Shown here piece by piece: positions 1-64,000 of a stretch of DNA of 64,000 bases. The notes beneath the pieces are model-generated. The model was not told the origin of the DNA. It ran no database searches and saw nothing but the letters and a program-made list of their open reading frames with translations. The position numbers and the translations under genes are program-made. Source of the DNA: Melioribacteraceae bacterium (GTDB lineage: Bacteria > Bacteroidota > Ignavibacteria > Ignavibacteriales > Melioribacteraceae); contig JALVFE010000035.1 in assembly GCA_027030245.1 (NCBI GenBank), positions 62,001 to 126,000 on the forward strand. Direction: 5' to 3'. The first letter of the stretch is position 1. Each line of letters begins with the position of its first letter.

Positions 1-28
1 AATCTTCCCTAAAATGTACACACAAATC

Positions 29-83
29 AATTTATCTCCAAAAAAGTGCAAATTTTATATAAATTTATCTCCCAAAAAGTGCA
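29..83. repeat. Tandem 22-nt direct repeat, possible IS end remnant
   Basis: The unit aatttatctcc(a/c)aaaaagtgca occurs at 29-50 and again at 62-83, a 33-bp period with one mismatch. Iterated short direct repeats of this kind are known at the ends of IS21-family elements, so this may be the end of an element lying mostly outside the window. No transposase is visible here, so the assignment is only a guess. Confidence 0.4.
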
Positions 84-180
84 TTTTCCTAAAAAGAATA
101 AATTTGAGCTTCGGCGGCTACATCGGCAGGTAAATTTAATAAGAAATGTTTCCCCTTTTTTATATCATACGATTAAGCTT

Positions 181-322
181 TATTATGTGATTCCTTACAT
201 TATTTACTCCAAATCAATCCATAAATACTAATTTTGACTTGAGACTTGAAAGACATAATGCTGGCTGGGGAAAATTTACCAAACGCGGAATACCTTGGAA
301 ATTGGTAAAAAATCCGGTTTAG
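181..322 (+). pseudogene. Remnant of a GIY-YIG endonuclease-family gene
   Basis: Two reading frames together resemble a small GIY-YIG nuclease (UvrC-like/YhbQ-type). Frame 1 at 181-231 encodes YYVIPYIIYSKSIHKY followed by a stop, matching the usual start YYVYIxxSxxxxxYYIG with a two-codon insertion and the YIG part missing. Frame 2 at 233-322 encodes FDLRLERHNAGWGKF, then TKRGIPWKLV and a stop, matching the conserved R-L-x-x-H-N and PW-K-L-V segment that follows. A frameshift and small deletion separate them, and the C-terminal half is gone. It is judged dead. Similar intact genes are common in Bacteroidota. Confidence 0.6.
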
Positions 323-846
323 GATATACAAATGCTAATTGAATATTTAATTAAAACTCTTTGCTTAATATATATTATATTCTATGTCTTGATAATACTT
401 ATTGCAAATAGACCGAATTTTAACTATATTACAAATAATCAGACAAAAAATAGTATTTAAAATTTGGCACTAAATTAGTGGTACGCGTAAGAATATATTG
501 TTCCTTCAGTATTTCCCAAAATTCAGTAATTACTTATACTTTGCTCATTTAGATATCCAAGCTATTTTTCCGAATTATTAATTTTTTGGAAAAATAATGT
601 TCATCATGATTAAAAGAGGAAGGGAATTTTAATATTTCCGCAATTGCCCAAATATATGTCTGAATTAAAATACTAACTCGGCAAAAATTTTCTAGGAAAT
701 AAATGCTTTAATAATTCTTTTTTACTGCATTCGCTTTTTTTACCGCACTTTTGGATAAAAAGAAGATCAATCCGTAAAAAAGATTGCCGGTCTAATAATA
801 ATTCATTATTAGCAACACATTATTTGTTTTTTAGTTTCTTTCATAT

Positions 847-3792
847 ATGTCTACAAAATTGAAAATATTATCATATTTAGTCTTTTTTCTTATATTCTTA
901 CCGCCTTACGGCTTTGCACAAATTAAAATACACCAACACATAACCACAGAAGACGGATTAATAGATAACAAGATTCTGTCGATGTTTCAGGATAGTAAAG
1001 GTTATTTGTGGTTTGGCACATTTACGGGAATTAGCCGTTGGGACGGAAAGACGTTTCTCAACTTAAATAAATCCGATGGTTTACCTTCCGCTGCGATTTT
1101 GGATATTACCGAATTACCCGATGGAACTTTGCTTTTCAGTACTTACGGCAGAGGTTTTGTCACTTATAAGGATGGAGTAATCGATACTTTTAACACTAAA
1201 AATGGTCTTAGTTCAAATATGGTATTCCGGTTTCAGAAAATTGGAAATAAAACCGGAGTAATTTCCGATAAAATTCAGATTTATAAATCGAATAAAATAA
1301 ATGATTTCCCCCTGCAAGAGAAATCGTTTGAAAGAGGAATAAGCAACGTAATCGTTACGGAAGACGGTAATGAATATGTTTCCAGCCGAATTAAGGGCTT
1401 TTTTGTTAAGGAAGGCAATAACCGGAAAATATTTACGGTTAAGGACGGGTTGTTCAGCAATAAAATCTATGTAATGGAAAAGGACTTTAATAACAACATT
1501 CTACTTGGTACCTATGAAGGAATTAATAAATATAAAAACGGCAAAATTTCTGCATTAAAATACAACGGGAAACCAATTAAGGGATTTGTCAGCGATATTT
1601 TAGTTGCTAAAGACGGTACAATTTATTACGCAACCGAACATGGAGTTGTTGTTGAAAAAGAAAACAGGGTTGATATTTTATCGGTACAAAACGGATTGTT
1701 GGAAAATACCGTTGGGAAAATCCTTGAGGGCGATAACGGAATAATTTATTTTGGTTATGAAAACAAGGGTGTTGGCATTTATCATCCCAATAGATTTACC
1801 AATTTTATATCCGACCGCGACCCGACCAAATATGCCGCAAATTCTATTATCCAGACAGATGACTCAAAAATATTACTTGGAACCGATGAAGGACTTTTTG
1901 ATTTAAGTGCTAATCAAAAAATCGGTTTTAATCAAATGACAAATAACAAAATACTCTCGCTTGCTTCAAACAAGAATGAAATTTACGTGGGCACGCAAAG
2001 AGGATTTAATATCGTTTCCGGCAATTCAATTAAAAAATATTATTTGGGAAATAAATCCGTTAATGGAATTTATGACATAGCGGTTTCGTATGACGGGGAC
2101 ATTTTGTTGGCTGTGAGACGGCAAGGAATTATTGTATACACACCGAATGAAAATACCGGCAGCAAGTTTAACAACACTATTCGTAACTCAATGAAGATCC
2201 GTCACGAAAATGTAAAAGACGGAATGCTCACATATATTTCAAAAGTATCAGGCTTACAAAGTTCTTGGGTTCTTGATCTGCTGTTCACTAAAGATAGTAC
2301 GCTGGTTATCGGTTACCATGGCAGCGGAGTAAGCATGTTAAAAAACGGTAAATTTACTCACTTTAAAAAAGAATCGGGTTTAACTGACGGTATTGTTACA
2401 ACAATCTTTGAAGATAACGACGGTGCATTGTGGTTTGGAACCAGAGCAGGTGGAATATCAATCTACAACAACGGTTTGTTCGATACATTGAATATCGACC
2501 ACGGACTATCATCAAATAACATCAGAGGAATTGTTCAAGTAGGAAATAAATATTACGTAACCACAACAAAAGGTTTAAATGTTGTTGTAAAATATCCGAC
2601 AGGTTATTTTTGCCGGCAAATCAATAAAAACGACGGTTTGGTTTCTAACAGTTGTAACAGAAATGCGCTGCTTCTCGATAATAATAATAATATTTGGATT
2701 GGTACAAACGACGGACTAAGCAAATACAATCCCGCAGTAGATAAAATAATCGCTTCTCCCCCAAAAATTCATTTTACCGGAATAAAAATATTTAACGAAG
2801 ATTATTCGCTTAACGAATTCCTTTCCGAACGTGAGTTAAGTTATACCCAGAACTATCTTAAGTTTAGTTTCATTGGAATGAATCTCTCCGCACCCGATAA
2901 AGTATTGTACAAGTACAGACTTAAAAACGTTGACAAAGATTGGATAACAAGCGATATTTCAAACGTCCAGTATACCAGTCTTGATGACGGTAATTACACC
3001 TTTGAAGTTAAAGCAAGAAATGAGTGGGGATTTTGGTCGAAACCGAAAGCTTTATCATTTGTAATTACTCCTGCTTGGTGGGAAACTTGGTGGTTTTATT
3101 CTCTGGCAATTTTGGCAATTGCTTCTTTAATTGCATTTGTTTCGTCTTACAGATACAGACATTTGCTTGCCATAGAAAAGATGCGCTCTAAAATATCTGC
3201 GGATTTGCACGATAGTGTCGGTTCCGGACTTACCGAGATTTCCATTTTATCCGAACTGTTAATTGCCCAAGTCCCGGAAGATAAGAAAGATTTTAAATCC
3301 GGTTTAAGCAATATCAGTACTATTTCCCGCTCACTTATTGAAAGTATGAGCGATATTGTGTGGTTGGTCAACCCCCAAAAAGATACGCTTAAAGACCTTT
3401 TCAAACGTCTGCAAATGTCATATCAAGAAGTTCTGAGATACACCGATATTGATTTGGTCGTGGAAAATCTGGATAAATTGGAAACCGTCAGACTTCCTAT
3501 GAACTTCAGGCAACATCTTTACTTAATTTTCAAAGAAGCAATTAACAATGCAATCAAATACAGCGGAGGCGATCTACTAAACCTGAAGGTGCAAACCGAG
3601 GGAACTAATCTTACCGTAGTTTTTTCCGATAACGGAAAGGGATATGATCCGAACAAAGAAAAAACGGGCAACGGATTGATTAATATGAAAAACAGAGCTA
3701 AAGAAATCGGTGGAAAAATTGAATATTTTTCTGTTGCAAATAAAGGAACAACCATTAAATTTACAGGCAAGTTTAGTAAACAGAAAATATAG
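847..3792 (+). CDS. Reg_prop/Y_Y_Y sensor histidine kinase
   Basis: A 981-residue membrane sensor kinase. A signal peptide (cleavage after about residue 24) is followed by some 600 residues of Reg_prop beta-propeller repeats with recurring G-L and W-F-G-T motifs. A Y_Y_Y domain lies near 675-740, a single membrane helix near 748-767, a HisKA_3-like dimerisation helix with the phospho-accepting His788 in DLHDSVGS, and a HATPase_c domain (N-box around 897-902, DNGKG at 928, GNG at 941-943). This is the periplasmic sensor layout of Bacteroidota hybrid regulators, but without the fused receiver and AraC parts. The partner is almost certainly the NarL-type regulator at 5213, in the same operon. 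The ligand is unknown; glycan fragments are the usual signals for this sensor class. Confidence 0.92.
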   Translation: MSTKLKILSYLVFFLIFLPPYGFAQIKIHQHITTEDGLIDNKILSMFQDSKGYLWFGTFTGISRWDGKTFLNLNKSDGLPSAAILDITELPDGTLLFSTYGRGFVTYKDGVIDTFNTKNGLSSNMVFRFQKIGNKTGVISDKIQIYKSNKINDFPLQEKSFERGISNVIVTEDGNEYVSSRIKGFFVKEGNNRKIFTVKDGLFSNKIYVMEKDFNNNILLGTYEGINKYKNGKISALKYNGKPIKGFVSDILVAKDGTIYYATEHGVVVEKENRVDILSVQNGLLENTVGKILEGDNGIIYFGYENKGVGIYHPNRFTNFISDRDPTKYAANSIIQTDDSKILLGTDEGLFDLSANQKIGFNQMTNNKILSLASNKNEIYVGTQRGFNIVSGNSIKKYYLGNKSVNGIYDIAVSYDGDILLAVRRQGIIVYTPNENTGSKFNNTIRNSMKIRHENVKDGMLTYISKVSGLQSSWVLDLLFTKDSTLVIGYHGSGVSMLKNGKFTHFKKESGLTDGIVTTIFEDNDGALWFGTRAGGISIYNNGLFDTLNIDHGLSSNNIRGIVQVGNKYYVTTTKGLNVVVKYPTGYFCRQINKNDGLVSNSCNRNALLLDNNNNIWIGTNDGLSKYNPAVDKIIASPPKIHFTGIKIFNEDYSLNEFLSERELSYTQNYLKFSFIGMNLSAPDKVLYKYRLKNVDKDWITSDISNVQYTSLDDGNYTFEVKARNEWGFWSKPKALSFVITPAWWETWWFYSLAILAIASLIAFVSSYRYRHLLAIEKMRSKISADLHDSVGSGLTEISILSELLIAQVPEDKKDFKSGLSNISTISRSLIESMSDIVWLVNPQKDTLKDLFKRLQMSYQEVLRYTDIDLVVENLDKLETVRLPMNFRQHLYLIFKEAINNAIKYSGGDLLNLKVQTEGTNLTVVFSDNGKGYDPNKEKTGNGLINMKNRAKEIGGKIEYFSVANKGTTIKFTGKFSKQKI

Positions 3793-3939
3793 ACTGATTA
3801 TTTTAGAAAATTTTTTAGGAAAATTTTTTCTTTTAGTTGATTCAGTGGGGGCAGAGTATTATCCTTGACAGAAGGAAAAAAATGCTTTATCTTTCCTTTT
3901 GAAAAGGAAACTTGTCAAATGGTTTTTAGCGGTTTTGTA

Positions 3940-5193
3940 ATGAAAGACTTAATCAAAAACATAATACTTGATTTCCACAAAAGAGGGATTCCCGAATTCA
4001 TTACAAGAGATTTTGATATTCCCGTGGATTCGGGAAAAATTGTAACTTTGATCGGTTCCAGAAGGACGGGAAAAACTTATGCTCTTTTTCAAGTAATGAG
4101 CAAAATTGATGATATTACTAAAATAGTTTATATAAACTTTGAGGATGAAAGATTAAATTTTACCCATAAAAATCTTCAAGAAATAATAGAAGCATATTTG
4201 GAACTATACCCTACGAGAAAAAAAAATGAAATCTATTTCTTTTTTGATGAGATACAAGAAATAAACGGTTGGGAAAAATTTTTAAGAAGAATTAACGATA
4301 CTATCACCACGAATATTTTCGTTACCGGTTCTTCGGCAAAATTATTAAGTAAAGAAATTGCTACCAGTTTAAGAGGTCGTACAATAACCTTTAAAATATT
4401 TCCGTTATCCTTTGGCGAATTTCTAACTTTCAAAAATATTGACAAAGAATTTATATCCACGCACGGAAAGGCGACGGTTATTGCGGCATTGAATGAATAT
4501 ATGAGTACAAGTTCATTCCCCGAAACCGTAAATATGCAGCCTCATATAAGGGAAAATACTCTCAGAATGTATTTTGATGTTATGCTTTTTAGAGATGTAA
4601 TTGAAAGAAATGACATAAAAAATATTTTCCCGATAAAATATTTGCTCCATAAATTAATGGGAAACCCGGGCAAGCAATTTTCAGTGCACAAAATTTATAA
4701 CGAGTTAAAATCCCAAGGAATTAAAATTAGTAAAAATTCACTTTACGATTATCTTAATTTTATAAGTGATGCCTTCATTATTTTTCCGGTGCAAAATTTC
4801 TCGGAGAAAATAAATAACAAAAATCAAAAAAAATCCTATTCAATCGATCACGGATTAGCATCAAGTGTTTCCGCCACACTTAGTCGGGACTACGGAAGAA
4901 TGCTTGAAAATATAGTTTTTATTCATTTGGTTAGAAAATATGATAAAATTTTCTTTTTCAAAGAAAAAAGAGAATGCGATTTTATTATTAAAGAAAAAAA
5001 TAAAATAACTCAATGTTTACAGGTTTGTTCGGAGTTAAACGAAGATAATAAAGAACGTGAAATTAATGGTTTAAAAGAAGCAATGAATTACTTTTCTCTA
5101 AAAAAGGGGAAAATAGTAACTTTAAACCAAACGGATAAAATCGATAATATTGAAGTTCAACCTGTATATCGGTGGTTATTGGAAAATTTTTAA
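3940..5193 (+). CDS. AAA+ ATPase with DUF4143 C-terminal domain
   Basis: An ATPase of the ATP-binding/DUF4143 family, often found next to toxins, mobile genes or regulators; its cellular role is not established. Counting from the ATG at 3940, the Walker A motif GSRRTGKT lies at 39-46 and Walker B FFFDE around 100-104. A sensor-like TGSSAKLLS follows, then the DUF4143 part with a winged-helix-like segment and a C-terminal nuclease-fold-like stretch (ECDFIIKE). I prefer 3940 over the in-frame TTG at 3865 because MKDLIKN is the usual start for the family and the extra N-terminal residues match nothing. It lies 147 bp after the kinase gene and 19 bp before the response regulator, an unusual place between cognate partners. 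Confidence 0.85.
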   Translation: MKDLIKNIILDFHKRGIPEFITRDFDIPVDSGKIVTLIGSRRTGKTYALFQVMSKIDDITKIVYINFEDERLNFTHKNLQEIIEAYLELYPTRKKNEIYFFFDEIQEINGWEKFLRRINDTITTNIFVTGSSAKLLSKEIATSLRGRTITFKIFPLSFGEFLTFKNIDKEFISTHGKATVIAALNEYMSTSSFPETVNMQPHIRENTLRMYFDVMLFRDVIERNDIKNIFPIKYLLHKLMGNPGKQFSVHKIYNELKSQGIKISKNSLYDYLNFISDAFIIFPVQNFSEKINNKNQKKSYSIDHGLASSVSATLSRDYGRMLENIVFIHLVRKYDKIFFFKEKRECDFIIKEKNKITQCLQVCSELNEDNKEREINGLKEAMNYFSLKKGKIVTLNQTDKIDNIEVQPVYRWLLENF

Positions 5194-5212
5194 TTTAATA
5201 AATCTTTAAACA

Positions 5213-5851
5213 ATGATAACAACAGTAATAGTTGAAGATATTGAGATTGTCCGCAATGGAATCGCCACAATAATTAACGGTACGGAAGGATACAAATGTA
5301 TTGCCGAATTTGAAGATGCCGAATCGATGTTGGATGAAATTGAAGAATTAAAGCCCGACGTACTAATAATTGATATCGGTTTGCCTGGAATTTCGGGAAT
5401 TGAAGGAATAAAAAGAGTGAAAAAATTATTGCCCGACCAAACCGTAGTTGTTCTTACAGTCCATGAAGAAAACGAGAAAATATTTGAAGCACTTATGGCG
5501 GGCGCTTCCGGTTATTTACCAAAAAAAACACCACCGGCAGAATTAATAAAAGCCATAAAAGAAGCACACGAGGGCGGTTCGCCCATGAATTCCGAAATTG
5601 CCGGAAAAGTTATTCATCTGTTGCGAAACTTTGCTCCTAAAGTTGACAATGAAAAACCCATTAAATTAACCGAACGGGAAAACGAAATTCTTACTGCCAT
5701 CTCTCAAGGCTTAGGTTATAAAAGAATCGCTGCAAATTTATTTATTTCCACTGAAACAGTACGCTATCACATAAAAAATATCTATAAAAAACTTCACGTT
5801 TGCTCGCAATCGGAAGCCGTTGCCAAAGCAATTAAGAAAGGTTTAATTTAG
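5213..5851 (+). CDS. NarL/FixJ-family response regulator
   Basis: A 212-residue two-component response regulator. The receiver domain spans about 1-120, with acidic residues E8/D9, phospho-acceptor Asp54 in IDIGLPG, Thr82 and the conserved Lys near 104-105. The C-terminal LuxR-type HTH (about 148-210) has the typical LTERENEIL and ISTETVRYHIKNIYKKL segments. It should be phosphorylated by the sensor kinase at 847, two genes upstream, and then bind DNA as a dimer. Candidate target sites are the 16-bp palindromes at 5961-5976, 6013-6028 and 8462-8477, which start 110 bp after its stop codon; that link is inference. Confidence 0.93.
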   Translation: MITTVIVEDIEIVRNGIATIINGTEGYKCIAEFEDAESMLDEIEELKPDVLIIDIGLPGISGIEGIKRVKKLLPDQTVVVLTVHEENEKIFEALMAGASGYLPKKTPPAELIKAIKEAHEGGSPMNSEIAGKVIHLLRNFAPKVDNEKPIKLTERENEILTAISQGLGYKRIAANLFISTETVRYHIKNIYKKLHVCSQSEAVAKAIKKGLI

Positions 5852-5960
5852 AATAACAATTAAAAATCCAATTCACAATATCCGTATCCTTCGGAATTAG
5901 CAATTTTATTCTAATTATAATCTCATCACGATATTTCACAATTCATGATTTTTCCTTCCG

Positions 5961-6028
5961 CTACCGGTATCGGTAGTCTGTTGTTTGATTTTTGAACATT
6001 TCACAAACTTTTCTACTACTATCGGTAG
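5961..6028. promoter_or_regulatory. Two copies of a 16-bp palindrome upstream of the adhesin-like gene
   Basis: The site ctaccggtatcggtag at 5961-5976 is an inverted repeat with one imperfect position pair, and ctactactatcggtag at 6013-6028 is a more degenerate copy. A perfect version is found at 8462-8477 before the paralogous gene. The second site and the one at 8462 both end about 66-68 bp before the chosen ATG and are both followed by tgga(c/t)aaacca, so spacing is conserved. This fits an operator for a dimeric regulator such as the NarL-type protein encoded just upstream. Confidence 0.55.
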
Positions 6029-6093
6029 TGGACAAACCAAACTTTAAGATTTATTTTACACTTAAAATTCAAAATCAGATAAGGAGACTTATT

Positions 6094-8193
6094 ATGTATA
6101 AATCCAAAACCCTTTCCAATATTTTGACAATGCCAAAGACAGTTAATCTAACTTTGCATTTTTATTTTTCTGTTTTTATTTCTTCCGTTTTACTTATTAC
6201 GTCTTTCGTTAACGCTCAAGAAATAAAGACAGTTAAAACCGACACACTAAAAACAGAATATTCAACAAAACCCAATTCACCGCAAGCAGAAGAAGGCGAT
6301 GTTAAAATAACGGACGGCACAAACATACTTATCAGAATAACCGACGAAGGAACTTTCGGTGCAATTGAAATTAAAAACGGCGTGCCTACAACAACAACGG
6401 ATAAGCTTTATAATGATGCCGGAACATTAAAATTTAACGGCTCTTCCTTGGGTGGCGGAAGCGGAGCAACGGAAATAAATGATTTAACAGATGCCAGATA
6501 TGACGGTTATAGCTTATACCTGGGCGAAGGCGCCGGGGTTAATAGTGGCAATGGAATAAATTATAATACGGCAGTTGGTAAAAATGCACTTTACACAAAT
6601 ACTACCGGATTTGATAACACTGCGATTGGTCGAAAAGCACTTTATTCAAATTTGGGTGGATCCTGTAACACTGCGGTTGGAGTCTTGGCACTGCAATCAA
6701 ATTCAACCGGCACAAAAAATACGGCAATTGGCTTACGGTCACTTTATTTTAATACAAGTGGCTATGAAAACGTAGCAAGCGGAGTACATGCTTCATATTA
6801 TAATTCAACCGGACATTATAACACCGTCAGCGGTTATCAGGCTTTGTATTATAATTCAACAGGTTCAAACAATACTGTAATCGGTTATAAAGCCGGATAC
6901 GGAGCTTGGAATAAAAGTCAGAGCGGTAATATTTTGATAGGTTATCAAGCGGGTTATAATGAAATCGGAAGCAATAAATTATATATAGAAAATTCAAATT
7001 CGTCTTCACCTCTCATTTGGGGAGATTTTGCAAATGACTCTGTTAGAGTTAACGGTACTCTTGATGTTACATCAAAAACAATAACTCCTTTAATTCAAAT
7101 TACAACGGGTGCGGCAAATGGTTATATATTAACTTCGGACACGGCAGGCAATGCAACGTGGCAGGCGCCTTCCGGCGGTAGTGATAATGACTGGACAGTT
7201 TCGGGAAACGATTTATATTCAACACCAACGGGTAATGTCGGAATAGGCACAACTACTCCTTCAACCAAATTGGATGTGAACGGTAAAACAAAAACAGCAC
7301 AATTACAAATAACAACAGGCGCAACAGATGGTTATGTGCTTACTTCCGATGCTGCAGGCAATGCAACGTGGCAAGTTTCAGCCGGTGGAGCCGGAGCGGA
7401 TTCAATAAACCAACTAGCAGATGCTATTTACGACGGGTCAAGTTTATTCCTGGGTGAAGGCGCCGGGGTTAATGATGACGGAACGGCGAATAATAATACC
7501 GCTGTTGGGAAAAATGCTCTGAAATCAAACTCATCCGGCACTCAAAATACAGCAGTCGGTTCCGATGCACTTCCTGATAATTCAAATGGCGGTAGCAATA
7601 CTGCTCTTGGATACCATACGCTCTGGCAAAATACCAACGGAGATGCCAATACTGCTGTTGGTGCAGGTGCTCTTTTAAAAAATATTTCGGGAAATGGTAA
7701 TACTGCCATTGGAAGAAATGCTCTTTACGGAAATTCATCTGGCGAATTTAATGTTGGTATAGGAGGTATTGCAAATTACTATAACACAGATGGCTCCAAA
7801 AATACAATTATTGGATATGGTGCCGGAGGTCAACCTTCTCCTAATTCTAAAAGCGGGAATGTATTTTTAGGTTATTATGCTGGTCACTATGAGAACGGGA
7901 ATGATAAACTATTTATAGAAAACTCTGGCTCTTCTACACCGTTAATTTGGGGTGATTTTGCAAATGATTTGGCAGCCATTCATGGAAAACTTGGTATTTC
8001 CACAAAATCGCCAACGTCAAAAATTGATATTGACGGGTCTAACGGTTTTGATCAATTAAGAATGCGCGCCTCATATACCCCGACAAGTTCTTCAGATACT
8101 AACGGAGAAGTCGGCGACACTGCTTGGGACGATAATTATTTTTACATAAAAACCAATGCCGGATGGAAAAGAACAGCACTTAGTACTTTTTAA
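6094..8193 (+). CDS. Secreted repeat protein with YadA-head-like motifs
   Basis: About 699 residues, exported by a long signal peptide (to about residue 42, ending FVNAQ). An N-terminal domain of about 85 residues, rich in DGTN and GTFG motifs, is nearly identical to that of the gene at 8545. Two large modules follow, each opening with GEGAGVN and built from repeats of the form NTAVGKNAL, NTAIGRKAL and NTVIGY, and each closing with LIWGDFAND. Such repeats resemble the beta-roll heads of trimeric autotransporter adhesins and phage tail-fibre-like proteins. A VGIGTTTPSTKLDVNG linker lies between the modules. There is no T9SS tail and no YadA anchor, so localisation is unclear. The ATG at 6094 is chosen over the in-frame TTG at 5992 because it has an aaggag ribosome site 7 bp upstream and starts a proper signal peptide. 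Confidence 0.75.
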   Translation: MYKSKTLSNILTMPKTVNLTLHFYFSVFISSVLLITSFVNAQEIKTVKTDTLKTEYSTKPNSPQAEEGDVKITDGTNILIRITDEGTFGAIEIKNGVPTTTTDKLYNDAGTLKFNGSSLGGGSGATEINDLTDARYDGYSLYLGEGAGVNSGNGINYNTAVGKNALYTNTTGFDNTAIGRKALYSNLGGSCNTAVGVLALQSNSTGTKNTAIGLRSLYFNTSGYENVASGVHASYYNSTGHYNTVSGYQALYYNSTGSNNTVIGYKAGYGAWNKSQSGNILIGYQAGYNEIGSNKLYIENSNSSSPLIWGDFANDSVRVNGTLDVTSKTITPLIQITTGAANGYILTSDTAGNATWQAPSGGSDNDWTVSGNDLYSTPTGNVGIGTTTPSTKLDVNGKTKTAQLQITTGATDGYVLTSDAAGNATWQVSAGGAGADSINQLADAIYDGSSLFLGEGAGVNDDGTANNNTAVGKNALKSNSSGTQNTAVGSDALPDNSNGGSNTALGYHTLWQNTNGDANTAVGAGALLKNISGNGNTAIGRNALYGNSSGEFNVGIGGIANYYNTDGSKNTIIGYGAGGQPSPNSKSGNVFLGYYAGHYENGNDKLFIENSGSSTPLIWGDFANDLAAIHGKLGISTKSPTSKIDIDGSNGFDQLRMRASYTPTSSSDTNGEVGDTAWDDNYFYIKTNAGWKRTALSTF

Positions 8194-8265
8194 TTTTAAA
8201 GTATCAAAATAAATGGAAACAAATAATGAAAAATATAATAATGCCTTTATCATCTTACTTCTTGG

Positions 8266-8390
8266 TTCCCTGGTGGAAAGGACCATTCCTTTCCACCGGT
8301 TACCCGCTTGCAAGCTCTATATTTTGCGGGAAATAAGTTAAATATTTAATCATATTCTAACTATGCCGAGGTGTGGACCTCGGCATCAGT
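8266..8390. repeat. 125-bp structured intergenic repeat, copy 1
   Basis: This segment is nearly identical over its whole 125 bp to 36999-37123. It contains a perfect 11-bp hairpin (ggtggaaagga at 8272-8282 pairing with 8287-8297, loop ccat) and a perfect 10-bp hairpin (atgccgaggt at 8363-8372 pairing with 8377-8386, loop gtgg). A middle hairpin seen in copy 2 is degenerate here. It lies 72 bp after the stop of the adhesin-like gene, as expected for a REP-like or MITE-like element that may also act as a transcript end. Confidence 0.7.
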
Positions 8391-8461
8391 AGTAATAATA
8401 CTAACAAAACATTTAAGACTTATAATCAATTCAATCATTTCTAATCCTATAGCATGATTTT

Positions 8462-8477
8462 CTACCGATATCGGTAG
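8462..8477. promoter_or_regulatory. Perfect 16-bp palindrome upstream of the DUF1566 gene
   Basis: The sequence ctaccgatatcggtag is fully self-complementary. It sits 67 bp before the ATG at 8545, the same distance as the second site before the paralogous gene at 6094, and is followed by the same tgga(t/c)aaacca box. It is the best candidate for the consensus operator shared by both genes. Confidence 0.55.
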
Positions 8478-8544
8478 TGGATAAACCACTTATTTGAAAG
8501 TATCTTGTTTAGCTAAAATCATAAATCAGACGAAGGAACTTATC

Positions 8545-9306
8545 ATGCAAAAATCTATAACTCTTCTAAATATTTTGACAATCCCAAAGACGGTCAAGCT
8601 AACTTTACATTTTTACTTTTCTGTTTTTACGTTTTTCGTTTTACTTCTTTCTTCTTTCGTTAATGCTCAAGAAAGCAAGACTGTTAAAACCGATACACTA
8701 AAAACAGGAAATATTAAACAACTAAACTCACCGCAAGCGGAAGAAGGCGATGTTAAAATAACAGACGGCACAAACACACTTATTAGAATAACCGACGAAG
8801 GAACTTTCGGCGCAATAGAAATTAAGAACGGCGTTCCGTTTTCAACAACCAATAAACTCTACAATGATGCAGGTACATTAAAATTTAACGGTTCTACTCT
8901 CGGCGGCGGAAGCGGAGCAACAACTTATTCTGTCGGGGATCTTGCACAAGGTGGGTATGTTATTGAAGTTACTCCCGATGGAAAACATGGTTTAGTTTCC
9001 GCATTACAAGACCAAAGTACGGGTATTTCTTGGTATGAAGCAAAGGATATTTTAAGTAATGAAATCAACCACGAAACAAGTGGTAAAAACTATAAAGATT
9101 GGCGTTTACCGACAAAAAGAGAATTGAATCTTATGTACAATCAAAAAGCAAGTATTGGTGGTTTTGTTGAAACCGGTAGACAATATTGGTGTTCTCTAGA
9201 GTCCGATAACTCTAACGCTTGGACTCAAAGATTTTCGGACGGTTTACAGGGTGCCGTGCCTAAGGGGGGTTATATTTACCTAGTACGTGCAATAAGAGCT
9301 TTTTAA
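8545..9306 (+). CDS. Secreted DUF1566 (Lcl C-terminal-like) protein
   Basis: About 253 residues. The first 125 or so (signal peptide ending FVNAQ, then NSPQAEEGDVKITDGTN and a GGGSGAT hinge) are nearly identical to the protein at 6094. The rest is a DUF1566/Lcl_C domain with the family features W-Y-E-A, DWRLPTKREL and a C-terminal LVRAIRAF. DUF1566 domains are typical of surface lipoproteins and adhesion-related proteins; no enzymatic role is established. The ATG at 8545 is preferred to the upstream in-frame start at 8494 because of the gaagga box at 8532-8537 and the match to the paralogue's start. The pair looks like one secretion/anchoring module joined to two different effector domains. 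Confidence 0.8.
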   Translation: MQKSITLLNILTIPKTVKLTLHFYFSVFTFFVLLLSSFVNAQESKTVKTDTLKTGNIKQLNSPQAEEGDVKITDGTNTLIRITDEGTFGAIEIKNGVPFSTTNKLYNDAGTLKFNGSTLGGGSGATTYSVGDLAQGGYVIEVTPDGKHGLVSALQDQSTGISWYEAKDILSNEINHETSGKNYKDWRLPTKRELNLMYNQKASIGGFVETGRQYWCSLESDNSNAWTQRFSDGLQGAVPKGGYIYLVRAIRAF

Positions 9307-9465
9307 TGCTTAATAATAAAAAAGCAATTTGATAGTAAAAAGACTGATATGCATTGAATGCTAATTAACAATTTTAAAATAAAAAAGTCCTCAATTACAA
9401 ATTTTGTTTTTCTTTGGATGGGTGAGCACGGGGAATTTTTCAAATTAATACATAGGAAATAAAAA

Positions 9466-11145
9466 ATGAAAACCACAATAATATTTTTAACGGCATTCTT
9501 ATTATTTTGTGCGTCTCTTGTTTTCCCGCAAGACGGTTCTTTAGATACATCGTTCGATACCGACGGAAAAGTTACAACCGATTTTTCTCAAGGGAATAAT
9601 TCAAGCGACGATAATGGAAATAGCATTGCAATTCAGCCGGATGGTAAAATAATTGTTGCGGGTACAATGTTTAACGGCTCGGACAATGATTTTGCTTTAA
9701 CAAGATATAATAGCGATGGTTCACTTGACAATACGTTTAATGGAAACGGTAAACTAAATACCGATATTATTGTTGATACGTTCGGCGGTAACGAAGACGA
9801 AGTATATGATGTGGCAATACAAAGTGACGGTAAAATAGTTGTGGTCGGTTACACTTCCACTACCGCTTCCGGAATTGATTATTTTGCTGTTGTACGTTAT
9901 AATCCCGATGGTTCATTGGATAGTTTATTTAGTAATGATGGTATGACCACCGTTTCTTTTGGAACAGATTACCAACAAGCTTCTGGCGTAGTTATTCAAC
10001 CGGATGGTAAAATTGTTGTAGTTGGGAACGTAGAAAATTTTGATACCGGTGCTATTGATTTTGCCGTTGCTCGTTATAATACTGATGGCAGCTTGGATAA
10101 TACATTCGATGGTGACGGAACACTAACAACTGATTTTAATAATGGCGGTAATGACTTAGCTAGAGATGTTGCAATTCAATCCGATGGTAAGATTGTTGTT
10201 GTCGGGTATACAGATGATTTTATTGATGGGGATATTGCCTTAGCTAGGTATAATACCGACGGGTCGCTGGATACATCATTTGATACTGACGGTAAACTTA
10301 CCACAGACTTTGGAGTTGGTTATGATTATGGATATGCCGTTACTATTCAAAGTGATGGTAAAATTCTTGTCGCCGGTCAAGTATCCGATGCTAGTTTAGA
10401 CAATTTTGGACTTGTCCGTTATAATACCGATGGTTCTTTTGATACTTCATTTGATCTTGATGGAAAAGTTTTAACGAATTTCACCAGTTATAGTTATGGT
10501 TATGATATGGCACTTCAATCCGATGGTAAAATTCTTGTCGGAGGAACAACCTACAACCCTACTCTTACCAAAAATGTTTTTGCTATAGCAAAGTATAACA
10601 GTGATGGTTCCTTGGATACTTCCTTTAATTCCACGGGAAAAGTAACTACAAGTTTCTCATCCGGCGATGCTGATGGTAGAGGAATAGCGCTCCAATCCGA
10701 TGGTAAAATTCTACTTGCCGGAACATCTTATAATGGAAGCAATGACGATTTTGCTATTGTGAGATACAATAATTCCATCTCCACGTCAATTTCCGTTGAT
10801 ATAAAAGTGTTCCTCGAAGGACCTTATAATAGTCCAAACATGAATGCAAGCCTAACAGTTCCTACAACTTCGCCATACTCGGAAGACCCGGAAACAGTGG
10901 GTTCAATACCAAATATCCCCGGTAATGAAGTTGTTGATTGGGTTTTGGTCCAGTTAAGAGATCAGAATGATGCAAGTAACATATTGGAATCTCAATCTGC
11001 ATTTATATTACAAGACGGTACTATTGTCGATGTTGACGGGAGCAGCCCGGTCCAATTCTCGCAACCCGGAAATAGCTCTTATTACATTGCCGTAAAACAT
11101 AGAAATCATTTAGCGGTTATGAGCAATATGCCGGTAGCATTTTAA
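9466..11145 (+). CDS. Delta-60 repeat secreted protein, probably C-terminally shortened
   Basis: 559 residues with a signal peptide (cleavage near residue 21). Seven delta-60 repeats of about 57-60 residues fill positions 22 to about 430; each has a G-S-L-D-x-x-F-x-x-D-G-K core and an IQxDGKI(V/L)VxG strand, predicted to build a beta-propeller or beta-solenoid. From about 435 a separate domain runs from VDIKVFLEGPYN to AVKHRNHLAVMS. In related Bacteroidota proteins this domain normally leads into a dockerin-like or sorting segment, but here the gene stops at MPVAF, followed by repeat-rich DNA. No T9SS tail remains, so export beyond the periplasm is doubtful. Function unknown. Confidence 0.8.
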   Translation: MKTTIIFLTAFLLFCASLVFPQDGSLDTSFDTDGKVTTDFSQGNNSSDDNGNSIAIQPDGKIIVAGTMFNGSDNDFALTRYNSDGSLDNTFNGNGKLNTDIIVDTFGGNEDEVYDVAIQSDGKIVVVGYTSTTASGIDYFAVVRYNPDGSLDSLFSNDGMTTVSFGTDYQQASGVVIQPDGKIVVVGNVENFDTGAIDFAVARYNTDGSLDNTFDGDGTLTTDFNNGGNDLARDVAIQSDGKIVVVGYTDDFIDGDIALARYNTDGSLDTSFDTDGKLTTDFGVGYDYGYAVTIQSDGKILVAGQVSDASLDNFGLVRYNTDGSFDTSFDLDGKVLTNFTSYSYGYDMALQSDGKILVGGTTYNPTLTKNVFAIAKYNSDGSLDTSFNSTGKVTTSFSSGDADGRGIALQSDGKILLAGTSYNGSNDDFAIVRYNNSISTSISVDIKVFLEGPYNSPNMNASLTVPTTSPYSEDPETVGSIPNIPGNEVVDWVLVQLRDQNDASNILESQSAFILQDGTIVDVDGSSPVQFSQPGNSSYYIAVKHRNHLAVMSNMPVAF

Positions 11146-11270
11146 TTCCAAAAATTTAGAGAAATCCTACATACTGCCCTGCGCTTTTTGTCTGATTTTG
11201 GTGCGGGGTTTGTTTTTTGAGTAACGTTGATATTCCACTTGAATAAAAGCAGCCCCAAATTTTAAAAACC

Positions 11271-11306
11271 GTTATCCCGTCCGCCGAAGGCGGATTGTTT
11301 CGGGAT
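11271..11306. repeat. Inverted-repeat element (tccgccgaaggcgga core), copy A
   Basis: A nested hairpin: outer arms atcccg (11273-11278) and cgggat (11301-11306), inner arms tccgcc and ggcgga around a short gaa-type loop. The reverse complement closely resembles 36901-36932, where the core is less symmetrical. Such GC-rich hairpins stand out from the AT-rich background and are typical of dispersed extragenic repeats. Confidence 0.6.
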
Positions 11307-11334
11307 CTAAAATGAACTCGTAATCTAAATTCCC

Positions 11335-11369
11335 CCGGTGGAAAGGAATGGTCCTTTCCACCAGGGAAA
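11335..11369. repeat. Partial inverted copy of the 125-bp repeat's first hairpin
   Basis: The stem ggtggaaagga (11337-11347) pairs with tcctttccacc (11352-11362) around an atgg loop. Its reverse complement plus flanks matches the first hairpin of the 125-bp repeats at 8266 and 36999. Only this hairpin is present here. It lies downstream of both convergent genes. Confidence 0.65.
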
Positions 11370-11465
11370 AACGATCCGTATGCATTAGACAGAATGGCAG
11401 TTTGAAACAACTCTAATAGTATTTTTCACCAAGTAAATTTTTATAACAACTAATTTGTAGACAGA

Positions 11466-12833
11466 TTATTCCAAACCGAATTTAGGTTTATTTGTCATCC
11501 ATTTGCCTCGGGTAAAATCCGGGAAAAATTGCGGGGCACCGTTACTCGCAACAGAAGCTTCCGACAATGGTGATATGGCACTCCACGCTGCTGCATCATA
11601 AACATCCAAAGGCGGTTCTTTTTCTTCTCGTACTCCTTCAAGAAAGGTCTTAATCGTAAAGAAATCTATTCCGCCATGCCCGGATCCTTTTGCTTTTTCT
11701 TCTTCTTCCTTCCACATTTTATGATCATACTCTTTCATATATTTATCATAATCGGCTCCCGTTTCCCAAGTATGCTTCGGTGATTTTCCTTCTATATAAA
11801 TTCTGCGTCCTTCGTATTTACCTTCCCAAACACCTTCATTTCCGTGCAAAGTAAATCCCCAAGAATATGGCCGTGGTAAATTGGTATCGTGACTTACAAC
11901 TATTGTTTCGCCATTCGCTGTTTTTATTGTTGAAGTTACTATATCTCCTAGTTTCCATTTTAATTTTGCATTCGGATGATTTATTCCACCTTGAGGGTGT
12001 TTTACAATATAGTGATGTAAACTTGTGGATTTGGTTGCTACCGATGTTATCGATTCAAACTTATTGCCTCTGTTAATATTAAACCACGTGGCTACCGGTC
12101 CAACTCCATGTGTAGGATATAAGTCTCCGTTCCTTTTTAACGAATGCTCTGTTCGCCATCTTGCTTCCCCTTTGGCACCTTTGCCGAACTCTACTCCCGG
12201 ATTAAATTTTACTTCTCTTAAATCATGCTGATATCCGCAAGTAGCGTGTACAACTTCACCGAATAATCCTTTTCTAACCATTTTTAATACCGCTAAGGCT
12301 TCCCGGGCAAAACATACGTTCTCAAGTATCATCAAGGGTGTTCCCGTTTCCTCATAAGTGTTTACCAAATCCCAACATTCGGCTATTGTGTTGGCTGCAC
12401 TTACTTCTACTCCCGTATATTTTCCGGCTCGCATTGCTGCAACAGACATTGGGGTGTGCCAACGCCATGGAGTGGAAATAATTACACCGTCAACATCATC
12501 TCGTTCAAGTAATTTCATAAATGCATATTCATCTCCCGTATAAACCGTTGCTTCTTTTCTTGAATGTTCTCTTAATATTTGTTGACTTTTTGCAATGGCT
12601 TCCGGATCAATATCACAAATTGCCGTTATCTCCACATCCTTATAATTTGCAACATTATTTAAGTGCCAACTTCCTCTATGACCAACTCCTATAAAGGCAA
12701 TATTGATTTTACCATTCGGTTTATTTCTCTTAAATCTGAATTTCCCTGCATTTAAAATTCTCGGAGCAATAGTCAAACCTGCTCCGGCTATTGTTGCCGA
12801 TTTTAGAAAATCCCTTCTGCTTAGTTTACTCAT
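11466..12833 (-). CDS. Gfo/Idh/MocA-family protein, GH109-like glycosidase
   Basis: 455 residues with a Tat-type leader (RRDFLK at 6-11, then a hydrophobic stretch), so exported folded, consistent with a bound NAD cofactor. The Rossmann motif GVGHRG follows near residue 45. The long conserved blocks RWHTPMSVAAMRAGKY, RTEHSLKRNGDLYPTHG, SHDTNLPRPY and HGGIDFF are those of GH109 enzymes, which cleave alpha-N-acetylgalactosaminides by an NAD-dependent oxidation/elimination mechanism. It is the last gene of the first glycan locus; a paralogue lies at 43693. Substrate specificity cannot be told from sequence, since many GH109-like proteins act on other sugars or are uncharacterised. Confidence 0.85.
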   Translation of the reverse strand: MSKLSRRDFLKSATIAGAGLTIAPRILNAGKFRFKRNKPNGKINIAFIGVGHRGSWHLNNVANYKDVEITAICDIDPEAIAKSQQILREHSRKEATVYTGDEYAFMKLLERDDVDGVIISTPWRWHTPMSVAAMRAGKYTGVEVSAANTIAECWDLVNTYEETGTPLMILENVCFAREALAVLKMVRKGLFGEVVHATCGYQHDLREVKFNPGVEFGKGAKGEARWRTEHSLKRNGDLYPTHGVGPVATWFNINRGNKFESITSVATKSTSLHHYIVKHPQGGINHPNAKLKWKLGDIVTSTIKTANGETIVVSHDTNLPRPYSWGFTLHGNEGVWEGKYEGRRIYIEGKSPKHTWETGADYDKYMKEYDHKMWKEEEEKAKGSGHGGIDFFTIKTFLEGVREEKEPPLDVYDAAAWSAISPLSEASVASNGAPQFFPDFTRGKWMTNKPKFGLE

Positions 12834-12929
12834 TTGAAACCTCGTTTTAATATTTATTTAGTAAAATAGTAGACTTACAATTTTAATAATTCTCTTCTTT
12901 TTTATAATATACTAAGCAATTAGATATAA

Positions 12930-13832
12930 TCATTTACAATTTTCACCAATATTTAATCTCTCGGAAATATATTTAAGACCTTCTCCTATGTGTGTTCTCC
13001 AATAGTACCAATTATGTCTTCCGTCCATAACTCTGTACTCATGCGGAATACCTCTATCTCTGAATATTTTTCGCAAAACAGAATTACCATAGTAAAGCCA
13101 GTCATCATCTCCGCAGGTAATATACCAATTAACGCTTTTTAATTTTTCTACCGATATGGTTTTTGCCAAATATATCGGATTATTATTATTCCAGTGCTCC
13201 GATAAACGAGCTTTTCCTTTTACATTTTTTCCATAGACGTGAGCATATAAATAATCAAAGTGTTTTTGAGATGTCTTTAATACTTCGTCATCCGGCCGAA
13301 TAGCGGCACTATAAGCCACACAAGTAGCAAAAATATCCGGATGTCTCATAGCATAACCCAAAGCAGCATATCCTCCCATTGATAACCCGCTTATTGCTCT
13401 ATGTTTTTTATCCGCTTTTATTCTATAAGTTTGTTCTATGTAAGGAATGAATTCTTTTATAAACATATCTTCATAATTAAAATCCCCGTTCGGTTGATTT
13501 ACAAACCACTTCAGACCGCCATTAGGCATAACTATAATCATCTCATCAATTTCTTTGGAAAGAATTTTTTGATCGGCAACCTGATTTACGAAAGCATTAT
13601 CAAGCCAAGTATTTTCATTATCCGTATATCCGTGTAATAAATAAAGTACCGGATATTTCTTAGTCGATTCTTCGTAACTTGGAGGTAAATATATTGAATA
13701 ATTGACTATTGTATCTAAAATTTGACTATAAAATTTAATACTTTTTATTACCTTGCCATTTACTCCCGCAAAATATATTTTAGTATTAAATAGATTAAAG
13801 AGTAGTAGAAAGACAAATGATATTTTTTTCAT
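12930..13832 (-). CDS. Secreted alpha/beta-hydrolase esterase (PF00756 type)
   Basis: 300 residues with a signal peptide (about 1-22). It has the esterase D/feruloyl-esterase fold, with the nucleophile Ser151 in GLSMGG, an oxyanion-region HGYTDNENTW at 68-76, a likely acid Asp near 242-244 (GDDDW) and the catalytic His273 (GRHNW). Enzymes of this family remove acyl groups from polysaccharides. With the two SGNH proteins at 16062 and 16899 it gives this locus three candidate deacylases, suggesting a decorated (for example O-acetylated) glycan. Its exact ester substrate is unknown. Confidence 0.85.
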   Translation of the reverse strand: MKKISFVFLLLFNLFNTKIYFAGVNGKVIKSIKFYSQILDTIVNYSIYLPPSYEESTKKYPVLYLLHGYTDNENTWLDNAFVNQVADQKILSKEIDEMIIVMPNGGLKWFVNQPNGDFNYEDMFIKEFIPYIEQTYRIKADKKHRAISGLSMGGYAALGYAMRHPDIFATCVAYSAAIRPDDEVLKTSQKHFDYLYAHVYGKNVKGKARLSEHWNNNNPIYLAKTISVEKLKSVNWYITCGDDDWLYYGNSVLRKIFRDRGIPHEYRVMDGRHNWYYWRTHIGEGLKYISERLNIGENCK

Positions 13833-13880
13833 TTTTTATCCTATTTTTATTTTTTCCTAATATCTATAAATTTATTTAAC

Positions 13881-15989
13881 CTATTTTAACAACATCATTT
13901 TTTTTACGGATACAAAACTACCCGCTTTAAGCTTGTAGTAATAAATTCCGCTTGGCAAACCGGATGCATCGAATGTTACTTTATAGTTACCGGGATTTTG
14001 ATTTTTATTTACTAAAGTTGCAACTTCCTTACCGAGTACATCAAAAACTTTTAATTTTACTAATACACTCCCGCCCAAAACGTGAGGGGTAAACTTTCCG
14101 CTCCGCTCCTTCTCCTCTCGGGAGGGGATTAAGAGTTGTGTAATTTTTGGAATGCTATAACTTATTGTAGTTATCGGATTAAACGGATTCGGATAATTCT
14201 GTTTAAGTGAGAAGTTCTCATCATTCTTTTTTTTTTCATTAATAGATGTTAAATTAAGAATTTCCAGCACCAAATATCCGTTATTATCTTTATCAATATG
14301 TACAGTAAATTCTCCATCGGAATTTATTTCAGCTAATTTTTCTTTTGTAAAATAATCCATTACTACCGTGCCTGTAATTCCCGAAAGTTTAACACTTACA
14401 TCTTGTTTTGCATCTGCAAAGTTAGCAAGTATAAGAAAGTTACGACCTTCGCTTAACTTGGAGCGTGTACCGATTGCAACTGTGGGACATTTATTTTCGT
14501 CCAGTAACTGACTAACTATTGTAGCTTCCCAATCGGTTTTTAATGGCTGTATAATTATATCATTGAGCATTGAATCAATTCGTGCAAAAGCTCCATTTTC
14601 TCCTTTTATTCCGTCTGCCCAGATATTTTGCCTAAAATCTTTTTTAGAATCATTATGTGTTGTTCCGCCTCTCCAGAACTGCAAGCCTTTAGCTCCTTGT
14701 ATAATTCCTTTAAAAAGAGAAGGTATAAATGTTTTATGGTAATATGATTGTATTTGCATAATATTTGATGGAACAACCAAACCGTCACACTTATCCATGA
14801 GTTCAATAGTATTAATTGGGTTATAACGCTGTTCCGTTGCTTCTCCGTTCCAAGTAATATAACAACCGGTAACATCCATAAGATTATTATCTCCGTTTCT
14901 ATCGGCTCGCCCAATATATTTATGTACCCCATTTAGTTCAAAAACGGGAATACTGCGTAAGCCCGTTACCGGATCAACAACATTACTGTCCAGCCAATTA
15001 CTTAAAGGTTTTTTTTCCGTTATATATTGTGTCAGATGTTTAGCTTCATTATCGTAAGTGAACATTATGAATGAATAACTTGGAATTTCGCCCGTATTTA
15101 ATGCGTTGAAAATCTCTTTAATTTTATCTTTGTATTCTTCTTTAAAGTTATTTATTTGAAACGAATTAAATTTACAACCTTTACCGATTACTTTTTTAAG
15201 CTCCGATAAACTTTTTACATTTACAATCCCGTTAAATCCATATTCGGAATAATACTTGGCATCTTCCTCCAAAGAAAAATAATACGAACGATAAGCCAGA
15301 CGTGGGAAAATATATTTCCATTTCCCGTTTTCTTTAACGGAATAATTACCTAATGAATCTATTTTAACATAACTGCTTTCAAATTCTACTTTCGGCGTTC
15401 GTACTTTGTTACTAATAATTTTACCATTATTTGTTTCTACAATGCTAAAATCATCAATATAAACTGTCGGGCAAGTTGCTAAATTTTTACTACTGTAAAC
15501 ATACTCTCCATCCGTACTTATTAAATATTTATATTTAGAAACTTGAAAATAGTAATCTCCGGGATACTTAGCATAAAAAGGTAAAATTACTTCTTGCCAT
15601 TTACCAATCTCCGATACATTAAACTGCATTTCCTCAAATTTACTTGAATAATTGCTGACAATCTTTGCCAATAAATTTTGACCGTGTATCGGTCCGACCA
15701 TTTTCACATAAAAACGCAGGAGATATTCTTTTCCTTGTTCTAAAGTAAATCGTTTCGATGTAATTTTATTTGATAAAAACGTACTTGTATCACTCGGGAA
15801 CATTAAAGAACCACTTCCGTCATCCGTATGTGATACTGAATCTACATAGGTAGTGGGAGAATGTAAGGTATATTTATCTGGTCCAAATACGTGAGGATTT
15901 AAATCCGATATAATATTTGTTTGTGCATTAATAGAAAAAGAAATCATACCCCAAAACAGTATTAGTAATTTTGTAAAATAAGCTTTCAT
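13881..15989 (-). CDS. T9SS-secreted glycosidase-like protein with N-terminal CBM
   Basis: About 702 residues: signal peptide ending SINAQ, a carbohydrate-binding-like beta-sandwich (about 25-190) with a DDFSIV strand, a TIM-barrel-like region (about 225-560) and a T9SS type A sorting domain containing QNYPNPFNPITTI. It is clearly homologous to the protein at 20425 (shared barrel segments around GFNG/GFNT and QGAKG). I cannot assign a GH family or catalytic acids with confidence. The sorting domain is interrupted by about 25 extra in-frame residues (14066-14143). The ATG at 15989 is preferred to that at 16004 because it begins a standard signal peptide and has aaggga upstream. Confidence 0.75.
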   Translation of the reverse strand: MKAYFTKLLILFWGMISFSINAQTNIISDLNPHVFGPDKYTLHSPTTYVDSVSHTDDGSGSLMFPSDTSTFLSNKITSKRFTLEQGKEYLLRFYVKMVGPIHGQNLLAKIVSNYSSKFEEMQFNVSEIGKWQEVILPFYAKYPGDYYFQVSKYKYLISTDGEYVYSSKNLATCPTVYIDDFSIVETNNGKIISNKVRTPKVEFESSYVKIDSLGNYSVKENGKWKYIFPRLAYRSYYFSLEEDAKYYSEYGFNGIVNVKSLSELKKVIGKGCKFNSFQINNFKEEYKDKIKEIFNALNTGEIPSYSFIMFTYDNEAKHLTQYITEKKPLSNWLDSNVVDPVTGLRSIPVFELNGVHKYIGRADRNGDNNLMDVTGCYITWNGEATEQRYNPINTIELMDKCDGLVVPSNIMQIQSYYHKTFIPSLFKGIIQGAKGLQFWRGGTTHNDSKKDFRQNIWADGIKGENGAFARIDSMLNDIIIQPLKTDWEATIVSQLLDENKCPTVAIGTRSKLSEGRNFLILANFADAKQDVSVKLSGITGTVVMDYFTKEKLAEINSDGEFTVHIDKDNNGYLVLEILNLTSINEKKKNDENFSLKQNYPNPFNPITTISYSIPKITQLLIPSREEKERSGKFTPHVLGGSVLVKLKVFDVLGKEVATLVNKNQNPGNYKVTFDASGLPSGIYYYKLKAGSFVSVKKMMLLK
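14066..14143 (-). repeat. In-frame GC-rich insertion within the T9SS sorting domain
   Basis: The sorting domain normally runs from SYSIPK almost directly into VKLKVFDVLGKEV. Here 28 residues lie between IPK and VKLK instead of about three, adding roughly 75 bp. The DNA is visibly richer in G and C than the surrounding gene and includes an imperfect palindrome around tcctctcgggagggg at 14112-14126. The inserted peptide (starting TQLLIPSREEKERSGKF) is polar and keeps the frame open. This suggests a small mobile or repeat element that is tolerated in a loop of the sorting domain. Confidence 0.6.
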
Positions 15990-16061
15990 TAAATATCCCT
16001 TCATTTAGTTTATAATAATTTTATTTATTATAATTTATTTTTCAACTTTACGATAACACAC

Positions 16062-16826
16062 CTATTGAATAATACCTTTAACAACAACCCTTTCAAATAG
16101 AATTTTATGTCCTGCATCATTCAAGTGAATACCATCGCCACTATCATATTTCGGATTTATTTTTCCTTTTTCTGTTGCTAAAGTTGTCCAAAAGTCTATT
16201 GTATGATTTCCGCAAAGGGAATATGTTGAATCTCTCATAGTGATTAATTCTTTTGTCATTGTACTATCGCTATTGTTATTACGCGGTTGTGTTGTAGTAA
16301 TCCATACCGGCACATTTTGTTCTTTTGCCTTTTTCAAAATAACTTTGTAATTGGCAATTTGTTCATCTACAGAATATTTGAAGAACGCATCATTGGAGGG
16401 AAGATTTATTATTATTGATGTCGGATTTAATTCCAGTGCTTTTGTAATATTATGTCCTTTTGATGGTAACGGTCTATTTTTTTTTGTAGGCACGAAACCA
16501 TCGGGCATAATGTGATATGTTGTATATCCGCTTACAGCAAGGTTTATAACTTTATTAAGAAGATTTACTTTTTCAGCATATCTTCTGAATCTATTTACCC
16601 AAGAACTATCAATTGACGAAGGACCTTTACCGGCTGCTGTTGATGAGCCCAAGATAACTATTCTTTCTATCTTCCCTTTCTTTGAAAATGAAATTTTATC
16701 AATTTGTTCTAACGGAATTTTTACTACGTTACTATCTTTTAAATAAACAGTAATTGAACCGTTTTGCGCGTTTATACTTGTTAGAATAAAAAAAGTAAGT
16801 ACAATTATTATTTTTCTTTTAGTCAT
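16062..16826 (-). CDS. Secreted SGNH/GDSL hydrolase
   Basis: 254 residues with a signal peptide (about 1-20). After a short N-terminal segment (VKIPLEQIDKISFSKKGK) the SGNH fold begins with ILGSSTAAGKG (nucleophile Ser61), followed by a block III NLPSND and the C-terminal DGIHLND carrying the catalytic Asp-His. Members of this family deacetylate polysaccharides or act as lipases. Position within the glycan locus, next to another SGNH gene, argues for sugar deacetylation. The opening ..VKIPLxQIDxISF.. segment recurs in unrelated Bacteroidota exported proteins and has no known role. Confidence 0.85.
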   Translation of the reverse strand: MTKRKIIIVLTFFILTSINAQNGSITVYLKDSNVVKIPLEQIDKISFSKKGKIERIVILGSSTAAGKGPSSIDSSWVNRFRRYAEKVNLLNKVINLAVSGYTTYHIMPDGFVPTKKNRPLPSKGHNITKALELNPTSIIINLPSNDAFFKYSVDEQIANYKVILKKAKEQNVPVWITTTQPRNNNSDSTMTKELITMRDSTYSLCGNHTIDFWTTLATEKGKINPKYDSGDGIHLNDAGHKILFERVVVKGIIQ

Positions 16827-16898
16827 AATGTTTTTCTTTAATGTCCTTTTTGATTTAATTTTGGAAATATTTTTTGTGATTATACAAACATCATTAGA

Positions 16899-17666
16899 TT
16901 ATTTTTTCATCAGCTTGGTAATTTCTCCATCAAGTTTATCAAACATTAACATATGCCCTTTTGCATTTGGATGTAGATAATCGGGCATAATTTCTTTAAT
17001 AATTTTACCGTCTTTATCTAGAAAAATATTTCCAATGTCCATATAATGAATATGTTTATCTCTGCTTGGGAAACCGGATATTAACTTATTTGTCTTTAAA
17101 ATCAGCGTATTTCTAAAGTTCGGTATATTTCTTCCGAAAGGAAAAATACCCAATAATAAAATTTCCGTATTAGGGAGTTTCTCTTCAATTATTTTGCAAA
17201 TTTTCCAAATTGCTTCTTCCAATTCATCGGGATAGTTAATGGTTGGGAAATTATTTCCATCCGTATTATTAGTACCTATAAGCAGTAAAGCAACTTTCGG
17301 ATTTATGTTTGCAAGCTCTCCGTTTTGAAGTCGCCAAATTACATTTTCAGTTCTGTCTCCGCTAAATCCCATATTGATTGTATTATATTTATCGAGATAT
17401 TTAGCTCTTACGGAATCTCTATCACTGTGATCCAAAAGATGTAAAATTGAATCTCCTATTAAAATTAATTGTGGATTCGCATTAACCTTGTTAATAATTG
17501 CTTCGTGTCTTTGTTTCCACCATTTAAGCTGTAAGCGATTAGTTGGAACGATTGCGCTATTTGTTTTAAGTGATGTGCATCCGATAAATGAAATCATAAT
17601 AAAGAATAACACATAGATTTTTCTTTTAGAAATTTTCTGCTTATGAATAATTATTATTAAATCCAC
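16899..17666 (-). CDS. SGNH hydrolase lipoprotein (PAF-acetylhydrolase-like)
   Basis: About 255 residues. The catalytic blocks are LIGDSIL (nucleophile Ser), MGFSGDR, LLIGTNNTDGN and the C-terminal DYLHPNAKGH with Asp and His, closest to the PAF-acetylhydrolase IB/GDSL-lipase subgroup. A lipobox ISFIGC shows it is a lipoprotein. The start is uncertain: no ATG lies before the signal sequence. A GTG at 17666 has aggaaat upstream and is used here; a TTG at 17726 is possible; an ATT at 17651 would give the most compact lipoprotein leader. It probably works with the neighbouring esterases on an acylated glycan. Confidence 0.75.
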   Translation of the reverse strand: MDLIIIIHKQKISKRKIYVLFFIMISFIGCTSLKTNSAIVPTNRLQLKWWKQRHEAIINKVNANPQLILIGDSILHLLDHSDRDSVRAKYLDKYNTINMGFSGDRTENVIWRLQNGELANINPKVALLLIGTNNTDGNNFPTINYPDELEEAIWKICKIIEEKLPNTEILLLGIFPFGRNIPNFRNTLILKTNKLISGFPSRDKHIHYMDIGNIFLDKDGKIIKEIMPDYLHPNAKGHMLMFDKLDGEITKLMKK

Positions 17667-17936
17667 CTTTAATATATTTCCTATTAGATATATATAATAC
17701 TCAAAAGTTTTCACGAACTTTGGCAAAAATCTTTCCCAATTAATTTATGAGTCCGCTCTAAAAAGATATTTACTGTCCCGCCAAAAAAGTCGGGTAAATT
17801 ATTGCAATGAACGAAATAACAGCTTGCCCCGTTCTTTCTACGGAACAATAATAGAATACTTTTCTAGAATTAAATTATTTATCATGCTAAAACAAATTGT
17901 GTTTAATACAGTCTAAATGCTCCGGCAAAAACTCAC

Positions 17937-20240
17937 CTATTGCATAAATTCTATTTTTGAAAATAAATCGATAACCTCTTCGTCGTCATCCAATTCAAAT
18001 TGGATATATTTCCTATCACCAACGGGAATGACTGTTTCATCTGTTGAATATTCTAAGGAAATTTCTTCTCCGATATTTTTAAACAAATGCATTTTATTTG
18101 AGCCAATTGGTAATTTTATTTTACCATTTCCGCTAATATGCCAATAGACAACCCATGGTTTATTTTTTCTGTTAAAGATAAAGGCACGTATTATTGAATT
18201 TTCTTCCGTTATTTGTTTGTAGGGCAATAATTCAAATTCACCTTTTCCGTTTATCAATAAAATATGTTCTTGAGATTCATTCTTTAACATCTCTTTCTGT
18301 TTTTGGGAAAGATAATTTGTTTCTCTTACCAATTCCCATCTGCGAATCACTTCAAAATTATCTTTTGTTCTGGGATGTTTTTTGAATACATCAATAGTAC
18401 CAACAAGACATATTGGAGAATTCCACGCTGCAGCACGGCTTGTAATATATTCCAACATATCAGGTTGAAGACCTATTGTGGTTTCATTTTCAATAATAGG
18501 TGTACTCCATTTCATTTTCGGTGATTTGTAATTCACATCACTTCTTTTTGTTTTTATTCCCGGAACGACATAATTATTCCAACCGAAATTAATGGAGCTA
18601 AAATCATTCGAAATAAGTTTAATTTCTTTTATAGGATACATCCGGGTTGCTTTTTTAATGTCTTCCGGTTCAAAAGTATCAAACGCATTGCCCCTTGTAA
18701 GGATATGCCACCCGAAATGTGTTTTAATAGCACCTTCGGAAAAGATTGGTTTGTTCTTTATTGCATTGTATAAAGTTAACTGTGCTTTTGTAATATTATA
18801 CCAATACGGACGATTCACATCCTCAGCACCATCAAAATAAATAAATCTAAATCCGCACTCATCCACTAATTTGGCTATACGTTTAGCAACTTCTTCTTGA
18901 ATATCAGTATCTTGGTTAAACCGTACAAATACCGGCCAGGTATCAACATCTAATAACCCGAATTGTGTTGTTCTTTTGTATTCGCAAACTTTTGTGTTTT
19001 TTATTCCTCTTTTACAATTTAAAAATTGATACGGAGGTTCTGTTGTATATTTCTCATAAGAAATAAGTTCTGTTCCGATTTTTAATATCCTGCGTCCGTC
19101 TTGTAATGTACAACCATACGGATTTTCTTCTACTGTAATTGTTGTTGAGTTTTTAGTAACTTCGTTTCGTAACGTAAATGTTCTTCTAATATTTAATCTA
19201 CCATCAGGAGCAGGTGTTACATAGGAATCTGTAAATGTTGCTTTGTTATAGTGTATATGAAGCCCCGGCAATAAACCTGCATCAACAATCTTTCCGGTAA
19301 TAATTTTTAAATCATCAATACCATTCGGATATTCAGGTCTCCAATTAAAATGCCCCGTTGTAGTTGCAAAACTAGGATAGTATATTAATATTTGTTTTAG
19401 TCCGGACTTTTTTGCAACAGCAATATATTCATCAATATTTTTTGTTGTAATAATTCCCCTTGGTGATAATGTGGAATTTTTATATACTTTATTTTTTCTG
19501 CTTTGAACTCCAAGTGGAAGATTATAATCATGTTCAACTTTATCAATACAATCTAAAATTTTATTTCTATCGGTTACTATTAAAGCTGCACCAACATTTG
19601 TCAATCTTACTTTGTTTTCACCTCCTGCTTGTAATATCTTATATCCTTTCCGTTTTTGTGCATCTATTCTGCAGTAAATATCTGTGGCTAATAGATTAAC
19701 AGCTACTTTATTATCCCAAATAACATTTAACCATTCCCCAAAATGTTTTCTATCTTTAATTGGTAATTGTAAAAAAGTAAATCTATCTATCGGGGTTTTA
19801 CGTTTAATTCCTATTTTTTTAACTTTATATCTAAATTCCTTCAGTTTAAAACCAATATAAAAATCGGTTATCTTCAGCTTTATTACGGCTTGATAACTTG
19901 TGTGCCCAAAAGAAACAATTAATTTATTACCATCTCTATACAATGAGTCCGAATAAAAAGTTATGGGTTTTGCCGGATAAGTAAGTTTATTTTCATTATC
20001 ATACGGCATATCTTGTGTAATAGAAAAAGCAGGCAAATTAGCACCGGTTTTTAGACATTCCCGACCGCTTTTTTTATGGATAAGGCTTTTTGAAATTCCA
20101 TTTTGGGTAAAAACCAATTTAAATTGTGAATTCTCTATAATAATATCACTACCGTTCCCCGAATTTGCATATATAAAATAAACAAATACTATTATCAAAA
20201 ATATAAAGGAACTTATAAAATAAAATTTGAATTTCAGCAT
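17937..20240 (-). CDS. Membrane-anchored or secreted TIM-barrel glycosidase-like protein
   Basis: 767 residues beginning with a hydrophobic segment (about 8-26) that is either an uncleaved anchor or signal. An N-terminal beta-sandwich (about 30-230) is followed by a barrel with strands such as LKQILIYYPSF, LPGLHIHYN and CGFRFIYFDGAED; the last has the D-x-A-E-D look of a catalytic or substrate-binding strand. A C-terminal beta domain ends the protein. Inside the barrel, at about 355-420, sits a small inserted module with TTITVEENP, ILKIGTELISYE and FLNCKRGI, a pattern better known from phage-tail and surface proteins. No GH family can be named. Its operon position supports a role in glycan cleavage. 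Confidence 0.65.
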   Translation of the reverse strand: MLKFKFYFISSFIFLIIVFVYFIYANSGNGSDIIIENSQFKLVFTQNGISKSLIHKKSGRECLKTGANLPAFSITQDMPYDNENKLTYPAKPITFYSDSLYRDGNKLIVSFGHTSYQAVIKLKITDFYIGFKLKEFRYKVKKIGIKRKTPIDRFTFLQLPIKDRKHFGEWLNVIWDNKVAVNLLATDIYCRIDAQKRKGYKILQAGGENKVRLTNVGAALIVTDRNKILDCIDKVEHDYNLPLGVQSRKNKVYKNSTLSPRGIITTKNIDEYIAVAKKSGLKQILIYYPSFATTTGHFNWRPEYPNGIDDLKIITGKIVDAGLLPGLHIHYNKATFTDSYVTPAPDGRLNIRRTFTLRNEVTKNSTTITVEENPYGCTLQDGRRILKIGTELISYEKYTTEPPYQFLNCKRGIKNTKVCEYKRTTQFGLLDVDTWPVFVRFNQDTDIQEEVAKRIAKLVDECGFRFIYFDGAEDVNRPYWYNITKAQLTLYNAIKNKPIFSEGAIKTHFGWHILTRGNAFDTFEPEDIKKATRMYPIKEIKLISNDFSSINFGWNNYVVPGIKTKRSDVNYKSPKMKWSTPIIENETTIGLQPDMLEYITSRAAAWNSPICLVGTIDVFKKHPRTKDNFEVIRRWELVRETNYLSQKQKEMLKNESQEHILLINGKGEFELLPYKQITEENSIIRAFIFNRKNKPWVVYWHISGNGKIKLPIGSNKMHLFKNIGEEISLEYSTDETVIPVGDRKYIQFELDDDEEVIDLFSKIEFMQ

Positions 20241-20424
20241 TATATTATTTTATTGATAACTTTTCACTCTAATAAAGTTCTTTATTTTTTATTAGAAAAT
20301 AGAGTTATATGAACCGATCCTTTTTAGTTTACAACAAATCAAAATAATAAATAAAATTTAGTAAGAACGCTCTTATAATGAATATTATAATCACGTTCTC
20401 ACTAAATCACTAACTAACCAACCA

Positions 20425-22524
20425 CTATTTCATCAACATAAGTTTTTTAGTTTCAACAAGGTTTCCACTTTGTAATTTGTAGAAATATATACCTGATGTT
20501 AAATTACTTGCATCAAACTTGTAAGTATGTGTACCGGCTGATAATTTTTTATTGAATAATGTTGCAACTTTTTGTCCTAATATATTATAAATACTTAGAC
20601 TTGTTTTAGCTGCTTTCGGAATACTAAAACGAATATTCGTAGTCGGATTAAAAGGATTAGGATAGTTTTGTTCTAATGAAAAACTATGAACTATTTGATT
20701 TTCCTTTTCTACACCGGTAACTTGATCTTCCAACTTATAAATAACAGCACCGTAAGCAGGTATTGTTACTTCAAATGAATTATTAGCTATAGATGCGGAA
20801 TCAACAACTACTTCTTTTGTAAAGTAATCGGTAACTTGCACTATAGAATATCCTAATCCATCTATAGTGATATTAGTTGTAACATCATTTGAGTCGAGAT
20901 TAGCAAGAATAATATATCCGTTGTCTCCTAATTGACGCGTACCGGATTCAAGAATGGTTTTTTCATTATTATCGAAAACAATTTTCCAATCGGTATAATG
21001 CGGAGCTTGAATAAAACCATCTGCCAATAACGTATCAATTTCGGTTTTAAGTGTAGGAAGTTGAGACCACCAAGAATAATTTTCAATCGGGTTATCAGGA
21101 GCTTTATCTTTAGAGAAGGAAAATCCCTTTGCTCCTTGAGCAATTGCCGCATATACGGTTGCTCTAAATCCGTCACCGACACCATCATAAATACTTGCCA
21201 TATTTCCTGGGACTGTTACATCCATTTGGTTATTAAGAATTTTTAACCTTTTAGTTCCATCATACAAAGCACCTTCTCCGTTACCAACGCATGCTCCAAC
21301 CATATCGATAAGATTAGATGAATCCACTTGGTTTGCATATCTTCTAACTTCAAGTGTATTGATCCATGTATTCATATAAATAGGATGGGCACTGTTATCA
21401 TTTTCGTGTATTGCTTCCGTAACAGCTTTTACCATTTTATAATTATTTGTTGTTTTATTATCCAAATACCAGTAAACACATTTATCAAGAATATTGGCAC
21501 CCTTAAGCTCTTGAATAATTGAAGCTATTTCGGAAACATCAATAACTTGGTTTGCCGAATCAAGAACCGGAATAAATTGTGTAAAGTCAAAAGCATATCT
21601 CATACCTGCCGAAACAGCCATTTGTGCACGCGAAACGGTAGATACTGCTAATGTATTAAAACCTTGAGCAGCATAAATTGATTTATATTCATTTATATAT
21701 CTATCGTCCGCACCAAAAACCATCATTGGGAAAAATGGTTCCCATTTGTCTCCGTTTTTTATTTGAATATTACCGAGTTCATCAACTTTTGTTTGTGTAC
21801 CGTTGAAAGCCGTTTTTTCGGAAGGTGGTTCTCTAAATCCTATAGGTTGCATACCAGCATAAAAATCGTCTACCCAAACAAAACCTAAGTTGCTCCAATC
21901 TATAACCCCATCTAAAGGATTTGCATATGTAAATAGTACATAAACTGCAATATAGCCTATATTAGGGTCTTCAATGGAAACACTACCGCTAAATTCTTCC
22001 CATTTATCTTTATCGGTAAAAGTGCCCCAAGTCCCTTTCATTTTCCATCTTTGTGGATAAGGCATTTTCCAATAAGAACCCATATCGGTGTCATATGCAT
22101 TAAATTTAAATATAACCGATGGTGCAGGCCATTGTGAAGCTTTTGCATAAACGGAAAAAGTATATTCTACACCTTGTTGTACTTCTATAAAATCAACAAC
22201 AACGCGTCCACCGAACGGATATTTTGCTCCGATACCAGGTGTCATTCTCCAAGAGCCGGAACCATCATTGGTGTGGCTAACCGATTGATCCCAGAAACCG
22301 GTTGTAGTTGTTTGCGAACTATCCCAAAAAGCTATGGTAGTATCTGTTGATCCAAACCCCCATAAGAAATCATCTATCCTTCCATCAAATGTTAATACGC
22401 TATCACCATTCATATCCTTAATGGTAGGATTACGAACCAGATTAGGTGCTGTTAATTCCAGCCATTGAGCATTTAATTGTATTGCAAAAAGCATAACAAT
22501 TAAACTAATTAGTATTTTTTTCAT
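20425..22524 (-). CDS. T9SS-secreted glycosidase-like protein with CBM
   Basis: About 699 residues: signal peptide ending QLNAQ, an N-terminal carbohydrate-binding-like beta-sandwich (about 30-220, ending VWVDDFYAG), a TIM-barrel-like central region (about 255-520) and a T9SS type A sorting domain with EQNYPNPFNPTTNI and a C-terminal KKLMLMK. It is a paralogue of the protein at 13881 and shares the barrel segment ending QGAKGFSF. It carries an uninterrupted sorting domain, in contrast to its paralogue. The ATG at 22524 is chosen because of the strong aaaaggag site just upstream; the earlier ATG at 22551 adds a sequence without signal-peptide character. The family and catalytic residues are not identified. 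Confidence 0.75.
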   Translation of the reverse strand: MKKILISLIVMLFAIQLNAQWLELTAPNLVRNPTIKDMNGDSVLTFDGRIDDFLWGFGSTDTTIAFWDSSQTTTTGFWDQSVSHTNDGSGSWRMTPGIGAKYPFGGRVVVDFIEVQQGVEYTFSVYAKASQWPAPSVIFKFNAYDTDMGSYWKMPYPQRWKMKGTWGTFTDKDKWEEFSGSVSIEDPNIGYIAVYVLFTYANPLDGVIDWSNLGFVWVDDFYAGMQPIGFREPPSEKTAFNGTQTKVDELGNIQIKNGDKWEPFFPMMVFGADDRYINEYKSIYAAQGFNTLAVSTVSRAQMAVSAGMRYAFDFTQFIPVLDSANQVIDVSEIASIIQELKGANILDKCVYWYLDNKTTNNYKMVKAVTEAIHENDNSAHPIYMNTWINTLEVRRYANQVDSSNLIDMVGACVGNGEGALYDGTKRLKILNNQMDVTVPGNMASIYDGVGDGFRATVYAAIAQGAKGFSFSKDKAPDNPIENYSWWSQLPTLKTEIDTLLADGFIQAPHYTDWKIVFDNNEKTILESGTRQLGDNGYIILANLDSNDVTTNITIDGLGYSIVQVTDYFTKEVVVDSASIANNSFEVTIPAYGAVIYKLEDQVTGVEKENQIVHSFSLEQNYPNPFNPTTNIRFSIPKAAKTSLSIYNILGQKVATLFNKKLSAGTHTYKFDASNLTSGIYFYKLQSGNLVETKKLMLMK

Positions 22525-22579
22525 TTTTACTCCTTTTGGTTTGTTATACATACAATTTTTATAGTAATTTACCGTTAAA

Positions 22580-24217
22580 TTATTTCAATAAAAGCATTTT
22601 ACGAACTTCACTAAGATTTCCGGCTCTAAGTTGATAAAAGTAAACACCGGAAGGAACTGAATTATTATAACTATCCTTTCCGTCCCAAGTAACCGAATAA
22701 TTTCCAGTTTTTTGTTTTTTTGATACAAGAGTTACAACTTTTTGACCAAGTACATCATAAACGGAAATATTTACATCGGAATATTTTGGTATTGAATATT
22801 CTATAGTTGTTGTAGGATTAAACGGATTGGGATAGTTTTGTGCAAGATGATAACCGGTAATTGTTTTATGTTTATTATTTTTAACACTGGTTAATAACCA
22901 AGCATTTTTAACGCTATCGGGAAACCAATTTAAATCGCCGACAGGAAATCCGTCATCACCCATTGTCCATAGGTCTTTGTTTAACGGTTTTAGGTCTAAC
23001 GGATAAGGCCAAACTTTGTAATCCCAATCAATATCGGGCGTGTCGTCGGTATACCAGTGCCATTTAGGTCTGATTTTGTTATTCTTAAATTTCTCGATAA
23101 TTCTTTGTTTTGCAAGCTCCCATGAATTATCAGTAAATGGTATTCCTTGAGCAATTTGCGGATCTGTTGTAAACTCTAAATTATTTTCGGCAGAAGCCTT
23201 TGGTAAGGCATCAATCATAGCTCTACTTCGATCATTAAAGACGACATACACTGCAATATCATCTTGCGGTAATGTTTTATAAAAATCATCAACTTCCGGA
23301 GAACGCCAAAAAACATTGTTGTTGATACTAAAACTTCTATTCGTATCAATTGTTGTTCCGACAGTATCAATATCAAATATAGAAGGAGGTATTGCATCCG
23401 GATCCAACATACCATATATGTCACCATACTTTTTTGAATAAGGCGAAAAAGCAACATCAACAAAAAGACTGTTTTTCCATTGAACATTTTCCATAAATTG
23501 TCCACCGCCCACAACACCTTCGAGGATACGATAAAAAGTACAGTGATCTACAGTAAAGTTATGCGGTGCGGCAAGTTTTTTAGAATATAAACATAAACCG
23601 TCACTATTAACAAAGGAGCAATTTCTGAAAGTATATGAACCTTCGGAATTATCATAACGTTGATATAAACTTAATCCCTCTTCATCTATAATATTTATGA
23701 ACATACAATCTTCAGCTAAAAAGTTAATATTTTCAGCTATGCTATTGATATAATTACCAAATTCAAACCAAACCTTTTTAAGAACAACACTTGCACGATC
23801 TTTATTTATTGTAATTACTCCTCTGTACTGTTCGTACTTATCTAAAGAACGGCCAATTAGTATCACATTTTCCAAATATAGACTGTCCCCATAAACTTCG
23901 ATCGTATGAAACCAAAGGTCGTTTTGTGTGTTTATAATACGCGGTGGCGGGTCTATACCTTTTTTACCGATAATGATAAGATCATCGCCACTATTTGAAA
24001 CTATTGATTCGTTAACAACATAAACTCCTTCGCCGTTTTCTCCTGTTCCTCCGGTTAACCGAAGTACTTTACCGGGATTTGCTTTTACAGCATCCACTAA
24101 TGTATTATCCCCGTAGGGAACATCTACGGTATCTCTTTGTGCGTATATGTTATTACCGAAAAGGAACAATACACACATAGAGCCAAGTAGAATTAAAATT
24201 TTTGAGTTTTTTTTCAT
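22580..24217 (-). CDS. T9SS-secreted parallel beta-helix protein, lyase-like
   Basis: 545 residues. After the signal peptide (about 1-26) come repeating short strands with N- and C-rich turns (for example LYLENVILIG, FRNCSFVNSDG, VDHCTFYRILEG and INNNVFWR) that predict a right-handed parallel beta-helix like chondroitinase-B/DUF4957-DUF5123 proteins. A TWxxxDDG-type linker precedes a T9SS type A sorting domain (AQNYPNPFNPTTTI, end RKMLLLK). Such helices are common among polysaccharide lyases (PL6) and epimerases, but I see no decisive catalytic Lys/Arg pair. In this locus it likely binds or cleaves the polymer at the cell surface. Confidence 0.75.
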   Translation of the reverse strand: MKKNSKILILLGSMCVLFLFGNNIYAQRDTVDVPYGDNTLVDAVKANPGKVLRLTGGTGENGEGVYVVNESIVSNSGDDLIIIGKKGIDPPPRIINTQNDLWFHTIEVYGDSLYLENVILIGRSLDKYEQYRGVITINKDRASVVLKKVWFEFGNYINSIAENINFLAEDCMFINIIDEEGLSLYQRYDNSEGSYTFRNCSFVNSDGLCLYSKKLAAPHNFTVDHCTFYRILEGVVGGGQFMENVQWKNSLFVDVAFSPYSKKYGDIYGMLDPDAIPPSIFDIDTVGTTIDTNRSFSINNNVFWRSPEVDDFYKTLPQDDIAVYVVFNDRSRAMIDALPKASAENNLEFTTDPQIAQGIPFTDNSWELAKQRIIEKFKNNKIRPKWHWYTDDTPDIDWDYKVWPYPLDLKPLNKDLWTMGDDGFPVGDLNWFPDSVKNAWLLTSVKNNKHKTITGYHLAQNYPNPFNPTTTIEYSIPKYSDVNISVYDVLGQKVVTLVSKKQKTGNYSVTWDGKDSYNNSVPSGVYFYQLRAGNLSEVRKMLLLK

Positions 24218-24339
24218 TAAAACCTCCTATTACTAATATTAAATGATGTAATTTCTTCTAATTTTTCTTACATATTTTTTTACCTCCTTTTTTAAGAAAT
24301 TCACTGACCTCTTATTTATAATTTAAAATATTTCTTATA

Positions 24340-27330
24340 TTACATTTGATATCTGATTCCTAAGAAACCTTGCCATCCATATTGTAAACTTCGTCTCGTA
24401 TAACCGGTATATTCCATAATCGTTTTATCAGGCCAACTTGTTATATTGTTAAAATCTAGTGTAAATTTTAAATTTTGAAATATTTCTAAGGTAGCTTTTA
24501 TATCCCAACGAAAGAGTTTCTCAGTGATAGTATTTTTAACAACATAACTTTCACTTCCATAAATCGGACCTTGATAAAGTGCTGTTACTCTAATTGAAAA
24601 TTTGTTAATATCATACCCAATAGACATATTTCCCAGGTGATCGATTTGTCCGGGTATTTTTCGTTTCTTTTCAATATACTTGTTAGTGTATTTTGGAGGA
24701 AATGTGCCGGGGACTTTGGCTTTTTCAAACATTGCCAAAATAGTTTGCGATTGCATATAAGTATAATTGATATTTAAAACCAATCCGTTAAATGGGAATG
24801 GTAAATACCAAAATCTTGTTTGCCAGTCAATTTCCAAACCTGAAACCCATGTGTTATAACCCGGGACATTTTCATATGTTGTAATCTCAGGAAACTTAGG
24901 TAAATAAGGTGAATACTTTAACCTTTCTTCATCCGTATAAGCCGTAAAATGTTTTTTGTATATTAAATTATTTATAGATTTGTAGAATCCTCCGACTGTA
25001 AGTAATCCTATGTAATTACCAAAGAATGCAGCTTGTAAATCGTAGTTTATTGCCTCTTGAACTTTTAGTTTGGGATTACCGAAAGTTGCTTCTTTTGTAA
25101 GATTATTAATAACAACTTGTGGTGAAAAATGAACATAATAGGGTCTTTTTAGTGTTTTGGTTACGGCAAATCTTAAGTTCATCCAATTAAACGGATCATA
25201 TTTAATATGAAACATAGGCAACCAATTTCGTCTGACTTCGAAAGAAGAACGTTTTTCTATTCCTCCTTGCTCTTCAATTGGAACTATCGGAGAAGGCTCT
25301 TTATCGGCTTGAATAAAAAAGGCATCATATTTATGCTCGGTTTGCTCAAATCTAACACCCGGAATAATTTTTAAATGTTTGGTTATATTTATTTCACTCA
25401 TAATATAACCGGCATAATATTGTTCTATATTGGTATAATTATTTTTTCTCCCGCGTAAGTCCTCAACGGCATATTTTTGTATATCTTTCATAAATTTCTT
25501 CGAAAGATCAATATTAAGCGGGAAGTATAACTTAAAATTCCCGTCTAAAAATCCCGTATCATCAAAATCGGGATCAACAAAACCTGTCATTGAAATTAAA
25601 TTGGCACCGGATGAAGTAGTCCAAGTTAAATAAGGAAAATCTCTTTTTAAATTTTCTTCCCTTTTGGAACCCGATCTTAAATGAACAATCTTTTTAGTAT
25701 CAAATCTTGAACGATCATTCATGCTATATTTTACGCCGAATTTTAAGTTGGCACTTACTGTATTACTAATTGTAAAGGGAATTTTCATATTAATTTTGGT
25801 AGCAATCTCATTAGCCGTGGTTTTTTCTGTATAATGCCTTGTGTATCTAAGCGTAAGCCTATCTGTATCCAAATTTTCGAGAAATCCGGGAATTGTCTCA
25901 GGAGGCTTTAATCGATTTTCACCAAGTAAAACATCGTGTGAAAGATTTGAACCTATAATTTCAGGGCTAAATTTCCACATATTCGGTTTATTGGAAAACC
26001 TATACGAATGACTTATAGCCCAATCCAGCATTCCCCCCCAAATATTATGTTCACCGCTTAACGTGGATGTAACAGCATCTTCCGTTTGATCTTGGCTTCC
26101 ATAAGCATTAGGTAACATTGCTTTGCTTGGTATATTGTAGTCATTTTTCATATAAATACTTTCGGATTTCATTTTGCTGCTAAAACTTTTGAAAAATAGT
26201 TTTCCATTCGGCAATTCGTAATCGGCAACAAAACTGAAACCGTATCTATCTCGTAACTCAAAATTTTTTCCTAACGAAACACCCGTAACAAGCATATCGG
26301 GATAAGGATTTTCTTCCGTAGGCTCACTTCTAGGTTGGTAAACAGCACTAAAGTTATCAGTACCTCGGTTTGCACGGAAAAATGATACTTGTGCAAAAAT
26401 ACCCACTTTACCATCAAAGAAACGATTACTAAAGTTGAAACTTAATTTCGGCATTCCTATCGAACCGTCATAACCGCTATATCCATCTTGCAGAAGTGCC
26501 CCGATACGTAAACCTTTGTCAGCAGCTCGTTTAAGCTTAAAGTTTATTGCTCCGGCAGTAGCATCACCGTCCATATCAGGAGTTATGGCTTTTGTCAGTT
26601 CAATACCATCTAACATTTCCGGTGTTATATTAGCAATACCTGTTCCTCTGCTTTCATCTGTTGAAGTCATTTTTATACCGTCAATTGAAACGGTAGCAAA
26701 GCCCTTGTTTAACCCTCTGATAATTACTTCTTTTGCTTCACCACCGCTACGAATTATAGATACACCTGGAAGTCTGCCAACCGATTCGGCTGCATTAGCG
26801 TCGGGAATTTCGTTTAATCTATCTGAGGACACGACATTTTTTATTGTATTGGAAGATATTTGTTTATTTATAGCTTCCATCTGTCCTTTTGCTTGGGCGG
26901 TTACTTTTACTACTTCACCCTCTAAGACTTTAAGTTTTAATTGTATGTTGAGTTCAATAGTTGAAGAACTCAAATGCACGGTTTTTTCTTTCTTTTCATA
27001 TCCGACATAGGAAAAAACAACTGTGTAAGTACCTTTGTCTAATGGGGGAAGTATGTAACGGCCCCTCATATCGGTAGCCGTACCTATTGAAGTTCCTTTG
27101 ATAAAAACATTTGCACCGGGTAAAGGTTGACCGTTAGCTTTATCTGTAACAACTCCTTTAATTCTACCTTTTTTAACTGGCACTTCATAGTCCGAAGAAG
27201 AAATTTTAGAAATGTATCCGGTTTCTCTAAAAACTGCCATTGAAAAAATATCGTCAAAATTATTTGCTGAGATTGATGTCCGTAATAATAGAAACAATAT
27301 TATTATTAAGAATAATAAATACTTAAACAT
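24340..27330 (-). CDS. TonB-dependent outer-membrane receptor
   Basis: 996 residues. Signal-like hydrophobic start (about 5-22), then a carboxypeptidase-regulatory-like domain (about 55-135, with GVVTDKANGQPLPGANV and YVGYEKKE), a plug domain (about 155-275, including RLPGVSIIRSGG and VIIRGLNKGF) and a large beta-barrel ending in an aromatic-rich strand GFLGIRYQM, typical of the outer-membrane insertion signal. It should import oligosaccharides released at the surface, powered by TonB-ExbBD. No SusD-like lipoprotein accompanies it, as is common in Ignavibacteria, so it is not a classical SusCD pair. It lies between the GH2 gene and the T9SS proteins of the same locus. Confidence 0.92.
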   Translation of the reverse strand: MFKYLLFLIIILFLLLRTSISANNFDDIFSMAVFRETGYISKISSSDYEVPVKKGRIKGVVTDKANGQPLPGANVFIKGTSIGTATDMRGRYILPPLDKGTYTVVFSYVGYEKKEKTVHLSSSTIELNIQLKLKVLEGEVVKVTAQAKGQMEAINKQISSNTIKNVVSSDRLNEIPDANAAESVGRLPGVSIIRSGGEAKEVIIRGLNKGFATVSIDGIKMTSTDESRGTGIANITPEMLDGIELTKAITPDMDGDATAGAINFKLKRAADKGLRIGALLQDGYSGYDGSIGMPKLSFNFSNRFFDGKVGIFAQVSFFRANRGTDNFSAVYQPRSEPTEENPYPDMLVTGVSLGKNFELRDRYGFSFVADYELPNGKLFFKSFSSKMKSESIYMKNDYNIPSKAMLPNAYGSQDQTEDAVTSTLSGEHNIWGGMLDWAISHSYRFSNKPNMWKFSPEIIGSNLSHDVLLGENRLKPPETIPGFLENLDTDRLTLRYTRHYTEKTTANEIATKINMKIPFTISNTVSANLKFGVKYSMNDRSRFDTKKIVHLRSGSKREENLKRDFPYLTWTTSSGANLISMTGFVDPDFDDTGFLDGNFKLYFPLNIDLSKKFMKDIQKYAVEDLRGRKNNYTNIEQYYAGYIMSEINITKHLKIIPGVRFEQTEHKYDAFFIQADKEPSPIVPIEEQGGIEKRSSFEVRRNWLPMFHIKYDPFNWMNLRFAVTKTLKRPYYVHFSPQVVINNLTKEATFGNPKLKVQEAINYDLQAAFFGNYIGLLTVGGFYKSINNLIYKKHFTAYTDEERLKYSPYLPKFPEITTYENVPGYNTWVSGLEIDWQTRFWYLPFPFNGLVLNINYTYMQSQTILAMFEKAKVPGTFPPKYTNKYIEKKRKIPGQIDHLGNMSIGYDINKFSIRVTALYQGPIYGSESYVVKNTITEKLFRWDIKATLEIFQNLKFTLDFNNITSWPDKTIMEYTGYTRRSLQYGWQGFLGIRYQM

Positions 27331-27380
27331 TGCTAAACCTCAAATAATTATTTAAATAATTATATTAAATTTAAAGTAAT

Positions 27381-30164
27381 TTAATTTTGCATTACTATTG
27401 GAATATTATCACCTAAAGATAATTTTGCAAACCTTGCCTTAACGGTTTTTACCTCACCCGGGAATAAAGTAAAAAAGTTATCGCTCCAAAAAGTGGGCAA
27501 TACTTCCTCATTAGTACCTTTTTTAACAATTGCAAAATGCTTGAAAAAGGCAATTTTATTTGTGGGATTTTTTACTCTAACAATCATCTCATATTCATCA
27601 TCAACGGATTTTAGTGTAGTGGAATAATCCAACTTTACTTTTTCAAGTTTTGCCAGATCGAAAAACTTTTCTTTTTCTTTTTTGGAAAACCAATAAAAAT
27701 TATCAGAAACTATTTTTCCTTTGTTGTTTTTCAATTGAAGTTTAACAAAATAAGTAGGAGTGATATTTTTAATTTCAGGTAACTTTAATAACTCTTTATA
27801 TCTGTTTTCTTCAATTGTAAATTCTTTTTCAACTTTCCATTTCACATTTTGATTAAAGTCAATAATTTTTACAGAAGCTTTTAAATTTTTATGTATTTTA
27901 TACTGTGTATTAATTACCGAAACAGTAAAATTATTTTCATTTAGTTGGATATGCAACGGTTCCAAAGCTTTCTTTGTAAAGTAATAGGCCGATGTCGGAT
28001 TAAGGAACCAATCGTATAATTGCCAAAGAACGGTTGGCCAAGTAGAATTTAATTTCCAGATCATAACACCTTGAGTAATATCCCACATTCTATGATTTGC
28101 AGCTTCGAACATTGCACGATAACTACCGGCATTTACAAATTGAGCTTTTCTAATATAGTCCTCTACAGAAGTCGGTTCTCCGTATCTTTCCCGCAAAGCA
28201 ACATCATAATTTTTGTAAGCATATTTACCACTGCCCCAAGCACCGTGATGTGCCCAATTTTTATCTAACGGATAGATATTGTTTTTTTCTCCTTTGCCTA
28301 AATCAAAAATAAATTTTTTCATACTGCTCAATGTAGGAACCGAGGGAACACCCATTTCATTTCTAAACATTTGCTGTTTTATTTCAAGTACTTTATTATA
28401 ATAGAATGGATGCGGGTACCAAGTATAGTCGGGTTCACCATTATCGGTTGTTCCAAGTGGTAAATCATCTTTTATATAAGGAGTAAGTTCAACATCCCAG
28501 CTTAAATTTGAAGTTGGTAAGAACACTCTTGTTGTATCCAAAGTTCTTATATACTCACGTAACGGTTTATAAATTTCTTCGCGCACCGTTACTTCATTTG
28601 CAACCAACCAAACAATTAAGCTTGGGTGACTTCTGTATCGCTTAATTATATCATAAGAATTTTTTAATGCCAATTTCGCGTCAAGGGGATTTTTAAATAT
28701 TTCCATACCTGGATACATTCTCCAACATTGATAAAATGTTTCCCAAGTAAGCAATCCGTATTTATCACAAGCATCCATTATATAGTCGGGCGGAGATGGC
28801 ATATCTTCGCTTGCAATCATATTAATATTTGCATTTGCCAGCATTCTAACTTCGTTGTAAATTCTGGCTTTGTTCATATCCATCATCATATCAGGCTGTA
28901 CCCACCCTCCGCGTGAAAATATTTTTTTCCCGTTTACAAAAAATATTCTTCCGTATTCCCCATTTATTTCTTTTAATGCTGTTGTAATTTTTCTTATTCC
29001 GAATGTGGTATTTTCAACGTCTGAAATTTCTCCGTTTATCTCGAAAGAAAGTTTCAGGTTATGGAGGTATTGTTTACCGTAGCCGTTCGGCCACCATAGA
29101 TATGGATTATCAATTACTAATTGAGGAAATTCATCTGCATTTATATTTATATTAACTGTTTTATTAGCCGGTATTTCTACTTGTTTTTCAAAATGAACGG
29201 TTTCAAATTTTCCGGGCATAATTTTTTTATATGTATAAAAATCGACTTCTTTAATTAAATCGATGCTCCCTTTTAAAATTCCTTTTTGTGGTTTTGAATC
29301 CGAATTTTTTAATTCCGCTTGAATTGATATTGTTGCTTTTGTTGTATCGGGCAACGGAAGTTCAGTAACTACATAAGGATCGATAATATCAATGGCATTA
29401 GTAAAAGTTAAATAAACATCTTGGTACAGTCCCATATTTCTATCTCTTACAACCGGTGCACAATCCCAACCGCCGGATAGTTTAAGCGTTACATCTTTAA
29501 AAATCCCCGGAGCACTGCCACGCGAAGGGCCAAACACCGTCCATTGTTTTTCACGTTTAGATTTTCCGGGATGGTCAACCTGATAGATTTTTACCGCAAG
29601 AATATTTGTTTTATTTCTATTTACATATTCCGTAATATCATATTTAAATCTTCTAAACATTCCAACCATTGAACCGGAATCGGCTATTTGTTTTCCGTTT
29701 ACCCAAACATCCGCACGATAATTAATTCCGTCAAAATTCAGCCATATTCTTTTATTTTTATTTGTAGAAGGAATTATGAATTTTGTTCTGAACCAGTACG
29801 GTTTTTTAAATGGATTCGGATAATTTTTCAGATGACTGAATTTCCCAAGTCCTAAACTTTCATTCAATGAATCGCATGCATCGGGAATTTTAAAATTGTT
29901 TAAATCAAAATGAGGGTCGGGATATATTTTTGCTTTTACTAAAGCATGCAATACCGTTGTCGGAACTTGGACTTTAATCCAATTATCATCATTAAATTTA
30001 TCAGATGAAATAATATTGTCGTCAACATCAACTTGGGTACTTGATTTTAACGTCCATTCTTTTAAAAAATATTTTTTAAAAGGCTCATTTTTTTGTTCAT
30101 GCCTACTGCATGACAAAATATTTAGCCCGATTAACAATATTAAACCAATTCTAATTATCAACAT
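27381..30164 (-). CDS. GH2-family lipoprotein, exo-beta-glucosaminidase-like
   Basis: 927 residues with a lipobox (ILSC near residue 19), so surface or periplasmic lipoprotein. Domain order: galactose-binding-like jelly-roll (about 35-230), Ig-like domain, TIM barrel (about 385-690) and C-terminal beta domains. The acid/base Glu524 in WLVANEVT and nucleophile Glu603 in FRNEMG are 79 residues apart, as expected for the exo-beta-D-glucosaminidase/mannosidase subgroup of GH2. Features such as WFRTKF, WWPNGYG and RGGWVQPDMM fit this group. It would trim beta-linked amino-sugar or mannose ends from imported oligosaccharides. It is followed by a ROK kinase 11 bp away in the upstream direction. Chitosan, GalN or mannose specificity cannot be settled here. 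Confidence 0.85.
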   Translation of the reverse strand: MLIIRIGLILLIGLNILSCSRHEQKNEPFKKYFLKEWTLKSSTQVDVDDNIISSDKFNDDNWIKVQVPTTVLHALVKAKIYPDPHFDLNNFKIPDACDSLNESLGLGKFSHLKNYPNPFKKPYWFRTKFIIPSTNKNKRIWLNFDGINYRADVWVNGKQIADSGSMVGMFRRFKYDITEYVNRNKTNILAVKIYQVDHPGKSKREKQWTVFGPSRGSAPGIFKDVTLKLSGGWDCAPVVRDRNMGLYQDVYLTFTNAIDIIDPYVVTELPLPDTTKATISIQAELKNSDSKPQKGILKGSIDLIKEVDFYTYKKIMPGKFETVHFEKQVEIPANKTVNININADEFPQLVIDNPYLWWPNGYGKQYLHNLKLSFEINGEISDVENTTFGIRKITTALKEINGEYGRIFFVNGKKIFSRGGWVQPDMMMDMNKARIYNEVRMLANANINMIASEDMPSPPDYIMDACDKYGLLTWETFYQCWRMYPGMEIFKNPLDAKLALKNSYDIIKRYRSHPSLIVWLVANEVTVREEIYKPLREYIRTLDTTRVFLPTSNLSWDVELTPYIKDDLPLGTTDNGEPDYTWYPHPFYYNKVLEIKQQMFRNEMGVPSVPTLSSMKKFIFDLGKGEKNNIYPLDKNWAHHGAWGSGKYAYKNYDVALRERYGEPTSVEDYIRKAQFVNAGSYRAMFEAANHRMWDITQGVMIWKLNSTWPTVLWQLYDWFLNPTSAYYFTKKALEPLHIQLNENNFTVSVINTQYKIHKNLKASVKIIDFNQNVKWKVEKEFTIEENRYKELLKLPEIKNITPTYFVKLQLKNNKGKIVSDNFYWFSKKEKEKFFDLAKLEKVKLDYSTTLKSVDDEYEMIVRVKNPTNKIAFFKHFAIVKKGTNEEVLPTFWSDNFFTLFPGEVKTVKARFAKLSLGDNIPIVMQN

Positions 30165-30175
30165 ACCTTACTCAA

Positions 30176-31081
30176 TTAATTTGTTCCTTCCTTTTCTTCA
30201 AGAACAATACAGGCAGCTCCGATAAAACCCGCATAATCGTCTAACTTCGCAAAAACTATTTCGGTTTTTTCTCCTGCCTCGGCACAAACTTGCGTTTTTA
30301 ATTTTTCTCTTGTAGTATCAATAAAATATTTACCGGCTTTAGCAATGGAGCCTCCGAGAATTACAATTTCAGGATTAACCAGATTCACACTCCAAGCAAT
30401 TGCAACGGCTAAATGTTCTCCGAATTCTTTCCAAGTTTGTAACGCATTTACATCATTTTTTTCTGCCAATTGAAATATTTCCAACGAGGTTTTCGTTTCA
30501 CCGGTAATGGACTTGTAAATTTTTGAAACTCCGCTTCCTGATACGTAATCCTCTATTATCCCTTTACCATAAGGCGATATCCATATTTCACCGGCAGTTC
30601 CGGTGGAACCGTTCAATATTTTATTATTAATTATAATTGCACAACCGATACCTGTTCCAAGAGTGAATCCGACCACATTTTTTTTGCCGTCTCCAATTCC
30701 GAAAACCGTTTCACCGTATATCAAACAATTTGCATCGTTATTCATAACAACGGGAACGGAAAAATATTTTTGAATTGTATCTCGCAATGGGTAGTAATGC
30801 ATTGTAGGAAGTTGGGGACATTCAAGTATAATTCCATTTTCAATATCAAGCGGACCTGTTACTCCAAGACCGATACCTACAATTTCATCAATTCTGTAAT
30901 TTATTTGGATTAAGGTTTTTTCTATAGAAAGAATAATACGGTCAACTATATTTTGATGCGGCTCTTCACTTCCTGTTGGAAACTTAACAGGCGTACCAAT
31001 AATCTTTCCTTCCCGGTTTATTGCACCGGTCATTATTTTGGTACCACCGACATCTACACCTATAAAAATTTTTTCTTTCAA
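30176..31081 (-). CDS. ROK-family sugar kinase
   Basis: 301 residues with the ROK ATP-binding motif VGGTK at 11-15, catalytic Asp116 in NNDAN, and the LGTGIGC phosphate loop at 141-147. It should phosphorylate a hexose or N-acetylhexosamine on entry. The family's zinc-binding CxCGxxGCxE loop is missing: after GTAGEI (162-166) the sequence is WISPYGKG and runs directly into IIEDYVSGSG, and the usual His of the EIGH motif is also replaced. Either this is a zinc-independent variant or a diverged enzyme. The start is a TTG at 31081; an in-frame stop lies immediately upstream, so no longer version is possible. It lies between GH2 and the MFS transporter. Confidence 0.85.
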   Translation of the reverse strand: MKEKIFIGVDVGGTKIMTGAINREGKIIGTPVKFPTGSEEPHQNIVDRIILSIEKTLIQINYRIDEIVGIGLGVTGPLDIENGIILECPQLPTMHYYPLRDTIQKYFSVPVVMNNDANCLIYGETVFGIGDGKKNVVGFTLGTGIGCAIIINNKILNGSTGTAGEIWISPYGKGIIEDYVSGSGVSKIYKSITGETKTSLEIFQLAEKNDVNALQTWKEFGEHLAVAIAWSVNLVNPEIVILGGSIAKAGKYFIDTTREKLKTQVCAEAGEKTEIVFAKLDDYAGFIGAACIVLEEKEGTN

Positions 31082-31104
31082 TTAAATTTTTTTATACAAT
31101 ATTT

Positions 31105-32316
31105 TTAGATATCTAATTTTCCTTTTCCCCATGCTGCCAAATAAAAAACATATCCGAAAGCCAAAACATTAATTAACATTGCCCATTGCATATTGGAAAC
31201 TTCGCCGACTGCACCAACCAACCAACCTACAAAAGCACCACCCACAATTGCCGTCCCTAATATTCCCGAAATTGTTCCGTGGTTTTCTTTAAAACTGTTT
31301 ATTGTTGCACTAAATAGCGCCGTAAAGGATGCACAAGTAAAATAGCCAACAAATACGAAAGCAATTAAGGAAATAGTTGGATTTCCGAAGATGACAAAAA
31401 GTAGTGCGATTACCGTTCCCAAACTGTGAGTAATAAATATTTTTTTTTCACCGATATATTTCATAAGTGGTGAAATAATTAATCTTCCGATTGCTTGAAA
31501 TAGCCAAAAGGCTCCGACAACCAAAGCTGTTTTAGAGGGAAATGCCGAATATAATAAAGAACCTTTTTGCCAAAACGAATCTGTACTGCTGACACCGTGA
31601 ACTTTATTCATATATGTTACTATGTACGAAGATACTCCTACTTCTCCGCCAACATATAAAAATATTCCTAGGCTATAAGTAATTATAATCGGATTTTTTA
31701 AGAGGGTTGTAATTGTGGAAAAATTTATTTTTTCTTCTTCTTTTAAGGTAACTTCCGGGAATTTTGCGAATAACAATAATAATAATATTATAGCATTTAC
31801 AATACCGAATAAAAGATATATTGTATTCCACGAATAACCGTTAGCTTGAACCAACGGCACTAATAAAGGGCTAAAAGCATAACCCAGAGAACCAATGCCA
31901 ATAATAATAGTTAAATTGGTTGTATATTTTGACGGTGAATCAAGTTCTCTTATAAAAGGATTTCCGGCTATTTGAATTGCCGTAACACCAACCCCGACCA
32001 AAAATATCATTAGAATAATAATTATGTAATTGCTACTTAAATAAAATAGAAACGAGCCGATAGACATTAGAAGCGTGCCAAAAAGTAAAATAGCCTTTGC
32101 ACCGTATTTATCCATCCCTATACCGAATGGAATTGAAGTAAGACCGTAAGCTAGAAAGAACGCAAACGGCAATAATGCCGCGATTGATAGCGATACATCG
32201 TATTCAACTTGAAATTTATCAATTATTACACCAATAACAGATGTAAGCAACCCAAACGAAATGTACAACAAAATAGTAACAAATAATAAAAATGTATGTT
32301 TTTTTTGAGTCGTCAT
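31105..32316 (-). CDS. MFS sugar transporter of the FHS/FucP type
   Basis: 403 residues with about 12 predicted transmembrane helices and the MFS motif GMDKYGAK after helix 2. The sequence IQIAGNPFIREL in helix 4 matches the fucose/glucose/galactose:proton symporter (FHS) group. It most likely brings a monosaccharide across the inner membrane for the adjacent ROK kinase and SIS enzyme. The gene starts 6 bp after the SIS gene stop. The exact sugar is unknown; GalNAc, GlcNAc or fucose are reasonable in this setting. Confidence 0.88.
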   Translation of the reverse strand: MTTQKKHTFLLFVTILLYISFGLLTSVIGVIIDKFQVEYDVSLSIAALLPFAFFLAYGLTSIPFGIGMDKYGAKAILLFGTLLMSIGSFLFYLSSNYIIIILMIFLVGVGVTAIQIAGNPFIRELDSPSKYTTNLTIIIGIGSLGYAFSPLLVPLVQANGYSWNTIYLLFGIVNAIILLLLLFAKFPEVTLKEEEKINFSTITTLLKNPIIITYSLGIFLYVGGEVGVSSYIVTYMNKVHGVSSTDSFWQKGSLLYSAFPSKTALVVGAFWLFQAIGRLIISPLMKYIGEKKIFITHSLGTVIALLFVIFGNPTISLIAFVFVGYFTCASFTALFSATINSFKENHGTISGILGTAIVGGAFVGWLVGAVGEVSNMQWAMLINVLAFGYVFYLAAWGKGKLDI

Positions 32317-32322
32317 ATTATT

Positions 32323-33375
32323 TTATTCTTTTAGTGTTACTTTTGCTCCACGTGAAAAACTACCGGCAACTAATCCTTTCGATTTCCCGAAACTATCCAC
32401 AATTAACTGGATAGGAATTACGGAAAGAATTGAAAATAAATATTCATCTGTTTCATTAAGATTTAAAACTTTAATATTTGAATCTATGAATTGCTTATCG
32501 GAATTTGTTATTAATAAAACTTTCCCCCCAAATTCCAAAATATCTTCAGCCATCTTTAAACTTTGTTTGTTGGTTTTACCCTCCGGAGCAAATAATATAG
32601 ACTTAAAACCTTCTTGTACCATTTCCATTGGTCCGTGCCTGAATTCACCCCCAAATATTCCTTCGGCAGGCGTTCTTGTAGCTTCTTTAAACATTAAAGC
32701 ACTTTGCATTGCCGAAGAATAACTTGGTCCGCGAGCTATTACTTGCATAAAGGATATATCACCGAAAAACTGCAAAACTTCATTACTCCAAGATTCATAA
32801 TCATAGAGTATTTTACTAACTTCTTTTATTAGATTTTTTATTGCAATTACTTTATTTGAATTCCAATTTCCAGTAAGCGACCAGCCTAAGATATAGGCAA
32901 GAAGTAAAATTGAAACATATGTTTTTGTTGAAGTCATTTCTTCTCTTCCGGCTTTACTAAGCAAAGCAATATCCGATTTTTTCGCTAAGGTACTTTCCGC
33001 TTCATTTGTAATACCAATGCAAAATACTCCAGGAGGAATAATTTTTAATAATTCCTTTATTTCAAAACTCTCCCCTGATTGTGAAAAACATATCAAAAGA
33101 GTTTTACTCGTTAAAACAGAAATATTATAGTGCAAAAGTTCGCTTGAGTTAAATGTGTATGATTCCAAATTATAATTATTAAATAAATTTGAAGCTGCAA
33201 ATGATGTAAAATAAGAGCTCCCCATTCCGGTAAAAATAATCTTATTAAATTTCCTACTCTTAAATACTTTTGTAATTTTCATAAGAATATCCTTACCATT
33301 ACCTTTGGAATAAAATTCCAAAGTATCTTTTAAGGCTTTAGGTTGCTCTAATATTTCTTCCAAAAAATTATTCAT
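32323..33375 (-). CDS. SIS-domain sugar-phosphate isomerase/deaminase
   Basis: 350 residues with two SIS folds. Features are TGMGSSYFT, the first SIS phosphate-binding CFSQSGESFE near 103-112, SKAGREEMTSTKTYV, ARGPSYSSA and GGEFRHGPMEMV. This combination resembles AgaS/GlmS-isomerase/FrlB-type enzymes that act on amino-sugar 6-phosphates. AgaS converts galactosamine-6-phosphate to tagatose-6-phosphate with release of ammonia, which fits a DeoR-regulated locus with GH109 enzymes. No glutaminase domain is present, so it is not GlmS itself. It overlaps the upstream gene by 8 bp (ATGAATAA), showing translational coupling. Confidence 0.85.
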   Translation of the reverse strand: MNNFLEEILEQPKALKDTLEFYSKGNGKDILMKITKVFKSRKFNKIIFTGMGSSYFTSFAASNLFNNYNLESYTFNSSELLHYNISVLTSKTLLICFSQSGESFEIKELLKIIPPGVFCIGITNEAESTLAKKSDIALLSKAGREEMTSTKTYVSILLLAYILGWSLTGNWNSNKVIAIKNLIKEVSKILYDYESWSNEVLQFFGDISFMQVIARGPSYSSAMQSALMFKEATRTPAEGIFGGEFRHGPMEMVQEGFKSILFAPEGKTNKQSLKMAEDILEFGGKVLLITNSDKQFIDSNIKVLNLNETDEYLFSILSVIPIQLIVDSFGKSKGLVAGSFSRGAKVTLKE

Positions 33376-34312
33376 TACCTACCTCAATCATTCTTAATTC
33401 CCAAATTCCTTTACGAATATCCGTTTTATGAGAATAGAAAACGTAAAGTTTATTATTTAATACATATTGGAATGCACAAGCATCATGATTAGATAAAATA
33501 GGATTATTTATTACCCTTTTATATTCTCCGTCGATTTTATCTGACCACAAAGCTCTTGTAACCCATTTCCAATTTTTCCTATTATAATTTTCAAATTCTT
33601 CAACTAGCAAATAATATTTATTATTATAGAATGTAATTGATGGTGCTGCTATTACAACACTTGATGTAATAATCTTATTTGGACATGCGTACTTGAGTTT
33701 TGATATATCTTTACTTTTTTTAACCACAATACTCCAATACTTATCTTTCTTATGTTTTGCTCTTTCTGTACCACTATAATAAAACAAATAGTAAGTTGAA
33801 TCATTTTCATTAAAGTAAATAAACGGATTTTGATTTTGGTGTCCTTTTGTATATGGAACAACAATTATTTTATTATTAAAATCTATACCATTTGTACTTT
33901 TTACCATTACGATTCTACTGTCATTTTCTTTGTTATATTCTGTATAGAACATATAGAACTCATTTTGGGAAAGAACAACGGTTGGCCATCTGCAATTTTT
34001 ATTAATTATCGGATTATATTCATATTTAACCCAATTTTTTAAGTCGTTACTACGGGCAAGTCCGCATTTTCTCGAATGAAAATCTTTTCTATATTTATCC
34101 AAACCGTAATATGCCCAATATTTATATCCGTCTTTATTTGCCTGAACTACAGAAAAAGTATGTACAGAATTACTATCCCAGCCGAATTTATTTCCTTCTA
34201 ATATTTTAATACTTTGGGAAATAGGCGGATATTCAACTTGTTGTGCTAATAATGAAAAATTTAATATCAATATTAAAAAACTAATTACCTTTATTATTTG
34301 ATTTCTATACAT
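33368..34312 (-). CDS. Secreted five-bladed-propeller glycosidase-like protein
   Basis: 314 residues with a signal peptide (about 1-23, ending LLAQ). The repeating pattern (GLARSNDLKNW, FYMFYTEYN, YYLFYYSG, YYLLVEEFENY and LYVFYSHKT) is that of GH43/GH32/GH130-like beta-propellers, one Y-x-L-x-Y strand per blade. An Asp/Glu set is present, but I cannot assign catalytic residues with certainty. It may cleave or bind a sugar chain, or act in the same step as the SIS gene it overlaps (8 bp). It is the second gene after the DeoR-type regulator. Confidence 0.7.
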   Translation of the reverse strand: MYRNQIIKVISFLILILNFSLLAQQVEYPPISQSIKILEGNKFGWDSNSVHTFSVVQANKDGYKYWAYYGLDKYRKDFHSRKCGLARSNDLKNWVKYEYNPIINKNCRWPTVVLSQNEFYMFYTEYNKENDSRIVMVKSTNGIDFNNKIIVVPYTKGHQNQNPFIYFNENDSTYYLFYYSGTERAKHKKDKYWSIVVKKSKDISKLKYACPNKIITSSVVIAAPSITFYNNKYYLLVEEFENYNRKNWKWVTRALWSDKIDGEYKRVINNPILSNHDACAFQYVLNNKLYVFYSHKTDIRKGIWELRMIEVGNE

Positions 34313-34358
34313 ATAAATATTTTAATCTTAATTTTCATTAATTATTTTTCAATATATT

Positions 34359-35135
34359 TCAAGCTGTAATAATTTCAACATCTAGGTCTTTAAACTTTTT
34401 TAATTCTTTTTTAGTTAGTTTTTTAGTTGTAACGATTTTGTCAACTTCATTTATTTCACTAATCACGGCTAAACTTTTTCTCCAAAACTTAGAAGAATCA
34501 GCAACAATAATAACCTCATTTACTCTGCTCATCATAACTTTACTTGTTTTTGCTTCTGTTATCGAAGGGGTTGTCAATCCAATTTCAAAATCAATTCCGT
34601 CAACTCCCTGAAATAATTTATCGGCGGAAATTTTTCGTAAGATTTCATCGGCAAAGGTTCCTATTAAAGTATAAGAATCCTTTTGAAAAGAGCCACCGGT
34701 TAATATTATTTCTATTTCGCTATTTGCTAATTCGGAAGCTATGTTTACGGCATTTGTTATAACGGTTATACTTTTCATGTTTTTTATTTCTTTTGCCAAA
34801 AGAGTTGTTGTTGAGCCCGAATCCAAAATAATTGTATCGCCTTCGAAAATCATACTTGCAGCTTTTTTAGCAATTCTTTTTTTTTCATTTAAATTTAATT
34901 TTTCTTTTTCATTTAATGCTAAACCTTGAAATAGTGACTTATTTTTAATTGCTCCACCGTGGGTTCTTTTCAACAAACCTCTTTTTTCTAAAAGAGCCAA
35001 ATCTCTTCTTATTGTAACTTTGGTTGTATTGAATTTTTTACTTAAATCGTCTATTAGTACTCTACCGTTTGAAGCAATTAAGTCTAAAATTACTTCAAAT
35101 CTTTCTTCTTGGAAAATGCCATTCTTTTTTAACAT
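34359..35135 (-). CDS. DeoR/GlpR-family transcriptional regulator
   Basis: 258 residues. An N-terminal winged HTH (about 8-60, DDLSKKFNTTKVTIRRDL and LLKRTHGGA) is followed by a DeoR sensor domain that binds a phosphosugar, with ILDSGSTTT and ADSSKF as ligand-binding loops. It is the first gene of the 24-kb first glycan locus and is transcribed in the same direction, so it probably represses it until a sugar-phosphate intermediate appears. AgaR, the regulator of N-acetylgalactosamine catabolism, belongs to this family and the neighbouring AgaS-like enzyme agrees with that. A tandem-repeat operator candidate lies at 35182-35226. Confidence 0.92.
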   Translation of the reverse strand: MLKKNGIFQEERFEVILDLIASNGRVLIDDLSKKFNTTKVTIRRDLALLEKRGLLKRTHGGAIKNKSLFQGLALNEKEKLNLNEKKRIAKKAASMIFEGDTIILDSGSTTTLLAKEIKNMKSITVITNAVNIASELANSEIEIILTGGSFQKDSYTLIGTFADEILRKISADKLFQGVDGIDFEIGLTTPSITEAKTSKVMMSRVNEVIIVADSSKFWRKSLAVISEINEVDKIVTTKKLTKKELKKFKDLDVEIITA

Positions 35136-35181
35136 ACCTGTCTTTTCTAAATAAATTTAAGAGTTTCGCTTGTGATTATTA

Positions 35182-35226
35182 TGTTTTGTTTTTGTGTCTG
35201 TTTATGTTCGTTTATGATTGTTTTTA
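35182..35226 (-). promoter_or_regulatory. Candidate DeoR-type operator, tandem repeats
   Basis: On the - strand this stretch reads as three near-direct repeats with a 10-bp step: cataaacgaa, cataaacaga and cacaaaaaca, preceded by a diverged aaaaacaatc. DeoR-family regulators typically bind such iterated, one-turn-spaced repeats (GlpR and AgaR sites are of this type). It sits 47-91 bp upstream of the regulator's ATG, ideal for autoregulation of the whole operon. No second copy was noticed elsewhere in the window. Confidence 0.5.
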
Positions 35227-35299
35227 TTAATGTAGTTATTTTTCATGATAATTACAAGTAAAATTTCTTTTGATGCAATTCGATGTAATGACTCGATAA

Positions 35300-35335
35300 A
35301 AATGTCAGTATAAAAACTCAATAGAAATGTCAGTA
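35300..35335. repeat. Left-end duplicated 11-bp IS repeat
   Basis: Two direct copies of aaatgtcagta at 35300-35310 and 35325-35335. Both occur again, inverted, at the right end (36680-36690 and 36706-36716). Probable transposase binding sites. Confidence 0.7.
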
Positions 35336-35373
35336 AAAATCAAGAATTTGCACCTTAAAAACGCGAGGTGCAA

Positions 35374-35877
35374 ATGGGAAAAAACCTGACAATGAGTAAA
35401 AAAGAGATAAAAAGGATAAAAGTTATGGAAAAGCTGGAATCAGAAGAGTTAACAGTAAAGGAAGCAACAGAGATATTAAGCATAAGCGAAAGACAAGTAT
35501 ATCGGATAAAAAAGCGATATCATCGACAAGGAGCCGAAGGGCTAATACATCAACTACGGGGCAGGAAATCAAATCGAGGATATCCGGAGGAAATAAAGGA
35601 AAAAGTGATAAAACTCTATAGGAGCATATATAAAGATTTTGGTCCAACATTATTTACTGAAAAATTAGAAGAGTTGCATAAAATAAAAATTGATCATGAG
35701 ACAATCAGACGTTGGCTCAGAGAAAATGGAGAAATAACATCGACAAGGCGAAGCAGGAGGCACAGGAAGAAGCGAGAAAGAAAAAGTACCATAGGCGCGA
35801 GATGCTACAATTTGACGGAAGTCCACACGATTGGTTTGAAGGCAGAGCAGAGGTCTGCAGTTTGTTACATGCAGTAG
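35374..35877 (+). CDS. Transposase N-terminal part (DNA-binding HTH)
   Basis: About 167 residues from the ATG at 35374 (a GTG at 35368 is also possible). It carries a helix-turn-helix (TVKEATEILSISERQVYRIKK), a second HTH-like segment with ETIRRWLREN and a basic RRSRRHRKKRERK linker. The last 35 or so residues are out-of-frame sequence: the frame should change near 35781-35786, where an a-a-a-a-a-g tract lets a Lys tRNA slip by -1. With the shift, the product continues into the catalytic part at 35712-36581 to give about 402 residues, the family's normal size. Confidence 0.75.
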   Translation: MGKNLTMSKKEIKRIKVMEKLESEELTVKEATEILSISERQVYRIKKRYHRQGAEGLIHQLRGRKSNRGYPEEIKEKVIKLYRSIYKDFGPTLFTEKLEELHKIKIDHETIRRWLRENGEITSTRRSRRHRKKRERKSTIGARCYNLTEVHTIGLKAEQRSAVCYMQ

Positions 35878-36581
35878 ATGATGCAAGCGGAAGAGTTTTC
35901 TTGAGATTTGTCCCAAATGAGAATACCGAAGAAGTATTAAAAACCTTAAAAAAATATGTTGAAGAAAACGGTATACCTCATTCAATCTACACAGATAAGT
36001 TCAAAGTCTACTATGCAGAGGATAAACAAACCGATTTCCAGAAAGCAATGGACAAATTATCAATCAGAAGAATTTATGCTAACTCACCACAAGCTAAAGG
36101 ACGAGTAGAAAGGGGCAACAGAACACTACAAGACTGCTTGGTCAAAGAAATGAGACTAAGGGGCATATCAGATATAGATTCAGCTAACAAGTTCCTTAGA
36201 GAAGAATTTATTGACTATTACAACAATAAATTCTCAATTAAAGATGATTTGCCGGATGTCCATACAAGTTCTGAAGGAATAGAATTGGAAAATGTTTTCT
36301 GTAGAGAGACAAAAATACAAGTAAGAAATGATTATACAGTAACGTTAAATGGTAAATATATTCAGTTGGAGAAATCCGAGGTAACTCTTCCGCTCCCAAA
36401 ACAATATGTGACTTTAAGAAAATATTTGGATGGAAGTTTACATATTTTCCACAACGAAGATGAATTGAAATTTAAGATTCTAAATGGGAAACCTCGACGG
36501 AAGAGAGTAAAAGTTTCTTGGCGACCAGCTGAAAATCATCCGTGGAGAAATATAAATTTTGGAAAAAACAGAAGGAAATAG
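35712..36581 (+). CDS. Transposase catalytic part (DDE integrase core)
   Basis: Encodes the rve-type DDE core in the -1 frame relative to the HTH part. Key residues are Asp in LQFDGSPHDWFEG, Asp in SIYTDKFKVY and Glu in KGRVERGNRTLQD. The segment before MLQFDG (from the ATG at 35712 to about 35800) is likely not translated as written; the real product is a fusion by -1 frameshifting near 35781-35786. Alternatively a one-base mutation split a single gene and the element is dead. The Q-F-D-G-S-P-H-D-W-F-E-G signature is characteristic of ISNCY-type transposases. Confidence 0.8.
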   Translation: MAQRKWRNNIDKAKQEAQEEARKKKYHRREMLQFDGSPHDWFEGRAEVCSLLHAVDDASGRVFLRFVPNENTEEVLKTLKKYVEENGIPHSIYTDKFKVYYAEDKQTDFQKAMDKLSIRRIYANSPQAKGRVERGNRTLQDCLVKEMRLRGISDIDSANKFLREEFIDYYNNKFSIKDDLPDVHTSSEGIELENVFCRETKIQVRNDYTVTLNGKYIQLEKSEVTLPLPKQYVTLRKYLDGSLHIFHNEDELKFKILNGKPRRKRVKVSWRPAENHPWRNINFGKNRRK

Positions 36582-36598
36582 TCCATTGAAAAAGTGCC

Positions 36599-36647
36599 AA
36601 CTTGGGGTAACTGCAGTCGCCCTACGGGCTCCTTCCGTTACCCCAAG
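36599..36647. terminator. Hairpin after the transposase gene
   Basis: aacttggggtaac at 36599-36611 pairs with gttaccccaag at 36637-36647 (11 bp), enclosing a smaller gccc-tac-gggc hairpin at 36618-36628. It stands 17 bp after the transposase stop and is strongly GC-rich compared with its surroundings. No T-run follows, so it could be a transcription end or a structural element of the IS. Confidence 0.5.
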
Positions 36648-36679
36648 TATTACTTTAAGTAATTATTTTTTTCATTATT

Positions 36680-36716
36680 TACTGACATTTTTAATAAGTT
36701 TTGGATACTGACATTT
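36680..36716. repeat. Right-end duplicated 11-bp IS repeat
   Basis: Two copies of tactgacattt at 36680-36690 and 36706-36716, the reverse complement of the left-end units. Confidence 0.7.
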
Positions 36717-36900
36717 CTAATGAGTTACTACATAATCACTGAAATGTTTTTAATAGGATAGAATATCTTTTAAACTTAAGGTTCCAAATGCAGAATAATA
36801 ATGGTCCTCTCTACAAGATATCCTGGGGAAAAATTTTTAGGGTAATCTCAATGTGTCACGTCTTCCGATGCTGGCGGATTATTTCAGCATACAAGTTTCC

Positions 36901-36932
36901 CCAAAACAATCCGCCGTCGGCGAACGGGATGA
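36901..36932. repeat. Inverted-repeat element (tccgcc core), diverged copy B
   Basis: aacaatccgcc, tcggcg and acgggatgac match the reverse complement of 11271-11306 with a few substitutions that weaken the stem. Same family of dispersed GC-rich element. Confidence 0.5.
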
Positions 36933-36998
36933 CAAGTTCTTCTCGCTGACATGCTGTCCGTGGAGGCAAACAGTATGACGATTTTTAAGTTTTAAGAT

Positions 36999-37123
36999 TT
37001 CCCTGGTGGAAAGGACCATTCCTTTCCACCGGTTACCCGCTGGCAAAATTTATATTTTGCCGGAAATAAGTTAGATATTTAATCATATTCTAATTATGCC
37101 GAGGTGTGGATTTCGGCATCAGT
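36999..37123. repeat. 125-bp structured intergenic repeat, copy 2
   Basis: Near-identical to 8266-8390, same orientation and same length. Three hairpins: 37005-37015 with 37020-37030 (11 bp, loop ccat), 37042-37049 with 37054-37061 (ggcaaaat/attttgcc) and 37096-37105 with 37110-37119. In the last one the two differences from copy 1 turn G-C pairs into G-U pairs, so the helix is kept in RNA of the + strand. It lies 71 bp past the stop of the chemotaxis receptor gene. Confidence 0.7.
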
Positions 37124-37194
37124 GGGATTAATTTTTCAAAAGTCCGATTTCAACAAGCCTGACTTTGTTTTATTTATAGTGAAAAATTCGGGCA

Positions 37195-38595
37195 TTACAA
37201 ATTCATTTTTTCGTAGGAAACACGGCTCGATTCATAAAATTCATTTTCGTTTTCCAGTTTGAATTTCTTCATTAAATCTTCTACCTGCAATACCATTGAA
37301 TTTAATGTTTGAGCCACTTCGGCTATGTTTACAATACTTTGCCTGTTATTTTCCACAACGTGAAGAATATTTTCCACCTGTTCTTGAATATGAATACTTG
37401 TTTGAGCTTGTTCGGACGTAGCAATATCAAGTTCGGAAATTGTTTGCGATACATTGTTCATTTTCACAATGATATCTTCCAAATATTTGCCGGATGTATT
37501 AACCGACTCTTTACCGGCTTCGGATTTCTCCGAACCTTTCGAAGCGCTTTCGGCCGCAATTTTAATATCCTGTTGAATTTTTTGAATGGTATCTTCAATT
37601 TCGCCGGTTGCAACTTGAGTGCGATCGGCTAATTTTTTTACTTCGTCGGCTACAACTGCAAATCCCCTTCCGTGTTCGCCTGCCCGGGCAGCTTCTATTG
37701 CAGCATTTAACGCAAGTAAATTCGTTTGTTGTGCAATATCGTTTATTACTTTGATTATCGCATCAATTTGTTCACTGCTTTTATAAAGATTTTCAATCAC
37801 AAACTTCGAATTGTTAACCGATTCGGCAATCTCGTTCATTCCCGCCGTCGTTTGTTTAAATATCTCACCAAGTTGATTTACATTTGTATTCACTTCCTGG
37901 GTAATTTCCAAAACATTACTTACCCTGTTACTGTTTTCTTCGATCAATTTATTAAACGACATTATATCGGAATTCACTTGGTAAATGTTATCGTTCTGAA
38001 GACTTAAATTTTTCGTGATTTTTTCGGTTCCTTCCAAAATTTCTTTACTTGCGGTTGTTGTGATATGAATCGAATCGATTTCCTCTTTGATGATTCTTTT
38101 CAAATTCGCAATAGTATCGCAGAGTATGGAAGCCAATTCTTTTCCGTATTTACCAAATGCGTTGCTGTCGGCATTAAGCGAAACAGTAAAGTTGTAATTC
38201 CCTATTTCTTTTAGAATACCCTTAAATGAAGTGATTACCTCTTCAAGTTTTTGGTATTCTTTGTTTGTTTCTTTCGACCTGATTAACTCTTCGTGTTCTT
38301 TTTGAAGTTTACGAAAAGTCTCGTTTATTTTTTCATTTGCTTCCCTTAACTCGGCTTCCGATTTGTTGACGAGCCGTATTTTTTCATGAACCTCGTCTTG
38401 TTTAATTCCCGCGAAATACGCCATTGCACCCAGAAATACCGGCGCCGATGCGATAATCCACATTAACGGATCATGTAAAATTATTTCTACGGTTTGTTCG
38501 TAACCGTACTCGAAAAATCTGAGTAAGAACGCAACAACAGGGAATACAAAACCGAACGCGATACCTGCCAAGAGGTATTTATTTTTATTATTCAT
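37195..38595 (-). CDS. Methyl-accepting chemotaxis protein
   Basis: 466 residues. Two N-terminal membrane helices (about 7-27 and 43-63) enclose only a short periplasmic loop, so there is no large ligand-binding domain. A coiled-coil region follows and then the MCP signalling domain with the hairpin tip [34 protein letters not shown] and KLADRT. Candidate methylation glutamates flank the tip. It should control a CheA kinase in response to membrane, redox or cytoplasmic signals. No CheA/CheW lies nearby, so it is an orphan receptor. It is transcribed in the same direction as the second glycan locus and lies 96 bp after the small membrane protein at 38692; taxis towards released sugar is possible but speculative. 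Confidence 0.93.
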
Positions 38596-38691
38596 ATTAT
38601 TACAATCTAAATTATCTTACTCTTTTATAATCGTAAATTTCGGGTAAATGTTAAAGGCGGGCACAATATTAAACCGGAGAACTCCAAATAT

Positions 38692-38823
38692 TTATTTTTC
38701 CAATAGTTTAAACATTTCTTTAAGTTCCGCAAATCCCTTGTAAACAACTTTTAAGGATAAATATGCAAACGATAGAATTGAAAATAAAATTACGATACCC
38801 CAAAGATATTCCCAGAAATTCAT
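38692..38823 (-). CDS. Small membrane protein coupled to the SSS symporter
   Basis: A 43-residue protein (starting MNFWEYLWGIVILFSILSFA, ending MFKLLEK) with one predicted membrane helix at about 5-27 and a short charged C-terminus. Its ATG overlaps the symporter's stop by 4 bp (ATGA), and a strong ggagg site (38831-38835) lies 7 bp upstream inside the symporter gene; both argue for real translation. Small partner proteins are known for several SSS-family transporters, where they are proposed to assist assembly or function. I recognise the arrangement, not the exact family. Confidence 0.75.
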   Translation of the reverse strand: MNFWEYLWGIVILFSILSFAYLSLKVVYKGFAELKEMFKLLEK

Positions 38824-40298
38824 TTAACAACCTCCTTATTAGTTAACGGTTGAAAATAATTTTGAATTACCGAACCGAGAAGCATTCCGACGAGCGAAAC
38901 AACAAAACCTCCCCATCCGATTTCCGAAGCGTAATCTTTAACCTGTGCAGGCCAAATTAAATAGAGCATCGGTAAAATCGCACCGAATGTTATGGCTAAA
39001 TATGCTCCCAAGGTTCTGGCTTTTTTCCAATAAATACCCAATGCCACACAAATTAAAACACCCGGAATAAAAAGCATCCCTGTCATGTTCAAATAAAAAT
39101 AAAGGTAACCTTCCATTTCGTGAAACAACGACCACCAAATAATGAAAATCATTACCGCCGCCATTGTTATTCTGCTAACCAACAATTGCTTTTTGGAATC
39201 GAGTTCTTTTTTGGTAATGTATGTTACTATACTTCCGATTATATCTTGCGAAACAACCGAGCTCCACGAAAGAAGATAACTTGCGTAAGTTGACATTGAT
39301 GCGGCAAGCAAAGCGGCAAAGATGATTCCCAAAAAACCGGCGGGAACAATTTTAACAAGCAATAACGGTAAAGCTTCGAGAGAATCTATTTTTGTGCCCA
39401 CAACAGCAATTGCCATTATTCCCCAAAATATAGGCATAATCCCGCGGGATAAAAACAGCAATCCCGACCATGTATAAATTTTCTGCCCTGTTTTGGAATC
39501 TTTCGATGAAAATAATCTCATTGATATCGCTTGCCATCCAACCAGCAAAGCAATCCAGAGTAAAATTTGCCAAACGAGAAAACCGAATCCGAATTGTCCG
39601 CTTATAAAAGTAGGATAGAACGGGTCTAACCCTTTTTCACCGAATTGCTTAAACGCTCCGTCAACAATATCATTCCAACCGATATGATAAATTCCGTAAA
39701 CGGTTATGAATATCATTCCGAAACTTAAAAGTATGTATTGAATATAATTTGTAATTATAACCGAAACCATTCCGCCAACAACTGTATAAACCAAAACCAG
39801 AGTCAACATAACAATCATTGTTGCAAGCAAATAATTTTTAGGAATTCCGGTAATTATATTTATAAAGTTTGCTTCAACACCGGGGAAAACCCCGAAATTA
39901 AGAATACCGCCAACCGCCATAATTATTCCGATATACAATCTTACACCTTTACTGAATTTCTTAGAGAAGAATTCCGGTATCGTGTTTATTTTCATATCGA
40001 GCAAAGGTTTAATAATAAAGCCCGTTTTACCAAGGAAGAAATATGCAATAACCGGAGGCACCGCAACTATCAGTGCGGCAAAGCCAGCTTTGAAACCTAA
40101 TTCCGCATAATAAACATAAGTTATCATTCCTATTTCCGTGCACATCAAAGAAAGCAAACCGAGATGAAAACCCATTGATCTGCCGGCAACCAAAAAGTTA
40201 TCTATTCCCTTTATGAATTTTTTCATTAAGGTTCCGGAAAAGAATATGATTATCAGATAAACCGAAATAATTAAAATATCTATTGCAGAAATATTCAT
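38820..40298 (-). CDS. Sodium:solute symporter (SSS/SLC5 family)
   Basis: 492 residues with about 13 predicted membrane helices and SSS-family features, such as a NFLVAGR-like loop after helix 1 (NFLVAGRSMGFHLG), PEFFSKKFSKG and VYTVVGGMVSVIITNY. It should import a sugar or related solute using the sodium gradient. Located 15 bp after the CBM9-like gene in the second glycan locus, it probably imports a monosaccharide or disaccharide released by the GH36 and GH109 enzymes, and so feeds the NahK-like kinase. A tiny partner protein is encoded immediately downstream. Confidence 0.92.
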   Translation of the reverse strand: MNISAIDILIISVYLIIIFFSGTLMKKFIKGIDNFLVAGRSMGFHLGLLSLMCTEIGMITYVYYAELGFKAGFAALIVAVPPVIAYFFLGKTGFIIKPLLDMKINTIPEFFSKKFSKGVRLYIGIIMAVGGILNFGVFPGVEANFINIITGIPKNYLLATMIVMLTLVLVYTVVGGMVSVIITNYIQYILLSFGMIFITVYGIYHIGWNDIVDGAFKQFGEKGLDPFYPTFISGQFGFGFLVWQILLWIALLVGWQAISMRLFSSKDSKTGQKIYTWSGLLFLSRGIMPIFWGIMAIAVVGTKIDSLEALPLLLVKIVPAGFLGIIFAALLAASMSTYASYLLSWSSVVSQDIIGSIVTYITKKELDSKKQLLVSRITMAAVMIFIIWWSLFHEMEGYLYFYLNMTGMLFIPGVLICVALGIYWKKARTLGAYLAITFGAILPMLYLIWPAQVKDYASEIGWGGFVVSLVGMLLGSVIQNYFQPLTNKEVVK

Positions 40299-40313
40299 AC
40301 GTTGCTCCGCTTT

Positions 40314-40985
40314 TTAATTATTAATGATTCCACTTTTACCGAAAATTAATTTTCCGAAATACTGCGGCAGATGAAAATCCGGTTTGTCCGAAACAACCGG
40401 GGACCAAACGCCGTAATGTTTTTCTTTCGTTTCATCGCCGCATTTGTAAAAATTCGCATACATCTCTTTGCCGTTTTCGATTTCAAAATATTTGCTTAAC
40501 AATTTGAAAGGAACGGCAAGCTTAATTTCCCAGAACAAATTTTCAATCTGCCCCGTGAAAGGTTCGCTTAACGCGGAATAAATTTTAATACGGGAAATTT
40601 CTTCAACGGATAAAACTTTTCTTTTCCCCTTCTTGCCGAATGCCGCATAAATTGTTCCGATTGCATTAATTTCGAAATTAAAATAATTTGCGTTTCGTTC
40701 AGGCTCCAAACTTAAAAATGCTTCCACACAACTGTCTTTATAAACCGGCGAATTAATTTCCGTGTAAGTTGCGGTAATTTCTTTTTCAAAAACCTTAAAC
40801 CCGGTAAACAGATATTCCTTAGAATAAAGCAACCTTACTTCAGTGCGTGGTTTATAATCGTTTTCCATCCATAAATAGTTATCGATTACCAAAGGCTTAG
40901 CATCACAAAGATATGTGCTGAACACGTTCTCCGGAGTTGCCGAATCATTAACTTTTTGAATAAAATATGTTTTACGGTCAATCAT
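40314..40985 (-). CDS. CBM9-like carbohydrate-binding protein
   Basis: About 223 residues with the CBM9-like/DUF1083 beta-sandwich pattern: LWMENDYKPRTEVRLLYS, LFTGFKVFEKEI, YKDSCVEAFLSL, YFNFEINAIGTIYAAFG and NLFWEIKLAVPFKLL. There is no signal peptide, so it is probably cytoplasmic, which is unusual for a sugar-binding module and may mean it binds a sugar derivative or an enzyme. The ATG at 40985 is preferred; it overlaps the kinase stop by 8 bp, while the TTG at 41009 would overlap by 32 bp. It is followed by the symporter. Confidence 0.8.
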   Translation of the reverse strand: MIDRKTYFIQKVNDSATPENVFSTYLCDAKPLVIDNYLWMENDYKPRTEVRLLYSKEYLFTGFKVFEKEITATYTEINSPVYKDSCVEAFLSLEPERNANYFNFEINAIGTIYAAFGKKGKRKVLSVEEISRIKIYSALSEPFTGQIENLFWEIKLAVPFKLLSKYFEIENGKEMYANFYKCGDETKEKHYGVWSPVVSDKPDFHLPQYFGKLIFGKSGIINN

Positions 40986-42093
40986 TTCTTTGCTTTGAAT
41001 ATTTTTCAACTACGGCTTGCATTTGCATGTAATTTTTTTCGATGCTATCGAGCAAAGCCAATTGGTTAACTGCACGAACAAGATTATGTTTATCGTATTT
41101 TATTTTGTAATAGACGTCGCCATCAATAAAATCGGTAAGAAATCTGACAGCTTGTTCGTAAACAATAATTTTAGCGCCGGTAACCAGATTATTATTTTCG
41201 TCTTCCGTTAAAATATTTTTTACTTCCGAAAAATATCCGCGCGTCATTGCCTCGAAGATGTTCATCCTTACAAAAACTTTCTCCGTATTTTTTTCATCTT
41301 CGTCAGCCGGACTTGTAAACGTGCGCACCATATCACCGAAATCATTAAGAATGATGCCGGGCATTACGGTATCCAAATCAATAACGCACAATCCTTCCGA
41401 TGTTTTTTCATCGAGCATTACATTATTAATTTTCGTATCGTTGTGTGTAATTCGCAACGGAATATTTTTATCCCGCAATTGCAAGTATTCTTCGGTGACA
41501 TAACGGAACTTTTCGATTTTATTTATTTCATCCGGAATATTTTGAACTCTGTTCTTAACATCTTTGCCTACGGATTCATCGTATTTGGCAAGCCTTTTAT
41601 CCAAATCGTGAAAGTTTTTTATTGTTTCGTGGCAGCGTGAAATATCAATATCTGTAAGATACTTTTGAAACTTCCCGAAAGCTTTTGCCGCCTGGTATGC
41701 TTGATTTTCCGTTTCAACTTTATCCACAGTGTAGGCATTGGGAATAAAAGAAAGCAAACACCAATAACCGCCGTTGGAATCAACAAAATAATATTGCCCG
41801 TTTTTTGTTTTATATAGAGTAAGAACCTTACGGTTTATATCTTTTTCGTTATTCTCAATCAGTTTTTTTCTGTAATGAGTAGTAACGCGCAAAGTGTTTT
41901 CAACTATTAACAGCGGTTCATGAAAAACATAATCGTTTATTCTTCGTAAAATATATTTTAAGTTTTTATTTTCGTAAACATATTCAACCAAAACGGTATC
42001 GTTTATATGCCCGCTGCCGTAAGGTTTTGCGGATATCAAGTTTCCGGGGATATCGAATTCCCTTAATATTTTTTCATAATCCGTTTGATTCAT
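40978..42093 (-). CDS. N-acetylhexosamine 1-kinase-like phosphotransferase
   Basis: About 371 residues of the aminoglycoside-phosphotransferase fold. Key elements: an N-terminal GSGHINDT loop (26-33), the catalytic HND (217-219) with Asn224, and the metal-binding IDLDTVMPG (Asp239 and Asp241). This set matches NahK, the kinase that makes GlcNAc/GalNAc-1-phosphate in the lacto-N-biose/galacto-N-biose pathway. The neighbouring nucleotidyltransferase (ATGA overlap of 4 bp) could then make a UDP-sugar. No LNB/GNB phosphorylase is seen in the window, so free GalNAc or GlcNAc is its more likely substrate. The GTG at 42099 is an alternative start; ATG 42093 gives the tight overlap. Confidence 0.82.
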   Translation of the reverse strand: MNQTDYEKILREFDIPGNLISAKPYGSGHINDTVLVEYVYENKNLKYILRRINDYVFHEPLLIVENTLRVTTHYRKKLIENNEKDINRKVLTLYKTKNGQYYFVDSNGGYWCLLSFIPNAYTVDKVETENQAYQAAKAFGKFQKYLTDIDISRCHETIKNFHDLDKRLAKYDESVGKDVKNRVQNIPDEINKIEKFRYVTEEYLQLRDKNIPLRITHNDTKINNVMLDEKTSEGLCVIDLDTVMPGIILNDFGDMVRTFTSPADEDEKNTEKVFVRMNIFEAMTRGYFSEVKNILTEDENNNLVTGAKIIVYEQAVRFLTDFIDGDVYYKIKYDKHNLVRAVNQLALLDSIEKNYMQMQAVVEKYSKQRND

Positions 42094-43004
42094 TTCCACA
42101 ATTTTTCAGGATATTTTTTTTGAGCAATCAATTCTAAAATTTTTTTCCGCACAATTTTTTTATCTTCTTTGTATGTTAGTCCGAACCATTGTGACGGAGT
42201 GTTTAAAACTTTAACTTTCGCTTTACCGGATTTAATTAATTCATCCACGGCGGAAGGCAAGTAATATTCGGCTTTTACGTCGTTGTAATTTTCATTTAAA
42301 AACTTTTCGAATCCGTTTTTCATCAAAGGGAAAACGGCATGTGTAAAAACAAACATATTCATAGAAACAATTTCGTCGCCTTTAAGCTCTTCCCAATTGC
42401 CCGATTCGTCTTTAAAAAGAATTTTGTTCCCGCCGGTTTTTATTTCGGTTCTTTCCACAACGGAAGTCAAGTATCCATTCGTATCAACTTCACAAATACC
42501 GCGGGAAACCGTTCCGTATTCCGAGAGTGTATTTTTTAATCCGAATCCGACAAGTGCAAAACCGGTATCATCTCTTTTAATCGATTTAAGAAACCGGTAA
42601 GCAATTTTATAAGATTCTGCTCCGTAAAAATCATCTGCATTAATAACCACAAACGGTTCGTCAATTACTCCGGAAGCTGTTAACAAAGCATGCGCGGTCC
42701 CCCAAGGTTTTTTCCTATTGGGATTATACTTTATATTTTCCCCAATTGAATCAACTTCTTGAAAAACATAATCCGTTTCTATTTCCGGCGGCAGGCGGTT
42801 TAAAATTACTTCTTTAAATTCTTCTTCGAAACTTTTCCGTATAACATAAACGACTTTACCGAAGCCGGCACGCACTGCATCATAAACGGAATAATCAATA
42901 ATCCTTTCGCCGTAAGGACCGATTTCGTCTATTTGTTTCAAACTGCCGTAACGCGTGGCTAAACCGGCTGCGAAAATTAAAAGAGTAGGTTTGAAACGGT
43001 TCAT
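42090..43004 (-). CDS. Sugar-1-phosphate nucleotidyltransferase
   Basis: 304 residues of the NTP-transferase fold. The nucleotide-binding signature is LIFAAGLATRYGSLKQ near 8-23, a variant of the usual G-x-G-T-R, followed by WGTAHALLTA and the metal-binding VVINADDFYG. It would transfer UMP or another nucleotide onto a hexose(amine) 1-phosphate. Since its stop overlaps the NahK-like gene by 4 bp, the two probably work in series, making a nucleotide-activated amino sugar. The exact nucleotide and sugar are unknown. Confidence 0.85.
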   Translation of the reverse strand: MNRFKPTLLIFAAGLATRYGSLKQIDEIGPYGERIIDYSVYDAVRAGFGKVVYVIRKSFEEEFKEVILNRLPPEIETDYVFQEVDSIGENIKYNPNRKKPWGTAHALLTASGVIDEPFVVINADDFYGAESYKIAYRFLKSIKRDDTGFALVGFGLKNTLSEYGTVSRGICEVDTNGYLTSVVERTEIKTGGNKILFKDESGNWEELKGDEIVSMNMFVFTHAVFPLMKNGFEKFLNENYNDVKAEYYLPSAVDELIKSGKAKVKVLNTPSQWFGLTYKEDKKIVRKKILELIAQKKYPEKLWK

Positions 43005-43006
43005 AT

Positions 43007-43690
43007 TTATAATACTTTAACTTTAATTGATGAAAATATTTCCTTTGCGGATGTAATGGTGCTTAAGTCTTTAACTATTTTATCGGTTTTCCTTAATTGC
43101 ATAGTTCTGCCGATTATTTCCGGATTATCAACGATACCATTTTTCAAATTCACCGTTCCGCTGTAAATTATTGATGGTTGCCCGTTTCCTTCCGTATCGG
43201 GAATTCCGTCTTTTGTGTAAGGCTGATAATATTCATTGTAATCCCCTGCAACGTTCACTTCAATAAAATACCGCCACACTTTGTACGGTTCAAGATATAT
43301 GCTAACGTTAACCATATCGTTCTTGCTCGTAGCTTTTGTTATTCCGTCAATATCATTTTGTGTTTTTTCCGTTTTCTTCGAATAAAAATCCAGTCTGCTT
43401 TTCCAAAACGGCAAAGCAACTTCGCAATTGATTTTCCCATGCCAGTCATTCTTACCGCTGCGGTGTGTAACATAAATGTTTTTTATTTCCGTGCATGATG
43501 AATCTTCAAGCCAGATTGCTATTTGCGGGGATTCCCCATAAACGGAATTCAAATAATTTTCTCTGTTTATAACCAATTGAAAAGACAATTTGGTCGGTCT
43601 GACGGTTTCTACTTTTTCAGTTATTTGCTTAGCCGGATTGCATGCCCAAAGTATTAAATTCATAATGAGGAAAGTTAGGGAAATTCGCAT
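43007..43690 (-). CDS. DUF2271-like lipoprotein
   Basis: About 227 residues from the ATG at 43690, two bases after the stop of the preceding gene (TAAACATG). The leader ends LILWAC, a lipobox, so this is an exported lipoprotein. The mature part has the strands SPQIAIWLEDSS, IKNIYVTHRSGKND and ALPFWKSRLDFY, reminiscent of DUF2271, a family without a proven function. The in-frame start at 43732 would put a charged tail before the leader and is rejected. Its placement between GH109-like and nucleotidyltransferase genes gives no clear hint of function. Confidence 0.65.
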   Translation of the reverse strand: MRISLTFLIMNLILWACNPAKQITEKVETVRPTKLSFQLVINRENYLNSVYGESPQIAIWLEDSSCTEIKNIYVTHRSGKNDWHGKINCEVALPFWKSRLDFYSKKTEKTQNDIDGITKATSKNDMVNVSIYLEPYKVWRYFIEVNVAGDYNEYYQPYTKDGIPDTEGNGQPSIIYSGTVNLKNGIVDNPEIIGRTMQLRKTDKIVKDLSTITSAKEIFSSIKVKVL

Positions 43691-43692
43691 GT

Positions 43693-45066
43693 TTAATTTC
43701 CGGGAATAATTAACGGCTCTCTTTCTTTCCAAAAACCCCTTGTAAAGTCGGGAAAGTCAACCGGTCTGCTTTTATTAGCTACGGAAATTTCACTTAATTC
43801 GGAAACAGCGCTAAGAGCCGCAGCATCATACACATCCATATCGGTAGGCGTTCCGGTAAGCAAAGCTTGAATCAACCGGTAGTCTTCAAGGAAATCCATT
43901 CCGCCGTGGTTAGCACTTTTAGCCAATTTCCCGATGTTTTTCCATAAGTCGTGTTGAAACTTATCTTTATACTTTTCCAGCGGTTCCCATTCGTGAGCCG
44001 GACTTAATCCTTCGATATGAATTCTATCGGGATAACCGATTGAGATGGCTTTTGTTCCTTGAATTAGATCAATTCTATTATAAGGTCTGGGCAAATTAGT
44101 ATCGTGAAACAAAGTGATGGTCATACCCTTAACCGTTTTAATCATACTTATATTAACGTCTCCAAGTGCATATTTTACTTTGGAGTAATAATGATCGGGC
44201 CCAAGATGTTTAACGGCGTATTCGTGTAAACCCCTTGATACGCTGCTCATTGAAACAAGATAATCGAACCGGTCGCCGCGGTTAATATTCATCGCATTTG
44301 CAATGGGACCTAAACCGTGCGTTGGATATAAATTACCATTTCTTTCAATAGAATGTTTAATCCGCCAATCGTTTTCGTAAGCTCCGCCCAATTTATGATT
44401 TCTCAAATCGTGCATATAACCGCCAACTCCGTTTATAATTTCACCGAAAATTCCTTTCCGGATCATATTCAATACCATTAAAGCCCGTTCGCTGTAATTA
44501 CAATTTTCCATCATAACACAATGCCTATTATGCTTTTCCGCGTTTTCAACCAATTGCCAAGCCTCGTCAATAGTTACTGCTGCGGGTACTTCTGTAGCGG
44601 CATGTTTCCCGTTTTTCATTGCAGTAACGCAAACCGGCACGTGCCATTCCCACGGCGTAGCCGTAAATACCAAATCCAAATCTTCCGTTTCACACATTCT
44701 AACGAAATCATATTCGCCCTTTGAATAGCCTGTTGGTTTTGGAAATCCGGCATCGGTAACCCACTTTTGGATTCTCTCTACTTTTTCCGGAATAATATCG
44801 CAAACCGCTTTAATTTCCACTCTGTCCATCTTCAAAAAATTTTTAACATGCCAAGAGCCTTGGGAACCAACGCCCACAAATCCGATTTTGACTTTTTCCA
44901 ATGGGGGTAATTTTGGTAAATGCGGTTTAGTAGGCAGATTTCTCGTTTTTACCTTAATTTCCTGGGGTATATTAAAACCGGTGATAGCGGCACCGACAGT
45001 TGCGGTAGCGCTAAGTTTAATAAATTCTCTCCTTTTTAATGAACCTTTACTTTTTTTGTTTTTCAT
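43693..45066 (-). CDS. Gfo/Idh/MocA-family protein, GH109-like glycosidase (second copy)
   Basis: 457 residues with a Tat-type leader (KRREFIK at 11-17). Rossmann motif GVGSQG, then PWEWHVPVCVTAMKNGKH, CNYSERALMVLNMIRKG, YMHDLRNHKLGG, RNGNLYPTHGLGPIA, FHDTNLPRPYN and the strongly family-typical SANHGGMDFLEDYRL. This copy looks closer to well-studied Bacteroides/Akkermansia GH109 alpha-N-acetylgalactosaminidases than the one at 11466. Export by Tat with bound NAD is expected. It is followed 9 bp upstream by the GH36 gene and 2 bp downstream by the DUF2271-like lipoprotein, so it sits deep in the operon. Confidence 0.87.
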   Translation of the reverse strand: MKNKKSKGSLKRREFIKLSATATVGAAITGFNIPQEIKVKTRNLPTKPHLPKLPPLEKVKIGFVGVGSQGSWHVKNFLKMDRVEIKAVCDIIPEKVERIQKWVTDAGFPKPTGYSKGEYDFVRMCETEDLDLVFTATPWEWHVPVCVTAMKNGKHAATEVPAAVTIDEAWQLVENAEKHNRHCVMMENCNYSERALMVLNMIRKGIFGEIINGVGGYMHDLRNHKLGGAYENDWRIKHSIERNGNLYPTHGLGPIANAMNINRGDRFDYLVSMSSVSRGLHEYAVKHLGPDHYYSKVKYALGDVNISMIKTVKGMTITLFHDTNLPRPYNRIDLIQGTKAISIGYPDRIHIEGLSPAHEWEPLEKYKDKFQHDLWKNIGKLAKSANHGGMDFLEDYRLIQALLTGTPTDMDVYDAAALSAVSELSEISVANKSRPVDFPDFTRGFWKEREPLIIPGN

Positions 45067-45075
45067 TATTAAAGC

Positions 45076-47142
45076 CTAATTGTCTTCAAATACTTTTAGT
45101 AACAAATAATCATTAAATTTTACGGGAACAAACTGCTTGGCTCCGGTTATTTTTTTTAACAATTTATCATTTACGTAATCAAAAATAAAATAATTTCTTC
45201 CTTTATCCAAACCTCTTAATTCCACTTCACCTTCAAAATTTTCCGAGTAAAAAGCATAAAACAAAGTATCGCCTTTTTTAATTACGTGCGTTTCGGGTTT
45301 ATCAAATCCGATATCGTAAAGCTCACCCAAATATTCGCCTTCCGGAAGTTTATGCTCTTCGTAAATTTTAATCCATTTTTTCCATTCCTTTTCCCGCTCG
45401 GGCGTCAAACTGATATCTCCGCTTTCAGTATTGAGATGCGAGCCGGGCGGCCAGACAAATTTAGTTCCCACAACACCGCCGACACCGATTGTGGATGCAA
45501 AATCATCCCCGCCTGTGCTCAGTTCCACATGATCTCCGTAATACGGTGCGGAACTTCCCATTAAAGCTTTGAATGTTTTTCCTTTCAATCTTATTTGCCA
45601 CGAAGATACCGGGTCGGAAGCAACAACTTGATTAAGATACGGAAGCATAAAAAAATTGTATCCCGTGCCACACGGACAAACCTCGACAACGCTTTCAGGT
45701 TTTAACTTTGTAACTTCCTCGTAAATTGTTTTGAAAAAAGATGGCATCGCTTCGGTGGATTCTTCCGGATATTTATGATGATGTTCATGATTATAACACG
45801 GCGGTGCGGCGTTTAGATGCTGCCCGTCTATTTTAAGTCCGTCGAATCCCCATTCTTCAATAAATTTATGCACCATTTTTTTTGTATATTCCAGAGTGGG
45901 TTTATATGCCGGACACAAATAATAAGCATCCCACCAGCTTATATCCTGGGGTTTTCCGTTTTTGTTAATCAGCAGCATATCTTTATGATTTTTTATCAAA
46001 TCCGTTTCCGGATCAACAGCCAAAGGCACCCACCAAAGTTTTGCTTTAAAACCCATTTTGTGAATTTTGCTAACCAGGTCTTTCATACCGGCTTCACCAT
46101 TGGGAAACTTCTCCGGATTAAGATACCAATCGCCCTCGGCAGTTTGCCAACCGTCGTCTATCACAACCCATTTAAGTCCTACATCTTTAACTTTCGGTAA
46201 TGCCGTGAGAATTTCTTCAACCTTAAAGTTTCTTTCATATCCCCAAGCGCACCAAACCGGTTCGTAAGCTGTTTCCGGTGCTTTTTTAATTTTCAATCCT
46301 TTCCTTTGCATTATTTCGGAATACATTTTTAACGTATGGAAGTAATCTCCGCGGTGAACTGCAACGAAAGTTGAGAATGTCTGTAAAGTATCGCCAGGTT
46401 CAAGGATAAAATCTTTGTTATACTTTACTTTTATTTCCACTCCATTAACCGAGCGGGAAACGGGAAGCGATACAAGTTTGGGAACGGTTTCAAGATGCCC
46501 AACCGCAATACCGAAATTTTTTTTCCAAACATCCACTACGGGTGTTCCGCCACCGTAATCGGTTGCATTCATTCCCAAATAATTTTCTTGCTTAAAACCG
46601 TAAGGAACTTTTCTAACCCAATCCGGTCTTTCTTCGTATGATGCATCTTGAAACGACCAAAACACTTCTGCGGTATCGTTTTGCGGGATTACGTAATGAT
46701 TATTTACCCAACCTGTAACTGAAACGGGAGTTTTGCTTTTATTAACATATTTTACGTTGGTAAAAATGAATTCCGGGTATTTGTTATCCGCCTTCGCCGT
46801 AAGGGTTTTTTCTATTTCAAATCCATCTAATTTACCCAAACCTGTAGCAACCAATTTCCTTCCGTTTTCATTATCACAATACCGGTAATTTTTTAATTTA
46901 AATTGATAAAGTTTCTTACTATTTATTAAAACATATTCCGATGGTATAAATTCTTCCTTGGTATGACAACTTGAATCATGTTTTATTATAATTCTTGAGT
47001 AAAGATTTGAGTCATATTCAACGGTAATAAGCGCGTTTTCTATTTTAACCGTTTGCGCATTTACAAAATTGCATTCGTGCGTTAATACTAACGGAATAAA
47101 TAATAAAGCCTTTAAATACATTTGAATAATTTTATTTTTCAA
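45076..47142 (-). CDS. GH36/melibiase-type alpha-galactosidase-like enzyme
   Basis: 688 residues with a signal peptide (ending NFVNAQ). An N-terminal beta-sandwich is followed by a TIM barrel with WVVIDDGWQ, LWWVPLAVDPET, the nucleophile Asp439 in LKIDGQ and the acid/base Asp510 in VASDPVSSWQIR, then a C-terminal beta domain. These are the clan D (GH27/GH36) hallmarks; alpha-galactosidase or alpha-N-acetylgalactosaminidase activity is expected. Start: the TTG at 47142 has a ggag five bases upstream and is kept; an ATG at 47121 is the alternative. Together with GH109 it suggests a glycan with terminal alpha-linked Gal or GalNAc. Confidence 0.88.
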   Translation of the reverse strand: MKNKIIQMYLKALLFIPLVLTHECNFVNAQTVKIENALITVEYDSNLYSRIIIKHDSSCHTKEEFIPSEYVLINSKKLYQFKLKNYRYCDNENGRKLVATGLGKLDGFEIEKTLTAKADNKYPEFIFTNVKYVNKSKTPVSVTGWVNNHYVIPQNDTAEVFWSFQDASYEERPDWVRKVPYGFKQENYLGMNATDYGGGTPVVDVWKKNFGIAVGHLETVPKLVSLPVSRSVNGVEIKVKYNKDFILEPGDTLQTFSTFVAVHRGDYFHTLKMYSEIMQRKGLKIKKAPETAYEPVWCAWGYERNFKVEEILTALPKVKDVGLKWVVIDDGWQTAEGDWYLNPEKFPNGEAGMKDLVSKIHKMGFKAKLWWVPLAVDPETDLIKNHKDMLLINKNGKPQDISWWDAYYLCPAYKPTLEYTKKMVHKFIEEWGFDGLKIDGQHLNAAPPCYNHEHHHKYPEESTEAMPSFFKTIYEEVTKLKPESVVEVCPCGTGYNFFMLPYLNQVVASDPVSSWQIRLKGKTFKALMGSSAPYYGDHVELSTGGDDFASTIGVGGVVGTKFVWPPGSHLNTESGDISLTPEREKEWKKWIKIYEEHKLPEGEYLGELYDIGFDKPETHVIKKGDTLFYAFYSENFEGEVELRGLDKGRNYFIFDYVNDKLLKKITGAKQFVPVKFNDYLLLKVFEDN

Positions 47143-47162
47143 ATTTACTCCGGTGCTTTTGA

Positions 47163-49295
47163 TTAAAGAACTACAAAAAACTTTCCGGTTATTGAGCCAA
47201 TGTCTGACTGAATATGATAAAAATAGACTCCGGGTCCCACTAGTTGATTGAACTCATTATGCAAATCCCACGATTCTATACTCGGACTGATAGAACTCGA
47301 GCGATTATGATGTAAAGTTTTGATTAATTCTCCTGCCGAATTGTAAATACGTATTTCTGCCTTTTCGGGAAGCTGTGTAAACTGCACAATATGATTATTC
47401 GAACCTTGTTCCCAAATTTCGGCAAGATAATATGGATTCGGTACAACCTTAACATTCTCGAGACTCACCGTGGAAACGGGTGCATGGGGAACAATCTCCA
47501 CGGTATTGTTTTTTTCCGAAGGGTTGTTACTGAAACCGTTTTCCAAAGGACCTATTATCGCGTTACCCGAATCGTATGCAGCCACATAATACTTATATTT
47601 GATTCCGTTGATAACGTTATTATCTACAAAAACATTGACGGTATCGCCCGGAGAAAAGTATTTATACGAATCGTTTTCCGTAACGACTTTCCTGATTTGA
47701 GACCAATCGTCGTCACCCAAATAATACCATGCATATTCCGGTAATGAATTATAAAATCCTTTTATGCTGTCTTCCAAATCGTATTGGGCAAGGGGGACAT
47801 AATGTATTCCGCCTTCAAAATCTTTAAATGTTTGCGAGCCCCAAGTTAAACCACCGTCTTGCGACCTGTAAATTTTATAACCTTCGAACTCCGGGTCTTT
47901 TTCGCTTGCGGTACCCCAAGTCAAAACCACTTTTCTGTCGGAAGCCTGGGCTTCGAGCACCGGTGCCGGAGGTGCGTCTATTACTTTCCAATTATTATTG
48001 TATAATGCAATTGCCCTTTTAGCGTTAACTTTTATATTTTTTTCGTTTTTACCGAACACGGTTGCAAAAATTAGCGTATCCGCTTCACCAGGTTGCAAAG
48101 TAAAGGGTCCTGAACCAAGGGTTTGTAATCCGTCGGCTCCTTCCCCAACATAATAACCTTGCCCTCCTTCTTGTGCATCCGGCACACCATTATGATCGAA
48201 GTCGTCGTCAATTCCATCGCCGTCGCTGTCTTCGGGATCGTTAATATTCTCAACGTTCCATTGGAAATACCAGTCAGGTCTTGCACCGTTACCCGCGTTA
48301 GTCGTAGCCAGCATCCAAAAATGGAAAGCATCGTAAGTTTCAACTCTGTGCGAAGGTCCGGGCATTCTAAGTGCCACAACACCTCCGAAAGGAATTTGTT
48401 CCGGATCGAGAGTTCCTCCGAAAGGGCTTTCTTCGTATCCGTCGTCATCCGTTCCGTAAGCAAGTTGCAGAGAAGGATCGTAATAATGTCTGTCGGCATC
48501 ATAGCCAATACCTGGGTAGAATTCGGGTATAAAACTAAAATCGGCGTGAATGGCGACCCGCATATCCCTAATGGGCGAGGTTCCTATATTTCTAATTATA
48601 TAAACCCAAACTATAAAATCTTGATAAAGGGTTCCCTTCCAAGCCATTCCTCGGATAATCATTTGAGTTTTAAGAAAATTAGGATATACTTTTCCTGTTG
48701 CGGTAAGTTGATCGGTTCCGCCCCAGGCTTCCACAACCGAAAAACTTTCTTGGTCGGCTAATTGTTCACCGTTTGGACCGAAACCGGGCCAACCGGTTCG
48801 GGGATCGAATTTTATTTCATCATTTAGCACCGGATAGGTTTTGGGCCAATCGGAAGGCCACGTATCGGGATCGTCGCTCATCAACGCCTTATCGCCATTA
48901 ACGAATTGGGGATACGGGTAAAAATGTTCTTCATCCCAAAAGGCAGCGGGACCTTCGTCCAGAGTGGCATCACAGAACGCAACATAATCGTCTGCCGGGT
49001 TAGGCCAACCACCAACGGCGCCGGAATCTTGATCTATCGGCGCACCCACAACAACACCAACACCGGTTCCCCAACTTAAACCACTGCCGGAAGGGTATTC
49101 GAATGCTGGCTGCCGGGCAAGCGACATATTTTGTTGATTCCCGTTGCATAACAAACCGGTGTTATTAAATTGAGTACTGATTTTATTAATATCGAAAGTA
49201 TTCCACCGTTGGTATACCATAGGATTGTTTTGCGGGAAAGATATTTTCGCAGATAAAACAATTACTATAAACATCAGTATTTTTTTCGATTTCAT
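47163..49295 (-). CDS. Large secreted protein with T9SS-type tail, paralogue A
   Basis: 710 residues with a signal peptide (about 1-21, ending ISFPQ). The central part contains the acidic calcium-binding-like SDGDGIDDDFDHNGVPD (about 365) followed by EGGQGYYVGEGADGLQ and LQPGEADTLIFATVFG. A fibronectin-like segment (APPAPVLEAQASDRKVVLTW, EGYKIYRSQDGG) precedes a C-terminal domain starting VKVVPNPYY and ending FFVVL, a T9SS-type sorting domain variant. It is clearly paralogous to 50381, with a PorV-family gene in between. The N-terminal two thirds match no domain I recognise. Function unknown; likely a surface or extracellular protein. Confidence 0.75.
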   Translation of the reverse strand: MKSKKILMFIVIVLSAKISFPQNNPMVYQRWNTFDINKISTQFNNTGLLCNGNQQNMSLARQPAFEYPSGSGLSWGTGVGVVVGAPIDQDSGAVGGWPNPADDYVAFCDATLDEGPAAFWDEEHFYPYPQFVNGDKALMSDDPDTWPSDWPKTYPVLNDEIKFDPRTGWPGFGPNGEQLADQESFSVVEAWGGTDQLTATGKVYPNFLKTQMIIRGMAWKGTLYQDFIVWVYIIRNIGTSPIRDMRVAIHADFSFIPEFYPGIGYDADRHYYDPSLQLAYGTDDDGYEESPFGGTLDPEQIPFGGVVALRMPGPSHRVETYDAFHFWMLATTNAGNGARPDWYFQWNVENINDPEDSDGDGIDDDFDHNGVPDAQEGGQGYYVGEGADGLQTLGSGPFTLQPGEADTLIFATVFGKNEKNIKVNAKRAIALYNNNWKVIDAPPAPVLEAQASDRKVVLTWGTASEKDPEFEGYKIYRSQDGGLTWGSQTFKDFEGGIHYVPLAQYDLEDSIKGFYNSLPEYAWYYLGDDDWSQIRKVVTENDSYKYFSPGDTVNVFVDNNVINGIKYKYYVAAYDSGNAIIGPLENGFSNNPSEKNNTVEIVPHAPVSTVSLENVKVVPNPYYLAEIWEQGSNNHIVQFTQLPEKAEIRIYNSAGELIKTLHHNRSSSISPSIESWDLHNEFNQLVGPGVYFYHIQSDIGSITGKFFVVL

Positions 49296-49310
49296 TTTGC
49301 TTCCGAAAAA

Positions 49311-50366
49311 TTATAAATCGATTCTTAATGTAAATTGATTGAAATTCCCGAACACTCCGTAATTCAAGAATAAGTAATCCAAAACCAATTTCGTATTTAT
49401 GATATTTTCAAAATCTATTCCCAAGCCAAAGGTATACGTTACCTCATCGTAATTAAATTTATAGCCGCCTCTTAAGAAGAATGATTTGGCATAACCTAAT
49501 TCTGCCCCAACGTTATGGCGGACGTCGTAGTCTCTACTATCCAAGATATCGTAAGATACAAGCAGTGACCAATCGTTATTATTAATGAAATAGTTGGAAA
49601 TACCGAATCTAAAAAGCAACGGAATTTCCCAGTCCAGAGTAGTAAGTTCCGCCGGAATTTGTTTCCCGCTGGGGTTTCCGGGAACGGAATAAATAATAGA
49701 CAAATCCCTTCCTCCGAATTTCATTTTGGATCCGAAATTCGATAGGGTTGCCGCCAACCGGAGATTGTTATTAAAGAAAGAAGTTAAAAATACAGCTCCA
49801 ACGTCAATTCCAAATGCATCGGCACTGGCGTTGGCTATATTCTCGCGAATATACTTAATCTTTATTCCGAAGGAGAACCGGTCGGTTAATTGTCTTGCGT
49901 AACTTAAACCGAATGCAAAATCGCTAGCCGAGAAAAACCGGCCCGTTCCCTTTTGATTATAAACCGTTGTTTCTTCGATTCTTCCGTAATCCAAAAATTG
50001 TAAGTCTGCACCAATGCTGCCTATTCCTTCGAATTTAAATACCGATGCAATATAAGAGTTACGAGTGTCAACCAACCAATTCATAGTTGAAAAAGCGAAG
50101 GAAATATTTTTTTTAATTCTGGTTATGGCTGCAACGTTCCAGTACAATGCCGTGGGATCATCCACGGTGGAAATTGCGGCATCCCCCATTGCCATAGGTC
50201 GCGCACCAACGCCTATTTTAAGAAAGTTTGCGGCAGAGGTACCCGAATAATCGACTTCTTGCGCATTCGTATTAATATGTAAACCGCAAAGCAACCATAA
50301 AACACTACTTAAATAAATTGATTTAATTAAAATACCCTTATCGAAATGCATTTTATTAAACCACAT
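49311..50366 (-). CDS. PorV/PorQ-family outer-membrane protein
   Basis: 351 residues with a signal peptide to about residue 36. After it comes the family-typical SGTSAANFLKIGVGARPMAMGDA and DDPTALYWN, then alternating amphipathic strands of a FadL-like beta-barrel. PorV shuttles T9SS cargo to the sortase PorU in Bacteroidota; additional PorV-like proteins are frequent in Ignavibacteria and often lie beside large secreted proteins. Located between two T9SS-type paralogues (15 and 14 bp gaps), it may be a dedicated partner for these rather than the housekeeping PorV. Other T9SS genes are not in the window. Confidence 0.85.
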   Translation of the reverse strand: MWFNKMHFDKGILIKSIYLSSVLWLLCGLHINTNAQEVDYSGTSAANFLKIGVGARPMAMGDAAISTVDDPTALYWNVAAITRIKKNISFAFSTMNWLVDTRNSYIASVFKFEGIGSIGADLQFLDYGRIEETTVYNQKGTGRFFSASDFAFGLSYARQLTDRFSFGIKIKYIRENIANASADAFGIDVGAVFLTSFFNNNLRLAATLSNFGSKMKFGGRDLSIIYSVPGNPSGKQIPAELTTLDWEIPLLFRFGISNYFINNNDWSLLVSYDILDSRDYDVRHNVGAELGYAKSFFLRGGYKFNYDEVTYTFGLGIDFENIINTKLVLDYLFLNYGVFGNFNQFTLRIDL

Positions 50367-50380
50367 AATTTTAGCTCCCT

Positions 50381-52585
50381 TTAGAGAATTACAAAAATTT
50401 TACCGGTTTTAGTACCGGCCGGCGATTCGATATAGTAGAAATACACACCCGAAGACGTTAATTGTTTGAATTCGTTTTTCAAATCCCACTTTTCTATGCT
50501 GGAATTGCTTTTGTGGTAAAGTGTTCTTATCAGTTCGCCACTACTATTAAAAATCTTAATTGTTGCTTCGGCAGGCAAACCCGTAAATTGAATTATATGT
50601 TCGTTCCTTCCGGTTTCCCAAATTTCCGAAACATAGTAAGGATTCGGCACAACTCTTACGTTTTCCAAATTGTTTTTCGCTTGCGGTATCTCGGGTTGCA
50701 CGGCAACCGTATTATTAAATTCGCCGGGGTTAGAGCTGGCACTGTTTTCAAGAGGACCAATAACGCCGTTGCCCGAATCATAAGCGGCGATATAATACAT
50801 ATAGTTTACTCCGTTTATAACATCGTTATCGATAAATACATTAACAGAATCACCGTTTTTATAAAAACTTAATTTTTTCCCATTTAAATTAAACCCCTTA
50901 ATCGAATCTTCTTCCACTTCAAACCTTAAAGGATTCCATGAGTCATTACCCAAATAAAACCAAGCGTATTGGGGTAGGGTTCTGTAGTTTCCTTTTACCC
51001 CGTCAACCAGATCGTATTGTTGGAGAGGAATATAATGGACTCCACCTTCGAAATCGTTAAAACTTTCACTTCCCCAAGTTTGCCCGTTATCTTGCGAACG
51101 GTAGATTTTATAACCTTCAAACTCGGGGTCTTTTTCGCTTTCTGTTCCCCAAACGAGTATTACTTTACGGTCGTCGATAAAAGCTTCCACTTTTGGGGCG
51201 GGTGGCGCTTTAACAACCTTCCAATTGTTTTGATAAAGGGATATAGCACGTTTGGCATTGGTTTTCAAATCTTTTTCGCTCGAGCCGAAAACGGTTGCAA
51301 AAATTAAAGTATCCGCCTGCCCCGGTTGCAGTGTAAATTTACCGGAGCCGAGCACTTGCAGTCCGTCTGCGCCGTCGGCTAAATAATATCCTTGTCCACC
51401 TTCTTGAGCATCGGGAACGCCGTTATGATCGAAATCATCGTCAATTCCGTCGCCGTCGCTGTCTTCGGGATCGTCTAAGTTCAACAAATTCCATTTGTAG
51501 TACATTTCGGGGTCGCCCCCGCTACCGGAAGCCGTAGTTTGCCCTTTCCAGAAATGTGTTGCATCGTATGATTTAACTTTTCCATCACCACCCGGCATTT
51601 GGAGAGCAACCACGCCGGCCCATGCAATTTTCTCAGGAGGTAAAGTTCCACCTCCAACGGGGTCTTCTTCGTAGCCGTCATCATCCCAAGCGTAAGCAAG
51701 TTGTAATTTGGGATCGTAATAATGCCTGTCGGCGTCATAACCTATTCCGGGAATAAAAGCCGGAAGAAAGCCGAAATCGGCATGAATTCCCATTTGTAAA
51801 TCGACAATGGGTTTTGAAGTCGGATTACGAATTATATACACCCACACGATAAAATTTTCGTATAAAGTTCCTTTCCACGCAAGTCCCCGCATTATTAATT
51901 GAGTATGCAACCAGCGGGTTTTCGAATTACCTGCACCCAGTTGATCCGTTCCGCCCCAACCATACATTACACTAAAAGTTTCTTGATCGGCCACTTGTTT
52001 ACCATCCGGACCGAAACCGGGCCAACCGGTTTCCGGGTCAACTTTAATTTCCACGACCGGTAAACCGTTATTTTCTATATTTGTACCGTTAATACCGTCT
52101 TCGGGATAGTAATTGGGTAAAGATGCGGGCCATTTATCCGGCCAAGAAGAAGGATCGTTGCTTACACTGGCAACATTAGGATTTACAAATTCGGGATAAG
52201 GAGCGAAATGTTCCTCGTTCCAAAAATCCGCGGGTCCTTCGTCCATCGTACCATCCAGATAAGGGAAATTATCGGGATTAGTTCCGCCTACGACTTCCGG
52301 GTCTTGATTTGCCGGTGCACCAACGACAACCGCTATGCAAGTACCCCAATCCAATCCGCTGCCTTGCGGATATTCGAATGAGGGCCGTCGTGCCAATGCA
52401 TAACTTTGATTGTTACCATTGCATAACATACCGACGTTATCGAAGGTCGTAGCAACTTTATTAACATTCATCACATTCCAGCGTTTATACAACATCGGGT
52501 TATTTTGCCCCTTTACTTTATTGATATTTAAAATCAAAAACAATCCGGTAACAAATATGGTTAGCCGTTTCATCTTTAATTCCAT
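50381..52585 (-). CDS. Large secreted protein with T9SS-type tail, paralogue B
   Basis: 734 residues. It begins with a signal peptide (MKRLTIFV.. to KVKGQ, from M5; the ATG at 52573 is an alternative start) and has the same order of segments as the protein at 47163: the opening NNPMLYKRWNVMNVNKV, the EEHFAPYPEFVNP stretch, SDGDGIDDDFDHNGVPD, the LQPGQADTLIFATVFG strand, the EGYKIYRSQDNG segment and a C-terminal VRVVPNPYYVSEIW to KIFVIL sorting domain. The first ATG overlaps the TonB-receptor stop by 10 bp. Paired duplication around a PorV gene suggests that the two proteins form one surface system. Confidence 0.75.
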   Translation of the reverse strand: MELKMKRLTIFVTGLFLILNINKVKGQNNPMLYKRWNVMNVNKVATTFDNVGMLCNGNNQSYALARRPSFEYPQGSGLDWGTCIAVVVGAPANQDPEVVGGTNPDNFPYLDGTMDEGPADFWNEEHFAPYPEFVNPNVASVSNDPSSWPDKWPASLPNYYPEDGINGTNIENNGLPVVEIKVDPETGWPGFGPDGKQVADQETFSVMYGWGGTDQLGAGNSKTRWLHTQLIMRGLAWKGTLYENFIVWVYIIRNPTSKPIVDLQMGIHADFGFLPAFIPGIGYDADRHYYDPKLQLAYAWDDDGYEEDPVGGGTLPPEKIAWAGVVALQMPGGDGKVKSYDATHFWKGQTTASGSGGDPEMYYKWNLLNLDDPEDSDGDGIDDDFDHNGVPDAQEGGQGYYLADGADGLQVLGSGKFTLQPGQADTLIFATVFGSSEKDLKTNAKRAISLYQNNWKVVKAPPAPKVEAFIDDRKVILVWGTESEKDPEFEGYKIYRSQDNGQTWGSESFNDFEGGVHYIPLQQYDLVDGVKGNYRTLPQYAWFYLGNDSWNPLRFEVEEDSIKGFNLNGKKLSFYKNGDSVNVFIDNDVINGVNYMYYIAAYDSGNGVIGPLENSASSNPGEFNNTVAVQPEIPQAKNNLENVRVVPNPYYVSEIWETGRNEHIIQFTGLPAEATIKIFNSSGELIRTLYHKSNSSIEKWDLKNEFKQLTSSGVYFYYIESPAGTKTGKIFVIL

Positions 52586-55116
52586 ATTCTTATTCCCAAT
52601 TGAATTGTTCTTCCCGGTCCGTACATAGCAGGATTATCGGTGTAATCGTGCGATGTTGCGGGGTTTGCATCGTCTCCGGGAATTCCGGAATCGGAATAAA
52701 CCCACCAAACGTTTCTGTCGTTCGTTACGTTTACTATTTGCATAAATATTTGTTGTTTTAGTCCTAAAATATTGAAGTTTTTAAATATGTTTATGTTAAA
52801 TTCATGTATCCAAGGACTTCTTTCGCCGTTCGGATCAAATGCGGAACGGGTGTACGGGAATCCGGATGAATAACTTCCGTAAATAGAGAAACCGAATCCG
52901 CTGCTGTGTTTGTAATAGATATTTCCTCTAAACGAATGCGGTTGATCCCATGCGGCCGGGAAAGTCCTGGCTTCGTCGGTCTGCATTTCGAATAAGAGTG
53001 AAGTGCTGACCAGCGTTTTGGAATATGTATAATTGAAAAAGGCGGAAAAGTTATCCGAAAAATGCTTTTTAAGCGAAACCTCTATCCCTTTCACCGTTGC
53101 GTAATCGATATTTCCGAGTTTTGAAAATCTGTGTCCGTCTTTGGTTTCACTCGTTTGAGTACCTATCAAATTACTGCTTTTCCGGTAGAATGCCGTAAAA
53201 TCGGCAGACAAAACCGGCGAGAGCATCGTTTGTAATCCGAATTCATAATTGGTGGTTTGCTCGGGTTTTATTTCCGTAGCGGCTATCGGCGTATTCTCCA
53301 ACTGCGGATTAGGCCGGTAAACCCCTTTAGAAGCCAAATAATATGTACCTTGAAATACTTTGAAATAATTGGGAAATTGATAATACTGACCATATCCGAA
53401 ACGTATTGCTGCTTTTTCGGCTACAGGAAAGCTGATCCCCAAGCGGGGTGTAACATATATTTCTTCTTTTGCCCTTTCCAACGGTGCTGAGAGATCCGTA
53501 AGATCGGCTAAATTTATCAATACATCCCGCTTAGTGTCACTGTAATCGAAGCGGACACCCAAATTGATTATCATTCCCATATCTTCAAATTCCATCTTTT
53601 CGTTTACATACCCGCTGATATGAATGGGGTGATAATCGTAATCTTCCAAAACCCCGAACCCGTCTGGATTTCTACGCGCCAATTTTGTTTCCAATAATTC
53701 ATAACTTGCACCGGCGGAGAGATTATGAATTTTATTTATTTGCCATACATAATCCAGTTGCAGTGCTTTACGCGCAAATTTTGTATCGAAATAAACCCAA
53801 TCTTCTCCCGTGATGGAAAACTCAGCCGTTCCCGTTTGCGGTAAAACATTATATAATTGCGGATCATCGTAAACCCTTGAACGGAAACTACGCTTATAAT
53901 CTTCTAAAGTTAAAACTATAAAACTTGAAGGGTTAAAAATATAATTGATTTTAGCGTAAAGAAGTTGGTTATTCAATTTTACCCTTGGTGTCCCGTAAGG
54001 ATTATACTTGAAATAATGATTATACACTCCCCTGTTGGATTTCGAATAAAAACCTCCTATGGAAATTTTCAACGGTGCAACCGGATGCCAAATTATTTTT
54101 GCGGTATTAAACTGGGTATCCAAATATTGCATGGGAACTTTTTCGGGTGTGCCGGATTTGTCCCTTCCTTCGCTATTAACGTAATTCGGATAAATATAAC
54201 CGTAGATATACCCGTCCGACGTATAAGTACGGTTAGCAAACATAATACCGAGTTTATTATAAAAAGGCAGCGCGGTGGAAAAATAAACTTCCCCGCTGTA
54301 TGTGTTGTGCGATTGGGATTTTATTATATTATCGGTAAACCCCTTGAAACCGAATTTAGGACTCAAATTAACTTGGTTTCCCAAAGAAACATTAACAACG
54401 CCGGACATTGCTTCGCCGTATTTGGGAAGAAACGTGCCTGTGTATGTTTCCATGGAATTGATAATTAATTCGGGTATCTCATCGATATAAAATCCGCCCC
54501 AAAGCTGGTCTACAATATTCACCCCGTCGTAAAGATACAACGTTTCGTTTTCCCTGCCGCCTCTAAAATGCAAACCATCCGATGGTATCGTGGCAAATTG
54601 CCCGAATGCGGCTAAAGATTCCACCGGGCGCGTTAAAATATTTTTAACAATACCCGCTTGTTGGGTAAGCAGATCTTGGACATTCAATTTAGGTATCCTC
54701 TCAATTTCGGCGGCAGTGCGCGTTTGGATTTTACCGGTTAAATCTTTTTGGATAGGCGGGGTTTTATAATCTACTACCGTTACTTCCCCCATTTGAACTG
54801 CTTCTTGGGATAATTCAAATTTTATTTTTGTAGTAAGATTGGAAATAACTTTCACACCTTTTATAACTTCGGTTTTGTAACCGACCATTTGTGCTTTAAC
54901 ATTATATACGCCGGGTGATAAGTTAAGAATTATAAAAGTCCCGTCGTCTTTAGTGGCGGCTCCCACCAACAAATTTTCAACTATGATATTACAACCCGGT
55001 AAAGGTTCGCCCGAATCTTTATCGGTTACTTTCCCGATGATTTTTCCGGTCTGTGCATAAGCAACCGTTGCGATACCGATAATTAACAGACATGTTAAGA
55101 GTAATCTTTTAATCAT
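52576..55116 (-). CDS. TonB-dependent receptor with carboxypeptidase-regulatory domain
   Basis: 846 residues. Signal peptide (about 1-22), CarboxypepD_reg-like domain (about 25-105, GKVTDKDSGEPLPGCNI, MVGYKTEV), a plug domain (about 125-240, with NVQDLLTQQAGI, HFRGGRENETLYLYDGV) and a barrel ending GRTIQLGIRIWN. Likely imports oligosaccharides or other complexes across the outer membrane. Unlike a SusC, it has no SusD neighbour; instead it is followed by two T9SS-type proteins and PorV, and preceded by a propeller lipoprotein. That set recurs as a possible surface complex. It lies 42 bp after the lipoprotein gene. Confidence 0.92.
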   Translation of the reverse strand: MIKRLLLTCLLIIGIATVAYAQTGKIIGKVTDKDSGEPLPGCNIIVENLLVGAATKDDGTFIILNLSPGVYNVKAQMVGYKTEVIKGVKVISNLTTKIKFELSQEAVQMGEVTVVDYKTPPIQKDLTGKIQTRTAAEIERIPKLNVQDLLTQQAGIVKNILTRPVESLAAFGQFATIPSDGLHFRGGRENETLYLYDGVNIVDQLWGGFYIDEIPELIINSMETYTGTFLPKYGEAMSGVVNVSLGNQVNLSPKFGFKGFTDNIIKSQSHNTYSGEVYFSTALPFYNKLGIMFANRTYTSDGYIYGYIYPNYVNSEGRDKSGTPEKVPMQYLDTQFNTAKIIWHPVAPLKISIGGFYSKSNRGVYNHYFKYNPYGTPRVKLNNQLLYAKINYIFNPSSFIVLTLEDYKRSFRSRVYDDPQLYNVLPQTGTAEFSITGEDWVYFDTKFARKALQLDYVWQINKIHNLSAGASYELLETKLARRNPDGFGVLEDYDYHPIHISGYVNEKMEFEDMGMIINLGVRFDYSDTKRDVLINLADLTDLSAPLERAKEEIYVTPRLGISFPVAEKAAIRFGYGQYYQFPNYFKVFQGTYYLASKGVYRPNPQLENTPIAATEIKPEQTTNYEFGLQTMLSPVLSADFTAFYRKSSNLIGTQTSETKDGHRFSKLGNIDYATVKGIEVSLKKHFSDNFSAFFNYTYSKTLVSTSLLFEMQTDEARTFPAAWDQPHSFRGNIYYKHSSGFGFSIYGSYSSGFPYTRSAFDPNGERSPWIHEFNINIFKNFNILGLKQQIFMQIVNVTNDRNVWWVYSDSGIPGDDANPATSHDYTDNPAMYGPGRTIQLGIRIWN

Positions 55117-55158
55117 TTTGTTACCCTGTTTTTAATCAAATTTATTTTTTACTCCTAA

Positions 55159-56547
55159 TCAATAATTATTTTTACTAACCGCAATATATTTCAAACTTCC
55201 GGAAAGTTTAGCCTCGGTTAAGGTTTTTAATGTTTTAGTTTCAATAATTTGAACCGTGGTATCATTGGGAACCACGGCATAAATCAGTTCATTAGCGGCG
55301 GTTAATCCCAACTTGTCGATATCTTTATCCCAAACTTTAATTTCCGATATCGAAAGATTCTGTACATCCACTTTCATTATTCCGCCAATGTTTTCTTTTC
55401 CTACTTTTTTAAAAAATGCTTGATAGTAAAAATTATCTCCCATTATACCGTCGGTAACATACGGATTGCCGGTCTCCAAAACTTGTGCTACCTTATCTGT
55501 TTCGGCATCCAGAATTACAATTTTATCGGTTCTGTTTTCGGGTAAGAATATATATTTACCATTATTCGAAATTTCGATATCGGCAGCTTTATTATCCGTC
55601 AATACCGAATCCAGCGTGTAATTATTATCAAAATCTTGTGCGTCAACCACTTTAACTTCTTTTTTGGAACTTGAATAAAAATAAAGCTTACCGGTTAAAT
55701 TACTGTAAACAACATCCTTCGGTTTGAATCCGTCGGCGAAAGTATAAGTTTCGAGCGCAGTTAGCGAAGCCAAATCGATTACGGTAAATGATTTTTCGGA
55801 AGTATTGGTAACGTAAGCTTTATCACTGCTGAAACCAATGTTTGTGGGACCTAGTCCGACATCGATGGTTTTAATAATAGAGAAAGACTGCGGATCGATT
55901 ACCGTAACCGTTCCGGGGATGGTTTTCAAATTTACCATAAACAAATATTTGCCCAACGGCGAAAATTCTATTGCAGCGGTTTGATAATCTTCCGTTGTTG
56001 CGTTAACGTATAAACTGTCTTTATAAACATTAAGGTCGCCAATCCTGTAAATAACTTGCTTATTTGCCTTATCCCTTACAAAAACATAGGGGAAACCGTT
56101 TTCGGAATATTTTCCTTCGGTAAAAAACCATGCGGTTACAGGAACGTCTTCTTCGTTCGGGGAAATCATTGACATACCGTTTATGTTTCTAACTGCTCCG
56201 CTAAGCGAAACCGTATAATATTCGGCTTGCATGTAATTGGTATTCGGAGTAAATACAACGACGGTATCGGATTCAGCAGCGTAAGAAAATTTTCCCGCTA
56301 TTTTTCCACTAACACTTTCCACCTTAAAGTTATCCGGGAAAGTCGACAAATCCATAACCCAATTGAATTTCATTTCGATTGGTGCATCGACCGGGAAAAC
56401 CAAATTATTTTTATCGATTGTTCCGAATGAAACAAACGAAGGACGCGTATTGGGAACCGGCTCCGGCGGTAATCTATCCGGAATACAACTGCTTAACCCA
56501 AATATCAACACCAATAAAATAAAATTCTTATTGATCATTCCAAGCAT
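55159..56547 (-). CDS. Beta-propeller lipoprotein with Ig-like N-terminus
   Basis: 462 residues. A lipobox (GLSSC) near residue 21 marks a lipoprotein. An SbsA-like Ig domain (about 40-150, with FNWVMDLSTFPDNFKV) is followed by YVTN/YncE-type beta-propeller repeats, such as LFMVNLKTIPGTVTVIDP, YVTNTSEKSFTVIDLASL, IFLPENRTDKIVILDAE. Such propellers typically bind proteins, peptides or substrates at the cell surface. As the gene lies directly before the TonB receptor in the operon, it may act as its surface-exposed partner in place of a SusD. The exact role is unknown. Confidence 0.8.
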   Translation of the reverse strand: MLGMINKNFILLVLIFGLSSCIPDRLPPEPVPNTRPSFVSFGTIDKNNLVFPVDAPIEMKFNWVMDLSTFPDNFKVESVSGKIAGKFSYAAESDTVVVFTPNTNYMQAEYYTVSLSGAVRNINGMSMISPNEEDVPVTAWFFTEGKYSENGFPYVFVRDKANKQVIYRIGDLNVYKDSLYVNATTEDYQTAAIEFSPLGKYLFMVNLKTIPGTVTVIDPQSFSIIKTIDVGLGPTNIGFSSDKAYVTNTSEKSFTVIDLASLTALETYTFADGFKPKDVVYSNLTGKLYFYSSSKKEVKVVDAQDFDNNYTLDSVLTDNKAADIEISNNGKYIFLPENRTDKIVILDAETDKVAQVLETGNPYVTDGIMGDNFYYQAFFKKVGKENIGGIMKVDVQNLSISEIKVWDKDIDKLGLTAANELIYAVVPNDTTVQIIETKTLKTLTEAKLSGSLKYIAVSKNNY

Positions 56548-56628
56548 TGTAATACCTTTAAATAGTATTAAATTAGACTTTTACAATCTAAATTGGGGCG
56601 CAAATTATGCGTTTGCGCCCCTCCGAAA

Positions 56629-58308
56629 TTATTTCAACAGCATCATTTTTTTGGACACAACAGTATTACCCGAAGTAATTTTGTAAATATACATTCCGGA
56701 CGAAAGTTGATTTCCACTATCGTCGGTTCCGTTCCAACGTATATTTTTTACTCCCGCCGGCAATTCTTTTTTATTTATAAGAGTCTTAACCTTTCTACCC
56801 AAAACGTCGTAAATTGCAATTGTAACAATTTGTTTTTCCGGAAGCGTAAAATGGATATTAGTAGAAGGATTAAACGGATTAGGATAATTGCTTACCAATC
56901 CGAAACCTTTAACTCTACTCAAATCATTACCGCTTTCTTTTACCGAAGTGATAACAGCTTTATCGGCCATTTTATGAACCGAAGGACCGGAGATAAAATT
57001 GTAATTCAGGCAATAATAAATTCCCCCTTCCGTTCCGGGTGCGCCTTCCCAAATAGTATTGGGGAAGTATTCTTCGTTATCCCAATTTTCGTTGCCCACA
57101 ACATAAACCCAAGGTCTTATATCCGTACCGGCATTAATAAACGAACGTGCCACGGACAATTCAACGGCATTATCCTCGTCGTTCTTGGCAAAAGTTACAA
57201 AAGCTCCCGGGACTTCCGCAAACTCTTCGAAAGCGCCTGCCCAATCGGCAACATATCTCCACAGCGGAACTTGGTTCGAGGTGCTATCGGGATTTAATGC
57301 GGCACTTAGATCGATCATATAATCTACCGGTAAGCGCCAAAAGCCGCTGTAACCCAAACCGGTTGTATCGCCCCAGTTTACATCGAACATAATTTGAAAT
57401 GCGGATGCATTGGGATAATTAGTGTAAATACCGCTGAACGTTGCGGAAGGATCGATATCAATTCTCATATAAAAATTCGTTGAATCGCTAGTGACGTAAA
57501 TATCCTTCAAATCGAATTCCGGACCTGTTGGTTGGTCGCCTAACTCTTCTGCAATTTCATCAACATCAGCGGCAGGAATTGATGCCCAATCCAAAAGATC
57601 GCCGTCAATTTGAATATCGGACATAATTTCGGTTCCGTGCGTTTGAATAACCGAACCGCCATACCAAAAATCATATTTCAGCATGTAATCGCCGCCTTCG
57701 GTAGGAAGTTGATCTGCGCCGTCCGTCCACTGAAAATCCGCAACCGAGTAAACCCAAGGTCTGAATTCCGTTCCAAAATTTACCTTGTCGCGGGGAATTG
57801 CAAATTCCACGGCATTCCTTTCGTCGTTAATTCCCAAAGCCAAAGTATCGAGCGGCACAAATTCACCTTCTGCATATGTAGGCATTCTTCCGCCTGTATA
57901 CTTGTAAAGAATAGCAAACTGCATTTGCTTTGTTGTATCCGCCACTAAATTCACATAGTAATTGTAAGCATTATTCCACCAACCCCAATCGAATCCTGTT
58001 GTATCACCGATTTCGGTATCCATGTACATTTCGAATACGGGCGGATTTGTATAGTTGTAAAAATTGTCGAAGCTTGCCGCATCGTTCATATCAATACGAA
58101 CGTATACGAACGACGTATCATGCGTTATGTAAAGATGTTTTAAATCAAAATCCGGATAAGCGGCAAGATCGCCTACGGTTTCTTCGATGGGAGCTTGATC
58201 CAATGGGGATATATCAGCCCAATCAAGCATGTTACCGTCAATCTCAATTTGTGCAAATGAGATCGAGAACATTGCGATAAGAAACAAAAAAGTTATAAGG
58301 TATTTCAT
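56629..58308 (-). CDS. T9SS protein with two DOMON/CBM9-like repeats
   Basis: 559 residues: signal peptide (about 1-19), two tandem repeats of roughly 210 residues (about 20-230 and 235-455), and a T9SS type A tail with SNYPNPFNPSTNI. Each repeat opens with IEIDGNMLDWADI or IQIDGDLLDWASI and continues through FDLKHLYIT/FDLKDIYVT, FYNYTNPPVFEMYMDT/PNASAFQIMFDV and GDTTGFDWGWWN/GDTTGLGYSGFW, so they are clear internal duplicates. The pattern fits a DOMON/CBM9-like sugar- or haem-binding fold. A very good ribosome site, ggaggtga, lies 5 bp before the ATG. Probably a surface carbohydrate-binding protein. Confidence 0.8.
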   Translation of the reverse strand: MKYLITFLFLIAMFSISFAQIEIDGNMLDWADISPLDQAPIEETVGDLAAYPDFDLKHLYITHDTSFVYVRIDMNDAASFDNFYNYTNPPVFEMYMDTEIGDTTGFDWGWWNNAYNYYVNLVADTTKQMQFAILYKYTGGRMPTYAEGEFVPLDTLALGINDERNAVEFAIPRDKVNFGTEFRPWVYSVADFQWTDGADQLPTEGGDYMLKYDFWYGGSVIQTHGTEIMSDIQIDGDLLDWASIPAADVDEIAEELGDQPTGPEFDLKDIYVTSDSTNFYMRIDIDPSATFSGIYTNYPNASAFQIMFDVNWGDTTGLGYSGFWRLPVDYMIDLSAALNPDSTSNQVPLWRYVADWAGAFEEFAEVPGAFVTFAKNDEDNAVELSVARSFINAGTDIRPWVYVVGNENWDNEEYFPNTIWEGAPGTEGGIYYCLNYNFISGPSVHKMADKAVITSVKESGNDLSRVKGFGLVSNYPNPFNPSTNIHFTLPEKQIVTIAIYDVLGRKVKTLINKKELPAGVKNIRWNGTDDSGNQLSSGMYIYKITSGNTVVSKKMMLLK

Positions 58309-58354
58309 GAGTTCACCTCCGTGGTTATTGAAAGTAATTTAATATTTATTTTTT

Positions 58355-60586
58355 TTACTTTAAAAGAACAATTTTTTTAATGAACTTACGCCTGCGTGTT
58401 TCTAATCTGAAAAAGTATATACCACTGCCGGCTTCTTCGTTAAACAAATTTCTCCCGTTCCAAATGATGCGGCTATTTCTAATTTCGTTTTGAGTAAACT
58501 CTTTAATCTTTTTACCGTTAATATCGTAAATGGCGGAACCGATAATTTCTTCGTCAAATTCCGGAATGATAATATTTACAAAACCATTGAAAGGATTCGG
58601 ATATGCTTCTATTTGAAATTGCCCGGGTAATTTACCCTCTGCCGGTTCTTCCACCGACGTTATAACAATAGAATATTGATAACTTTCGGTTTGATAACTG
58701 TCCGGTGCATAATCATCGTCAACATTTTCGTCGTTGTCGTTAATATTGAATACCACACCTATTACCCGGCTGGTGTGTATGTTTAATTGTGAAAACGGAA
58801 TAGCTAATTCCACACGCGAAGATTCTGATGTTCCTTGGGCGTAAACGGTTTCCCCGGCATAACTCCAATTCCATTCACCGTTGGTGCCTGCATATTTCCA
58901 CAAACTGCTGTTCTCTACCATGTAATCAAAACCGCTGTAACTACCACCGCTGTGAAAGCCTGTTGCGGTATCGTTATCGGTATCGATAAAAACATGATAA
59001 AAATATTGCTGGGAAAAATTGCTTGCGGTTTTATAACTGAAATAAACTTCGTCGTTTGATGAAGTCATCCAAAGATCGAGAAGATCTACGTTTGAATTTA
59101 ATGCGTCTCCGGCATTTTCTTCCAATGGTGGTTTATCAAGTTTATAGTTATCAGACCAATCACCGAAATCGCCATCGATAATAATTTGACCGTTTGAATC
59201 GGGGGGATTCACTCCACTTGCAAAAAGTTCAAAATAATTGTCCCCTGTGTAATTATCTCCTGAGGCGCCGGAGTTTATTATTACTTGATGTAGCAAATTG
59301 TTATAGCCTGTAGAGTCTTCCCAAACCGATTCATTCGCAAGCCGGATTGCATAATCTTTTCTATCGTGTAAATTTTTAATCGTATCGGGTAAAAATAACA
59401 ATACGTCATAAACACCTTCCGGCATTGTTTGTTTTATTCCGCCTTCGATGTTAACAGCGGTTGTATCGCCAGAAAACCAAAATCTTGGGTCAACGCCGGT
59501 AACAAGTTTGTATTTCGCTTTTGTAGTTGTGTTACGCAAAATTATTTCAAGACCGCGCGGGTTATAAGGATTTGCAAAACCGGAGTTTTCAACATCGAAC
59601 GAAAGGGAAAAAATTCCACCCGGTTTAACGCTATCTACAACGGTTGCTTTTACAAGCGAAAATCTGTATCCCAATCTCTTTTTAATTTCTTCCATGCAGC
59701 CTTCGTTTACCCAACCTTGTAAAACATCGGGATGATAATCTTTATTAAGAACCGACCAGTGCATTCTGTTTAAATCGATTAACGCGTTAGAGCACCCGGA
59801 ATAACTGCTTGGATTGCATGTTTCGCCGCCCTGCGGAACAAACCTGTTATCTTGATTGAGATAATTCTTATCACCTTCGATATCATCGCTAAGGTACGTT
59901 CCGTAATCTGTTGCGCTCGCTAAAAAGCAATCGTTGTGTGCACCGGTTCTTGCTTTTTTTGTTCCGCTAAATGCTTCGGCTAGAGTTAACGGATTATTGT
60001 CTTGAAATATCTTTCTTTTGTAATCGGGTGTTCGGATAACCACCGGACGCTCAACCGGCAGGGCGTCCAACAATGCAAACAGCACGGTTCGCCTGTCGTT
60101 AGTATTATTAAGATGATGCGTAGAATAATACCATTCGCCCCATGCTCCTATAAAACCGGCTTCCATATATGCAATTACGTCGTAGTGCTTTTGTAAAACA
60201 GGCTTTAATTGATTTATGTGCATCAATATCGTATCCAAAGCTGCATCCTCACCATCAATGTCATGAGTGTAAGAAAATCTTATTACGAGCTTTACCCCTC
60301 CGTTCCGGGCGTTAACAAGATCATTTTCAACCGTGGTCAAAAGGCTATCTGAGAGAAGGGTGTTTCTGAGTTGAGGTATCGTATAAACACGGTGAATAAC
60401 GCTTATATTTTGAGCTTTAACGCTGCTAATGAAACTTTGTGTAAGAGGAGAATAAGAATCGGCGGAAAATCCCCGCTCCGGATTCCTGAAATTTTCATTG
60501 CTCGGGTTGTAAATCAAGGTTGATTTTGGTTGAGCAATAGTTAAATGGGCAAAAATCAGAAATATTATTGTTAATATTTTTGTCAT
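58355..60586 (-). CDS. T9SS-secreted DUF4874/DUF4832 protein with CBM-like domain
   Basis: 743 residues: signal peptide (about 1-18), DUF4874 (about 20-190, with NFRNPERGF, VIHRVYTIPQLRNT, KLVIRFSYT and YMEAGFIGAWGEWYYS), DUF4832 (about 200-450), a DOMON/CBM9-like domain (about 465-640, GQIIIDGDFGDWSDN) and a T9SS type A tail with EAYPNPFNGFVNI. DUF4874/DUF4832 form a TIM-barrel pair resembling glycoside hydrolases; a GEWY segment with a nearby Glu could hold the active site, but the activity is unproven. It lies 46 bp before the two-repeat protein and only 1 bp after the beta-helix gene. Confidence 0.82.
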   Translation of the reverse strand: MTKILTIIFLIFAHLTIAQPKSTLIYNPSNENFRNPERGFSADSYSPLTQSFISSVKAQNISVIHRVYTIPQLRNTLLSDSLLTTVENDLVNARNGGVKLVIRFSYTHDIDGEDAALDTILMHINQLKPVLQKHYDVIAYMEAGFIGAWGEWYYSTHHLNNTNDRRTVLFALLDALPVERPVVIRTPDYKRKIFQDNNPLTLAEAFSGTKKARTGAHNDCFLASATDYGTYLSDDIEGDKNYLNQDNRFVPQGGETCNPSSYSGCSNALIDLNRMHWSVLNKDYHPDVLQGWVNEGCMEEIKKRLGYRFSLVKATVVDSVKPGGIFSLSFDVENSGFANPYNPRGLEIILRNTTTKAKYKLVTGVDPRFWFSGDTTAVNIEGGIKQTMPEGVYDVLLFLPDTIKNLHDRKDYAIRLANESVWEDSTGYNNLLHQVIINSGASGDNYTGDNYFELFASGVNPPDSNGQIIIDGDFGDWSDNYKLDKPPLEENAGDALNSNVDLLDLWMTSSNDEVYFSYKTASNFSQQYFYHVFIDTDNDTATGFHSGGSYSGFDYMVENSSLWKYAGTNGEWNWSYAGETVYAQGTSESSRVELAIPFSQLNIHTSRVIGVVFNINDNDENVDDDYAPDSYQTESYQYSIVITSVEEPAEGKLPGQFQIEAYPNPFNGFVNIIIPEFDEEIIGSAIYDINGKKIKEFTQNEIRNSRIIWNGRNLFNEEAGSGIYFFRLETRRRKFIKKIVLLK

Positions 60587-60587
60587 T

Positions 60588-62366
60588 TTATTTTAAGTAT
60601 ATAAGTTTTTTAGTTGTTTTATATGAGCCGATTGTCAAACTCAATAAATATATTCCGCTTGGGATTTGTTCGCCGGAATTTGTAATCCCGTTCCATTCGA
60701 ATTTGTATTCTTGTTGCTCCACGGTTCCATTGAAAACAGTATCGATCAACCTTCCGCGCAAATCGTAAATATTCAGCGAAACGTTTCTGTGTAAAAATGC
60801 CGGGCTAACCTTAAACTTTAAAGTTACCGCCGGATTGAACGGATTTGGGAAAGGATTGAGCAACCGTATCGATTGCGGAATAGTTATCTTGCTTGTTTTA
60901 ATGCCGGTGGGATTATTATATTCAACTGCACCAATATCCACGGTATCTCCAACAATTCTCGGATTACCGAAAAAGTCTTCGCTCCCAATGATATCCGGAC
61001 TAAGCGTAATTCCAGAATTTACCGCCGGAGAATTTTCCAACAAAGCCGGATCGTTATTTTCAACATCTTCTAAAAGCGGATCGGCATAAAAAGAATTGGA
61101 ATCGTTTTTACTGTTATTTTTATAAGCGTTAAAGTTTGAATATTCATTTCCTTCCCAAACCCATCGTTTTGTTCCGCTTGAATAATAATCGTTATAATAT
61201 ATATGGAAATCCTTTCCCGTGGTATTTGAATAACTAATCAAGGGAATATTGGATTTTGAATACACTATATTATTTTTAATGATATTATTCTCGCAGTAAT
61301 ACTGAATGTAAATTTCCCCGCCCCAATCAAAATCATCGGATCTGTTGTGGTAAAGGGTATTATTAACAATTGTGCAATTTAATGTTTTCCCCCTTTGAGC
61401 ATCGTAACCTCCGATTGCAATACCGATAGCGTGATTATTTCTAATTAGGTTATTTCTTAATATCACACCGCTTGTGAAACCGTTGGAATGTTCGCTGGCA
61501 AGTTCCACGCCTATGTTACAATTGAACACAATATTTTTTTCGATTATAATATCTTTACCGCCGTCCACATAAATACCGTCTGCGCTACCGTCCCCGTCAT
61601 ACGAAGGATTGGATCTGCTATCAATATTATATGCAATATTCCCGGTTACCAATCCGTTTCTTGCTTGATCGAGCGTTACATCGGAGCATGTTCCTTCGAA
61701 TCCGATAAAATCAAACGCAATATTATTATTATCGTGCACAATGTTATTCGATACTACAAAGTTTTCCACATTACCGTTTAATACAATCGATTCGCTCCAT
61801 GCCAATTTGCAATGATGGACTTCGTTGCCGTCGATTAAAATATCGTGGATGGAAACCGTTGTGTTTGTTCCGTAAACCGCAATGCCGTGCGCGCCGCCAT
61901 CCCGGTGGTTGTGTTCGATATGATGGATATTGTTGTTCTTTATTTCAATATGATGCGAATTTCCGCGCACCCAAATTCCGGCCGGGAATTTATCCGTATC
62001 GGAAGTAATCATGTTCCGCATTTCAAATCCTTCCAACCGGATATAGCTTTTGTTAATTATTTTAACAATCCCCACTATCCAATCCGTACCGGTTGACACA
62101 CCCGTGGCATCCAACACAGGATGTTCTCCAGGATAGGCCATTAAAGTAATGTATCCATCATTCTCATTACCGCTTCTAATAAACCTAATCAATTCGAAAT
62201 AAGGTTGCGATTTTTCGTGTACTAATATTGTATCGCCTGCATGAGCCGCATTTATTGCTTCTTTTATTGTTGTATAATCATAACCAGAGTCGCCCACGGA
62301 AATCGTGCTGCCGAATAATCCGAATGTGTTAATAAACATCAATATTACAAACAAAACGTTTTTCAT
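60588..62366 (-). CDS. T9SS-secreted parallel beta-helix protein
   Basis: 592 residues: signal peptide (about 1-19), a right-handed beta-helix from about 20 to 490 with PbH1-like rungs such as IEIKNNNIHHIEH, ILIDGNEVHHCK, FVVSNNIVHDNNN, IIEKNIVFNCN, VILRNNLIRNNHA and NIIKNNIVYSKS, and a divergent T9SS tail (NPFPNPFNPAVTL). The asparagine ladder is typical of PL6 and of DUF1565 proteins; the opening DYTTIKEAINAAHAGDTILV is that of the DUF1565/pectate-lyase superfamily. It may cleave or bind an acidic glycan, but no catalytic base could be identified. It lies 8 bp after the aldolase gene. Confidence 0.8.
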   Translation of the reverse strand: MKNVLFVILMFINTFGLFGSTISVGDSGYDYTTIKEAINAAHAGDTILVHEKSQPYFELIRFIRSGNENDGYITLMAYPGEHPVLDATGVSTGTDWIVGIVKIINKSYIRLEGFEMRNMITSDTDKFPAGIWVRGNSHHIEIKNNNIHHIEHNHRDGGAHGIAVYGTNTTVSIHDILIDGNEVHHCKLAWSESIVLNGNVENFVVSNNIVHDNNNIAFDFIGFEGTCSDVTLDQARNGLVTGNIAYNIDSRSNPSYDGDGSADGIYVDGGKDIIIEKNIVFNCNIGVELASEHSNGFTSGVILRNNLIRNNHAIGIAIGGYDAQRGKTLNCTIVNNTLYHNRSDDFDWGGEIYIQYYCENNIIKNNIVYSKSNIPLISYSNTTGKDFHIYYNDYYSSGTKRWVWEGNEYSNFNAYKNNSKNDSNSFYADPLLEDVENNDPALLENSPAVNSGITLSPDIIGSEDFFGNPRIVGDTVDIGAVEYNNPTGIKTSKITIPQSIRLLNPFPNPFNPAVTLKFKVSPAFLHRNVSLNIYDLRGRLIDTVFNGTVEQQEYKFEWNGITNSGEQIPSGIYLLSLTIGSYKTTKKLIYLK

Positions 62367-62374
62367 GTTAATTC

Positions 62375-63196
62375 CTATTCTTTCAAAAGATTGAACTTCG
62401 ACTTTGCCAACACAGATATTTCCTTTATGGCGTATGGGAAAATTCTTCTGAGGTCTATATCATCTGTTGAGTTAAGAATCTTCTTCAAAGATTTCATAAA
62501 AGTATTTTTAAATTCTGTTGCAACATTAATTTTATTTATTCCAAATACAATAGCTTTTATAATATCATCATCCGAAATACCCGACGAACCGTGTAAAACA
62601 AGCAGAGTATCCGGTACGGCTTTTCTTATTTCCTTTAATAGTTCAAAATCCAATCTGGGAGTTTCCTTATAAAAACCGTGTGCTGTTCCAATGGCAATCG
62701 CGAGAGCATCAACATTTGTCTTTTTAATAAACGCTTTTGCTTCTTGGGGCTGTGTGAACTTATCTACATTTTGTTTTTGTCCTAACTTTGCGACATATCC
62801 CAATTCAGCTTCTACTGGTACACCGTATTGTTTTGCCAACTCTACAACTCTAATGGTTAAAGAAACATTTTCTTCGAAAGACAGTTCGCTGCCGTCAATC
62901 ATTACCGAATCGAAACCGGCGTCCAGACATTCGGCGACTAATTCGACGGAATTTCCGTGATCGAGATGCAACCAACCTTCAACACCATAATCTTCTGTCA
63001 TCGACTTTGCCAAAGCTACGGTAGTTTTCATTCCTAAATAATCAATCGTGTTTTTAGATGCTTGTAAAATCAAACTCACACCAGCAGTTTTCGCAGCTTC
63101 CAACAATCCTTTTAATGTTTCAACGTTATAGAAATTCGCCGCAATAATAGCATCGTTATTAGTTACAAGTAGTCTATATTTTTCCTTAAGGTTCAC
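62375..63196 (-). CDS. Class II ketose-bisphosphate aldolase (KbaY/GatY/FbaA type)
   Basis: 273 residues, a zinc-dependent aldolase. Catalytic Asp79 and zinc-binding His80 are in HLDHGNS (77-83), Glu near 131 in EAELG, His173 in GTAHG and His202 in LHGSSG, followed by GINKINVATEFK. It would split tagatose-1,6-bisphosphate or fructose-1,6-bisphosphate to dihydroxyacetone phosphate and glyceraldehyde-3-phosphate. Together with the PfkB kinase that overlaps it by 11 bp, and with the AgaS-like SIS enzyme in the first locus, it could complete a tagatose-6-phosphate route. Start is a GTG at 63196. Fructose versus tagatose specificity cannot be read from sequence. Confidence 0.88.
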   Translation of the reverse strand: MNLKEKYRLLVTNNDAIIAANFYNVETLKGLLEAAKTAGVSLILQASKNTIDYLGMKTTVALAKSMTEDYGVEGWLHLDHGNSVELVAECLDAGFDSVMIDGSELSFEENVSLTIRVVELAKQYGVPVEAELGYVAKLGQKQNVDKFTQPQEAKAFIKKTNVDALAIAIGTAHGFYKETPRLDFELLKEIRKAVPDTLLVLHGSSGISDDDIIKAIVFGINKINVATEFKNTFMKSLKKILNSTDDIDLRRIFPYAIKEISVLAKSKFNLLKE

Positions 63197-64000
63197 TTAC
63201 TTTTTCCTCATATCCGAATTTTTCTCGGGCTAATTCCATTATACTGTTGTAATCCGTAAATGCCGCCGTACCGCCCGGAGCAGTTGTATTTAAGGCTCCC
63301 ATTAAATTGGCGAATCTTTGACATTCAACCAAATCTTTTCCTTTTACAAACTGAAAAATAAAACCGGCATCGAAACTGTCGCCAGCACCGATTGCATCAA
63401 CGACATTATTATTTGTAAAAGCCGGTATATCTGATATTTCACCTTTATTCCAAACAACCGAACCTTTGTTACCCCTTTTGATAACAATTGTATTAGCATA
63501 TTGCCGTAAAGATTCAACGGCATTATTGATATTATTTTCATTTGTTAATTTTTTAATTTCCGTTTCATTCGGAATGAAAACATCCACAAAAGGCAAAAGT
63601 TTTTCCAACTCTATATCCCATTTCTCGGCAGGGTCCCACTGCGGATCGAGTGAGGTAGTAAGTCCGTTATCTTTCGCAGTACGGAAAATTTCAATTATAT
63701 CTTTCTTCACACCAGGTTGCAAAAAAACCGACGAAACGTGCAAATGTTTCGAGTTGCGTATTTCTGTCGTATCAATATCTGCAAATGATAAATGCTCCAT
63801 CGCACCGGGATGAGTAACCATAGCTCTGTCTTCCCCGAAATTAAGAACAATGGTTGCACCGGTTTTCAGACTCGAATCTATTTTTATATAATCGATTAAC
63901 ACTTTTTTCTTTGCTAAACTCTTTAAGACAAGATTTCCAAACAGATCATCTCCTATTTTTCCTATGAAAGCAACTTTCGCACCGAGAGCGCTGAGGTTAC
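63186..64000 (-). CDS. PfkB-family carbohydrate kinase, truncated by the window edge
   Basis: The reading frame continues without a stop from 63186 to the end of the window; its true start lies beyond 64000. The first visible residues are LSALGAKVAFIGKIGDDLFG, the PfkB N-terminal signature, and near the C-terminus VVDAIGAGDSFDAGF carries the catalytic Asp of the second signature. An internal GTG at 63902 is not the start. It is probably the 1-phosphofructokinase/tagatose-6-phosphate kinase-type partner of the adjacent aldolase, or a ribokinase-like hexokinase. It is transcribed before every other gene in the second locus, so it could lie near the operon start. Confidence 0.85.
   Translation of the reverse strand, partial: NLSALGAKVAFIGKIGDDLFGNLVLKSLAKKKVLIDYIKIDSSLKTGATIVLNFGEDRAMVTHPGAMEHLSFADIDTTEIRNSKHLHVSSVFLQPGVKKDIIEIFRTAKDNGLTTSLDPQWDPAEKWDIELEKLLPFVDVFIPNETEIKKLTNENNINNAVESLRQYANTIVIKRGNKGSVVWNKGEISDIPAFTNNNVVDAIGAGDSFDAGFIFQFVKGKDLVECQRFANLMGALNTTAPGGTAAFTDYNSIMELAREKFGYEEKVSEP

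Follow-up and report, generated by a model that had tools for sequence, protein, structure and literature searches.

A PorV paralogue that probably holds two large secreted proteins in place beside a TonB receptor in a Melioribacteraceae bacterium

The PorV family is usually viewed as made up of one general shuttle of the T9SS and PorQ. Why, then, should a PorV-family gene lie between the genes of two matched T9SS proteins, next to a TonB receptor? This question is raised by a locus of a Melioribacteraceae bacterium, which we analyzed within a window of 64,000 nucleotides (the whole stretch of DNA considered here). Five genes on the minus strand encode, in order of transcription, a lipoprotein, a TonB receptor, the T9SS protein B, a PorV-family protein, and the T9SS protein A, with spacings of 42, -10, 14, and 15 bp (Table 1). 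All five open reading frames were recovered where the initial annotation had placed them, and the matches to NF033709, to receptor domains, and to Big_5 and YVTN domains agree with the identities that it had proposed.

Table 1. Features of the locus and its surroundings, in order of transcription (coordinates within the window).
Feature	Coordinates	Strand	Evidence or remark
Upstream continuation of the operon beyond the window			EamA transporter, GatZ/AgaZ, AgaS, divergent AgaR
PfkB-type sugar kinase	63186..63902	-	Full gene 322 aa, runs past the window
Class II aldolase, GatY/KbaY-like	62375..63196	-	PF01116 276 bits; NCBIfam class II aldolases including tagatose-bisphosphate
Parallel beta-helix protein, ordinary T9SS tail	60588..62366	-	
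DUF4874/DUF4832 protein, ordinary T9SS tail	58355..60586	-	Pfam; kept in relatives
Secreted protein, ordinary T9SS tail	56629..58308	-	TIGR04183 47.7 bits
Propeller lipoprotein	55159..56547	-	Signal peptide, lipobox Cys21, Ig-like Big_5, YVTN-type beta-propeller
TonB-dependent receptor, trio gene 1	52576..55116	-	Pfam CarbopepD_reg_2, Plug, TonB barrel
T9SS cargo B, trio gene 2	50381..52585	-	Trio-class CTD ~50381-50683
PorV paralogue, trio gene 3	49311..50366	-	NF033709 206 bits
T9SS cargo A, specialised paralogue of B	47163..49295	-	Trio-class CTD ~47163-47465
Melibiase/GH31-like (GH36-like) glycoside hydrolase	45076..47142	-	PF02065 68 bits
GH109-type enzyme, apparent Tat signal	43693..45066	-	PF21252 Glyco_hydro_109_C 208 bits
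Sugar nucleotidyltransferase-like protein	42090..43004	-	PF00483
APH-fold kinase	40978..42099	-	PF01636
Sodium:solute symporter, final gene of the run	38820..40298	-	PF00474; gap before next same-strand gene

The five genes had been proposed to form a unit of their own. The set is indeed conserved, but it has no bounding gaps and belongs to a larger amino-sugar operon, of which it constitutes the surface portion. This operon comprises about 20 genes in a single unidirectional run, which begins beside an AgaR repressor, encodes GalNAc-type amino-sugar catabolism, and extends on both sides of the five genes with gaps of at most 81 bp, from position 38820 to past the end of the window. AgaR, the divergent gene at the run's 5' end, scored 297.9 bits (cut-off 260), and the AgaS and agaZ_gatZ models scored 353.7 and 540, below their strict equivalog cut-offs of 529 and 569; PF08013 was passed. 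No riboswitch was found in the window, and a scan for promoters and terminators returned nothing in excess of shuffled sequences. The run shares AgaR and AgaS-, GatZ/AgaZ-, and GatY-like genes with Aga (N-acetylgalactosamine) operons. It differs from them in that a symporter, a GH109 enzyme, and an APH-type kinase (for which operon order suggests a NahK-like role) replace the phosphotransferase system and in that a receptor-cargo-PorV trio provides the outer-membrane step. The substrate is likely an amino sugar, and the five genes appear to be the arm of this amino-sugar-degrading operon that is devoted to uptake.

Comparison of neighborhoods identified the full set of five genes in about 18 other genomes, where it occurs in two arrangements; the unit is therefore conserved beyond this genome, a point on which the initial annotation had made its proposal depend. 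The cassette is kept there along with the hydrolase and the upstream secreted protein: in most relatives, the Melibiase/GH31-like gene adjoins the module and a homologue of the secreted protein is encoded directly upstream of it. A core trio made up of a TonB receptor, a large protein whose T9SS tail is distinct, and a PorV paralogue recurs more broadly in fixed order. It is present eight times in this genome and was also detected in Calditrichota, Fidelibacterota, WOR-3/Stahlbacteria, KSB1, and others; across loci from many phyla, the exact receptor-cargo-PorV order was observed at 50 of 62 PorV sites. The gene right after the receptor is usually the T9SS cargo, which is the place of susD in susCD. 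The minimal unit is receptor-cargo-PorV, to which the lipoprotein and a second cargo may be added. Peptidases and ion transporters are among the neighbors of the other trios; the trio is therefore not bound to glycans, and we reject an exclusively glycan-related role for all of them.

The PorV paralogue of the window belongs to the PorV/PorQ family (NF033709, cut-off 90 bits) and scored far below the canonical equivalogs, with 94.6 of 250 bits for PorV and 98.5 of 220 bits for PorQ. Its sole solved relative is PorV (6h3i_F, E = 3e-11). In our tree, the trio PorVs formed a single clade (support 98/89) apart from canonical PorV and PorQ. Because the same genome encodes a true PorV beside PorU, and PorQ elsewhere, the copy in the window is an extra one.

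The two cargo proteins had been described as sharing an N-terminal region, a central motif, and a sorting tail. Both do carry the VVPNPYY tail and DPEDSDGDGIDDDFD; their resemblance is not confined to the N-terminus, however, and extends over the whole length (64% identity), and A and B represent separate old lineages. Both exceeded the cut-off of 23 bits for the type A tail model TIGR04183 (25.1 for A and 32.0 for B) and remained below that of PF18962 (18.4 and 20.8, cut-off 27). Searches of the cargo sequence against the PDB returned only weak matches to Fn3 and to the PorU tail. The structure model of B (pLDDT 83) is accompanied by a low-TM Foldseek likeness of the cargo N-terminus to sugar-binding sandwiches; the relation to the GH94 supersandwich that Foldseek suggested found no profile support and counts as no more than a hint. 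The tails of the trios constitute their own class, apart from the approximately 97 ordinary tails of the genome: when each was left out in turn, they scored 96-131 bits with their own model vs. 17-30 bits with a model of ordinary tails (113 vs. 29 bits for B). With the full trio-tail model, B reached 133 bits and A 126 bits, and exactly ten matches were found in the genome, all at PorV genes, the next best match scoring 58 bits.

Divergence of the PorVs across the eight trios of this genome was correlated with that of the tails (r = 0.82, exact p = 1e-4) and of the receptors (r = 0.87), as was that of receptors with cargos (r = 0.85-0.89), although such co-divergence shows only that the genes of a trio duplicate as units. 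Across genomes, copy numbers of PorV-family and trio-tail genes were also correlated (rho = 0.81 and 0.90). The separate clade, the separate tail class, and the co-divergence uphold the earlier suggestion that the PorV paralogue is specifically paired with its cargos, and we consider such a dedicated pairing, as predicted from sequence, to be quite probable. It could instead be argued that the copies of PorV are general shuttles that can replace one another and have been multiplied for dosage, that the cargos are ordinary type A proteins cleaved by PorU and attached covalently, and that co-location reflects co-regulation. In keeping with this, the trio tails pass TIGR04183 and some trio-type tails lack a neighboring PorV: outside this genome, 27 of 82 have none within two genes, so local pairing is not obligatory (some of these lie at contig ends and some belong to a Fidelibacterota cargo family encoded alone). 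Yet general shuttling accounts poorly for a PorV clade and a tail class that are both distinct and that co-diverge within one genome, where about 97 ordinary tails are served without extra PorVs beside them, and we regard it as unlikely. A surface adhesin or layer for polymer particles or cells, merely co-expressed with an uptake receptor, would fit the large, secreted, multi-domain nature of the cargos, their Fn3-like modules, and their calcium-binding-like motif, and SprF-SprB is an adhesin pair (PMC9143113). The fixed adjacency to one receptor lineage and the receptor-cargo co-divergence suggest instead a functional link between cargo and receptor, which leaves the adhesin reading with a small probability.

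Another set of explanations centers on the receptor and the lipoprotein. The initial annotation was correct that this is not a classical SusCD system: the receptor matched the SusC/RagA model TIGR04056 with its N-terminal part only (59 bits, cut-off 368), and the lipoprotein consists of an Ig-like domain and a propeller. Propeller lipoproteins are known to cap TonB receptors, namely BtuG on BtuB (PMC10404256) and XusB on XusA (PMC13142918), and the lipoprotein of the window might thus act as a BtuG-like lid replacing SusD, the T9SS proteins being separate adhesins or glycan binders. Its gene immediately precedes the receptor in the window, Cys21 is invariant in 13 homologues, and the structural (model pLDDT 88.7) and profile matches are propellers, with BtuG among them. 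This BtuG likeness, however, is that of propellers in general. The lipoprotein was detected in this cassette family alone and in neither the other seven trios of the genome nor trios outside the family; within the family, its gene lies downstream of porV in about half of the cases, and it diverges faster than the other components (24-29% identity vs. 38-46% for receptor and PorV). Its proposed place as a SusD counterpart thus has precedents in known propeller lids but holds for one cassette family at shifting positions; we reject it as a universal SusD substitute, and a lid of this kind with unrelated T9SS proteins appears rather unlikely here. The resemblance to BtuG could also point to import of a cofactor such as vitamin B12, but the receptor scored 28.4 bits on the B12 receptor model TIGR01779 (cut-off 599.7), the search of the window for riboswitches was negative, and the context is an amino-sugar operon. 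We reject cobalamin uptake, and import of such a cofactor is highly improbable. Relative to BtuB-BtuG and XusA-XusB, the locus shares a beta-propeller lipoprotein gene near a TonB receptor and differs by a receptor that is not BtuB-like, an optional lipoprotein with an extra Ig-like domain, the presence of a T9SS cargo and a PorV, and the sugar context.

Parallels for a barrel with its own cargo exist. FadL-type barrels are encoded beside their cognate T9SS cargo in SprF-SprB and PorP-PG1035 and have been proposed as surface anchors (PMC9143113). As in PorP/SprF systems, the barrel gene adjoins the T9SS cargo that it serves and several paralogous pairs occur per genome, whereas here the barrel is of the PorV family, the tails form a separate class nearer to type A, and the set also includes a TonB receptor. 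Membership in type B/SprF was rejected: B scored below the cut-off of the type B tail model CHU_C (24 of 27 bits), A had no match among the matches listed, and no PorP match was listed for the barrel. In the T9SS attachment complex, PorQ retains the uncleaved tail of PorZ (PMC10202324), which similarly combines a PorV-family barrel with a type A-like tail; the trio PorVs differ in forming their own clade away from PorU, multiplied, cargo-specific, and located in nutrient loci. By analogy with PorQ-PorZ and SprF-SprB, we infer that the PorV paralogue may be both the cognate carrier and the anchor of its cargo. Two large secreted surface proteins are thus probably held in place by a private membrane barrel.

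Under the explanation that we favor with some reserve, the five genes, built around the recurring trio, would form the outer-membrane arm of an operon for the utilization of amino-sugar (GalNAc-type) glycans. The cargo would be exported by the general T9SS and then passed to its cognate PorV paralogue rather than to the general PorV. By retaining the uncleaved tail, the paralogue would fix the cargo to the cell surface next to the receptor. In this position, the cargo, in its specialised copies A and B and helped by the lipoprotein, would capture oligosaccharides for TonB-driven import and play for the receptor the role of SusD for SusC. Processing of the sugar would then fall to the GH36-like and GH109 enzymes, together with the symporter, the kinase, and the Aga-type enzymes. 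That the cargo is the direct partner of the receptor is a tentative proposal, with a little less than an even chance. As in SusCD and polysaccharide utilization loci, a TonB receptor gene adjoins that of a surface protein, and the sugar operon around them also has hydrolase genes and a regulator; in contrast, there is no SusD, the receptor is under the SusC cut-off, the partner is secreted by the T9SS and not lipid-anchored, and a PorV is present.

In Ignavibacteriales, carbohydrate gene clusters are reported to yield hardly any SusCD systems (PMC10576277), and the genome paper of Melioribacter roseus describes a single SusCDE operon. This genome contains one SusCD pair vs. eight receptor-cargo-PorV trios, and its sole match to PF07980 (SusD/RagB) is on another contig. 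The Caldithrix paper shows no receptor-PorV-cargo unit, and none was found in the papers searched, in agreement with the initial annotation that the unit had not been described. Given the scarcity of SusCD in Ignavibacteriales and the ratio observed here, the trio is a strong candidate for polymer uptake in widespread, mostly uncultured phyla. Our results suggest a large extra branch of the PorV family, whose members are carriers specific to their cargos and are matched by a class of tails. It is possible, if somewhat doubtful, that the trio represents a third way to give TonB receptors a surface lid: in place of a SusD or BtuG lid with a lipid anchor, a partner exported by the T9SS would be anchored in a dedicated PorV paralogue by an uncleaved tail of a separate class. 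Under this same reading, the receptor-cargo-PorV complex would stand in for SusCD in the lineages concerned and be widespread across phyla of the FCB group. The core of the trio recurs in many little-studied phyla, in lineages where SusCD can be rare.

Re-reading the window sequence returned the five open reading frames in the order, strand and tight spacing originally described. In family searches, the barrel gene matched the PorV/PorQ family (206 bits, cut-off 90), the TonB receptor showed carboxypeptidase-regulatory, plug and barrel domains, the lipoprotein carried Big_5 and YVTN repeats, and a T9SS sorting tail was the sole recognised domain in each of cargoes A and B. The initial annotation reported that A and B share their N-terminal region; they are indeed alike there, but the kinship is not confined to it and extends across the full length (64% identity). 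Their calcium-binding-like stretch, also reported, is largely retained in 20 homologues, with D372, D375, D379, G380 and I381 invariant.

Coordinates of the cassette and associated features (L, collected loci; G000, the window's own genome)
Location	Strand	Feature
Window 47163-49295	-	Cargo A
Window 49311-50366	-	PorV-family protein
Window 50381-52585	-	Cargo B
Window 52576-55116	-	TonB receptor
Window 55159-56547	-	Propeller lipoprotein
Window 56595-56621	-	10-pair hairpin GGGGCGCAAACGCATAATTTGCGCCCC, in the 81-bp gap between upstream T9SS protein and lipoprotein
Window 24340-35135	-	Second sugar cluster: AgaR-like DeoR regulator, SIS isomerase, MFS transporter, ROK kinase, GH2-like protein, TonB receptor
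Window 35368-36581	+	ORFs resembling transposase/integrase by appearance, between the two sugar clusters
L041:1948-13291		Further trio in the window's own genome, with genes for a GH94 phosphorylase and GH2 directly after it
L043:6257-16895		Second cargo-PorV-cargo arrangement of the same genome, with highly divergent proteins of 1037 and 1056 aa; independent instance of two cargoes flanking one PorV
L071:4543-6003		Inserted protein
L072:14994-16448		Inserted protein
L075:4679-6133		Inserted protein
L080:14688-16217		Inserted protein
G000:C20:75045-79114		SusC/SusD pair, the only one over cut-offs in the genome

The genome encodes 13 PorV-family genes above cut-off. Canonical PorV adjoins the PorU sortase on another contig, canonical PorQ lies at a different site, and the window copy scored far under both canonical equivalog cut-offs. 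In a maximum-likelihood tree, 57 PorVs from receptor-cargo-PorV trios formed one group set off from canonical PorV and PorQ (support 98/89), the deepest forks being made unsure by a single long branch among the trios (L043) and by two long rows that have no assignment. The trio tails consist of VVPNPY[YV], a longer spacer and I.F..LP...IRI...G, whereas the ordinary tail of the same genome reads YPNPFNPTT.I.FSIP; leave-one-out profiles split the two classes cleanly (96-131 vs 17-30 bits). Exactly 10 tails in the genome reached 125 bits on the trio-tail model, every one beside a PorV gene; these 10 were the seeds of the model, and the informative point is the gap beneath them, the next tail scoring 58 bits. 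The ordinary-tail model was fitted by about 97 tails. In other genomes, PorV was found within two genes of 55 of the 82 trio-type tails vs 13 of the 67 ordinary tails, at loci collected by cargo resemblance rather than sampled at random. Across genomes, PorV-family genes and trio tails were correlated in copy number (rho 0.81 and 0.90, with PorV counted among the matches listed, up to roughly 8), and trio tails were absent from most Bacteroidia that have one to three genes of the PorV family. Cargo relatives or trio-type tails without PorV within two genes were observed at L103, L106, L108, L110-L112 and L115-L119, the PorV-less trio-type cargoes belonging above all to a 1055-aa family of Fidelibacterota.

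Among the eight trios of the genome, for which species history is constant, PorV distances correlated with tail distances (r=0.82, exact p=1e-4; r=0.75, p=0.01 without a near-duplicate trio) and with receptor distances (r=0.87). Similar correlations were obtained over 59 trios. Such distances indicate that trio modules duplicate and diverge as units, although contact between the products is not proved thereby. The separate clade, the separate tail class and this co-divergence within the genome all argue for the specific pairing of PorV paralogue and cargoes that had been proposed.

Close cargo relatives were detected in 12 of the 146 genomes of the order, the window's own included, and the lipoprotein in 11 of the 146, almost the same set. 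Reading their neighbourhoods revealed that the gene set is conserved outside this genome, in two arrangements. The window's order, lipoprotein-receptor-B-PorV-A, is found in genomes G083, G135 and G065, in MAGs labelled Calditrichota and others, and, divided between contigs, in G087 and G109. The alternative order, receptor-(cargo)-PorV-lipoprotein-cargo, is found in G115, G001, G068, G014, G085, G094 and others. Most relatives also present the upstream T9SS protein, a DUF4832 protein and a GH36-like hydrolase, and PfkB and GatY accompany the cassette at L080 as well. First- and second-position cargoes form separate lineages inside each subfamily, and A and B are therefore old specialised copies. 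Several relatives possess an inserted protein of ~484-509 aa between cargo A and the hydrolase (coordinates in the table), with no match in Pfam or NCBIfam; the window has no such gene.

The trio recurs in Calditrichota, Fidelibacterota (Marinimicrobia), WOR-3/Stahlbacteria, KSB1, Delongbacteria, Ignavibacteriota and Bacteroidota, at loci gathered solely by cargo resemblance. Exact receptor-cargo-PorV order was observed at 50 of 62 PorV sites, a few of them duplicates from one genome. Labels like Deltaproteobacteria or Caldisericaceae on some MAGs probably reflect mis-binning or mislabelling. The propeller lipoprotein, initially seen in the position of a SusD, was detected solely in the window's cassette family, and the receptor gene is usually followed directly by a cargo gene; the idea of the lipoprotein as a SusD stand-in is only partly supported.

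The same-strand run extends past the cassette at both ends, no gap exceeding 81 bp, and the surface genes are part of a unit larger than five genes. Its downstream part encodes a melibiase-like hydrolase, a GH109-type enzyme, a small protein, a sugar nucleotidyltransferase, an APH-fold kinase (for which we infer a NahK-like role), one more protein and a sodium symporter. On the upstream side, three proteins that bear ordinary T9SS tails are encoded together with a GatY-like aldolase and a PfkB kinase. Outside the window, genes for an EamA transporter, a GatZ/AgaZ-like subunit and an isomerase of the AgaS family extend the run, and a divergent gene for an AgaR repressor (297.9 bits against a cut-off of 260) adjoins it. 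The run reads as an amino-sugar catabolic operon, most likely for GalNAc. The hairpin may act as an attenuator or as a processing site and divide the upstream genes from the surface module, such hairpins occurring at chance frequency in the region. In the second sugar cluster, the DeoR regulator reached 236.6 bits on the AgaR-type model (cut-off 260), and the TonB receptor has no PorV or trio cargo alongside.

The predicted structure of the lipoprotein is of good confidence (pLDDT 88.7) and comprises an Ig-like domain and a propeller; profile and Foldseek searches matched it to propellers in general, including BtuG alone and in complex with BtuB. The cargo model (pLDDT 83) resembled GH94/GH116-type enzymes, Fn3 arrays and PorU at low TM scores, so that a carbohydrate-binding N-terminus is only hinted at. 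Specific tails are held at the surface by cognate PorV-like barrels in SprF-SprB, PorP-PG1035 and PorQ-PorZ (PMC9143113, PMC10202324), and Bacteroidota TonB receptors can act with surface partners such as SusD, BtuG and XusB (PMC10404256, PMC13142918). Joining these two halves, each trio cargo would be anchored by its own PorV paralogue and would serve as surface partner of the TonB receptor. The usual place of the cargo right after the receptor, the single SusCD pair of the genome and the scarcity of susCD in carbohydrate clusters of Ignavibacteriales (PMC10576277) fit this model; its least certain step is physical capping of the receptor by the cargo. As the initial annotation supposed, no description of the unit was found in the literature searched, whose coverage left out most subscription journals and preprints. 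Each ingredient is already known; what is new is how they are combined, with a PorV clade and a class of tails particular to the unit. The genes following the L041 trio suggest a beta-glucan version of the module. Since other trios lie beside peptidases, transporters, CBM proteins or these GH94/GH2 genes, the trio module probably serves as a platform for uptake in general, and the window copy would be its amino-sugar version.
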